A stretch of 38,449 nucleotides of DNA from a virus. Positions within the stretch are counted from its first letter, which is position 1. Each line of letters opens with the position of its first letter. This document shows, piece by piece, positions 1-38,449 of the stretch. Position numbers and translations under genes: made by a program. The stretch is from the IMG/VR virus record IMGVR_UViG_3300042935_000423, positions 1-38,449 of that record; one strand, written 5' to 3'. The notes under the pieces were generated by a model. It was not told the DNA's origin and did not search any database. It saw nothing but the letters and a program-made list of their open reading frames with translations.

Positions 1-653
1 TGTAAATCAAAGTACTGAGGTTTAACTTCTAATGTATATGCGCCTTCTTGATCATAAGGAATGTTATACTGTCTTTCGCATACGGTACTAGAAGATATAG
101 TATGGGTAAATCCAGCTTGCTTGTAAGAAGCTAGACCTTCTTCTAATATCTCAGCTTGCGTTTTACGTATAGCAAATTCCGTGTGAGATATTGGTTGCTC
201 GAATGTAGCGTAACGTTTTTGCGCGTACTGTTGATACTCATCTTTCCACGTAGGCATCATGAAATTGATTTGAGGCATTAATACCGAAACCATACCTAAA
301 GTTTTTAAGTAAGCAATAGTCTTGGTATCGTCGTACTCTACTTCTTTAGAATAGAAACTTAATTTTGCTTTAGCAGCTTCGTTGTATCGAGAGTAATAGT
401 ATATGGTAATAGCATTGTGATGCCACATATCTTTTACGTCTTCTTCAGATGAAAATATCTGCAACTGTTCACCACCACTTTGTATCTTGATTCTATAAGT
501 TTCACCAGTAAATTTGTAAAACCATTCAACGATACTTGCTTCTAACGTAGCAATTTCTTTAGCGAAGACATTGTCATAGTAATACTTAGACGCTTCTTTT
601 TGAGATTCCAATTGTGACTGTAACGCGGTCAACGTAGTTTGTAGTGTATTCAT
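1..653 (-). CDS. Hypothetical protein, 3' end outside window
   Basis: An open frame starts at ATG 651-653 (MNTLQTTLTALQ...) and stays open to base 1, giving at least 217 residues with no stop. The N-terminal 30 residues are Gln/Glu-rich and probably helical. The rest is mixed, with many Tyr, Lys and Glu, and no signal peptide or membrane helix is visible. I do not recognise a family. It is the first gene after a gene-free leader carrying the repeated 15-bp motif, so it may begin a transcription unit. The A/T-rich leader has no Shine-Dalgarno site. Confidence 0.8.
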   Translation of the reverse strand, partial: MNTLQTTLTALQSQLESQKEASKYYYDNVFAKEIATLEASIVEWFYKFTGETYRIKIQSGGEQLQIFSSEEDVKDMWHHNAITIYYYSRYNEAAKAKLSFYSKEVEYDDTKTIAYLKTLGMVSVLMPQINFMMPTWKDEYQQYAQKRYATFEQPISHTEFAIRKTQAEILEEGLASYKQAGFTHTISSSTVCERQYNIPYDQEGAYTLEVKPQYFDL

Positions 654-779
654 AACTTTTATTTAATATTAAAAAATTTATATATATGATGCCTTATTTG
701 GCAGCAACAGGGTAAAAGTACTGCTATCCTCCGAAACAAAAAAATTATTTATCAAGTATTCTAAAAATTCTTCATAGAG

Positions 780-794
780 AACCAACGCGTTATG
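780..794 (+). repeat. 15-bp intergenic motif, copy 1
   Basis: Reads AACCAACGCGTTATG. It is preceded by TTCATAGAGA, which resembles the flank of copy 3 (TTCATAGAT). It forms an imperfect inverted pair with copy 2: 13 of 15 positions can pair, counting one G-U, around a 19-base loop. The consensus across six copies is AAYCAAYSMGTTATR. Confidence 0.75.
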
Positions 795-813
795 GATATT
801 CTTTTTTAACATG

Positions 814-828
814 CATAACTGATTGGTT
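814..828 (-). repeat. 15-bp intergenic motif, copy 2
   Basis: Minus-strand AACCAATCAGTTATG, identical to copies 3 and 5. The neighbouring bases 795-813 (GGATATTCTTTTTTA...) are shared with the region beside copy 6, so the repeated unit there is about 36 bp and not just 15. Confidence 0.75.
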
Positions 829-895
829 TCCAATGGGATACCAGTACGTCATTAGAGCTCATTTGGGAAGCTTTACCCAATATGGCTGTAATATA

Positions 896-1093
896 TTAAG
901 TCTTAGGAATTGAGTCCAATGGTGAGGACTTGGGCAATTGAATTTTGTGATCTTTTTTACTTTCCGGTACCAAATGTGTGCAACCTAGGCACGGTTTTCC
1001 GAATAATTCTACGTGGTAAAAGCAACCAATTTGATCTGAGCTACAAGGTGAGATGGATACCTTATGCTTCTTTTTGAAAAAAAACTGTTTCAT
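896..1093 (-). CDS. Small Cys-containing hypothetical protein
   Basis: A 65-residue protein with a Lys/Phe-rich N-terminus followed by CSSDQIGC and CLGC, with a nearby His. This spacing would suit a small zinc-binding knuckle. It starts 17 bases after the stop of the upstream gene, consistent with an operon, and ends in TAA. No family recognised. Two close CxxC-like pairs in a short protein support it being real, but random coding is possible. Confidence 0.55.
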   Translation of the reverse strand: MKQFFFKKKHKVSISPCSSDQIGCFYHVELFGKPCLGCTHLVPESKKDHKIQLPKSSPLDSIPKT

Positions 1094-1110
1094 AACCTTT
1101 AGATGGGGGT

Positions 1111-1422
1111 TTATGTGTATTTTGAGATGAGAGTGTCTATTATTTGTTTTTCGTTTTCGTTAAATACCTTTTTGTTTTGCACTGACTTTACGAATTGTAT
1201 GTGCTTTTCTACCACCTCTCTCTTCATAGCAAAAAGTCCAGTGGACTTGCTATTCTCTAAACATCTTTTATATTCTTCTGATAGTGCCTCTTTTAGGAGG
1301 TATATTTTAGTACCGTAATCTTGGTGTAATGTTTCTTTACGTTTTTTAAATGATTCGGCCAACTCTAAAGCTTTAATTAATTTGTCTCCTGCTTTTGCTA
1401 GTGCCGATCTTTTAAAATCCAT
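1111..1422 (-). CDS. Helical coiled-coil hypothetical protein
   Basis: A 103-residue protein of almost entirely charged helix-forming residues (Lys, Glu, Leu), probably coiled coil, with no membrane segment. Its ATG overlaps the TAA of the upstream membrane-protein gene (TAATG), so the two are probably translationally coupled. I do not recognise a family. An accessory role beside the putative holin is a guess from position only. Confidence 0.75.
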   Translation of the reverse strand: MDFKRSALAKAGDKLIKALELAESFKKRKETLHQDYGTKIYLLKEALSEEYKRCLENSKSTGLFAMKREVVEKHIQFVKSVQNKKVFNENEKQIIDTLISKYT

Positions 1423-1715
1423 TACTCTCTGTTTTTAACCATGTACTTATATATAGTCTTCTGAAGTTCTTGTAGTGCTGCTGTGTTCTCTCTTATCAAG
1501 GTATCCAGTCGATCTCTTTCTTCTACTAGTATCTTCATCATCTGCTCTTGCAGTTTATCTACCTTCTGCTCAAGTGCTTCGTTCTTTTCTACCAATCTTA
1601 GGTACTGTTGCCACGCAAAGTAACCCAATAAAAAAGCTAATACACCCAATATGCCGTATTGCATGAATGCTGTACCTATACTCGAGCTATCAACCGTTGC
1701 CTGTAAAATCGTCAT
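1422..1715 (-). CDS. One-helix membrane protein with coiled coil; holin-like candidate
   Basis: A 97-residue protein. A short polar N-terminus is followed by one strong membrane helix at about residues 20-37 (YGILGVLAFLLGYFAW), then a long Glu/Lys/Leu coiled coil to the end. This layout (short outside, one helix, charged coiled tail) is seen in BhlA/UviB-type holins and in phage inner-membrane accessory proteins. No endolysin is visible next to it, so a lysis role is inference. It overlaps the following gene by one base. Confidence 0.7.
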   Translation of the reverse strand: MTILQATVDSSSIGTAFMQYGILGVLAFLLGYFAWQQYLRLVEKNEALEQKVDKLQEQMMKILVEERDRLDTLIRENTAALQELQKTIYKYMVKNRE

Positions 1716-1719
1716 TATC

Positions 1720-1935
1720 TTAGTTTAAATTTGAATACTTCCTACACAACAGCTCTTCCCAATTCTCAGCTAAAACTTTAATTTGTCTTGCAGATGGTTT
1801 GATCTGGCCAGTATCTATTAAAGAAACCATCGTTTCAACCCATACTTCTCGACTATTTACATGTAGATATTCATGTATCTCGGTTGGGATCTGTATCTCT
1901 TCCGCTATTTTATCTAGTGTGTCGTGAATTAGCAT
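1720..1935 (-). CDS. Hypothetical protein, 71 aa
   Basis: A short soluble, acidic and helical protein (MLIHDTLDKIAEEIQIP...). It starts 23 bases after the stop of the HExxH-protein gene and ends four bases before the start of the membrane-protein gene. No signal peptide, cysteine motif or recognised domain. Position in a tight operon is the main support. Confidence 0.65.
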   Translation of the reverse strand: MLIHDTLDKIAEEIQIPTEIHEYLHVNSREVWVETMVSLIDTGQIKPSARQIKVLAENWEELLCRKYSNLN

Positions 1936-1958
1936 ATCCTGAACATAAATATTTAAGG

Positions 1959-2354
1959 TTAACCAATGTTGTATTCTTTTTTAAGAAACCTGAGACATTT
2001 TTTATAGTCTCTTCTCTCTATCCGTATTGCGTCCTTCTCTAATGGATTCTGGTGATGCGATAAGTATTTTGCGAGGATAGCATATTCGTGCATAGAATGT
2101 TTAACATAGTGAGTATACTCGTGTATGATTGTTTTAACAAGCTCTTCTAAACTATGGTGAATTTCCCTATTAACAAATATAGTTTGATCTATCTCGTCGT
2201 AGTATCCGTAGTCGTCACCTGAAAGATAATCTGGCTTCCTAAATTCTAGGGCCGGATATGCACCATTAATTTTAGACCTACCGTAGGTAAAGTAACACCA
2301 ATCCAATATCTTCTGTGCTGTGGATCTTGTTACCCAATTTTTTTCTTTGCTCAT
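1959..2354 (-). CDS. Zincin-like protein with HEYTH motif
   Basis: A 131-residue protein with IIHEYTHYVKH at about residues 87-97. HExxH is the zinc-binding and catalytic motif of zincin metallopeptidases. The context (about 85 residues, then the HExxH helix, then a short basic tail) resembles SprT-like or minimal M48-like proteins. No secretion signal, so it would act in the cytoplasm. The third zinc ligand cannot be assigned. Its ATG overlaps the TGA of the tiny upstream ORF. One of three HExxH proteins within 4.3 kb. Confidence 0.75.
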   Translation of the reverse strand: MSKEKNWVTRSTAQKILDWCYFTYGRSKINGAYPALEFRKPDYLSGDDYGYYDEIDQTIFVNREIHHSLEELVKTIIHEYTHYVKHSMHEYAILAKYLSHHQNPLEKDAIRIERRDYKKCLRFLKKEYNIG

Positions 2355-2473
2355 AAACCCAATGCTTTTCTTTCTGTTTTAGTTAAATTTGCTATGGCTT
2401 CTTTCTTGGCCTTTTCGTACTTCTTAAGTCTCTGTTTCTCTTTATCTTTATTTTTGATTGATGTATTTTTCAT
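2351..2473 (-). CDS. Small Lys-rich protein, 40 aa
   Basis: A 40-codon frame starting MKNTSIKNKD and ending KALGL-TGA. Nearly half the residues are Lys, Arg or Glu, so it should be one charged helix. The stop overlaps the next ATG as ATGA, typical of coupled phage genes. Its start lies 26 bases inside the end of the upstream gene. It fills what would otherwise be a gap. No function recognised. Confidence 0.5.
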   Translation of the reverse strand: MKNTSIKNKDKEKQRLKKYEKAKKEAIANLTKTERKALGL

Positions 2474-3134
2474 ATATGACTTTATACTTCTTTGATAGTT
2501 TTTCTAATTTGGTTTCCGGTATCTTGAAATTGAATTCAAAGTAATCTGAATCGATACATGTATATGCTTGAACTTCGTCGTAGAACACCTGCTCAGTGTA
2601 TCCCATATCTGTTAAGTTCTTACACATTCTTTTGTATATCGTAGGATCTATTTGTTTGGTAATGGCATCCACTTCTTTCTTATACTTATTATCTATATGA
2701 TAGTAAGCATGGCACAACTCATGTTGAAACGTACTTGATACTGTATCTGATACTCCAATGATATAAGCCTTAGTTTTAGGACTGTATCTTAGATTTATAG
2801 TCTCTCGTATCTCGTCTAATATCTTCATCATAACTCCATCGTATGCACTGTAGTATACAAATTTACCACTCATTTTATCGTAACACTTCTCAGCAACTTT
2901 AAGTGGGAAATTAAAACCTACCCAATCTGAAGCGTAACTAAATTTATCTCCATTCTTTCTACTGTACCACTCTATATAGTCCCATATACAGAATGTCTTG
3001 CCTCTAAATTTAGGATTGGGAGATTCGTAATACTCTTGTACTCGTAAGAATAACATTGCTCTGTGGTATCTGTCTGGTACTATCACTGCAAATACCTTTG
3101 GTTTTATTTCTACTATCGTGTATTGTATTTTCAT
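2448..3134 (-). CDS. Zincin-like protein with HELCH motif
   Basis: A 228-residue protein with FQHELCHAYYHID at about 137-149, a zincin HExxH helix with an extra downstream His. A later acidic stretch (YDEVQAY) could give a third ligand (E or D), as in gluzincins. No signal peptide, so it is probably cytoplasmic. Family not recognised, and not obviously homologous to the other two HExxH proteins outside the motif. It begins five bases downstream of the preceding gene. Confidence 0.75.
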   Translation of the reverse strand: MKIQYTIVEIKPKVFAVIVPDRYHRAMLFLRVQEYYESPNPKFRGKTFCIWDYIEWYSRKNGDKFSYASDWVGFNFPLKVAEKCYDKMSGKFVYYSAYDGVMMKILDEIRETINLRYSPKTKAYIIGVSDTVSSTFQHELCHAYYHIDNKYKKEVDAITKQIDPTIYKRMCKNLTDMGYTEQVFYDEVQAYTCIDSDYFEFNFKIPETKLEKLSKKYKVIYEKYINQK

Positions 3135-3139
3135 AGTCT

Positions 3140-3382
3140 TTATTTTAAAAGTTCGTCTAAATCTATATTATAGTTACTCATAATTTCTTGCAATTCGTCT
3201 CTAACCTCTTGTAAGGCATCAACGATATCTTCGCTTACGGCATCTGGAGCATATTTGGTTTTGGCTCTTAGAAGTTGCTCTATATCCCATAAGGCGAGAG
3301 CCATGTCTTTTGCTTTTACGCAGCGCATATGTGATGCTTCGTCAAATGCGTCTTCTAAATTAAATTCTAATACAGCTTTCAT
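3140..3382 (-). CDS. Conserved-type small phage protein, 80 aa
   Basis: An acidic helical protein starting MKAVLEFNLEDAFDEASHMRC, followed by ALALWDIEQLLRAKTKY. Small proteins of the pattern 'LEFNLP...D...W.LD..LR...KY' are widespread in phages, usually near nucleic-acid genes, with no established function. It lies one base after the RNA-ligase stop, so it is probably co-expressed with it. Confidence 0.8.
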   Translation of the reverse strand: MKAVLEFNLEDAFDEASHMRCVKAKDMALALWDIEQLLRAKTKYAPDAVSEDIVDALQEVRDELQEIMSNYNIDLDELLK

Positions 3383-3383
3383 A

Positions 3384-4499
3384 TTAATTTTTTTTAATGT
3401 TAAATAATTCTGGTCTTCTTTGTTTTAGTTTATACATCTCATCGTCTTGCCATACTGGTTTCTGATATTTGGGTTTGATTATCTTCCATACCATGTGATC
3501 GTATTCTCTGCCATCCCACATTGCAAATAGTATGGACTTATGCTGTTTATCTACATACTTGTCCAAATGAAGAGCGAAGTCTTTTTTGCTAGGTTCTGGG
3601 TCCACATCGTTGTACTTACCGTATCTGAAATAATCGTGTATCTTACCGCAGTGTTCTCCTACTGAAAATTTGGCGTAGCTTAAGTTCATAACCCAATTTC
3701 TGACCCATTTGTCAAATTCGTCAGGCACTTTTTCTAGGTATTTCTCTATATCTTCGCCGTTCTTTAATATCTCCCATATATCTACGTTAGAAAGTCCAGT
3801 CAATATTCTATGTAGTCTCACGTACTCCTCTCCTTTGATCTTCATCCTGGTTCCATCGTTAAATCTTACAACGAATCCTTCTTGATTGTTTTTAATCATG
3901 GACTTAAGTTGCTTATAATCTTTTATACCATCATATTGATATACTACATCGAAGTTGTCTTTATAGTAAGGAACTTGTACACTTGCTTCTATACCATCTG
4001 GTGAACAATCAATACAAGCAAGCAATACTAATTTTTCTAAACTTCCGTAGTTACACACAATCCTATTTTCTGGGTATATTATCTCGAATAGATATGTATA
4101 ACCTGGGGATAATAATTCTGAGTTGTATTTGTTTAGCATTTCTCTACCCTTTATTGCCTGATCAGAAACAAAAGATCCTTTGGAAGCTAAGTGCCATTCT
4201 CCATTGTAGTAGAATACAATACCCAAAGATCCGTCCATCTTCTCGTACACATGAAACTCTTCGTTAGGTATCTCTTTCATTTCCTCCATATTGAAGAACT
4301 TAGGAAATGATTTGGCTATCACATTACCTTCGTTGTCCAATATTGTGCCTCTCATGTTCAAAGTAATATCGTCCCATCTCCCTTCGTATTGACACGTACG
4401 CGAGTAGTTATAGATAGACAGCGGTAAAGTAGGGTGATCCTGTTTTACCACATATCCTCGTTCTATGTAGTTGTTTAATATGTCTAAATCGTATTTCAT
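3384..4499 (-). CDS. RNA ligase, T4 Rnl1-like
   Basis: A 371-residue ATP-dependent ligase-fold protein. Motif I is YEKMDGSLG with the predicted adenylated lysine at K87. EGFVVRF fits motif IV, and MKIKGEEYVRLHR fits motif V and its lysines. Length and motif spacing match T4 RNA ligase 1, which seals 5'-phosphate and 3'-OH RNA ends, classically in tRNAs cut by host anticodon nucleases. It overlaps by one base the kinase gene that would make the 5'-phosphate, and a phosphoesterase follows: a coherent RNA-repair cassette. Substrate specificity is inferred. Confidence 0.9.
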   Translation of the reverse strand: MKYDLDILNNYIERGYVVKQDHPTLPLSIYNYSRTCQYEGRWDDITLNMRGTILDNEGNVIAKSFPKFFNMEEMKEIPNEEFHVYEKMDGSLGIVFYYNGEWHLASKGSFVSDQAIKGREMLNKYNSELLSPGYTYLFEIIYPENRIVCNYGSLEKLVLLACIDCSPDGIEASVQVPYYKDNFDVVYQYDGIKDYKQLKSMIKNNQEGFVVRFNDGTRMKIKGEEYVRLHRILTGLSNVDIWEILKNGEDIEKYLEKVPDEFDKWVRNWVMNLSYAKFSVGEHCGKIHDYFRYGKYNDVDPEPSKKDFALHLDKYVDKQHKSILFAMWDGREYDHMVWKIIKPKYQKPVWQDDEMYKLKQRRPELFNIKKN

Positions 4500-4909
4500 T
4501 ATAATTTAATATTAAAGCGTGATTTCATTTGTTCTATTTTTTCATCAGGTACTCCGTGTACGTTTTTACCTCCATGCCTATTCTCTATAATAAAGCTAAA
4601 CACTTTATATCCGTATTGCTCTGCTAGTTTAAAGTACGGCTCCATCTCCCATTCTTGTGTGAATGTATTCGATACTACAATTTCTGGATAGTATTGAGGA
4701 TTCGCTATGTTATCTTTCATTCTTATTTCTACTTCATTTCTGCACCACTCGTGTGCTTGTCTTAATTTACTAGCATCGAAGTTGTAATTGCCTTCTTTAT
4801 CGTAGAAGAACTTATCAGCTTCGCATATTGCGTAATCGTTCCACACATGATGAGCGAATGTAGATTTGCCTGAGCCAGGAATTCCTCGTATTAGGTATAA
4901 CTCTTTCAT
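4499..4909 (-). CDS. P-loop polynucleotide kinase-like protein
   Basis: A 136-residue kinase domain with Walker A GIPGSGKST at residues 9-17 and an early Asp (EADKF) where the T4 polynucleotide kinase family has its general base. It corresponds to the 5'-kinase half of T4 Pnk (AAA_33 type). The C-terminal 3'-phosphatase half is absent, and the next gene, a metallophosphoesterase, could supply that activity. TAATG overlap with the RNA-ligase gene supports a shared role in RNA-end healing. Confidence 0.88.
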   Translation of the reverse strand: MKELYLIRGIPGSGKSTFAHHVWNDYAICEADKFFYDKEGNYNFDASKLRQAHEWCRNEVEIRMKDNIANPQYYPEIVVSNTFTQEWEMEPYFKLAEQYGYKVFSFIIENRHGGKNVHGVPDEKIEQMKSRFNIKL

Positions 4910-4914
4910 ATTTT

Positions 4915-5571
4915 TTATTTTGAATAATTTTCAGTTTTTTCGTGATGGTCAAATTTGAATAATGATTTGATTGGTTGTTTATTCATTAAGCTTAGCACTT
5001 CTGACATATCTATTGGATATAAATTGTTACCATCCACTCCCGCATCCATCATTTTGCCAGGTCCTATGCGTTGATTTGCAGGGAAGTGGACGTGACCGTG
5101 TAAATGGATTGTTCCTCTGGCCATGTTATTCCAACTAGCAATAGGATAGTGCATACACATAAACAACTGATCACCCATTAGTGGAGTACCAACGTTGTAC
5201 TTTACATGAAGGTACAAGTAGTCGTGCACAGAACTGAATAAAGATTGTACGTTCTCTTTATTCTTTTGAATGTGGTCATCATGATTGCCTAATACTAAAT
5301 GAATAGTCTTGCACACAATTCTATCTCTAAATTCCTTGATGCTATCGAATCCACCGAATGACCAATCTCCTAAGTGAATTAGTATGTCGTCTTGCTTAAC
5401 CACTTCGTTTATATTATCTACTAAAGTAGCGTTCATTCTTTCTAAACTCTTGAACTCCCTTATTGTAGTAGGATCAGTCCACTTAGTGGTAGCCGAACAT
5501 ATATTAGCGTGATTATAATGCGTGTCACTCGTAAAAAATAACCGCTGTCCTTTTTCTAATGTTATCTTCAT
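4915..5571 (-). CDS. Calcineurin-like metallophosphoesterase
   Basis: A 218-residue protein with the full binuclear metal signature in order: D16-x-H18 (TSDTHYNH), GDW near residue 68, GNHDDH near 96, a lone His (MHYPIASW) near 141, and GHVHFP near 159. Family members cleave phosphomonoesters, phosphodiesters or 2',3'-cyclic phosphates. Beside a 5' kinase and an RNA ligase, the likely job is removing a 3'-phosphate or cyclic phosphate from broken RNA. That substrate is an inference from neighbours. Confidence 0.9.
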   Translation of the reverse strand: MKITLEKGQRLFFTSDTHYNHANICSATTKWTDPTTIREFKSLERMNATLVDNINEVVKQDDILIHLGDWSFGGFDSIKEFRDRIVCKTIHLVLGNHDDHIQKNKENVQSLFSSVHDYLYLHVKYNVGTPLMGDQLFMCMHYPIASWNNMARGTIHLHGHVHFPANQRIGPGKMMDAGVDGNNLYPIDMSEVLSLMNKQPIKSLFKFDHHEKTENYSK

Positions 5572-5574
5572 ATC

Positions 5575-6180
5575 TTATATGTTTTCTTGTTCAAATAGTT
5601 TTTCAAATCTCTTCGGTAACTTATCGTATTTGCCTCTAAAATTACTAGGCATCGCTGCGATAATATTTTTGTTCCTATATGGTGGATTATCAGAACTCGA
5701 CCATCTTCTTGTTTTCCTCATCCAATGATGAAAGTATAAATAAGCATTCGCCTTTTTGATATACTTTTCTTTGTCAATACTTAAGTTATATTTCTCAATC
5801 AACTTAGCAGATCTTTTCTCGTTATCTAATTCTAATTCTACAACTCCTTGAATTGCTGATTCAATTATGTGAGATGGAAGATCCGATCCTGTTATCCATG
5901 CATCCACCAATAATAGATACTTATTTGCTTTTACATATACTGGTACTTTGTCTATCCATTGAGTGAGGTGACTGTATTCGTGGACCAATATCTCAAACGA
6001 ATCTTTCTGCTTCATCGCCACTTGTAATGTTCTGCTATCGTCATCGAAATATCCTGTGCACCTAATAGACGGAATTGGCTTTAAATAGTTAACGTCTTTA
6101 AGCTTACACGATATCTTGTGCTTCTTACAATCATTTTTTACTAACTCAATAAACATCTTATCGTTCTTGCTTAATTTCAT
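5575..6180 (-). CDS. Zincin-like protein with HEYSH motif
   Basis: A 201-residue protein with ILVHEYSHLTQWID at about 64-77, an HExxH helix. Further on there are conserved-looking Asp and Glu residues and a basic C-terminal half with YFHHWMRKTRRWSSSDNP. No signal peptide. Size and arrangement resemble phage-encoded predicted metallopeptidases of unknown function. It is spaced three bases from the phosphoesterase, so in the same operon. Confidence 0.75.
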   Translation of the reverse strand: MKLSKNDKMFIELVKNDCKKHKISCKLKDVNYLKPIPSIRCTGYFDDDSRTLQVAMKQKDSFEILVHEYSHLTQWIDKVPVYVKANKYLLLVDAWITGSDLPSHIIESAIQGVVELELDNEKRSAKLIEKYNLSIDKEKYIKKANAYLYFHHWMRKTRRWSSSDNPPYRNKNIIAAMPSNFRGKYDKLPKRFEKLFEQENI

Positions 6181-6183
6181 ATC

Positions 6184-6381
6184 TTATAAATTAAAGTTTA
6201 GTTTAGAATAAAGTTTAGTGTTGTATTGCATTTGTAGATCATAGGCTTGTATCTTAGCCGTTCTGTCTTCAAACGATTGCGATACATTTAATTCCCTCAT
6301 CCACGCTTGGAATTCTGGATTTGCCATTGTGTTTTCTCTTTCTTGTATTAACTCTATTTCTTTTTCTATGTCTTGTACCAT
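6184..6381 (-). CDS. Hypothetical protein, 65 aa
   Basis: A small, helical, Gln/Glu-rich soluble protein (MVQDIEKEIELIQERENTMANPEF). It fits with three-base spacing on both sides between its neighbours and ends in TAA. No recognised family or motif. Confidence 0.7.
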   Translation of the reverse strand: MVQDIEKEIELIQERENTMANPEFQAWMRELNVSQSFEDRTAKIQAYDLQMQYNTKLYSKLNFNL

Positions 6382-6384
6382 AAC

Positions 6385-6603
6385 TTATAAGTTGTATTTT
6401 TGATTATATAATTTGTTTACTTCTTCTAAGAACTCTGACATTTTATCGTTAGAATAGAAACAGTCTTTGTCTGTTCCTCTTATCTCATTTGCGATATCAG
6501 GTTCTATGTCGTGTATAAAATTGAATGCGTGTTGACCCAATCTTAATTCGTCTGGTTTTTTGCTTTGCATAAAATCCAGTAATATTTGGTTAAATGTTTT
6601 CAT
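6385..6603 (-). CDS. Hypothetical protein, 72 aa
   Basis: I place the start at MKTFNQILL (6601-6603), which directly follows the upstream stop at 6605-6607. A longer frame from 6630 would overlap that gene by 26 bases. The product is acidic and helical, with no cysteines, membrane helix or recognised domain. Confidence 0.7.
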   Translation of the reverse strand: MKTFNQILLDFMQSKKPDELRLGQHAFNFIHDIEPDIANEIRGTDKDCFYSNDKMSEFLEEVNKLYNQKYNL

Positions 6604-6604
6604 A

Positions 6605-6871
6605 TTATTCTGCGTATTCTTGTATGTCATAGTAATGATCAGCTTGATAAGGCAATACGCTAATTACGTTCTTAGCATCCCACATTTGTTTAACGCATTT
6701 CTGGAATTCTTCAAATGAGTGGTACGGCGCATCTATTCTAGATCCATCGTCGTAGGTTACTTCTACTCTAGCGATCTTATAATTCTCTATGTATCCACCG
6801 AAGCGGGCATTTTCGTATTGATCGTCTGTTCTAAAAGTAAATTCAATTCCTGTTAAGTTGTCTATATACAT
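6605..6871 (-). CDS. Hypothetical protein, 88 aa
   Basis: A soluble acidic protein with a beta-rich first half (GIEFTFRTDDQYENARFGGY) and a helical end ('YHSFEEFQKCVKQM'). No catalytic motif visible. It belongs to the run of short genes 6184-8992 and ends in TAA. Confidence 0.7.
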   Translation of the reverse strand: MYIDNLTGIEFTFRTDDQYENARFGGYIENYKIARVEVTYDDGSRIDAPYHSFEEFQKCVKQMWDAKNVISVLPYQADHYYDIQEYAE

Positions 6872-6888
6872 AAGTTTCTTTTTAGTTA

Positions 6889-7164
6889 TTAATAGCAGTA
6901 TGGTCCTATCATTGTCAAAGGTACATCGTATCTACCAAATCCGTCTATTTCGTGTACAGTAGCTTTAGTCAATCTGATATCTTTTATGATGAACACTTTA
7001 CCGCTTGTCTTCTTGTGTTCTACTATAACCTTATCTCCGATACTGAAAGCTTTACGCTTTTCTTTTGAATCGATTTTCTTCTTTGATTTAATAGTATCTA
7101 CTACCATTCTATTTAACTTTGATAATTCTAATAAAGTCAATTTGTTTAATTGTGACTGAGTCAT
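6889..7164 (-). CDS. Small protein with KOW/SH3-like beta-barrel
   Basis: A 91-residue protein. A basic helical N-terminus (residues 1-40) leads into FSIGDKVIVEHKKTSGKVF and VHEIDGFGRYDVP, a GDKV-type small beta-barrel pattern seen in KOW or SH3-like nucleic-acid- or ribosome-binding domains. A role in transcription or translation would be a guess. It is in the small-gene run, with 14 bases to the upstream stop. Confidence 0.7.
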   Translation of the reverse strand: MTQSQLNKLTLLELSKLNRMVVDTIKSKKKIDSKEKRKAFSIGDKVIVEHKKTSGKVFIIKDIRLTKATVHEIDGFGRYDVPLTMIGPYCY

Positions 7165-7178
7165 GTTTTATATTTTTA

Positions 7179-7379
7179 TTAATTAAAGTAATAAGATTCC
7201 TGTTCCCATCTGCCATTAACATTTGTTTCTACTACGTAGTCTCCATTGTATGGTCTATTCTCTCGTAGTACTAACCAAATTCTATGAGTGTCGGTTTTGA
7301 TCTTTAACTCATCACCGTCCCATGCTTGCTCGATTGTATCCATACTGTTTAATTCAGCTTTAGTGTATTCGTGTAACAT
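7179..7379 (-). CDS. Hypothetical protein, 66 aa
   Basis: I chose MLHEYTKAELNSM (ATG 7377-7379) because the longer frame would overlap the end of the upstream gene. The product is acidic and Trp-rich near the end (two W in about 30 residues) and is predicted soluble. No family recognised. Confidence 0.65.
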   Translation of the reverse strand: MLHEYTKAELNSMDTIEQAWDGDELKIKTDTHRIWLVLRENRPYNGDYVVETNVNGRWEQESYYFN

Positions 7380-7386
7380 AATTAAA

Positions 7387-8565
7387 TTATTTATTGTTAT
7401 AAAATTTAGAGTCGTCAATTTCGTTGTAAGAATAGTCTACGGTTATTCTCTCTTCTAAGAACTTCTCTTTAACCACACCTATCTTACGATCTTCTATAGT
7501 TACTGTACCAACTCCATCGTATGCTTCTAATTCTATTTCGTCGTATTGATCGCATGCCGCTTTGTAACTAAAGAAAGGACCAAACATTACACTATAGTCT
7601 GCTGCATCGAATCCATCTAATAAGAATGATTCTCCGTACCCATCTTTGTACTTCATGTAGTATGGTGATTGAGTAACGAACCATACGTTAGGAGATTTGC
7701 CATCACCGATAATTTCACTAGCCAAATCTTTAGCTAATTTTGCAGTTGCATTTTTATATTCAGCTAAAGCATCTTTCTCTTCTACTTTAGTAGCTTCTAC
7801 TTTAGGCGTATTTAAGATGCCAAACAATAAAACGTATTCTCTGATCTTAGTTACAATTTCGTCTCTCGTCATACCTTTATAACTTTTATAAACAATATTA
7901 TATGGTGCATTAGGAGTGTTTGTTTCTACTCCAGTTGCAACGTCTAAAGTCCATGTGATACGCTCTGTTTCGTACATATAACCTAATGCACTGTTAACAT
8001 GACCGCTATCTAACCATGCTGGAATGTGACATATTACTTTCCACAATCCACGCTCAGGATTTTTAACGAATCCTAAATGTCTTAAGTAAGTACGGTAAGT
8101 ATTGCTACGATAAAATAATTGCTTGTTGTATTTTTTCCACCAAGTTGGTTGTTCGATACCGTTCATTGCTGCGTGAAATTCTTTAGTAGTGAATGTGTCG
8201 CCTATGTTCTTAGAATTAATAAATGACTTAACTGATTGAAACAGGTTTGACTTTGGTGGAGCGTTCATAGTATCTAATGCTTCTACTAAAGTGTCTTGAG
8301 CTACGAAGGTATCTTTTAGGTTCATACCACCGATATGCCATTCGATTGTTTCTTTATCTGTATAACGACGATACTCTTTCCAATCGTAAACACTAAATAC
8401 AGTGCCGTCTTCTAATTCCAATTCCCACTCGTTTTGTACCTTATCGTGGTGGTCACCGCTATGGTTTGGCGCACCTAAGATAATTTGTAGATCTGCTAAC
8501 GTAGCACTAATTGTAGCACCATGAAATGAAGTACCGTCCAACGATTTGTTTGTTTTCTTTATCAT
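7387..8565 (-). CDS. Large hypothetical protein, 392 aa
   Basis: The largest unrecognised gene in the left part. The first 100 residues form a compact unit (TLADLQIILGAPNHSGD, WELELEDGTVFSVYDWKEYR, EWHIGG), as in a small fold for nucleic-acid or sugar binding. A central segment (residues 105-180, KEFHAAMNG...YRTYLRHLGFV) looks like a winged-helix or HTH module. The C-terminal third is acidic. No enzyme motif visible. Its ATG overlaps the TGA of the tiny membrane gene upstream. Confidence 0.75.
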   Translation of the reverse strand: MIKKTNKSLDGTSFHGATISATLADLQIILGAPNHSGDHHDKVQNEWELELEDGTVFSVYDWKEYRRYTDKETIEWHIGGMNLKDTFVAQDTLVEALDTMNAPPKSNLFQSVKSFINSKNIGDTFTTKEFHAAMNGIEQPTWWKKYNKQLFYRSNTYRTYLRHLGFVKNPERGLWKVICHIPAWLDSGHVNSALGYMYETERITWTLDVATGVETNTPNAPYNIVYKSYKGMTRDEIVTKIREYVLLFGILNTPKVEATKVEEKDALAEYKNATAKLAKDLASEIIGDGKSPNVWFVTQSPYYMKYKDGYGESFLLDGFDAADYSVMFGPFFSYKAACDQYDEIELEAYDGVGTVTIEDRKIGVVKEKFLEERITVDYSYNEIDDSKFYNNK

Positions 8566-8669
8566 AACTTATTTTTTGTTTTAATGTCTGTAAATTTAAT
8601 GTCTGTGTCGGTTAAGTTTAATGTGTGACCGATATACACAATTGATAGGAATAGTATTACTGATATCAT
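8562..8669 (-). CDS. Small single-helix membrane protein, 35 aa
   Basis: Starting at MISVILFLSIVYIG (ATG 8667-8669), the product is one hydrophobic helix at residues 1-15 followed by a short polar tail rich in Thr, Asp and Lys. A longer frame from 8744 would overlap the upstream gene by 70 bases, so the short start directly after that gene's stop is preferred. Overlaps the next gene as ATGA. Function unknown; a small membrane toxin-like or lysis-accessory protein is possible. Confidence 0.5.
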   Translation of the reverse strand: MISVILFLSIVYIGHTLNLTDTDIKFTDIKTKNKL

Positions 8670-8674
8670 ATTAA

Positions 8675-8992
8675 TTAGTTTAATGAAGGCATTACTGAAT
8701 ATTCTATGTCTGTGTTGTGCCACTTTTTCATGTACCTTTGCCATGACATTTCACCTTTATCTATTTTAATTTGATCTAGTTCCATATTGTGAGGTATGCC
8801 TGCGATAAAGTCTTGATTATCTAAGAATTCAAAATTAACGTGGCAATCTGGAAAAGACTCACTAAGTGCTTTATGATTCAACTGCATGTTTTTCCACATA
8901 AGCTCTTTGTCATAATCTTCAAATACTACAACCTCGTGGTCAGTAACGATCTCTTTTGTAAGCGCATTTTTAATGTAAATTCTAACTTTCAT
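8675..8992 (-). CDS. Hypothetical protein, 105 aa
   Basis: Start at MKVRIYIKNALTKEIV (ATG 8990-8992); a longer frame from 9028 runs into the leader. A short beta strand is followed by a mixed acidic and aromatic protein. It is the first gene after the motif-bearing gap 9029-9217, so probably the promoter-proximal gene of the 8992-to-896 run. No family recognised. Confidence 0.7.
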   Translation of the reverse strand: MKVRIYIKNALTKEIVTDHEVVVFEDYDKELMWKNMQLNHKALSESFPDCHVNFEFLDNQDFIAGIPHNMELDQIKIDKGEMSWQRYMKKWHNTDIEYSVMPSLN

Positions 8993-9082
8993 AACTATTA
9001 TTGTTTGATATAAGGTAAAATTACACAATTCTGGCTATCTAGAGCTGTTTTATTGAACTATTTTCGAAACTTCTTCATAGAT

Positions 9083-9097
9083 AACCAATCAGTTATG
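9083..9097 (+). repeat. 15-bp intergenic motif, copy 3
   Basis: AACCAATCAGTTATG, preceded by CTTCATAGAT, the same flank as copy 1. Inverted relative to copy 4, with a 30-base loop. Confidence 0.75.
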
Positions 9098-9127
9098 TAT
9101 CTGTTTTTTAGTAATATGAGGAGTTTT

Positions 9128-9142
9128 CATAACGCGTTGATT
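9128..9142 (-). repeat. 15-bp intergenic motif, copy 4
   Basis: Minus-strand AATCAACGCGTTATG. It differs from copy 1 at one position (T for C at base 3), and both share the central CGCG core. Confidence 0.7.
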
Positions 9143-9166
9143 ACCAATAGGTTAGAACACTATGAA

Positions 9167-9181
9167 AACCAATCAGTTATG
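9167..9181 (+). repeat. 15-bp intergenic motif, copy 5
   Basis: AACCAATCAGTTATG, identical to copies 2 and 3, ending 36 bases before the stop codon of the HNH-like gene. Confidence 0.75.
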
Positions 9182-9217
9182 AATGGTCTTAAATTATATG
9201 TGTAAAGCGTTGGGAAA

Positions 9218-9898
9218 TTACTTGTAGTCTATGATATCGTCTACATTTAGGTTACCTTTATCGTCGTAGCCTATTCTTTGTAAGTGTTCTAAATAGAATG
9301 GATCTAAGTCGTAGAACTTCGTATTATTCTCTTCTAATACATCTTCATCGTGTATGTACTTGGACTCTATGTTTCTCGTTATACGATCGCTGAATGGATC
9401 CACTGCGAATAAGAAACTGCAGTTATAGCACAACCATCTCAAGTTCTCCAATCTCCAATCAGATTTGTTACCATTAGAGAAGTTAATCAATAACGGTACC
9501 TTCATATCTAATATGCGTTTCTCTTTGTATCCACACTCAGCACAACAATAACCTAATCTACCATCTTTCATCAATAGATCTTTGAGCTTTGCTATTCTTT
9601 GGGGATTTGCCACTTGTTTATCAGTAAGCATCTCGTCCAAGTCCTTCTTAAAATTACTGCCTTGAAAATTTTTAGGTATACCTTTAGCAGATTGATTCAT
9701 GTGCAAATCGAATAAGGTTTTACCTGTATCACGATCTATATACTTACTCGCGTATTTCTTGTACGTAATATAAGTGATCTTCATCCATCTTGCAGCTTCG
9801 TGGTTACTACGCGTATTGTTGATTGCTTCCCATATCTGATCTTCTGTGATCTGGAGACCTTGGTATATAAATTGAGGTTTATCTTTATTCTCTTCCAT
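9218..9898 (-). CDS. HNH-like treble-clef protein, probably degenerate
   Basis: A 226-residue protein. The N-terminal half (residues 1-75) has helix-turn-helix-like repeats (TEDQIWEAINNTRSNHEAARWM, then YKKYASKYID). The C-terminal half has YCCAECGYKE at about 117-126 and DWRLENLRWLCYNCS at about 147-161. The two CxxC pairs and the 'NG...DWR.ENLR.LC.NC' pattern match HNH/treble-clef endonucleases, but the usual DH-x-N histidine is replaced (LLINFSNGN) and the final His is Ser. It could be an inactive HNH used for DNA binding. TAATG overlap with the next gene. Confidence 0.75.
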   Translation of the reverse strand: MEENKDKPQFIYQGLQITEDQIWEAINNTRSNHEAARWMKITYITYKKYASKYIDRDTGKTLFDLHMNQSAKGIPKNFQGSNFKKDLDEMLTDKQVANPQRIAKLKDLLMKDGRLGYCCAECGYKEKRILDMKVPLLINFSNGNKSDWRLENLRWLCYNCSFLFAVDPFSDRITRNIESKYIHDEDVLEENNTKFYDLDPFYLEHLQRIGYDDKGNLNVDDIIDYK

Positions 9899-10305
9899 TA
9901 CTCTTGTATTTTTGGGTTAATCGATATAATTAAACTCCAAAGATCGTAAGCCGTTTCTAATATTATTTCTTGACCACTTTGATCTATTAAAGGATTCAAT
10001 GTACCGTCTGGATTCTTTCTATCGTAAAGGTAGAATGCCATTATTTCTGAGCATGATTCTCCGAAGTGTAAGTAGTACATTAGATCTATGATCGATAAAA
10101 ACTTCTCGTCGTATTTAAACATATCCACATCCATGTCTGCATACATTAGCGCTTGTCTTACTGTTATCTCTTCCATTGAGTTTATCATTTGAACAAACAT
10201 CTCTTTCTTCTTATCCAACTCGGTTCTCTTCTTTCTTCTAACGTAAGACTTAACATTCAATATTCCATCTACCGCGGTTTGTATCTCTTTGAAATCTTCT
10301 GCCAT
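9898..10305 (-). CDS. Hypothetical protein, 135 aa
   Basis: A soluble helical protein. The first 45 residues are basic (SYVRRKKRTELDKKKE) and the rest is acidic with Met-rich helices (YADMDVDMFKYDEKFLSIIDLMYYL). TAATG overlap with the HNH-like gene places the two together. No family recognised. Confidence 0.7.
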   Translation of the reverse strand: MAEDFKEIQTAVDGILNVKSYVRRKKRTELDKKKEMFVQMINSMEEITVRQALMYADMDVDMFKYDEKFLSIIDLMYYLHFGESCSEIMAFYLYDRKNPDGTLNPLIDQSGQEIILETAYDLWSLIISINPKIQE

Positions 10306-10307
10306 TG

Positions 10308-10649
10308 TTATAGTTTTTGTTTGGCGATTACCTTTTTTGGTTTCTTCTTTATCTTTTCTACTAATTTGGTAATCTTATTACAAGATTCATAATCTTCCTC
10401 TTCTATATAAAATAGGATACAAGTCTCTAGCGCTTGAATCCATTGATTCTTGTGTAGTTCTATATAACAATTTGAATCATTAATCTCGAATATAGAAGCA
10501 AAGGTTTTATTATTTTCTATAGCGTATTCTATAGAAGCTGGAACTTCTTTCTTTATCAGAGTCTTTAGTATCTCTGAACTTTGTATATCATGTGCTTTTA
10601 GAATGTCTATGTTTTCAAAGACTGCACGAGGAGGTCGGTTGTTTTTCAT
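10308..10649 (-). CDS. Hypothetical protein, 113 aa
   Basis: Start placed at MKNNRPPRAVFEN (ATG 10647-10649), just after the upstream stop; a longer frame from 10676 overlaps that gene. A mostly helical protein with an acidic middle and a strongly basic tail (EKIKKKPKKVIAKQ). No recognised family. Confidence 0.7.
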   Translation of the reverse strand: MKNNRPPRAVFENIDILKAHDIQSSEILKTLIKKEVPASIEYAIENNKTFASIFEINDSNCYIELHKNQWIQALETCILFYIEEEDYESCNKITKLVEKIKKKPKKVIAKQKL

Positions 10650-10665
10650 AACGATTATTGTTCTT

Positions 10666-10992
10666 TTATTCTCCACCTTTGAAAGCCTTCATAATCATGT
10701 CTGATATAGAAGTCAAAGGTATTGTGAAGCCAATCACATTCTTATATGCATTTCGATCATCGTAAGCAATGGAAATACCAGCATCTCCCAATCTCTTTTG
10801 TAGGGCCACAGATATCTTATTTGCCAACTCTTGCTTAGCTCTTGGATCTTGAATTTCTTGACTCAATATGAATTGCATTTTAATACCCATCTTTGTGGTG
10901 TTATCGTTCACATCGAATTGTATATTAAATGGCATCTTCTTGCCGTCTATTGTCAAACTTACTGGATATCTAGGTTGTTGTGAAAGTGCCAT
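10666..10992 (-). CDS. Hypothetical protein, 108 aa
   Basis: Starts MALSQQPRYPVSLTIDGKKM. The pattern of alternating strands and one long helix (PRAKQELANKISVALQKRL) suggests a small alpha/beta structural protein. A virion or tail-associated role would be a guess. It lies between the small-gene run and the glycosyltransferase block, 23 bases downstream of the GT stop. Confidence 0.7.
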   Translation of the reverse strand: MALSQQPRYPVSLTIDGKKMPFNIQFDVNDNTTKMGIKMQFILSQEIQDPRAKQELANKISVALQKRLGDAGISIAYDDRNAYKNVIGFTIPLTSISDMIMKAFKGGE

Positions 10993-11015
10993 TGTGTCTT
11001 TTATCTTATAAATAT

Positions 11016-12191
11016 TTAGAATACGTTCTTGATGAATGTTCCCATCATTTTGTCTGCGTGATCTACCATTTGCAATACGTCGATCTTAAGTCCATTGTAT
11101 TCGTACGTACCTACTGCATCCACTGATTCTCTAATGATAACCTGTATATTAGGAACAATGTTTAGATCCACGTTCTCTTTTGCATCAAAGTAGATAAGTA
11201 TATCGTTCTGCTTTGGTTCTTCTATAGGACGCACCCGAGCTTCAAGGATTAGATCTGTCTTAGGTTGCTCATATTCTATATAGTCAGCAATTAGAGACTG
11301 ATCTACGTATATGTTATTGAACCAGGGCTCTAACGATAGTAATAGGTTTGCGTCGCAATTCTCTACAACTATTCCTATATCGTACCTCGGTTTTAGTATT
11401 GGTCTTTGATATTCGTCATTCTCAATCCAACTACCCCACTTTCTAATATAATTTCTTGCTGCTTTTGCTGATGCATTCTTAAAGTAATCATCGTCTTTAC
11501 CAATCTCTTCTGTCCATCTGTGTCCTCTACAAGTTAAGTGGTATACGAATGCGTCTCTTGACTGGATTAGTTCGTATCCGTGTAGTATCCATCTTTGGAA
11601 TATGTCCGAGTCTTCGTAAGGGAATGGAGCAAATAATGCATCGTGACCTCCCATTGCAACGAAGTCTTCTTTGTATATGATCCAAGGAGCAAACATACCA
11701 TTTGTTGTTTCGTTTGCAAAAGTTGCTTGAGAATCGTAGGCGAATATTTCAAATGCATCTATATCTAAATTATCGAAGTCGGTACCAAAATCTTTAATGA
11801 TCTTCTCTTTACCTGCTGGGTGTAGAGGAGGTTCTACTCTTGTTGCACACACTACAGTTTCTTTTTGTAGGTGCTTTAACAAGTTCTCTAGATAATATGG
11901 ACCTAAGATCATGTCTGCGTGCATTATACCTACCACTTCTGTCTGTGCTAACTCAATTCCTTTATCATATAGTATTGTATGACCAACTCTTTTATCAGAT
12001 CTGTATACAGCGGTAATATTATCATCGCTAATTCCAGCCAACCATTCTGTTGTACCGTCGGTAGATCCATCGTCTAACATAACGATCTTGCAGTCTTTAG
12101 CGCACCTCTTAATACTGTAGTATGCGTTTTTTAAGTGTCTTAAATTATTGCTAGATGGTATGACTAGCGTTACGTCTTCTTGTCTTAGCAT
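11016..12191 (-). CDS. Family 2 (GT-A) glycosyltransferase
   Basis: A 391-residue protein. Residues 7-50 (TLVIPSSNNLRHL...IVMLDDGSTDGTTEW) are the nucleotide-binding start of GT2 enzymes. HADMILGP near 92 replaces the canonical DxD with H-x-D, and YEDSDIFQRW near 190 fits the acceptor/catalytic region. The C-terminal 110 residues are an extra domain. It is clearly a paralogue of the next gene (shared HADMILGP and CATR-EPPLHP blocks), so a tandem duplication. Overlaps that gene by seven bases. Confidence 0.85.
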   Translation of the reverse strand: MLRQEDVTLVIPSSNNLRHLKNAYYSIKRCAKDCKIVMLDDGSTDGTTEWLAGISDDNITAVYRSDKRVGHTILYDKGIELAQTEVVGIMHADMILGPYYLENLLKHLQKETVVCATRVEPPLHPAGKEKIIKDFGTDFDNLDIDAFEIFAYDSQATFANETTNGMFAPWIIYKEDFVAMGGHDALFAPFPYEDSDIFQRWILHGYELIQSRDAFVYHLTCRGHRWTEEIGKDDDYFKNASAKAARNYIRKWGSWIENDEYQRPILKPRYDIGIVVENCDANLLLSLEPWFNNIYVDQSLIADYIEYEQPKTDLILEARVRPIEEPKQNDILIYFDAKENVDLNIVPNIQVIIRESVDAVGTYEYNGLKIDVLQMVDHADKMMGTFIKNVF

Positions 12192-13333
12192 AGTTTTAAA
12201 TTTGGTCTTTTCTCTTCTACTTTATTTACTTTTAATTTGAATATACCCAACTCATAATCTCCAGGCTCTGGTACATCGTAAGTTAGTATGTCTGGTAATG
12301 TTTGCACTAGTTGCATTATTGAATTGGAATCTAATATTAAATCATTATAATCCACTGAAACTATGATATCGTTAGTAAGTTCATCAACGTATTTTGATTT
12401 TATATCAAAAGAACTTAAGTGGCTCATAGTATCTATATACGCTTTAGATATAGCTTCTTCTCCTAATTTTATATTATTGAAGTAAGGTTCTAATTGATTT
12501 AATGTAGTTGCCATCTTATTACAGTTCTTAACTTCAAAGCCAATATCGTACTTAACATTGGGTATTGGTTCTAATGTGTCTGTTTGCTTTAAGAATCCTC
12601 CCCACTTACGAATGTACTCGTTCATTGAAATGCTGTTATTTATTTGCCATGCTTCATCTCTCTTCTGAAAGTCTTCCATCTTTTCTGCGTGAGCAAACTG
12701 TCCGCCTCTACAAGTCAAATGATATACCATTGCAGACCACGATTGAATCAAATCGTATCCATGTAATTTAAACCTTCTGAATAGATCCGCGTCTTCGAAT
12801 ACAGATCTGAATACTGGATCGTGACCTAAATGTTGGTCCTTTCTAATTAGCCATGGAGCAAAGATACTTTTGGTTATCTTATCGCTTTTGTTAGCTTCAA
12901 CGAACCAGTTAAACTCTTCGATCTTCAAATCTTCTGGCCACATGCCAAAATCCTGTACTATCTTCTCTATTCCTTGCGGGTGTAGTGGCGGTTCTATTCG
13001 AGTAGCGCAAACGATGTTGTCTTTTGTTTTGATATCCATCATGTGTTTGTCTGCATGAGGACCAAGAATCATATCAGCGTGAAATGCTATTACGTATTCT
13101 CTATCAGCCCATTGAAACATGCTATCGTAAGCGAAACCAATTCCTCTTGGAGTCTCTTCGTGGTTTTGAATAAACTTAATACCGTTCTCTCTCAACCATT
13201 CTACAGTTCCATCTGTGTCTTGATCTACGTACACAATGATTTGATTCGGGTAGTAAGAATTATCTTGAATAGATTTGATACATGGTTTTAAGTATCGTAA
13301 ATTATTCTTGCTTGGTATGCAGAATGTTATCAT
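12185..13333 (-). CDS. Family 2 (GT-A) glycosyltransferase, paralogue
   Basis: A 382-residue protein with ITFCIPSKNNLRYL at the start, VYVDQDTDGTVEWL at 34-47, HADMILGP near 89 and VFEDADLFRRF near 181. It shares domain order and several blocks with 11016-12191, including CATRIEPPLHP and a HLTCRG segment. Donor and acceptor are not deducible. ATGA overlap with the GT17 gene. It may extend the same glycan as its twin. Confidence 0.85.
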   Translation of the reverse strand: MITFCIPSKNNLRYLKPCIKSIQDNSYYPNQIIVYVDQDTDGTVEWLRENGIKFIQNHEETPRGIGFAYDSMFQWADREYVIAFHADMILGPHADKHMMDIKTKDNIVCATRIEPPLHPQGIEKIVQDFGMWPEDLKIEEFNWFVEANKSDKITKSIFAPWLIRKDQHLGHDPVFRSVFEDADLFRRFKLHGYDLIQSWSAMVYHLTCRGGQFAHAEKMEDFQKRDEAWQINNSISMNEYIRKWGGFLKQTDTLEPIPNVKYDIGFEVKNCNKMATTLNQLEPYFNNIKLGEEAISKAYIDTMSHLSSFDIKSKYVDELTNDIIVSVDYNDLILDSNSIMQLVQTLPDILTYDVPEPGDYELGIFKLKVNKVEEKRPNLKLC

Positions 13334-14193
13334 TTAAAAAACTGTTTATATTTTTCTCTATTATCTAAAAGGTATTTTGGTAATTGTGATTCATCTATCC
13401 AAAAATTAAAATGTGTTCTACCTAAAACGTCTTGATTATTATCCAATAGATCTTTAACTCTGTCTTTAACAGAATCGTTATTGTATTCTTGGTGACCGTA
13501 AGATTCTAGCTTAAGTTTAATTTGATCTGGTCCACCCATGAATGTAAAGTGCCAACCTCCGTTATTAACGTATTCATATTTAGTTTTAGATGGAGTTCTA
13601 AGATGGTTTAAGCATGCACCATCTATGTTTCTATATCTAGTTAATAGAGTACCAGCCCAATCTTCTGAAGATCTGACATTGATATGACCTGAATACGCGA
13701 GCTGTTTTAATTTATAGATCTTATCGTTTTCTATTTGTGTATAGTCCAATTCTGGATTCCATATCTCGTCTAAGTCGGTTACAAATATAAGATCGTCATT
13801 CTCTGCGTTTGCATTTTCAATAGCAAATCGTATCATTTCCTTTTGATAGAATTCTTTTAGCCAATGTAATTCCCCTTTAGGTACATTAGAAGTAGTTAAT
13901 GCTTGAATACAAACATCTTTAATATCCCTATCTGTATTAGGATCTAATATACGTTGCTGTAAATCTTCAAACGATTTTGGTGGATCGTAAGTTACGTGGT
14001 GGTATATCTTGTGTAAATACTTTGAAAACCTTTCTTTATTATCTTGAAAGTATAATGGCTTTTGTTTACCTGAAAAAGTCTCTACGCATTCTATCAATAC
14101 GAATTGATCTACGTATGGATCTAGCATCTCTAGTCTTAATTCTAATAGATCTAATTCATTAAAGAATGTGAATACATCAAATACTCTAGCCAT
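13330..14193 (-). CDS. Family 17-like glycosyltransferase
   Basis: Start set at MARVFDVFTFFNELDLLELRL (ATG 14191-14193), overlapping the upstream stop by eight bases. A frame from 14223 would add 10 odd residues. The opening block, LYFQDNKERF, and DLIFVTDLDEIWNP near 140 are the hallmarks of GT17 (beta-1,4-N-acetylglucosaminyltransferase type) and its metal-binding D-x-D. Length of about 287 residues matches bacterial members. Ends in TGA overlapping the next ATG. Confidence 0.85.
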   Translation of the reverse strand: MARVFDVFTFFNELDLLELRLEMLDPYVDQFVLIECVETFSGKQKPLYFQDNKERFSKYLHKIYHHVTYDPPKSFEDLQQRILDPNTDRDIKDVCIQALTTSNVPKGELHWLKEFYQKEMIRFAIENANAENDDLIFVTDLDEIWNPELDYTQIENDKIYKLKQLAYSGHINVRSSEDWAGTLLTRYRNIDGACLNHLRTPSKTKYEYVNNGGWHFTFMGGPDQIKLKLESYGHQEYNNDSVKDRVKDLLDNNQDVLGRTHFNFWIDESQLPKYLLDNREKYKQFFK

Positions 14194-15079
14194 ATATCTT
14201 GCTTTCTTTTTTATATAATTCAAATTCTCTTACTACATCTGTATAAGATTGTAGTTGACCTTGTCTATCCATGTATGTAAACTTACGAGATACATTGTAA
14301 CCACACGACCAATATCCATCAGATACGTTATGTCTACACCAATACTTCGGTGCTATGATTAGATGAGCATCACTGCAAAATGCTGGGAAATAAGCAAAGC
14401 TTGAATTTGATATGATTAACCACTTAGCATTCTTAACAATAGAATAGTCTTTAGCTAAATCAAAGTGATATACATTGTCTGCTAATTCAGGTAATAATCT
14501 CTTCGCCATATCAGGATTCTCTGTTATGATTAAGAACTGCATATTAGGATTCAAACTAAGCATGTGATAGATCGCTCTAACCCAATAATCTCTTGATAAG
14601 AATAGAGTTTTATCTGCTTCGTAGTCTCTGATATTCAATACGCATATATCATCGCTTCTAAAATCTGTGCAATCAAATTCTGGTTTTACTTTTAACCAAT
14701 TTTTAATCTCTTCTCTATAATTCCAAAAATAGTCTTCATCTTGCATGATACCCATGATTCTAGTATCGTCAGCTACGTTCAATAAATCTTGATCTATTAA
14801 TCTTATATCGCAACCGTGAGTACGATCATGTTCTGAATGATCTAGCTTTATTCTTGTTTCTTTTTCTGTGTACATGTTATACTCGTGCTCAGGTACTTGT
14901 ATACCCAAATCTATGTCCATAAAGTACACGCCTTTATCGTTGTATCTTCTATCTCCAAAGTTTTCTAATCCGGTATAACCGAACTCATACCCATTACGTT
15001 TAGCTATCGCTCTAGTAGTTACGTAGACTGCAAGTTGGTTACCGAAACCTTGACCATACATGAATTGAGTGTATATCAT
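14186..15079 (-). CDS. Fucosyltransferase-like protein (GT11/GT23 type)
   Basis: A 297-residue protein. GQGFGNQLAVYVTTRAIAKR at residues 10-29 is the 'G-x-G-N-Q' start of fucosyltransferases of the GT11/GT23/GT74 superfamily. VLNIRDYEAD and WLIISNSSFAYFPAF fit the donor-binding blocks (S-N-S-S-F-A-x-x-x-A). The basic residue of the HxRxGDY motif is only partly kept (NIRDYE), so substrate may differ. Ends with TAG. Unusually, its upstream neighbour also ends with TAG in the same frame, 12 bases before this ATG. Confidence 0.75.
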   Translation of the reverse strand: MIYTQFMYGQGFGNQLAVYVTTRAIAKRNGYEFGYTGLENFGDRRYNDKGVYFMDIDLGIQVPEHEYNMYTEKETRIKLDHSEHDRTHGCDIRLIDQDLLNVADDTRIMGIMQDEDYFWNYREEIKNWLKVKPEFDCTDFRSDDICVLNIRDYEADKTLFLSRDYWVRAIYHMLSLNPNMQFLIITENPDMAKRLLPELADNVYHFDLAKDYSIVKNAKWLIISNSSFAYFPAFCSDAHLIIAPKYWCRHNVSDGYWSCGYNVSRKFTYMDRQGQLQSYTDVVREFELYKKESKIYG

Positions 15080-15088
15080 ATTACTTAT

Positions 15089-15766
15089 CTAGTGATTTAG
15101 GTAAGAATTTAATTTTGTGAAATGCTCTTCCCATATTTCTGGGAAGTGAGAGAATCCAAAGCTTACATCTTTTCTCACGTCTCCATAAGTTTCATCTTGA
15201 TTATTTCCGGTAAGTTCGTATCTATCGTGATAAATAACTATAGATTCTTTTTTATCTATTAAATTCAATCTTTTACCTAAAACATCTATCCATGAATCGC
15301 AGCTTGGATGATGAGAAAATTCTCCAGTTATTTCAACCCATTTTTTTGGAAGTATAGGGAATAAAACTCCCTTATTCATCCAAAAATCTTCCATGTTTTC
15401 TACTTTAGGACTTATAACACAAAACTTTTCGTGATGTTTTAATATTTCTAAATCCCAATCCTGACTTTTCATAATTGCATCGTCGTTCCATAAAAATAAA
15501 GAAGTACCGCTAGCTTTAGTGCATAAATCATTTATATATAAATTTAACCCCCTATATCCGTATCTTTCATAACAGAAAGACTTTACATTTGGTCTTTGTA
15601 TTGAATATTCTTTTATTTTTTCAATAGTTTCTATGTCATCATTATCTAACGCAACTAATACTTCAAAATTATCTATATTGTTGCAAGTATTAAAAAGAGA
15701 ATCCACAGATTTACTAAACATTTCGTATCTTTTTCTAGTAGGTATCAATACACTTACTTTTTTCAT
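15089..15766 (-). CDS. Family 2-like glycosyltransferase, short
   Basis: A 225-residue protein starting VSVLIPTRKRYEMFSKSVDSL, with VLVALDNDDIETIEK at 38-52 and LFLWNDDAIMKSQDW near 96, where NDD stands in for DxD. Compact GT2 fold with no C-terminal extension. Ends in TAG; readthrough would add ISN and enter the next gene in frame at its ATG. Eleven bases to the C-methyltransferase stop upstream. Confidence 0.8.
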   Translation of the reverse strand: MKKVSVLIPTRKRYEMFSKSVDSLFNTCNNIDNFEVLVALDNDDIETIEKIKEYSIQRPNVKSFCYERYGYRGLNLYINDLCTKASGTSLFLWNDDAIMKSQDWDLEILKHHEKFCVISPKVENMEDFWMNKGVLFPILPKKWVEITGEFSHHPSCDSWIDVLGKRLNLIDKKESIVIYHDRYELTGNNQDETYGDVRKDVSFGFSHFPEIWEEHFTKLNSYLNH

Positions 15767-15776
15767 TTTTTATTTT

Positions 15777-17006
15777 TTATTTTATAGTATAAGAAACCAA
15801 TTCGAATTTTGGACATGGAACAATAAATGTACCACCATTCGCTAAAAACTCGTTTTCTCTAGATACAAATTCGTTTATGAAGTGCCATGGAAGAACTAAT
15901 AAGTAGTCAGGCTTTTCTTTTCTCATGTGATCTTCCGAATAAATAGGTATATTAGTTCCCACAGTTTTTAATCCCCACTTATAAGTGCTTTTATCAGCTA
16001 TGCCATCTATTAATGTGCTATCTAAATTAAAGTATTGTAATAGCGTATTGCCTTTCGTAGAGGCTCCATAAGCCCAGATTTTCTTGCCTTCAGATTTTTT
16101 ATCTTTTATAAATTCATAAACTTGACTCTTTAAGTTTTCTATTTTAGAAAAGAATGCATTCCAAGTTTCCTGGCTATTTAAGTTTAAAGATTTTTCGTAT
16201 TCTAAAATAGAATCAACTCTGTAATTTGAAACATCTCTGTACTGTTGAGTTCCAATATTCTTCATGTTATTATTTTGCGAAGTGGCGTACACTCTAAAAG
16301 ATCCGCCATTAACATCGTTTAATTCGCAATTAAATACTTTAAAGCCGCTATCTTCTAGCAATTTTTTGATATTAAATAGTGAATAATACCAAATATGTTC
16401 GTGACATATGTTATCGAAAGCCAATTGATTTATCATCAAAGGTGTATAACTCATCTGTAATACAAAAACGCCGTCCTCTTCCAATATACTGTGAACTTCC
16501 TGTAAGAATTTTTTAGGATCTTCTAAATCGTAAAACATGGCAATACATGTGATAACCTTTGCTTTATATTCTCCAAATTTAGAGTCCTTGTAAATCTTTG
16601 AACTAAAAAAATCTTGTATGATTAAATTTGCATGTTGCTCTGCTTCTACTTTATATGTATCGTCAGCAGGATCTATACCTACTCTAATAAGATTCTTAGG
16701 TAAAAAGCTTAGCAATGTACCATCATTACTAGCAATATCAATCCACACATCATTATCCTTTAACTTTTTTATTTTGTTAACTGAATCCACTATTTCTTTT
16801 AATTCGTTCTTCATAGTTTCATTGATACCTGATCTATACCAATATTTTCCAAACATGTCTTCCATTTTTGGAGGATTTTCTAATCTTGGAGCTTCTATGT
16901 TTTCGTCTAACACAACTTTTAACTCGTGTCTATCTAATCTTGGTGTCTCTCCATCTTTTACGAAATCTGACATGTACAAATTTCCTAGCGTTAGCAGTTG
17001 TTTCAT
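15777..17006 (-). CDS. NDP-sugar C-methyltransferase, N-terminal zinc domain reduced
   Basis: A 409-residue SAM-dependent enzyme. VWIDIASNDGTLLSFL near 97 is motif I of a class I methyltransferase, and CHEHIWYYSLFNIKKLL near 198 plus NGGSFRVY near 230 are the signature of sugar C-methyltransferases (TylC3/NovU type). The C-terminal half (WAYGASTKGNTLLQYF near 306) is the companion Methyltransf_14 domain. These enzymes methylate C3 or C5 of dTDP/GDP-4-keto-6-deoxysugars. The usual N-terminal Cys-rich zinc module is missing or much reduced. ATGA overlap with the SDR gene. Confidence 0.85.
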   Translation of the reverse strand: MKQLLTLGNLYMSDFVKDGETPRLDRHELKVVLDENIEAPRLENPPKMEDMFGKYWYRSGINETMKNELKEIVDSVNKIKKLKDNDVWIDIASNDGTLLSFLPKNLIRVGIDPADDTYKVEAEQHANLIIQDFFSSKIYKDSKFGEYKAKVITCIAMFYDLEDPKKFLQEVHSILEEDGVFVLQMSYTPLMINQLAFDNICHEHIWYYSLFNIKKLLEDSGFKVFNCELNDVNGGSFRVYATSQNNNMKNIGTQQYRDVSNYRVDSILEYEKSLNLNSQETWNAFFSKIENLKSQVYEFIKDKKSEGKKIWAYGASTKGNTLLQYFNLDSTLIDGIADKSTYKWGLKTVGTNIPIYSEDHMRKEKPDYLLVLPWHFINEFVSRENEFLANGGTFIVPCPKFELVSYTIK

Positions 17007-17914
17007 TTTCTTACGTTGTTATAATTTTGTATAAAATATTCAATAGTTTCTTCTAATCCATCTTGTAATTTAGTGAATTGGTAATCTCCAACTATTGATT
17101 TTAAATGAGAGTTATCAGCATATTTTCTAAGTTGGCCATCTGGTTTAGCGGTATCAAAAACTATTTTATTTTGAAATTTCATGATATCACAAATAGTAGT
17201 AACCACTTCTGCTATACTCACTTCTTCAGAAGTTGCCATGATTACTGGCTTAATGCCGTTGTAGTTTTCAATCAAAATTTCACTTAATTTGGCCACGTCT
17301 TTGGAAAATATAAATTGTCTTAAACCTTTTCCAGATCCCCAAACTTGTAAGTCTATATTATTAATTTTTGCTAAGTAAGCTTTATGAATTAACGAAGGTA
17401 TTACGTGGCTTGTTTCTAAGTTATAATTATCATTGGGACCATAGATATTACAAGGTATTACTGAAAAATATTCTGTGCCGTATTGTTGATTGTATGCCTT
17501 AATTTGAATATCATTCGCCCTTTTTGCATGAGCGTATCCGTAGTTAGTTTCATGAGGAGGTCCTAAATGTATTTTTTCTTCTGTAAGAGGCAGTTCTATT
17601 GTTGAAGGAAACACACACGTTGAAGAAAAAGCCAATAGTTTCTTAACGCCAAACTTTCTTGCAGATTCTATAACGTTTGTTCCAATCATTAAATTGTTGT
17701 AGTAATATTCCCCCATCGCTGCCATATTTCCGCCTATGCCACCAACTTTTGCAGCGCAATGTATTATATGAGTAGGTTTGTGATCTTCTACCATTTTATT
17801 AGACTGGTGAGGATCGGTTAAATCGTACTCCTTACCTATTTTAATATCAGCTTTTATTTGGCTGCCTACTAGACCTTTTGCACCTGTAACCATTATTTTT
17901 TTATTACTTTCCAT
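17003..17914 (-). CDS. fcl: GDP-L-fucose synthase-like SDR (first copy)
   Basis: Start at MESNKKIMVTGAKG (ATG 17912-17914); a frame from 18013 would overlap the next gene by 94 bases. Rossmann G-x-x-G-x-x-G at 11-17, catalytic S97/S98-T-C, and Y127-x-x-x-K131. SSTCVFP and NIYGPNDNYN are GDP-fucose-synthase signatures. The family epimerises and reduces GDP-4-keto-6-deoxymannose to GDP-L-fucose with NADPH. A second copy lies at 24453-25352, so one may act on a different 4-keto sugar, such as the product of the RfbH-like or C-methyltransferase steps. Confidence 0.88.
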   Translation of the reverse strand: MESNKKIMVTGAKGLVGSQIKADIKIGKEYDLTDPHQSNKMVEDHKPTHIIHCAAKVGGIGGNMAAMGEYYYNNLMIGTNVIESARKFGVKKLLAFSSTCVFPSTIELPLTEEKIHLGPPHETNYGYAHAKRANDIQIKAYNQQYGTEYFSVIPCNIYGPNDNYNLETSHVIPSLIHKAYLAKINNIDLQVWGSGKGLRQFIFSKDVAKLSEILIENYNGIKPVIMATSEEVSIAEVVTTICDIMKFQNKIVFDTAKPDGQLRKYADNSHLKSIVGDYQFTKLQDGLEETIEYFIQNYNNVRK

Positions 17915-17919
17915 AATTT

Positions 17920-18915
17920 TTATTTTTTCCAAAATGAATAAATGCCTTTGTCTAATTCGTATGAAGGCCAAATGAATCTTTCTCTGTTTGGTTGAAGCTG
18001 AGCCCATAACCACATATCATATAATCCTTCTTCTAATGTGGTCTTATGCTTAAAACCAAGAATGTCTTCTGATTTTTGATACGTAGGAATCGAATGTTTT
18101 ACTTCATGTCTCCCTTCTTTGTATTGATACTCTGCTCCGTATTTAATTATGTCTCTTAATACTTTATTAGCATCATTGATACTCCACTCTTCCACTCCTC
18201 CTAAATTGATAATCTCTTTAGACGCTCTTGGTTCTACCGCTGCATTCCATAGCGGTTCAACTATGTCGTCGATACAACTGAATGCTCTTGTTTGTGTGCC
18301 GTCTCCGAAGATTGTCATTGCTTCTCCATTCATATGTTGATACATCCAAATACCCAACACGTTACGATATTTGTCCCATATATTTTGCTTACGACCATAT
18401 ACATTGTGTGGTCTGATAATAGTCCAATCCAAACCATGTTGTTCTCCAGCAATTTGAATATCCATCTCGCACGCATACTTCGCAACTCCGTATGGATCTA
18501 TTGGTTTTGGCACTTGAGTTTCATCGAATATACCGCCGTTACCATGTCCGTATACCGCTAAAGTAGAAGTAAAAATTAGTCTCTTCACATCGTACTTAAT
18601 ACAATTGTTTACCACTCTTGCTGTTGCTACTAGGTTATTATCGTAGTTGTATCTTCTAATGAATGGACTTAAACCTTCTGCTGCGTAAGCTGCGAAGTGA
18701 AATACATAGTCAAATTCATTAGTAGCAAAACAATTCTCAATAGGATGTTCTACTAAGTTCATTTGCCAGAAGTTAACTTTTTGGTTTACATTCTCTAAGT
18801 ACCCACCTGATAAATCGTCAATACCAACTACTTCTACTTCTGGTTTATTATCTATAATCCAATCTGCAAGTCTTGAACCTAATAAACCCGCTACTCCTGT
18901 TATTAATACTTTCAT
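17920..18915 (-). CDS. NAD-dependent sugar epimerase/dehydratase
   Basis: A 331-residue extended SDR. G-x-x-G-x-x-G at 7-13 (GVAGLLG), FTSTLAVYG near 114, catalytic Y-G-V-A-K near 142, RPHNVYG near 167, and a late substrate-domain block (GDGTQTRAFSCIDD). Closest in layout to UDP-sugar 4-epimerases (GalE/WbpP-like) and related 3,5-epimerase-type SDRs; the exact sugar is not decidable. Five bases from the preceding SDR gene and two bases from the next methyltransferase gene. Confidence 0.85.
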   Translation of the reverse strand: MKVLITGVAGLLGSRLADWIIDNKPEVEVVGIDDLSGGYLENVNQKVNFWQMNLVEHPIENCFATNEFDYVFHFAAYAAEGLSPFIRRYNYDNNLVATARVVNNCIKYDVKRLIFTSTLAVYGHGNGGIFDETQVPKPIDPYGVAKYACEMDIQIAGEQHGLDWTIIRPHNVYGRKQNIWDKYRNVLGIWMYQHMNGEAMTIFGDGTQTRAFSCIDDIVEPLWNAAVEPRASKEIINLGGVEEWSINDANKVLRDIIKYGAEYQYKEGRHEVKHSIPTYQKSEDILGFKHKTTLEEGLYDMWLWAQLQPNRERFIWPSYELDKGIYSFWKK

Positions 18916-18916
18916 A

Positions 18917-19492
18917 CTATTTAATTATTGATACTTTTCTGTTAAACGTAATTAAACCCGTTCCGTGTAAATGTCCTATTTCAGTTAAATCATATTTGTC
19001 TAATAATATAGAATTCCACCAATTGCCCATACCTCCATTTATATGAATATCGTCGCAGAATAAATAGCCTTGCCACTCTATTCTGTGTAACATATCAGTA
19101 AACACTTTTTCCTGTATTCCATCGTGTGGATCTATATCCAAATAGATTACTTCTGCTGAGTGAATAATATCTATGGATTCTTGATTTACATCCAATATTT
19201 TTACTTCTATGTTTGCTACGTTATTTAGGTATTTGTTTTCAAATCTATCAGTGATATCGTATGTAATTATATTATTTGTTGGGTTTTGTTTTAGAGCATA
19301 AGCTGACCATCCATAATGAGTACCTGCATCTAATATAGTTACATTATTAAATTGACTTGAAATATAATTAAGTAATTGAAATGCTTCTCCTTTTCTATAT
19401 ACCCAATCTAAATTTAATTCTTTTTCAAAATATCCGATGTCTTGTTTTAAAACCTCTGAATAATCTATTTTTAAGATTTGCTCTTTGTTCAT
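18917..19492 (-). CDS. Class I methyltransferase-like protein
   Basis: A 191-residue protein. VTILDAGTHYGWSAYAL near 50 is a SAM-binding motif I, IYLDIDPHDG near 116 fits motif IV, and LFCDDIHINGGMGNWW follows. The arrangement resembles small macrocin-O-methyltransferase or cephalosporin-hydroxylase-like enzymes that tailor sugars. An O-methylating role in glycan finishing is an inference. Ends with TAG and overlaps the next gene by one base. Confidence 0.75.
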   Translation of the reverse strand: MNKEQILKIDYSEVLKQDIGYFEKELNLDWVYRKGEAFQLLNYISSQFNNVTILDAGTHYGWSAYALKQNPTNNIITYDITDRFENKYLNNVANIEVKILDVNQESIDIIHSAEVIYLDIDPHDGIQEKVFTDMLHRIEWQGYLFCDDIHINGGMGNWWNSILLDKYDLTEIGHLHGTGLITFNRKVSIIK

Positions 19493-20148
19493 TATAAACT
19501 TTTTTGTGTTACGTGATAATAATAATTGTCTCTTCCATGAAACCCGAATGGTATGTTTCCATAGTTCTCTGCTACCATAGTTTCATGACTAAATTCAGCC
19601 GCCACTTCTATTGGAGCAAACTTACATCCTGCTGATTCGTAAGTTTTTCTATGATGACAACAAAAGAACCCATCTTCGTGATAAAATCCATAATACTGTT
19701 TCCATTCTAAATCTAAATCTTTTGCCACACATAATAACTTTTTACTTCTTAGTGTGAATCCTCCGTTACCCATTCTTTGTATGTTGCCGTCTTGATCCCT
19801 AAAAGAGAAGTCGTCTTGAGGTAGAGGCCATAAAGCTCCTATATAATCGTATTGCATCCACTCTTCTTGCCATTTATCTGGATTAACTACATATCCATCG
19901 TTTTGTACCAATATACAATGCGTTGTGTTAATGTACTCGTGCAATCTATAAACTATAAAGTGGTTATACTGTTCGTAGTTTAAAGGTTCGCATTTGATTA
20001 TCTCTACTACATCGTCTTGTATATCGTCAGGAGTAATTAGGATCGCACGGTCAAACTCTAATTCTCTCATAGAGTACTTGATAGCCTTTAAAGTTTCTGC
20101 AGCTTTAGTGCCTGCTACAGCAGCGATGGTTACGTTATCTAGTTTCAT
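19492..20148 (-). CDS. DUF5672-type glycosyltransferase-like protein
   Basis: A 218-residue protein. KLDNVTIAAVAGTKAAETLKAI, then CILVQNDGYVVNPDKWQEEWMQYDYIGALW, and RMGNGGFTLRSKKL: these blocks match DUF5672, a GT-A-like family often found in bacterial surface-glycan loci. QNDGY supplies the acidic metal-binding pair. Donor and acceptor unknown. Overlaps the adjacent GT2 gene by 14 bases. Confidence 0.82.
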   Translation of the reverse strand: MKLDNVTIAAVAGTKAAETLKAIKYSMRELEFDRAILITPDDIQDDVVEIIKCEPLNYEQYNHFIVYRLHEYINTTHCILVQNDGYVVNPDKWQEEWMQYDYIGALWPLPQDDFSFRDQDGNIQRMGNGGFTLRSKKLLCVAKDLDLEWKQYYGFYHEDGFFCCHHRKTYESAGCKFAPIEVAAEFSHETMVAENYGNIPFGFHGRDNYYYHVTQKSL

Positions 20149-20851
20149 ATCTTCTTATTACTCTTTGAATTTCTTCTTGTTTTTGTTTTTCTGTCATCAT
20201 GTTAGTTGTTCTAACTTTTGCGTTTCTATTTACTGCGCATACTATATCTATAACTACAGGATCTCCGTATAACATGTACAATCTCTTATAGTATTCCACA
20301 TCCACTAGCCAATTTAAAGTCTCATCAAATTTTGGTTTTGTATATTCGTTTCTAATCGTTAATACAGATGGACAACTTATAGTATTAATTCCAGCGTATA
20401 TGCGATCATGATAGTAGGGAGTCATTCTATCATACATAGTTACACAATCATCGGTATGTACACACGCAGTAATGAACCAATCTTTATCTTGATTCTCGGC
20501 TATACTATCGTATATGATTTGAAGAGAATCAGTGTCGTATAAGAAATCGTCTTGAAATAACATCTTGATAAATAGACCACTTGAATGTTCAATGGCATTA
20601 TTCATATTAGGTGCTATCTTGCCTCTACCGTTAGAATTTCTGAGGTACTTAATATCCATCATTGAACTCCAAGAATTGCATAGGTTCTTTATGTCATCGT
20701 CCTCGCTATGATCTGATATAACTACTTCGTAATCTGTGAAGCTCTGTTGCGCTAATATGTTAAATGAGTGTTCTAAGTATTCAACTCCTTTACCTTGAAT
20801 TCCCCATGTGGGGATAGCAACACTAAAAAAAGGTATTACGCTTTTATCCAT
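20135..20851 (-). CDS. Family 2 glycosyltransferase
   Basis: Start chosen at MDKSVIPFFSVAIPTWG (ATG 20849-20851). A longer frame from 20908 runs back into the fucosyltransferase gene. FSVAIPTW at 8-15, YEVVISDHSEDDDI near 40, FIKMLFQDDFLYD near 93 (QDD as the D-x-D equivalent). About 238 residues, a minimal GT2 domain without extra modules. Overlaps the GT11 gene by 16 bases, within the stop region. Confidence 0.8.
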   Translation of the reverse strand: MDKSVIPFFSVAIPTWGIQGKGVEYLEHSFNILAQQSFTDYEVVISDHSEDDDIKNLCNSWSSMMDIKYLRNSNGRGKIAPNMNNAIEHSSGLFIKMLFQDDFLYDTDSLQIIYDSIAENQDKDWFITACVHTDDCVTMYDRMTPYYHDRIYAGINTISCPSVLTIRNEYTKPKFDETLNWLVDVEYYKRLYMLYGDPVVIDIVCAVNRNAKVRTTNMMTEKQKQEEIQRVIRRYETR

Positions 20852-21684
20852 GATTGAGGGTATAAATCTTTTGTATCGTGAACTCCGTTGTATGCAGGTC
20901 CGAACCATTTCTTTGGAGCTATAACTTTCTTATTAGGATTTTGGTTTAACCATGCACCCCACCAACTAAAACTGCTATTAGCTATTACGTTGTGATGGCA
21001 CATACTCATCATACACATATCTACATCAGGATCGTTTCCTTCCATGTAAACAATGTTCTCTTGATCTCCAAATAATTCTTTTGCATATTCTATATCGTCA
21101 GAGAATATTAAGAAACAATAGTTACCATCCATAAAATGGGTCATAGCATTGAAGTAGTAGTCAGCATCCATTACGGGGTGAAACTGTTGAAGACCTGCGT
21201 AATCTCCTTTTCTTAAATGTACTGATACGAATTCTAAATGCATCGGTACAAATGGAGGCAATTTTGGAAATAAGGACTTAGCTTTAGTTTTTGTTTCTGA
21301 ATTGAATTCAAAGAATTCTCGTATTGTTTCGCTACAATGTTCAAAGTACTTCTCTGTTTGAAAGTAACCCATTAGATTTGTTTGATCTGGCACTTTAAAT
21401 AGATCTTGACAGAAGTGGAAGTGTGGTTCTTGTGCTACGTGTAATGTTATTATCTCTGATTGTGGTTTCAATGTCAACTTAACATTTTCAAAATACTTAG
21501 GCAAATCAAAGTATACTTCTCTTCTAACTCCGTCTTTAAAGTCTTCAACGCTTGGTATTTCTGTGTTCTCTATAGGAAATGCTACGCTGTGTCCAACTTT
21601 ATTAGCAACACCTACGGTGGAAGCAAATTGAAACATTTGATTTCCCAGACGCCCGTGATGTCCTATCTTATTATAACTTATCAT
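20836..21684 (-). CDS. Alpha-1,2-fucosyltransferase-like (GT11)
   Basis: A 282-residue protein with the three GT11 blocks in order: GRLGNQMFQFASTVGVANKVG at 11-31, VSVHLRKGDYAGLQQFHPV near 150 (HxRxGDY), and IANSSFSWWGAWLNQNP near 235. These bind GDP-fucose and transfer fucose in alpha-1,2 linkage. Directly relevant to the gmd/fcl genes that would supply GDP-fucose. Its ATG overlaps the TGA of the next SDR gene. Confidence 0.92.
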   Translation of the reverse strand: MISYNKIGHHGRLGNQMFQFASTVGVANKVGHSVAFPIENTEIPSVEDFKDGVRREVYFDLPKYFENVKLTLKPQSEIITLHVAQEPHFHFCQDLFKVPDQTNLMGYFQTEKYFEHCSETIREFFEFNSETKTKAKSLFPKLPPFVPMHLEFVSVHLRKGDYAGLQQFHPVMDADYYFNAMTHFMDGNYCFLIFSDDIEYAKELFGDQENIVYMEGNDPDVDMCMMSMCHHNVIANSSFSWWGAWLNQNPNKKVIAPKKWFGPAYNGVHDTKDLYPQSWIKA

Positions 21685-22496
21685 ATCATTTGTTTAACTG
21701 CTTCGTAAACTCCTATAGATGGGAAAAATCCTAATGATCCCAATTTACTTGAATCCAAATACATGGACTCCACTTGTACTATCTTATGAAAGTCTGATGC
21801 TTCCATTGTTCCTATGTTACTATTAGATCCGATTTCTTGTTTTGCGTAAGCAATAATATCTTTGAATAGCGTTGGTTTTCTTGCAGATCCTAAATTGTAT
21901 ATCTCTCCGCTTTCTCCACGATCCATAACGAACTTAATACCTGCAACTACATCATCAACGTGTACGAAGTCTCTATAGAATTCTCCATTGTTGTACAAGT
22001 TGATATCTCTATTGGCCTTCAATTCGTCTATTAAAAATTGCAATGCGTTCTTTTTCTTTGAAGCTTTACCATCTCCTTTACCTATTACATTTCCAAGTCT
22101 TACGATCTTATACTTAATATTGAAAGTCTTACAATACGATTCTATTAATTGTTCTGCTGCTAACTTAGTTATAGAATAGAATCCCTTTGGTTTACAAGGA
22201 GATGATTCTCTAGCTGGTAAGTGAGTATCACCGTACACAAACCACGAACTGATGAATGTAAACTCTATGTCTTTTCCTTTACAGTTGTCCAATACTTTCA
22301 TTAGATGTATTAGATTTGTTTCTATGTCTACGAAAGGATTTTCTAATACGTTGTAGTTATCTACAGTGCTAATCAAATACAGTACTCTATTAGATCGAGG
22401 TTGTACTTCTTCTCTTGGTATTACTACTGAATCTTCTTTGTATTTTTTATGGAATTTTGATCCTATAAATCCAGTTCCTCCGAATATTGATATCAT
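21681..22496 (-). CDS. NAD-dependent epimerase/dehydratase, short SDR
   Basis: A 271-residue protein. GGTGFIGSKF at 6-15, FISSWFVYG near 81, Y-S-I-T-K near 107 (catalytic YxxxK), VRLGNVIGKG near 133, YRDFVHVDDVV near 169. Fits extended SDRs that reduce or epimerise 4-keto-6-deoxysugars (RmlD/ColC-like). It could be the reductase acting after the RfbH-like enzyme next door. Substrate is inference. ATGA overlap with the fucosyltransferase gene. Confidence 0.82.
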   Translation of the reverse strand: MISIFGGTGFIGSKFHKKYKEDSVVIPREEVQPRSNRVLYLISTVDNYNVLENPFVDIETNLIHLMKVLDNCKGKDIEFTFISSWFVYGDTHLPARESSPCKPKGFYSITKLAAEQLIESYCKTFNIKYKIVRLGNVIGKGDGKASKKKNALQFLIDELKANRDINLYNNGEFYRDFVHVDDVVAGIKFVMDRGESGEIYNLGSARKPTLFKDIIAYAKQEIGSNSNIGTMEASDFHKIVQVESMYLDSSKLGSLGFFPSIGVYEAVKQMI

Positions 22497-23782
22497 TATT
22501 TAAACTTTTTTATTACTTCTTCAATGTATGCAAACACTTGGTCTGTATAGTGAGGCGCTGCACCAATAAAGAATACTTTGTCTAATACTTTGTTTGCTTC
22601 TGGATAATTCTTATAATCGTCCAAGAATGCATAGCCTGGATGCATTAAGATATTTCCTGCAAAATAGTTTCTTGTTTGAATCTTATTCTCTTCTAAGAAT
22701 GCGACTAATCTGTGTTTTAGTCCGTCTTCGTCGCATATAAATGGAGTACCGAACCAACAAGGATCTGCTTGTTCTAATTTAGATGGCGATCTTAAATTTG
22801 GAATGTTGTCTGTAAATATCTTTGTTAGTCTTGCTTTAGCCGATCTTCTCTTTGCTTCCATCTCGTCTAACTTAATTAGCTGTTCTAATCCTATTGCGCC
22901 TTGTAAATCCAATGGTTTTAAGTTATAACCCATTTGAGAGAATACATACTTGTGATCGATAACACCATCGTAATTATCTAACCACTTATCAAATCTATTA
23001 CCGCATGTACCACAAGGCAATAAGTTAGCAGATCCAATGCAATAACAATCTCTACCCCACCAACTAATGCTAACGAATAGTTTCTTTAACTCATCATCGT
23101 TAGTACAAATCATACCGCCTTCACCTGTTGAGATGTGATGCGCTGGGTAAAATGAATTAGAGAATGCAACGTAGTATTCACTTAAGAACTTACCGTTCCA
23201 CTTAGAACCCAAACTATCACAGTTATCTCCAATCAATTTTAAATTGTACTTCTCAGCCAGTGCAATCAATCTATCCATATCTGGAGGATTACCCAATACC
23301 GGAGATATGAAGATGCCTTTTGTTTTGTCTGTTATCTTGGCTTCTACTTGATCTAAGTCAAAGTTAAGTGTATCCCATTCTATATCAACGAATACAGGTT
23401 TTAATCTGTGTTGGTATAACACTGATACTGTAGTAGCAAATCCAACAGGAGATACAATGATTTCGTCATCGTCTTCCCAATTGAATCTCTTCTTTAACGC
23501 AGCAATCAATACCAAGTTAGCAGAGCTACCTGAATTTACCATGTGCGAGTGCTTAACATTGAATCTCTTACTGAATTGGTTTTCAAACTTGTAAACCTTT
23601 TCACCTGTAGTAATCCATTTACCGTTTAAGAAACTTTCTATTGCAGCTTCGGTCTCTTTATTATCCCAATAAGGACCTGAGTAGTAGATTGGTGTTTTGC
23701 CTGGCGTAAAGTTCTTAGCATTGTAAATGTAAGGAGCTACGTGGTTACCAACTAACTCTTGTATGTTTTCTAATTTAATCAT
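22496..23782 (-). CDS. RfbH/ColD-type PLP sugar 3-dehydratase with His for Lys
   Basis: Start at MIKLENIQELVG (ATG 23780-23782), giving 428 residues; a longer frame from 23863 starts inside the DUF3431 gene. A DegT/DnrJ-like fold with the active site FYPAHHISTGEGG at 211-223, where H215 aligns to the usual PLP-binding lysine. That His marks dehydratases of the RfbH (E1) and ColD type rather than aminotransferases. GDNCDSLG (C188) and WWGRDCYCIG...CGTCGNRF (C246, C248, C257, C260) match the [2Fe-2S] ligand pattern of RfbH. Product would be a 3-deoxy-4-keto sugar. Confidence 0.88.
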   Translation of the reverse strand: MIKLENIQELVGNHVAPYIYNAKNFTPGKTPIYYSGPYWDNKETEAAIESFLNGKWITTGEKVYKFENQFSKRFNVKHSHMVNSGSSANLVLIAALKKRFNWEDDDEIIVSPVGFATTVSVLYQHRLKPVFVDIEWDTLNFDLDQVEAKITDKTKGIFISPVLGNPPDMDRLIALAEKYNLKLIGDNCDSLGSKWNGKFLSEYYVAFSNSFYPAHHISTGEGGMICTNDDELKKLFVSISWWGRDCYCIGSANLLPCGTCGNRFDKWLDNYDGVIDHKYVFSQMGYNLKPLDLQGAIGLEQLIKLDEMEAKRRSAKARLTKIFTDNIPNLRSPSKLEQADPCWFGTPFICDEDGLKHRLVAFLEENKIQTRNYFAGNILMHPGYAFLDDYKNYPEANKVLDKVFFIGAAPHYTDQVFAYIEEVIKKFK

Positions 23783-24453
23783 TTTATGTTTGGGTTGAAT
23801 ATATAACATTCTAATCTTTCTATCATCCAAGGCGCTGATGCATCTTCTAATAGAAAATCGCATACTTTTTTATAAAATTCTTTTGATCTTAATTGTGCGT
23901 GTTGTTTTGTAATTCCGAAATGACCACCTGGCATGAATTCGTATTCTGTTGGAGGAGGCGCTTGTTCGAAGAACATACTCCAATACCTATCCACATCTAT
24001 ATCAGGATTAGAGTCTTGTGGTGCTCCATTACTTTGGCAAATTAATACTCGCCCTTCTCCATGTTGTTTAGACTGACTTAGTCCCCACATTGTGCCGCCT
24101 AGCGGAGATGGGACTGTTATAGTATTGAAATGAAATCCGTAATAACCCCCTATTTTTAATTGACATCTTGATTCTTCTGTTCCGCTATTTACGACTTCTA
24201 TAATATCTTCCCAATGATCGAAAGGCCAATCTTGACCGAAGAATGTAATATCTGACAGATTATCGTAATTCGTGTATATGTGATTAAAGAAAGTGTGTAC
24301 GCACCTTCCTTTGTTTGGTTCTAATTTAATCTCGTCTTCTCTTTGTTTTGCTTCATCTCCTTTTCTATATACAGTTACTTTAACATCTGCGTTGAGTTTA
24401 TCTAACCAATCTAAGTACTTATCGTATGCTGCTACAACTAATTCTCTTGTCAT
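23779..24453 (-). CDS. DUF3431-type protein, glycosylation-associated
   Basis: A 224-residue protein. LVVAAYDKYLDWLDKL, then VTVYRKGDEAKQRE, NKGRCVHTFFNHIYTNYDNLSDITFFGQ and PFDHW: this series matches DUF3431, a GT-A-like family found in surface-polysaccharide loci ('YN-LDWL', 'VTIYNKG', 'THL-HI--NYD-L-D-T-F-Q'). ATGA overlap with the dehydratase gene and TAATG overlap with the GDP-fucose synthase gene keep it inside the sugar operon. Activity not proven for the family. Confidence 0.78.
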   Translation of the reverse strand: MTRELVVAAYDKYLDWLDKLNADVKVTVYRKGDEAKQREDEIKLEPNKGRCVHTFFNHIYTNYDNLSDITFFGQDWPFDHWEDIIEVVNSGTEESRCQLKIGGYYGFHFNTITVPSPLGGTMWGLSQSKQHGEGRVLICQSNGAPQDSNPDIDVDRYWSMFFEQAPPPTEYEFMPGGHFGITKQHAQLRSKEFYKKVCDFLLEDASAPWMIERLECYIFNPNIK

Positions 24454-25352
24454 TACTTTCTAACTTTTGGATAATTTAATATAAACCATTCTATCGATTC
24501 TTTTAAACCTTTCTCCAAAGTGGTGAATTCATATTCTCCAATGATACTCAAAAGTTTGGCGTTTGAAGATGGTTTTCTGTGTTGACCATTTGGTTTGTCT
24601 GTCAACCACTTTACTTTCCCTTTGAAGCCCATGTACTCCACAATCAGATCAACTACTTGCTTAATAGAATACTCAGTTGGATTTGATATGATCACTGGTT
24701 CAGTCCCTGTGTATTTCTGGATAAGTAGATCTACTATGTTCGCTACGTCTTTTGAATAGACAAACTCTCTAAGTGGAGTACCATCACCCCATACTTCAAA
24801 AGTCTTTCTATTCTTTTTGGCAAGATAACACTTGTGAATTAACATTGGAATTACGTGACCTACTTCTAAGCTATAGTTATCGTTTGGTCCGTATACATTA
24901 CAAGGAATCACTGAAAAGTATTGTGTACCGTATTGTTGGTTAAACGCTCTAATCTGTACGTCAGCCATTCTCTTAGCGTAAGCGTAAGCGAAGTTAGATG
25001 GGTGTGGAGGACCTAATTCTATTTTAGTTTCGTCTAATGGATATTCCACGTTACCTGGAAATACGCACGTTGATAAAAATGAAACTAACTTTGGTATCTT
25101 TAACTCTTGACAAGCTTGAATCACATTAGTATTCATTCTAATATTGTCCATAAAAAAATCAGCAGGAAATTGCATGTTAGCCCCGACTCCGCCGACTTTT
25201 GCTGCGCAATGTACTACCACATCTGGCTTGTACATTGATATTGCGAATTTAGCTTTATCGTAATCTCTTAAATCTCTCTTAGAACTTAATTTAACTCCTT
25301 GATTGAAAGCAGATCCTATTAATCCAGTTCCTCCAGTAATTACTTTTGTCAT
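24453..25352 (-). CDS. fcl: GDP-L-fucose synthase
   Basis: A 299-residue SDR. G7-G-T-G-L-I-G13 nucleotide site, catalytic S94-T-C96, Y123-x-x-x-K127, and H166 in LEVGHVIP, all in the positions of the E. coli enzyme (S107, C109, Y136, K140, H179). Converts GDP-4-keto-6-deoxymannose to GDP-L-fucose with NADPH. It overlaps gmd by one base (TAATG), the usual gmd-fcl pair. A second, more diverged copy lies at 17003-17914. Confidence 0.92.
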   Translation of the reverse strand: MTKVITGGTGLIGSAFNQGVKLSSKRDLRDYDKAKFAISMYKPDVVVHCAAKVGGVGANMQFPADFFMDNIRMNTNVIQACQELKIPKLVSFLSTCVFPGNVEYPLDETKIELGPPHPSNFAYAYAKRMADVQIRAFNQQYGTQYFSVIPCNVYGPNDNYSLEVGHVIPMLIHKCYLAKKNRKTFEVWGDGTPLREFVYSKDVANIVDLLIQKYTGTEPVIISNPTEYSIKQVVDLIVEYMGFKGKVKWLTDKPNGQHRKPSSNAKLLSIIGEYEFTTLEKGLKESIEWFILNYPKVRK

Positions 25353-26335
25353 TAGAATACTCTATTTAATTCTTTTAACCAATATGAAATCATTTCATCC
25401 AACATTGTTTCAAATGTATAAGTGGGTTTCCAACCAGTAGCTTTCATTAATTTGCTAGGATCTCCTTTTAAATCTGTTAACTCTTCTGGTCTTAGAAACT
25501 TCATGTCTAACTTTACATAGTCTTCGTAGTTCAATTCTAGCTTATTAAAAACATACTCGCACAACTGTCTAACCGAATGCGAAGTACCAGTAGCGCAAAC
25601 AAAATCGTCGGCATCTTCTAATTGTAATATTCTCCACATAGCTTCTACATAATCTTTAGCATGACCCCAATCTCTTGTTGCTTCTAAGTTACCCAATCTC
25701 AATTCTGTTGATTGACCGTAGAATATCTTAACAGCTTCTTTAACTACTTTATTTGTTACGAAGTTAGTACCCCTTCTTGGTGATTCGTGGTTAAATAGAA
25801 TTCCATTAGATACGAACATACCATAAGAGTTTCTATAATTTCTTGTTATGTTGTATCCAAATACTTTAGCGCAACCGTAAGGAGATACTGGATTCATCGG
25901 TGTGGTCTCTCTTTGAAATCTATCTTCGTCTATAGAGTTTCCAAACATTTCCGAAGAAGAGGCTTGATATATCTTTGCATTCTTACACATAGATAGAGTA
26001 GCTTCCAATAAATTAAGAGTTCCAATTGCCACTGTGTTTGCCGTGTATACTGGTTGATCGAAAGAGATTCTTACATGCGATTGAGCCGCTAAGTTGTATA
26101 TCTCGTCTGGTTGTACTTTGCTTAGCACTCTATTAAGAGAGGCTAGATCGGTCATATCAGCGTAAGTCAAATTATCTTTGATCTGATCGTATACTTTGAT
26201 TCTCGCTGTTTGATTTTCAGCTACAGAGTTTCTCTTCAGAGTGCCGTGTACTTCGTAACCTTTATCTAATAGTAACTCTGCTAAGTATGATCCGTCTTGA
26301 CCGTTAATTCCAGTAATTAATGCTACTTTACTCAT
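25352..26335 (-). CDS. gmd: GDP-mannose 4,6-dehydratase
   Basis: A 327-residue extended SDR starting MSKVALITGINGQDGSYLAEL. G9-x-x-G-x-x-G15 NADP site, GTLKR, SSSEMFG at 126-132 (catalytic S/E), SPYGCAKVFG with Y153 and K157, and RRGTNFVTNKV. All family landmarks are present, so it should be active, converting GDP-D-mannose to GDP-4-keto-6-deoxy-D-mannose, the entry step to GDP-fucose and GDP-colitose-type sugars. GDP-mannose must come from the host; no ManB/ManC gene is visible. Confidence 0.95.
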   Translation of the reverse strand: MSKVALITGINGQDGSYLAELLLDKGYEVHGTLKRNSVAENQTARIKVYDQIKDNLTYADMTDLASLNRVLSKVQPDEIYNLAAQSHVRISFDQPVYTANTVAIGTLNLLEATLSMCKNAKIYQASSSEMFGNSIDEDRFQRETTPMNPVSPYGCAKVFGYNITRNYRNSYGMFVSNGILFNHESPRRGTNFVTNKVVKEAVKIFYGQSTELRLGNLEATRDWGHAKDYVEAMWRILQLEDADDFVCATGTSHSVRQLCEYVFNKLELNYEDYVKLDMKFLRPEELTDLKGDPSKLMKATGWKPTYTFETMLDEMISYWLKELNRVF

Positions 26336-26943
26336 ATAGTGTTGTATAAAGAATTTTGTTTTACTTGTCTGTCAATATCTTTAGGATGGTACAAAGCCCA
26401 GTCTTCAAATTCAGCAGGAAATATAGATGAGGTTTTCCAACCTTCCAATCTTTCGTGAACTTTACCGACCCATTGAATTGACTCGATGTTCTTACATATT
26501 CTTGTTTGATAATCAGGCCAATTAACTCGGCCTTTTTCGTCTACTCTCCAATGCCATGTTTTGATGTGTTCTTCAGTAAGACCTTTAACAGTGTTTACTC
26601 TAGGAACTCCATAACATTCTACATTACTATTCGCTTCTAATACCTCTTTAATTAATTTTAATAGGTGCTCAGAAAGGTATTCGTCCGCATCAATAAAAAA
26701 GATGTAGTCTCCTGTACAATTTTTCTTTAGATTATTTTTAAAAGCGGCAAAGTCTTTGTTAAGAGGAAATGTGATCGACTTTACAGGATATGCATCTACA
26801 ACAAACTTTACTTTGTCTGTAGCGGTGTCGTCTAACTGAATAATGATCTCATCTTCGCCTTGCTTACCTTGTGTAAGTTGCTTTAATAGCCTGTTTAATT
26901 CCTCTGCTTCGTTGTGAGCGGTGATTGCGTAACTTATTTTCAT
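26332..26943 (-). CDS. Family 2 glycosyltransferase, WaaE/KdtX-like
   Basis: A 203-residue protein starting MKISYAITAHNEAEELNRLL, with DEIIIQLDD near 35 and GDYIFFIDADEYLSEHLL near 78 (DADE as DxD). The pattern resembles LPS-core GT2 enzymes of the WaaE type. Minimal domain, no membrane helix. ATGA overlap with gmd, so co-expressed with GDP-sugar synthesis. Confidence 0.85.
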   Translation of the reverse strand: MKISYAITAHNEAEELNRLLKQLTQGKQGEDEIIIQLDDTATDKVKFVVDAYPVKSITFPLNKDFAAFKNNLKKNCTGDYIFFIDADEYLSEHLLKLIKEVLEANSNVECYGVPRVNTVKGLTEEHIKTWHWRVDEKGRVNWPDYQTRICKNIESIQWVGKVHERLEGWKTSSIFPAEFEDWALYHPKDIDRQVKQNSLYNTI

Positions 26944-26948
26944 ATTCT

Positions 26949-27395
26949 TTATTTTATTTCAAATAACCCAATATAATCGCAAGAGTCAAAGAAGTCGCTT
27001 CCGAATCCTTTTAGACTAGCTGAATCTGATTTGTGGGTTTTGCCTTTGAATTTTGGAGTCTCTTTCTCTTCTTCTGTCAATTCAATAGATTTGATTGCAC
27101 TCCACTCCCAATCTTCAGCGCTACTTCCATTTGCGAATACTGTGCCTTGATTTTCTATATTAATTACTTGAGGATACCACACTCGTTTATCTTCATCTAC
27201 GTATTTGATATCTTTGTATAATTCTGGAAATTCGGCTTCGTATTGTTCGAAATCAAATTCTCCCTCTCTCATTAAATCGCTCGTAGTAAATCCACAGCTA
27301 AAGCATGCATATACATTATGAAACTCATTGATAGGCGTAACATAACAAGCATCTTCTGCTTTACACTTTGGACATATTGTTAATTGATCAGTCAT
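26949..27395 (-). CDS. Zinc-ribbon phage protein
   Basis: A 148-residue protein. CPKCKAEDACYVTPI...YACFSCGFTT gives CxxC and CxxC about 25 residues apart, a classic zinc ribbon at 8-38. An acidic middle with DEDKRVWYPQVINIENQGTVF follows; this 'YPQVIN' type segment recurs in conserved phage proteins of unknown function. Overlaps by eight bases with the following S/T-rich gene. Confidence 0.8.
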   Translation of the reverse strand: MTDQLTICPKCKAEDACYVTPINEFHNVYACFSCGFTTSDLMREGEFDFEQYEAEFPELYKDIKYVDEDKRVWYPQVINIENQGTVFANGSSAEDWEWSAIKSIELTEEEKETPKFKGKTHKSDSASLKGFGSDFFDSCDYIGLFEIK

Positions 27396-27723
27396 TTAAT
27401 AATGTTTTTTCGTTAGAAGTTGTATAACTAATTGTACTACCTGATGGAAGTGATGTACTTGTTGATGTTGATATGTCTCCAAAAGATGCTACATATGGAT
27501 TAGCAATTGTAATATAACCAGTACCAGGAGTTGTTGTAATTGTTGTCCCCGTTGGTGTTTCTGGACCTCTTGTTGAATTAGGCGTTCCAACAAAAGGATA
27601 TGTTTGATCATTTACTTCTGCTAATTTTTCTTTTAATATATCCCACTGTTTTGGGGTTATATTAAAATCGTGGACTCCTTCGGTAAATCCCTTCAGCCAT
27701 AATATGAATTCTTTACTTGTCAT
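27388..27723 (-). CDS. Phage protein with Thr/Ser-rich tail
   Basis: A 111-residue protein. The N-terminal 40 residues (EFILWLKGFTEGVHDFNITPKQWDILKEKLAEV) are a conserved phage-type helical module (WLKGF..., TPKQW). After NDQTYPFVG comes a 60-residue tail rich in Thr, Ser, Gly and Pro, low complexity and probably flexible. It sits between glycosyltransferase genes, so the tail is a candidate glycan acceptor, which is inference only. Overlaps both neighbours by 8-11 bases. Confidence 0.75.
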   Translation of the reverse strand: MTSKEFILWLKGFTEGVHDFNITPKQWDILKEKLAEVNDQTYPFVGTPNSTRGPETPTGTTITTTPGTGYITIANPYVASFGDISTSTSTSLPSGSTISYTTSNEKTLLND

Positions 27724-29011
27724 TTTTAACTTCTATTTTTTTAAGTTTAGGTAATGTCAATCCTACTTGTTTAGGAATTTTATCTAAATAAGTTCCCAAT
27801 AAAGTCTTCATCTCATCAAAGCTAAATTTGGTTTTTGATTGATGCGCTTGCTTCTTCGCTCTCTCTTCGTACTTAGAATACTTCTCGTATACATCTCTTA
27901 AATAGAACTCTGCTTGTTTTGTATCAGGACTAAACCATGCTGACTCTTTTATTAAAAGATTTTCTACTACTGCAGAAGGATGAATTTGTTTTAAAGCTCC
28001 TCCAATAAGACAGCAGTTTTCCATAAACAAAAAATCAACGTGTCCAGAGTACGCTGTAGTTATGATAGGCTTTTTTGATAATGTGAATTCTAAAAGAGGT
28101 CTGCCAAATCCTTCTCCTTTAGTTAAATTAAACATAGCCTTTACTTTTCCGTGATTATATAAGTTGTTTATGTCTTTATCATCCATCTCTCCGTGAAGTA
28201 GATAAATGTTCGGCAAATTTCCACTCACAGATTTTTTTACTATATCGATCTTTCTTAAAATCTCTTCCCTATCCATAATACTAGATCCAGCTCCTGATGT
28301 TTTAATTATTAAAGCAGGTTGGCTCTTTCTGTTTTTAAAAGTCTCTAAAAACGTTTTTATCATTAATGGAACGTTCTTTCTGTCTTCTCCAAATTCCCCT
28401 TGTAACCAATGTCCAACAAACAAGTAACAGAAGTCTTCTTTTATTTCATCCAAAGCCTGAACCAATTCAGTGCCGTCTAAATCTTCGTCTGCTACATAAA
28501 AATATTTGTTCAGATCAACGCCTTCGAATAATACTTCAATGGGTTTTTCTGCTTTTATTTCTTTAATTACTTGTCCTGTGGTTTTATCTTGCTCTTTAAA
28601 TCCTGAATTTAACATCACGTTTTTAGCGTGTTGAGAAGAAACTAATGTTAAATTCATTCTATTTATTCCCTCTATCCAAGTTGCAGGACATATTGTAGTT
28701 TCTATACCTGCGGTTACTCCAATATTATATTTTCCCACTGGTTGAAATTCATTAGGAACCGTGATTTGAATCCAAACATCTGGCTGTTTTGGCATTTGGC
28801 TAGATTTAAGTATTAATTTTTCCAACCATCCCCACTCCTGCTCATTGTCTTTTATGTATCCCCATGGAGTAACTCCCCATCTTTGAGCTATGATATTGAA
28901 TTCGTATTCGTCTTTTTTTAATTCATATAGAGCTTTAAAAAAATCTCTAGATCTTGCACCGTAACCTGAATATGTGTCTATTGGGCAACTTATCACACAG
29001 TATTGTTTCAT
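27713..29011 (-). CDS. Family 4-like (GT-B) glycosyltransferase
   Basis: A 432-residue protein. An N-terminal GT-B half starts with CVISCPIDTYSGYGARSRDFF (G-x-G acceptor loop). The C-terminal half has FVGHWLQGEFGEDRKN, LLHGEMDDKDINNLYNHGKV, and FNLTKGEGFGRPLLEFTLSKKPIITTAYSG near 291-320, which is the E-x7-E donor-binding region of GT4. A GT-B enzyme using an activated sugar; identity unknown. Two bases from the other GT-B gene. Confidence 0.88.
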   Translation of the reverse strand: MKQYCVISCPIDTYSGYGARSRDFFKALYELKKDEYEFNIIAQRWGVTPWGYIKDNEQEWGWLEKLILKSSQMPKQPDVWIQITVPNEFQPVGKYNIGVTAGIETTICPATWIEGINRMNLTLVSSQHAKNVMLNSGFKEQDKTTGQVIKEIKAEKPIEVLFEGVDLNKYFYVADEDLDGTELVQALDEIKEDFCYLFVGHWLQGEFGEDRKNVPLMIKTFLETFKNRKSQPALIIKTSGAGSSIMDREEILRKIDIVKKSVSGNLPNIYLLHGEMDDKDINNLYNHGKVKAMFNLTKGEGFGRPLLEFTLSKKPIITTAYSGHVDFLFMENCCLIGGALKQIHPSAVVENLLIKESAWFSPDTKQAEFYLRDVYEKYSKYEERAKKQAHQSKTKFSFDEMKTLLGTYLDKIPKQVGLTLPKLKKIEVKNDK

Positions 29012-29012
29012 A

Positions 29013-30455
29013 TTAATATATTAATTTATGAGCTATTTTTTTTCTTGGTAAATCTTCTACTTTAATTAATTCAAATTGTTTTCTTGGTTTAAATTTTTCA
29101 AAAGTTTCTTCTATGCAGTCTAATACGTTTTGACACATATTACTAGAACTCATCATTGATTCTTTTGATTGGGCCCATTTTCTACCTTCTAGTCCTCTTT
29201 TCTCCCTCTCTTCAGATGGAAGTTCATACACTTTCTGTATAGATTTTGCTAGATCTCTAAAGTCCAATCTATCATCGAATATATAAGGCGTAGGAATAGA
29301 TCCTACAATGCTTGAATTGCTAGGGAATACAGGTTCTGCCCATTCTCCATGTTTTTTATAGGTGCCGAAGTGATTAGAGCAAAAGTTTTCATTAAAATCA
29401 ATCCAATTGCCTTGCTCATCTTCAAATCTCATTTGGTCTTGCATTCCTCCAGTAACTGTTGCTATAATCATTTTACCTGTCATCATAGATTCTGTCAATG
29501 ATAGTCCCCATCCTTCGTTAGAAGAAGGCAAACACGTTACGTCTGATAAATTATAAAGTAAATTTATTTGATCTGCTCCTACTCTAGAATCATGAATAAT
29601 CACTCTTTGATATTCAGGGTCGCAAAACAAATCTCTTACTACCCCTAAATCTGTACCATTTTCATCAGTCACTTGAGTGTGCATAAGTAGCGCACATTTT
29701 TTAGCTTTTTCTTTTCCTATAGTATCACAAAAAACAGAATATGCAAGAATTAAATCAGAAGTACATTTTCTTCTAATGTTTCTTGCGTTATAAAAAATTA
29801 CAAATTCTGGTATGTCTTCTCCAAAAACCGCTTTCTTTTTTACCTGTAATTTTTCATATTCGTCTTTCATGAATTCATTGATAGGGAAAAATATCTTTTC
29901 ATTAATACCGTGAGGAACATATTTTAAAACTTTGTTTTTTACTTTATCGCCTAATACAACTCTATTGATATTTAAAGTTTGTTTTGAAATAGCCATAAGA
30001 GTATCGCAAGATTCATAATATGCTTTATTGTATAAAGGCGCAGGTAAATCATCCCAAATGTTTAAATAAATCATAGGAATCTTTCTTCTAACTTCATTTT
30101 CCATTTGAAATAACCAGGTCCAATATCTTGGATCTGTAAAAAACATAATTGCGTCAGGTTTCTCTATGTCAAGAAGTTGTCTAACTAATTCAGGGGATCC
30201 GTAACCATTTATTGGATAAATAAAAACTGAAGCATCTGGAATTCCCATGATATTGTTAGTGTCTTCAGAAATATCGAGTCTCTTCCCTGCGTCTGGATGT
30301 TGTATTGCACCTCCTAAGTTTATCCAATTAAATCTATGAGATGTGCCTATAACTATCTCTCTTGCCATGGTAGATATACCGCTGGTCATTCTAATATCAT
30401 CGCACATAAATAGGATCTTTTTTCTTTGATCCTGAGGAATGTAACCTTTTATCAT
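29013..30455 (-). CDS. Family 4-like (GT-B) glycosyltransferase, larger
   Basis: A 480-residue protein. RKKILFMCDDIRMTSGISTMA near 11 (G-I-x-T-M GT-B loop), DAIMFFTDPRYWTWLF, VIFYNARNIRRKCTSDLILAY near 219, and CLPSSNEGWGLSLTESMMTGKMIIATVTGG near 308-337, the GT4 E-x7-E block. C-terminal 60 residues are basic and may bind the acceptor. Probably the promoter-proximal GT of the block, since only the small regulator gene lies upstream. Confidence 0.88.
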   Translation of the reverse strand: MIKGYIPQDQRKKILFMCDDIRMTSGISTMAREIVIGTSHRFNWINLGGAIQHPDAGKRLDISEDTNNIMGIPDASVFIYPINGYGSPELVRQLLDIEKPDAIMFFTDPRYWTWLFQMENEVRRKIPMIYLNIWDDLPAPLYNKAYYESCDTLMAISKQTLNINRVVLGDKVKNKVLKYVPHGINEKIFFPINEFMKDEYEKLQVKKKAVFGEDIPEFVIFYNARNIRRKCTSDLILAYSVFCDTIGKEKAKKCALLMHTQVTDENGTDLGVVRDLFCDPEYQRVIIHDSRVGADQINLLYNLSDVTCLPSSNEGWGLSLTESMMTGKMIIATVTGGMQDQMRFEDEQGNWIDFNENFCSNHFGTYKKHGEWAEPVFPSNSSIVGSIPTPYIFDDRLDFRDLAKSIQKVYELPSEEREKRGLEGRKWAQSKESMMSSSNMCQNVLDCIEETFEKFKPRKQFELIKVEDLPRKKIAHKLIY

Positions 30456-30462
30456 TTGTAAC

Positions 30463-30681
30463 TTATTTTATTGCATTAATTATTTCAGATCCAGTGTAGT
30501 AGGTGTTGTATTGCTCGTGCATCTTTGCTCTGAAGCCAGAATCAGTCAGATACATATACATCGTTCTCTCCACTATGTCTTGTAAGTTCATCTTAGTTCT
30601 TATTGAGGTGATCTTGAAGTCCTCATATAGAGTCTCGGGTATCTTTACAGACGTAATTACCCTTTTCGTTTTGCTAACCAT
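30463..30681 (-). CDS. Ribbon-helix-helix DNA-binding protein
   Basis: A 72-residue protein. KRVITSVKIPETLYEDFKITSIRTK at residues 6-30 is the beta strand and first helix of an Arc/MetJ/CopG-type fold, followed by MNLQDIVERTMYMYL as the second helix. Such proteins are dimeric repressors. It is seven bases upstream of the glycosyltransferase operon, so it may regulate it. Its own promoter region (30682-30729) is strongly A/T-rich, with no clear consensus. Confidence 0.8.
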   Translation of the reverse strand: MVSKTKRVITSVKIPETLYEDFKITSIRTKMNLQDIVERTMYMYLTDSGFRAKMHEQYNTYYTGSEIINAIK

Positions 30682-30729
30682 ATTATAATTTATTTACTAT
30701 AAATATATAGATAAAGAGTAAATATAAAT

Positions 30730-31650
30730 TTATAACAAAACTTTTTTATTTGTTCGGTCGCAGTGCTCTGGTTTGTCTTTGAATGGGCACCACTTGCATC
30801 CATCTAAGTTCTTTGTGTACTCTCTTTCTGCTATGTACTTGGCGTCAACTGTGAATGTTTCTCTAACAAAAGATTCGAATTCTGCCACTGCGTCTTTTAC
30901 TTTCTTAGTGCCTTGAGCTGGAATAAACTCTTGAACATACTTTGTAGGAAAATCAGGACTAACATAAGGTCGTCTCTTTACTATAAAGAATCTGACTTCT
31001 ATTTTATCTATAGGAACGTTTAGAGCTCTTGAGTAGAAGTGTTTGTACAAAAGCAACTGACTTATCTTGTTCTTGTCTTTTTTATCGTTATCGTTCCAAC
31101 CTTTTGTCGAAGTCTTAATATCATAGATCTCGTAAGTCTCTGTGTTCTTATTAAAGAAGATCAAGTCGATTGAACCAGTCATGATCACATTTGGAATCTC
31201 GTCTACTATGTATTGCTCGATTGGAATCTCGATACCGATTAACTTAGTAGTTCTTAAGTTAAAGTACTCGCCTCTTCTCTTCTTAATCCAATCCAATATG
31301 GTAATACCATCTTCTATAAACTCTTTGAAATCGTTAGGCTTTATAAAGTGCTCGCCTTTCTGTTCTGCTAAAGCCTCTTTATAATTCTCGTACATTCTTT
31401 CTTTTAGCAATCCAGCCAAGTCCATTTCGTCTGCCTTTTTAGCTGAGTCTTCGAACATTACTTTTAACCAGTCTTGCATGGTTTCGTGGAAAGAGGTACC
31501 GAAAGTTAAATGCACAGAAGGTTTGAATATCTTTAGCTTCTTAATGTAGTTAAGATACCATTGATATTGACACTGCTTGTATATAGAATATTGTGAATAA
31601 GACACAGACTTCTGATAAGCATAATTTACTCCCCATACATGTTTTGGCAT
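30730..31650 (-). CDS. PD-(D/E)XK nuclease, Cas4/RecB-like with Fe-S cysteines
   Basis: A 306-residue protein. SYSQYSIYKQCQYQWYL near 17-33 with C27, LTFGTSFHETMQDWL near 47 (catalytic His region), VIMTGSIDLIFF near 174 (catalytic Asp), YEIYDIKTS near 193 (D-x-K), and C285-x2-C288-x8-C297 near the end. The N-terminal Cys plus three C-terminal Cys are the [4Fe-4S] ligands of Cas4/AddB-type nucleases. Phage copies usually process DNA ends in replication or recombination. No CRISPR array or Cas1/2 gene is present. Confidence 0.88.
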   Translation of the reverse strand: MPKHVWGVNYAYQKSVSYSQYSIYKQCQYQWYLNYIKKLKIFKPSVHLTFGTSFHETMQDWLKVMFEDSAKKADEMDLAGLLKERMYENYKEALAEQKGEHFIKPNDFKEFIEDGITILDWIKKRRGEYFNLRTTKLIGIEIPIEQYIVDEIPNVIMTGSIDLIFFNKNTETYEIYDIKTSTKGWNDNDKKDKNKISQLLLYKHFYSRALNVPIDKIEVRFFIVKRRPYVSPDFPTKYVQEFIPAQGTKKVKDAVAEFESFVRETFTVDAKYIAEREYTKNLDGCKWCPFKDKPEHCDRTNKKVLL

Positions 31651-31654
31651 TGTC

Positions 31655-31924
31655 TTATTTTTTACCGTCTATTGTAGACTTTATTTTTTGTAGATACAGA
31701 ATTGCATCCATGTGTTCTTCGATTGCATGTTGCAACCATTCTGACAAAGATAGATCGGTTCTGTCTAAATCGGTGTTGTATTTTGCTTTACCGACTCTTG
31801 ATCTGTCGATAAATTGATCTACGATACCATCGACTATAGAATCAGTCTTTAGAACTTGTCTTGTGTTTTCGGATGTGTATATAATGTTGTCTCCGTATAC
31901 TTCTCTATTCTTCGTCTTTTTCAT
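31655..31924 (-). CDS. MazG-like small helical phage protein
   Basis: An 89-residue protein. RSRVGKAKYNTDLDRTDLSLSEWLQHAIEEHMDAILYLQKI is the very common phage motif 'VGKxKYGxxLDRxDLxxxEWLQHAxEExMDAxxYL', resembling the acidic helices of MazG-type NTP pyrophosphohydrolases (EEhMD). Likely a small metal-dependent NTP hydrolase or an inactive relative. Overlaps the start of the nuclease operon and the end of the zinc-ribbon gene by 20 bases. Confidence 0.8.
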   Translation of the reverse strand: MKKTKNREVYGDNIIYTSENTRQVLKTDSIVDGIVDQFIDRSRVGKAKYNTDLDRTDLSLSEWLQHAIEEHMDAILYLQKIKSTIDGKK

Positions 31925-32150
31925 TACTTTCTGTTATTGCTAATTCTGGTGGATAAAAATCTTTGTTTATGTGTCCGCATTTAACGCAACAAAAAACTTG
32001 AACTGGTGCCAAGCCTTCTCTTCCGTCTGCAGATAAAAATTTACTGACCTTTCTTAATAGCAATCCCATAGTAAAAGCATTGTGACCGCAACTGTCGCAA
32101 AGCCATGGTGTGGTTTTGGTTAAATCTACCTGTGGTTGTTTTTGATTCAT
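31905..32150 (-). CDS. Zinc-ribbon protein, 81 aa
   Basis: Start at MNQKQPQVDLTKTTPW (ATG 32148-32150); a frame from 32180 overlaps the upstream gene. CDSCGHNAFTMGLL and FCCVKCGHINKDF give two CxxC pairs about 36 residues apart, a zinc ribbon, with YPPEL after it. Ends with TAG. Shares one base with the next upstream gene (TAATG). Small zinc ribbons of this type occur in phage replication or transcription operons; function unknown. Confidence 0.8.
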   Translation of the reverse strand: MNQKQPQVDLTKTTPWLCDSCGHNAFTMGLLLRKVSKFLSADGREGLAPVQVFCCVKCGHINKDFYPPELAITESNEKDEE

Positions 32151-32623
32151 TATTTGTTTTTTTCTTGTTTTAAATCCCAATAAATTTTTCTTACTTTAGC
32201 TCCTAACTCAGCATCGTTTGGTGTGTATAAAATAGTAGTTTCGTCCACTAAGATTAACATATGAGATGGATTTGCTGTACCTAAAGGTTCTATTTCTGCA
32301 AATGTTTCTGAAATTTCTTTACTTCCTCCGCATTTTACACATAATTGCCCAGCGCCTTCTACGTAATTAAAACGATAGTCGATGTGATCGTTAAATCTGT
32401 AAGCGGTTTCAGCTCCGCAGATAACGCATTTTTCAATTGGGTTATTTTTATACGGAGGTCTATCTATAACAGCGTCACCGGGCCCGTATTCCATTTTAAC
32501 ATACCGTTGTTTTTGTTCTTGCTCTAATGCACAGGAAAGATGGTCTACGCCAACAAGATAATCGTATTCTATTTCTGAGGTGTCTTTGCCACAATATTGG
32601 CAGATAAATAGGGAGTTTTCCAT
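32150..32623 (-). CDS. Protein with two zinc knuckles, 157 aa
   Basis: CQYCGKDTSEIEYDYLVGVDHLSC at 9-32 and CVICGAETAYRF...LCVKCGGS at 66-101: two CxxC modules, the second with a further CxxC. The order resembles small zinc-finger recruitment proteins of phages. No catalytic motif. It is the first gene after the gap 32624-32712 on the transcription path to the nuclease genes. Confidence 0.78.
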   Translation of the reverse strand: MENSLFICQYCGKDTSEIEYDYLVGVDHLSCALEQEQKQRYVKMEYGPGDAVIDRPPYKNNPIEKCVICGAETAYRFNDHIDYRFNYVEGAGQLCVKCGGSKEISETFAEIEPLGTANPSHMLILVDETTILYTPNDAELGAKVRKIYWDLKQEKNK

Positions 32624-32712
32624 AGCGTTTTATTTATAACCTAAATGTAACAATTATGGAGAAGATGGAGAAATAAAAGTTTAAAGTAAAGCTGTTGTTC
32701 TTGACTTATTTT

Positions 32713-32988
32713 TTATTTTTTGTTAATTAACTTTGATTCCAATTTGTCTAGTCGAGAATCCATCATGCTGTATATAGCTTGTTCTGATTCTGCTCGACTT
32801 CTGTGAACATTTTCTATCTCTAAGGATAGTACTCTATTTGTTTGAGCGTCTATTTCAATGACGTCTCTATTGAGGTCTTCGATTCTTTTTTCTAACTTAA
32901 TGGTCTTAACGAAGGCAATAACAGCAACTACCGCTAACGCGATAACCACCACTAAGCTCATCCCTAAAACGAATGATAGTGTTTCCAT
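32713..32988 (-). CDS. Membrane protein with coiled coil, 91 aa
   Basis: A strong N-terminal membrane helix (SFVLGMSLVVVIALAVVAVIAFV, residues 5-27) is followed by an acidic/basic coiled coil to the end (KLEKRIEDLNRDVIEID...). No lipobox. Reminiscent of the putative holin at 1422-1715 in layout but not obviously homologous. Function unknown. Confidence 0.75.
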   Translation of the reverse strand: METLSFVLGMSLVVVIALAVVAVIAFVKTIKLEKRIEDLNRDVIEIDAQTNRVLSLEIENVHRSRAESEQAIYSMMDSRLDKLESKLINKK

Positions 32989-33025
32989 ATTTTATTTCTC
33001 CTATATGCCAAAGAACAACAGCTTG

Positions 33026-33195
33026 CTGACAGGACTGGATTCGAACCAATATGCAGAGATTCAATAGTTAACAAAGTTGCTCGCGAGCTTGTGGTCTACC
33101 CATATCAACTATCTATTTCTTTATCTGCGTCCTCGGGACCGGAGGATGTGTATGCCGGGGTCATAACTGAGACAACCCAATTTCACCACCTGTCA
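33026..33195 (-). tRNA. Aberrant tRNA-like RNA, 170 nt, anticodon unassigned
   Basis: A perfect 7-bp acceptor stem (TGACAGG with CCTGTCA), discriminator G, and a T arm with the canonical loop TTCGAAT on a 5-bp stem (ATTGG/CCAGT). The 5' half opens TGGTGAAATTGG, as in tRNA-Leu D arms, but the matching GTAGACCAC comes about 75 bases later, so the D region is greatly enlarged. Extra hairpins: a 7-bp stem with loop CTCAGTT, TCCTC-CGGTCCC-GAGGA, and GCAGA/TCTGC. CCA not encoded. Either an intron-like insertion or a tRNA mimic; decoding identity cannot be read. Confidence 0.6.
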
Positions 33196-33200
33196 TTATA

Positions 33201-33449
33201 TTAATAGATTCCGTCTTCGTCGTCTATTTTAAAATCCAATTTATTCTGATCGATTCTGGCTTGTTCAGCTTCTTTGTACCATCTAATCCAAGTTATAGAT
33301 ACATCAACAGGAGCCAATACCCAAGCCATTACTACAACCATAATAGCGTCTAACTCAGGAGAATTATATTCAACTCCTGATCTTTTGTATCTTTTGTTTA
33401 GTTGATAGAAACAATAGATAACACAAATAATGTAATAAATCAATAACAT
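33201..33449 (-). CDS. Membrane protein, 82 aa
   Basis: Start at MLLIYYIICVIYCFY (ATG 33447-33449); a frame from 33479 would run into tRNA-Gln. One N-terminal membrane helix (residues 1-16), a basic loop, then a second hydrophobic helix (AIMVVVMAWVLAPV, about residues 35-48) and a charged tail. Lies between a tRNA-like RNA and tRNA-Gln, an island of coding in the RNA cluster. Function unknown. Confidence 0.65.
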   Translation of the reverse strand: MLLIYYIICVIYCFYQLNKRYKRSGVEYNSPELDAIMVVVMAWVLAPVDVSITWIRWYKEAEQARIDQNKLDFKIDDEDGIY

Positions 33450-33472
33450 ATTTTTAATTTTTATTTTTAAAG

Positions 33473-33543
33473 TTCCCACTCATGGATTCGAACCACAACA
33501 AACTGCACCAAAAACAGTTGTACTACCGTTATACTAAATGGGA
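33473..33543 (-). tRNA. tRNA-Gln (anticodon TTG)
   Basis: 71 nt. Acceptor stem TCCCATT/AGTGGGA with discriminator A, D stem GTAT/GTAC, anticodon stem ACTGT/GCAGT with loop TTTTGGT giving anticodon TTG, and T loop TTCGAAT on TGTGG/CCATG. U1-A72 is typical of glutamine tRNAs. CCA is not encoded. Reads CAA codons, common in an A/T-rich genome. Confidence 0.9.
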
Positions 33544-33553
33544 CTAAAGCCGC

Positions 33554-33763
33554 CTATATTTTTATGTACACATCGCTATTGACCGGTAATGCCAATGAGT
33601 TGTTGTGATACAGTATTTTTCCATCTTTAGAAAATCCAGTGATACTAATTACCTCGTCCTTATCAACATTAGCCAGCATTTTATTGCCCAACTTATCTGA
33701 TACGATTAGTAGCTTATCTCCTATTTTTAATTCTATTCCAAATTTATTTGTTACCTTTTTCAT
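33554..33763 (-). CDS. Small beta-rich protein, 69 aa
   Basis: FGIELKIGDKLLIVSDKLGNK and VISITGFSKDGKILYHNNS suggest a small SH3- or KOW-like barrel (GDKLLIV...). Overlaps the upstream gene by 20 bases. Basic, soluble, function unknown. It is encoded just downstream of tRNA-Ser in the RNA cluster. Confidence 0.65.
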   Translation of the reverse strand: MKKVTNKFGIELKIGDKLLIVSDKLGNKMLANVDKDEVISITGFSKDGKILYHNNSLALPVNSDVYIKI

Positions 33764-33959
33764 TATGTTTTGTTAGATCTAAAGTAGCGTTGTGATGCAT
33801 TCTTATTTGATCGCTTCTGTAATGTCTAATGTGACCTCCATCGCATAGTACAATACACCATATATCGTTCTCAAAAGTGCCTCCATTGGAAACGTACACT
33901 GCATAACCTTCTTTGTTGCCTTCTACAATAACTGGAATAGGCGTTTTAAATTCTAACAT
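33744..33959 (-). CDS. Small hypothetical protein, 71 aa
   Basis: Start at MLEFKTPIPVIVEGNKEGYAVY (ATG 33957-33959, or one codon earlier). An apparent extension to 34052 reads through tRNA-Ser and is rejected. Beta-rich with several His, Cys and Asp (CIVLCDGGHIRHYRSDQIRMHH). Predicted soluble. Overlaps the next gene by 20 bases. Function unknown. Confidence 0.65.
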   Translation of the reverse strand: MLEFKTPIPVIVEGNKEGYAVYVSNGGTFENDIWCIVLCDGGHIRHYRSDQIRMHHNATLDLTKHNEKGNK

Positions 33960-33971
33960 CATATAAATTTG

Positions 33972-34058
33972 CGGAGAGACAGGGATTCGAACCCCAGATA
34001 CCGTTTCCAGTATGCCAGTTTTCAAGACTGGTGCATTCAACCGCTCTGCCATCTCTCC
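33972..34058 (-). tRNA. tRNA-Ser (anticodon TGA)
   Basis: 87 nt, class II. Acceptor GGAGAGA/TCTCTCC with discriminator G, anticodon arm CCAGT-CTTGAAA-ACTGG (anticodon TGA), a long variable arm (CATACTGGAAACGGTATC), and T loop TTCGAAT on a 5-bp stem. All serine identity features are present. Reads UCA and related codons. Confidence 0.93.
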
Positions 34059-34127
34059 AGTAGTTTAAAAATGTTTTAATATTAGTACTATGAATACTAA
34101 TTTATGACTTTTTTTAAACCAATACGG

Positions 34128-34243
34128 TGCCGGTGGAAGGGATTTTCACCCTCACGGAGTCCTTTTCGGTCACTCCACCATTCTAGAATAGGTACGTCTC
34201 AATGTTACTCGTCAGTTTACACTGTTTATTCCGCCACACCGGC
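34128..34243 (-). tRNA. Leu-like class II tRNA with expanded D loop; possible CUA anticodon
   Basis: Acceptor stem GCCGGTG/CACCGGC (7 bp, discriminator A). TGGCGGAAT at the D-arm start and GAGACGTACC at its end are tRNA-Leu-like, but about 26 extra bases lie between, including CAGT-GTAA-ACTG. A class II variable arm GGAGT/ACTCC is clear. The T arm is GAGGG-TGAAAAT-CCCTT, with TTC of the loop replaced by TGA. The anticodon arm is weak: ACC...GGT closes TTCTAGA, which would put CTA (amber) at 34-36, but two inner pairs are mismatched. Could be a suppressor, a decayed tRNA or a mimic. Confidence 0.6.
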
Positions 34244-34248
34244 ATGTG

Positions 34249-34323
34249 AGCCTCGTGTAAGATTCGAACTTACGACCCTCTGATTACAAGTCAGATGCTC
34301 TGGCCAAACTGAGCTAACAAGGC
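34249..34323 (-). tRNA. tRNA-Thr (anticodon TGT)
   Basis: 75 nt. Acceptor GCCTTGT/ACGAGGC (one G-U), D arm TAGCTCAGTTTGGCCAGAGC, anticodon arm TCTGA-CTTGTAA-TCAGA with anticodon TGT, and T loop TTCGAAT. Standard in every arm. It follows the aberrant Leu-like RNA by only five bases. Confidence 0.93.
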
Positions 34324-34636
34324 ATTTAGTAAAGAATCTGACTCGTGAAACACCAGATTGTACTTAATTTTGTTTTCTCACATTTTAAGTGGTCACCTAT
34401 GGATGTAGTCTCTACTAAAAAAATTTAGGAAAGCAGAAGATGGGTGCGTGGACATCTGCTTTTACGATTGGCATTACTTTGGCTTTCGCCCCCTCAACCA
34501 TATATCAGCCCTTTCTACAGTTAAAAGATATAAGTTTTCCCAATCAACCTTAATATTGAAACAAACTATCCACAATTTTTCTAAGTCGCCATCCAAGTCA
34601 TGCTCTGGTTAAACCAGCGGCAGATAGTTATGTTTG
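34324..34636 (-). ncRNA. Structured gene-free spacer between tRNA-Glu and tRNA-Thr
   Basis: No ORF is supported, but several paired segments are visible. There is a 7-bp inverted pair TTTAGTA/TACTAAA (34325-34331 with 34413-34419), a hairpin AAAGCAGA/TCTGCTTT (34430-34437 with 34455-34462), and a perfect GGC-GAAA-GCC tetraloop (34481-34490). A tRNA-sized 66-nt unit is closed by AACTATC/GATAGTT (34564-34570 with 34623-34629). The AAAGCAGA hairpin is followed on the minus strand by T7 a few bases later and may terminate. It may be one structured RNA or spacer pieces processed from the tRNA precursor. Confidence 0.4.
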
Positions 34637-34708
34637 TACTCTGTACGGGATTCGAACCCGTATTACGCCCGTGAAAGGGGAGTGAACTAACCCTTATTCG
34701 AACAGAGC
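34637..34708 (-). tRNA. tRNA-Glu (anticodon TTC)
   Basis: 72 nt. Acceptor GCTCTGT/ACAGAGT (G1-U72 wobble), anticodon arm CTCCC-CTTTCAC-GGGCG (anticodon TTC, one mismatch at 28-42), T loop TTCGAAT on TACGGG/CCCGTA. The CTTTCAC loop is exactly that of bacterial tRNA-Glu. Directly downstream of the terminator. Confidence 0.9.
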
Positions 34709-34711
34709 AAT

Positions 34712-34751
34712 AAAAAAGGCTCTAACTGAAGTTTAAAACAATTAGAGCCTT
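34712..34751 (-). terminator. Rho-independent terminator
   Basis: Minus-strand stem GGCTCTAA/TTAGAGCC (8 bp, extended by A-T pairs), loop of 16 bases, followed by TTTTTT at 34712-34717. It lies at the 3' edge of the 0.93-kb structured RNA region and four bases upstream of tRNA-Glu, so it should end that transcript. Confidence 0.85.
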
Positions 34752-35680
34752 TGATAAGTTTTGTTAAAGCTTGAGACTACAGCTTCGACATGCAAAATCT
34801 TTAAGAGGATTATTTTGTTTCCCTCTCTGTCCAGTTCCTTTTGAGATCTATCTTTGCAATGCCAATTGATTAGGTCAATTACACCTTGAGCTACTTTAAT
34901 TTAGTGGGATACTCTCTTTTTACTCCAACCGTTCAACTCTGCCGAGCTGATACATCCTTGCGAGATTACGACCTTTTAGAAAGAATACTCTCAGACTTGC
35001 GATCTTTGAGTGCAACGAACCTCTCGTTACTGTGTAGGCATCTTTCTCCCGTAGCTGGCAAGCGCTTAAGCTTATGATTATATTAATTTTGATAAATTGA
35101 AATCAAAGTTTTGACTTGTGGATCGTAAAGGTAGCGGCTTGCCACTGAACCTGCTCAGCTTTTGGCCAAGTAGATATTCAACTACCTTTTGAGATATCCC
35201 TATCTCGGTTATTTTAGACAACTTCGTCAAAGAGTCTTGGTAGACTTCTTCGAAGGAAAGTAGCAGCACCATCTGTTCTCTTTCTTACCTTAAGGTTTTT
35301 AGCCATTCGGTTTTAAATCGCCATTCAATACTAGTGTGCGCAATAGTGTAATTGGATAAACTACATTTCTTGCATAATCACTCTCAGATTATTCTTATTG
35401 CTCTTCCAAGCTCAATCAGACAACCCACATTGCCTGATCACCAAACCATTTCGCTACGGAGTTACCCTCACTACTACAGGTCCAATGATATTCTGATTGC
35501 ATACTCGAGCTTATTGCTAAGCCGCAAATAGGTTCAGTCAAACCTACTCACTTTATACTTGTTTCCAAGTTTATTTAACGACTATATGCCGCCGACGTTA
35601 TTTAGGATTTCTCCACGGATAACAATATTTTCAAAGAGCTATGTTTCAATGTTATAAAGCTAATATATAACATCTTTTCG
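34752..35680 (-). ncRNA. Large structured non-coding RNA candidate (about 0.93 kb)
   Basis: No convincing coding frame over 0.93 kb in a genome otherwise packed with genes. The minus strand has many perfect short hairpins, several with GNRA loops: ACTTG-GAAA-CAAGT (35557-35570), GCTTA-GCAA-TAAGC (35509-35522), AGATA-GGGA-TATCT (35192-35205) and GCTT-GGAA-GAGC (35400-35411), plus GTAGGTT/AACCTAT (35528-35547). The 5' edge has an 8-bp hairpin, ATGTTATA/TATAACAT. A rho-independent terminator ends it and tmRNA and tRNAs flank it. Size and setting resemble the ornate phage RNAs GOLLD and ROOL; identity is not established. Confidence 0.6.
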
Positions 35681-35685
35681 TTTTT

Positions 35686-35712
35686 AAAAAATTTATCTTT
35701 TTGGTTGATAAA
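35686..35712 (-). terminator. Weak terminator-like hairpin downstream of tmRNA
   Basis: Minus-strand TTTATC-AACCAAAAA-GATAAA followed by TTTTTT at 35686-35691. The stem is A/T-rich, so strength is doubtful. It is placed to separate the tmRNA from the large RNA. Confidence 0.4.
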
Positions 35713-35723
35713 CTTTTTTTATT

Positions 35724-36094
35724 TGGTGGAGATGACGGCATCGAAGCCGTGTCTTCACAATGAACAATAATACCAACGTCTCACACGCTTAGATCTGTTT
35801 TTATCCTGATCAGTAAAAGGGTCGTATGGTTTTTTGGTCCTTACGATATCCACCACTTAATTTTAATCTAAACTAAGAAAATCTGGTTTGTAACTTCTGT
35901 TCCTAGGATGTTACACCCGATGCTAATTAAGCCGCTAATGCGTACTCGTTCGCGCCAACGAATTCCATTAAGGAATCGAAGGTCATTGTTGACATTTCGT
36001 CAGTTGTTGTTTTGTACGTAGTTTAAAGAGATACAGTACTTATCTCTGCGTGTGGTATTACCTCCAAATTGCGAATCAATTCCAAAGCATCCCC
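35724..36094 (-). ncRNA. ssrA: tmRNA (SsrA RNA)
   Basis: 371 nt. The 5' GGGGATG pairs with the 3' CATCTCC, keeping the G3-U70 wobble that tmRNA uses for alanine charging, followed by encoded ACCA. The T arm is ACGGC-TTCGAT-GCCGT. The long helix AATACC/GGTATT plus ACACG/CGTGT joins the two halves. Pseudoknot 1 is AGAGATA/TATCTCT with its loop GTAC pairing to a downstream GTAC. The tag frame ends ...GANEYALAA-TAA (stop at 35927-35929), like Bacteroidota tags. Fifteen sense codons in the same frame precede GANEYALAA, so the tag may be longer. It frees stalled ribosomes in trans-translation. Confidence 0.93.
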
Positions 36095-36111
36095 ATGTGA
36101 ATATATAAATA

Positions 36112-36288
36112 TTATATTTTTTCGATCTTTTCTATCAGAGCATCTACTGTCTTCGCAGTTTCAACTCCATCGCTATTTGTCCAATTATTACTTCCTGCAA
36201 AAAACGCAGTATAGAAATTTCTTGGAATTCCGTACCAAGTTTTGTTGTGTGGATTGTACCACAGAACGTAAGAGTATAAATTTTCCAT
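36112..36288 (-). CDS. Small aromatic-rich protein, 58 aa
   Basis: An ATG at 36286-36288 opens MENLYSYVLWYNPHNKTWYG, and the frame runs 58 residues to TAA. Rich in Tyr, Trp and Asn, with a helical Lys/Glu end (VDALIEKIEKI). It begins two bases after the TAG of the upstream gene. No family recognised; aromatic and Asn content suggests a small folded phage protein. Confidence 0.65.
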   Translation of the reverse strand: MENLYSYVLWYNPHNKTWYGIPRNFYTAFFAGSNNWTNSDGVETAKTVDALIEKIEKI

Positions 36289-36290
36289 AA

Positions 36291-36545
36291 CTAGGCTTCT
36301 TGTGTTGTGTATAATTCTTCTGGATAATATGGATCTTCTTCTAATTCAAATTCGAATAGACTATCCACTTCTATATCTGTGTCTACGAATCTAGTCTTGT
36401 CAAAACAATTGTAAGGTTCGGGAGCGTCCAATTCCCAGAAAATGTAATTTCCTTTTGGTGTGGTTCCCAACACTGTGTAAAATGCGTCCTCTACTAAAAT
36501 ATTAGTATCGTCGGCTTTAATGCATTTAACTTTTCTATAACTCAT
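36291..36545 (-). CDS. Small acidic protein, 84 aa
   Basis: MSYRKVKCIKADDTNILVEDAFY is a beta-rich start, followed by a long acidic tail (SLFEFELEEDPYYPEELY). Soluble, no recognised domain; a DNA-mimic-like acidic character is notable but not diagnostic. Ends with TAG. Confidence 0.7.
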   Translation of the reverse strand: MSYRKVKCIKADDTNILVEDAFYTVLGTTPKGNYIFWELDAPEPYNCFDKTRFVDTDIEVDSLFEFELEEDPYYPEELYTTQEA

Positions 36546-36627
36546 AACTTATAATTTTAAAATAAAAAGACGTTTCCACGGTAGTCTGCCCAGGCGTAGT
36601 GACCCCTGACCCCCACTGTTAAGTTGA

Positions 36628-36789
36628 TTATTTAACAGTTGTTGTGTCTACAGCTACTGTATCTGTTGTTGCAGTAGTTGTGTCTACAGTCGCTACAGTG
36701 CTATCAGTTGTTACTGTTGCTTCGCTGTTTCCTGTTCCGCAAGCAGCCAATACTAATGCTGAAGCGAAAACAATCATGATTTTTTTCAT
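36628..36789 (-). CDS. Small Thr-rich lipoprotein, 53 aa
   Basis: MKKIMIVFASALVLAACG: a signal peptide with lipobox L14-A-A-C17. The mature part is a 36-residue Thr/Val/Asp-rich tail with several D-(S/T)-(T/V) triplets. Bacteroidota lipoproteins of this form are common, and D-S/T-hydrophobic/Thr is the known Bacteroidota O-glycosylation site motif. A frame from ATG 36795 would add two residues. Acts at the membrane after lipidation. Confidence 0.8.
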   Translation of the reverse strand: MKKIMIVFASALVLAACGTGNSEATVTTDSTVATVDTTTATTDTVAVDTTTVK

Positions 36790-36795
36790 GGTCAT

Positions 36796-36906
36796 TTTTT
36801 GTTTTAGTGAATAAATAGATATGCAATATACGAAACCCTTTTGATATAAAAAAATATTTTATGCTGTTTTTTCGGATATTCTTTTTTATAATATATAACT
36901 CGTTGG
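36796..36906. other. Gene-free leader of the lipoprotein gene
   Basis: About 110 A/T-rich bases between the secreted-protein stop and the lipoprotein start. Minus-strand TATATTGC about 35 bases before the ATG resembles the Bacteroidota -7 element TAnnTTTG with one mismatch; I see no clear -33. It also holds motif copy 6 and the shared GGATATTCTTTTTTA tract. Confidence 0.4.
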
Positions 36907-36908
36907 TT
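36894..36908 (-). repeat. 15-bp intergenic motif, copy 6 (diverged)
   Basis: Minus-strand AACCAACGAGTTATA, 12 of 15 identical to copy 2. The adjacent tract GGATATTCTTTTTTA is shared with the copy-2 region at 795-809, extending the repeat to about 36 bp. Confidence 0.6.
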
Positions 36909-38307
36909 ATAAATTCAATCTGCTACCAATCATGAAAGATCTTATTGGTATGCTTCCGTCTGCGCTGCTCAACATCACTTTAAAGTTAACGTTCACCTTA
37001 AACTTCCTAGTGATTTTAAAGTCGGTAGCAAAGCCAGTTAAGAACGTTAAGTCTCTGCTTCTTGTTTGAGCTCCGTCTTTTAAAGAGATTCCCCATGGAG
37101 CAGCTATCATAAATAGATCAGGCGTTACAGTCTTTCTGCCTACAGTTATGGGATACATGGCGAAGCTGATTATTGAAGGGGATAGACTAATCGATCCTCC
37201 TTGAATGAACGCAGTGTTAGCGCTTATATTATAGCCGGTGATTAGCTTGTCTATTGGTTGAATATACGTGTACGCTGGAAATATCATGTGATTACTGAAG
37301 TCGGTAAAATACGTCATACCGAAGTTGTGCATCGCTTCTAATTGACCTCTACCATTCATTTGACTCTTTGTGTAACTTCCACCTACTGCTATCTTACTCA
37401 AGTCCAAGAATATGCTTGCGTTTGCACCGAAGTTGGAAAGTCCTGTCATTGAAGACTTAGAAACTCCCATATTCATTGTTGGTACTAGCTTTCTATTAGG
37501 CGCTTGCTCTGCTACGCTTAAATCTGCAGAGAATATCATTGGATTTACAGCAGCCGCTTTTTTCTTTTCTTCCTTCTTTTTGTCTTCTTTCTTCTTCTCT
37601 TCTTTTTTCTCTTCTGATTTGCTCTCTTCTTTCTTTTCTTCGGACTTAGTCTCTTCTTTTTTCTCTTCCGACTTCGATTCAGATTTGCTCTCTTCAGACT
37701 TGCTCTCTGATTTTGTTTCCGACTTAGTTTCTGATTTTGTTTCTGTACTTGAGCTTTTGCTCTCTGAGCTTGAGCTTGATGACGACGATGAGCCAGAAGA
37801 CGACGACGATTGGGAGGACGAAGAGGAGGAAGACGAAGTTGGTGGCGGTGCTGAGGATGCCGCCGAAGTCGATGCGGTGGAAGCGCTTGATGACGCTGCA
37901 CTTGATGCACTCGAACTTGCAGCGGATGATGCAGCCGAACTTGCAGCACTTGAAGCTGCTGAGCTTGCTGCGGAAGATGCTGCGGATGCTGCGGCTTGAG
38001 TTGCTGCGTTTGCTGCTGTGGTTGCTATTATTGCTGTTGCTTGTTGTGATACTGGACATGGCGTTGCGAATATGGATTTAATCCAAGCATCTACTGTGCC
38101 TGATGCAAAGTCTGCGTAAGTAAATAATCGAGATTTTCCCCTAACTATGACTAAAACGCCCGGGGAATTTGAAGCTATGGGAGATACGAATGTGTAAACC
38201 TTGCTATCGCATGGATCTATGTAAGTGTTAACAATATTTTGCCCTTTAGCATTCAGAGCTAATAAGGACGAAACTGATATTGCAAACGTTACTATCCATT
38301 TTTTCAT
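36907..38307 (-). CDS. Secreted low-complexity protein with beta-rich C-terminus
   Basis: A 466-residue protein. Signal peptide at residues 1-22 (MKKWIVTFAISVSSLLALNAKG); a small domain to about 90 with two Cys (PCDSKVY, TPCPV). Then an Ala/Ser repeat (AASS units, about 95-165), a Ser/Glu/Lys tract (about 165-255), and a 210-residue beta-rich end that looks like an outer-membrane-barrel-type domain. It may be a surface or periplasmic phage-encoded protein; the low-complexity tract could be a flexible linker or glycan acceptor. Overlaps the next upstream gene by one base (TAATG). Confidence 0.75.
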   Translation of the reverse strand: MKKWIVTFAISVSSLLALNAKGQNIVNTYIDPCDSKVYTFVSPIASNSPGVLVIVRGKSRLFTYADFASGTVDAWIKSIFATPCPVSQQATAIIATTAANAATQAAASAASSAASSAASSAASSAASSAASSSASSAASSSASTASTSAASSAPPPTSSSSSSSSQSSSSSGSSSSSSSSSESKSSSTETKSETKSETKSESKSEESKSESKSEEKKEETKSEEKKEESKSEEKKEEKKKEDKKKEEKKKAAAVNPMIFSADLSVAEQAPNRKLVPTMNMGVSKSSMTGLSNFGANASIFLDLSKIAVGGSYTKSQMNGRGQLEAMHNFGMTYFTDFSNHMIFPAYTYIQPIDKLITGYNISANTAFIQGGSISLSPSIISFAMYPITVGRKTVTPDLFMIAAPWGISLKDGAQTRSRDLTFLTGFATDFKITRKFKVNVNFKVMLSSADGSIPIRSFMIGSRLNL

Positions 38308-38449
38308 TAATTGTTAGTTAGTCCTATTCCAACTTGTGTGTAACCTCTTATAGGATCTGTATCTAATTTTAGAGTGAACAGTTTGAAGTCTCTTGTTACT
38401 CCTATTTTAAATGTCGTAAAATTGCTATTTGATTTTGGAAAAGATATGC
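38307..38449 (-). CDS. Partial barrel-like protein, C-terminal end only
   Basis: The open frame enters from the right edge and ends ...VTRDFKLFTLKLDTDPIRGYTQVGIGLTNN-TAA at 38307-38309. Alternating strands and a final aromatic/Asn-rich turn fit the end of an outer-membrane-type beta barrel. It probably forms a pair with the secreted protein downstream. Confidence 0.65.
   Translation of the reverse strand, partial: ISFPKSNSNFTTFKIGVTRDFKLFTLKLDTDPIRGYTQVGIGLTNN

Follow-up and report, generated by a model that had tools for sequence, protein, structure and literature searches.

The window analysed here, the whole 38,449 nucleotides of an IMG/VR virus record (IMGVR_UViG_3300042935_000423), carries on its minus strand, at approximately 34768-35639, a full-length GOLLD RNA of about 870 nt. 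With refined limits, a boxA-like leader element forms the upstream edge of this RNA (35639), the 5' domain starts at about 35597 and the 3' domain stops at 34768; counted from boxA through the last base matched by the Rfam GOLLD model RF02032, the RNA measures 872 nt. Upstream on the same strand lies a tmRNA gene (35724-36094) that is recognized by Rfam model RF00023 with 73.6 bits and missed by ARAGORN, in agreement with a preliminary description of the region made from the sequence alone. One reading frame of this tmRNA ends in EFVGANEYALAA followed by a stop and constitutes a plausible degradation tag. Downstream, the GOLLD transcript ends at an intrinsic terminator (34709-34752, minus strand) composed of a 14-bp stem and a T-run (-18.7 kcal/mol), which a sigma-70-type scan had missed because its loop is longer than the scan allows. 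The preliminary description, which covered positions 34752 to 35680, had this interval end at a strong rho-independent terminator: the terminator is real but lies just outside the interval, position 34752 being its first base. A tRNA-Glu(ttc) gene, detected by both ARAGORN and Rfam, follows directly (34636-34708, minus strand), and the order tmRNA, GOLLD, tRNA on one strand was also observed in three close relatives (L040, L052 and L054).

The interval had been described as hairpin-rich and devoid of any convincing open reading frame, and both statements withstood closer analysis. Its longest ORF encodes only 64 amino acids (35078-35272, minus strand), in a frame that is interrupted by stop codons in 52 of 56 homologues and by length changes that are not multiples of three in 40 of the 56, and the longest stop-free stretch of the window sequence (68 amino acids) is shorter than the mean of 80 obtained after shuffling. 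Small ORFs of up to 64 amino acids are all that would speak for a decayed protein-coding region, an explanation refuted by the broken frames and chance-level ORF lengths and, given the strong covariation described below, left with practically no probability. Codon-like variation among homologues without covariation had been named beforehand as the observation that would speak against a structured RNA; as far as this could be tested, the opposite was found. The minus strand folds with -236.1 kcal/mol, compared to -216.4 ± 7.9 kcal/mol for 20 shuffled sequences (z = -2.49), which supports the abundance of hairpins modestly. Folding of a single sequence was consequently dropped as a proof of structure and replaced by covariation among homologues, which supports it strongly. 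The GNRA loops reported earlier could also be recognized, as GGAA and GCAA in the window sequence and as a conserved GAAA-type loop in the alignment.

GOLLD RNAs are encoded by phages and prophages, often near tRNA genes; many members exceed 800 nt, and their expression rises during phage lysis. Using Infernal with Rfam models, as had been proposed, we found that the 3' half of the region (34768-35189, minus strand) matches RF02032 over the whole model (positions 1-416) with 232.4 bits in cmscan (E-value 7.3e-65), that is 82 bits above the gathering cut-off of 150. An A/U-rich linker, which appears as a stretch of variable length in the alignment, lies within this match at about 35065-35125 (minus strand, approximate limits), and no Rfam tRNA match was found in it. 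ROOL gave no Rfam match up to an E-value of 1 between 33300 and 36950, nor did any other large RNA family at lax Rfam thresholds, with the exception of the tmRNA at 35724-36094. The match above the gathering cut-off, the presence of two domains, the length above 800 nt, the origin in a virus record and the tRNA and tmRNA neighbours make it virtually certain that this minus-strand RNA is a member of the GOLLD family. The suggestion of a giant structured phage RNA of the GOLLD or ROOL type was therefore correct, and that of a new family is contradicted by the full-model match. The 5' half does fall beyond the reach of the Rfam model, and no relative of it was detected among Acinetobacter-phage or mycobacterial GOLLDs, as a new, non-GOLLD family of giant phage RNA would have it; however, with the 3' half scoring so far over the cut-off and both halves occurring together in 63 non-redundant homologues, a new family is extremely improbable. 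The alternative suggestion of a divergent Bacteroidota member came close: the RNA belongs to a GOLLD group that occurs mainly in phages whose promoters are of the Bacteroidota type, but the family itself was already known.

The 5' domain of this GOLLD (35190-35597, minus strand) was identified by its homology to other GOLLD 5' halves. A blastn search with the whole region matched the 5' half, with 72-75% identity over part of its length, in two uncultured huge phages (LR745206 and LR756502), both of which carry RF02032 just downstream of the match. Two pattern scans of viral contigs, the first set of hits being confirmed by RF02032 and the second by profiles, yielded 63 non-redundant full-length GOLLDs sharing this 5' domain, in which the 5' and 3' halves co-occur. 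One copy (L095) is identical to the window over the whole compared stretch; L096 comes next, its 5' half being 94.6% and its 3' half 92.9% identical. Within the group, the 5' domain of the window resembles its counterparts about as closely as the 3' domain does. RNAalifold applied to 56 aligned sequences predicted 191 base pairs, 151 of which display changes on both sides. Scores of 42 column pairs exceeded every score of 20 null alignments simulated without structure on the inferred tree, and 36 of these pairs, 16 from the 5' domain and 20 from the 3' domain, belong to the predicted structure; as the substitution parameters were set by hand, this procedure approximates R-scape and is not R-scape itself. 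Six column pairs of the alignment (A1 columns 682-745, 860-1042, 1076-1132, 828-899, 585-592 and 138-153) covary above all nulls outside the nested structure and are candidates for pseudoknots or for contacts between the subunits of a cage. In bacterial genomes, only two of 22 pattern matches, both mycobacterial, were also matched by profile, and both were confirmed by the covariance model. Profile searches for the 5' domain detected nothing in the GOLLDs of Acinetobacter or mycobacteria and only a weak trace in one further GOLLD, which fits the published diversity of 5' domains among GOLLDs (PMC12286853).

The window RNA can be compared with several named GOLLDs. With the known GOLLD RNA (Rfam RF02032), whose env-38 member has a reported structure (PMC12286853), it shares the whole-model 3' domain, a length above 800 nt, the two-domain organization, the A/U-rich linker, the phage origin and the tRNA neighbours. 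It differs from the Rfam GOLLD in its 5' domain, which comes from a group outside the Rfam model, in its boxA leader and in a linker without tRNA. The GOLLDs of LR745206 and LR756502 (genomes of 634,780 and 642,428 bp) have both domains in common with the window, and that of LR756502 has no boxA match by the pattern used. Those of Acinetobacter phages AM24, Bestia and Ab15 share the 3' domain and lie within a tRNA cluster; no 5' domain of the window type was detectable in them.

The boxA-like element of the window, GCTCTTTGAA (35630-35639, minus strand), is the only exact match to GYTCTTTGAA in the 38-kb window. It is preceded by a leader segment in which folding predicts a 9-bp A/U-rich hairpin (35641-35680, minus strand, approximate limits) just upstream of boxA, a hairpin also present in the close relative L096. 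The motif GYTCTTTGA was found in the leaders of 53 of the 63 non-redundant GOLLDs, as compared to 0.09 loci expected from shuffles; in the rest of that DNA its frequency is about 150-fold lower. When no motif was chosen beforehand, the commonest leader 9-mer was GTTCTTTGA, present in 50 of 58 leaders and separated from the 5' domain by about 12 to 215 nt, while the rest of the leader is hard to align. Since the 63 loci are related and do not represent 63 independent events, the stronger argument is this variable spacing within leaders that have diverged. In most of the Bacteroidota 16S leaders examined an element of the GTTCTTTGA type is present, as a rule 82-146 nt ahead of the 16S gene; close variants such as GTTCATAGA occur in some of the others. 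We read GTTCTTTGA as a boxA since both its sequence and its place match these Bacteroidota rRNA leaders. In bacterial rRNA leaders boxA is the NusB-NusE binding site (PMC4807359, PMC5725501), and in both settings a AGTTCTTTGA-type sequence lies within the leader of an RNA that is long and untranslated; the window element differs in that it precedes a phage GOLLD. The GOLLDs of Acinetobacter phages Bestia, Ab15 and AM24 showed no boxA in their vicinity, nor did those of mycobacteria. We accordingly rejected boxA as a universal feature of GOLLD and attribute the element to this phage group rather than to GOLLD as such.

Could GTTCTTTGA be a piece of the GOLLD fold that closes the RNA by pairing with an invariant AAAG near its 3' end? 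RNAalifold indeed pairs columns 3-7 with columns 1104-1110, that is the TCTTT of boxA with AAAG of the 3' domain. These columns do not covary, but both sides hardly vary, and such invariance neither supports the pairing nor counts against it. The 12-215 nt range of spacing to the 5' domain, the existence of GOLLDs without the motif and its occurrence before some tRNA, tmRNA and 16S genes nevertheless make a purely structural role unlikely. Among 34 other copies of the motif, seven precede tRNA or tmRNA genes, compared to 2.9% at random positions. Copies at a distance of 13-31 nt ahead of such genes occur in L114 (at +760 relative to GOLLD), L134 (+981), L153 (-6338), L159 and L204, and a boxA-like signal may serve the stable RNAs of these phages in general. 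In L138, GTTCTTTAACAAT (6633-6645) lies about 400 nt upstream of a GOLLD-like RNA that scores 140 bits, just under the cut-off; this sequence is presumably close to the proteobacterial form of boxA, and the case might mean that the boxA element follows the host.

A box of sequence TAnnTTTG, which we take to be the Bacteroidota -7 promoter element, was found within 120 nt upstream of boxA in 45 of 57 loci, most often 34-35 nt away, compared to 11% at random positions. This preferred distance would be expected if the motif were an extension of a phage promoter or a DNA-binding site instead of an RNA signal; however, the motif is located downstream of the expected start, within the transcript, and corresponds to an rRNA leader element that itself lies within the pre-rRNA, so that we consider a promoter or DNA site improbable and retain the boxA reading. 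In the window no exact TAnnTTTG was found upstream of boxA, and a scan for the sigma-70 consensus around the locus gave results near chance. The window GOLLD would be transcribed either from a degenerate box or by polymerase reading on from the tmRNA, which is flanked on its 3' side by an A/T-rich hairpin.

Taken as a whole, the locus is very likely a tailed-phage gene for a GOLLD RNA, which would be transcribed under the control of its boxA leader and then assemble into a cage. Its product is an untranslated RNA of two GOLLD domains with covarying helices that stops at an intrinsic terminator. The boxA of the leader would recruit host NusB and S10 (NusE) and thereby render the polymerase Rho-resistant along this long untranslated RNA, as in rRNA operons; judging from the sequence of the element, such boxA-dependent antitermination of GOLLD is probable. 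The env-38 GOLLD was shown by cryo-EM to form a homo-14-mer, a hollow cage without protein in which the 5' domains form the caps, the 3' domains form the rings and the linker lies inside (PMC12286853). By analogy, 14 copies of the window GOLLD would assemble in the same way, which we regard as quite likely. The translation machinery might in turn be a target of the cage at a late stage of infection, for instance if the cage held tRNAs or parts of the ribosome; this last step is proposed tentatively on account of a ribosome pull-down for GOLLD and of tRNAs inside some linkers (both cited in PMC12286853), together with the tRNA and tmRNA gene neighbours observed here. More generally, we moderately favor the view that Bacteroidota phages have placed GOLLD under the boxA/NusB-S10 antitermination of the host rRNA type, so that it would be made, and perhaps assisted in its folding, like rRNA. 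If true, RNA cages would be tied to the machinery of ribosome synthesis. The boxA leader suggests a testable link from GOLLD to the machinery that makes rRNA. The group is large and can be aligned, its 5' domain covaries, and it has candidate promoters, a terminator and the boxA leader; together these offer handles on how such an RNA is made. The GOLLD family being already known, the boxA leader is the part that we could not find described: the searchable literature, outside which many subscription papers lie, contained no relevant paper naming GOLLD together with boxA, and an earlier mention is possible.

The source of the window is probably a tailed phage of a Bacteroidota host, the host being pointed to by the TAnnTTTG boxes of related loci and by a gene block resembling that of Flavobacterium phage vB_FspM_immuto (MW353176). 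This phage, the nearest named genome by that one block, shares with the window, in the same order, a PD-(D/E)XK nuclease (40.5% identity), a small protein and two glycosyltransferases; no GOLLD was found in its genome. A 466-aa protein encoded at 36907-38307 (minus strand) has a low-complexity middle rich in Ala/Ser and Lys/Glu/Ser and no PHROGs or Pfam match. The window also encodes an RNA ligase of the T4 tail-fibre-attachment type, and a long run of glycosyltransferase, nucleotide-sugar epimerase, aminotransferase and methyltransferase-like genes (11016-30455, minus strand) looks as if it were a phage-encoded glycan pathway. Beyond the tRNA-Glu gene, about 310 gene-free bases (34324-34635, minus strand) separate it from a tRNA-Thr gene and contain a hairpin formed by AAAAGCAGATG and CATCTTCTGCTTT followed by a T-run, possibly a further small RNA or the terminator of one. 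The segment 34118-34247 (minus strand), called as a tRNA neither by ARAGORN, even with introns allowed, nor by Rfam, has the ends TGCCGGT...ACCGGCACC and a long variable arm, so that by eye it resembles a tRNA of class II (Leu-type) into which additional bases have been inserted. Finally, in locus L155 (3940-4517, minus strand) the matches to a group I intron (3940-4164) and to a tmRNA (4136-4517) overlap at the end of the latter, as if the intron interrupted or abutted a phage tmRNA.
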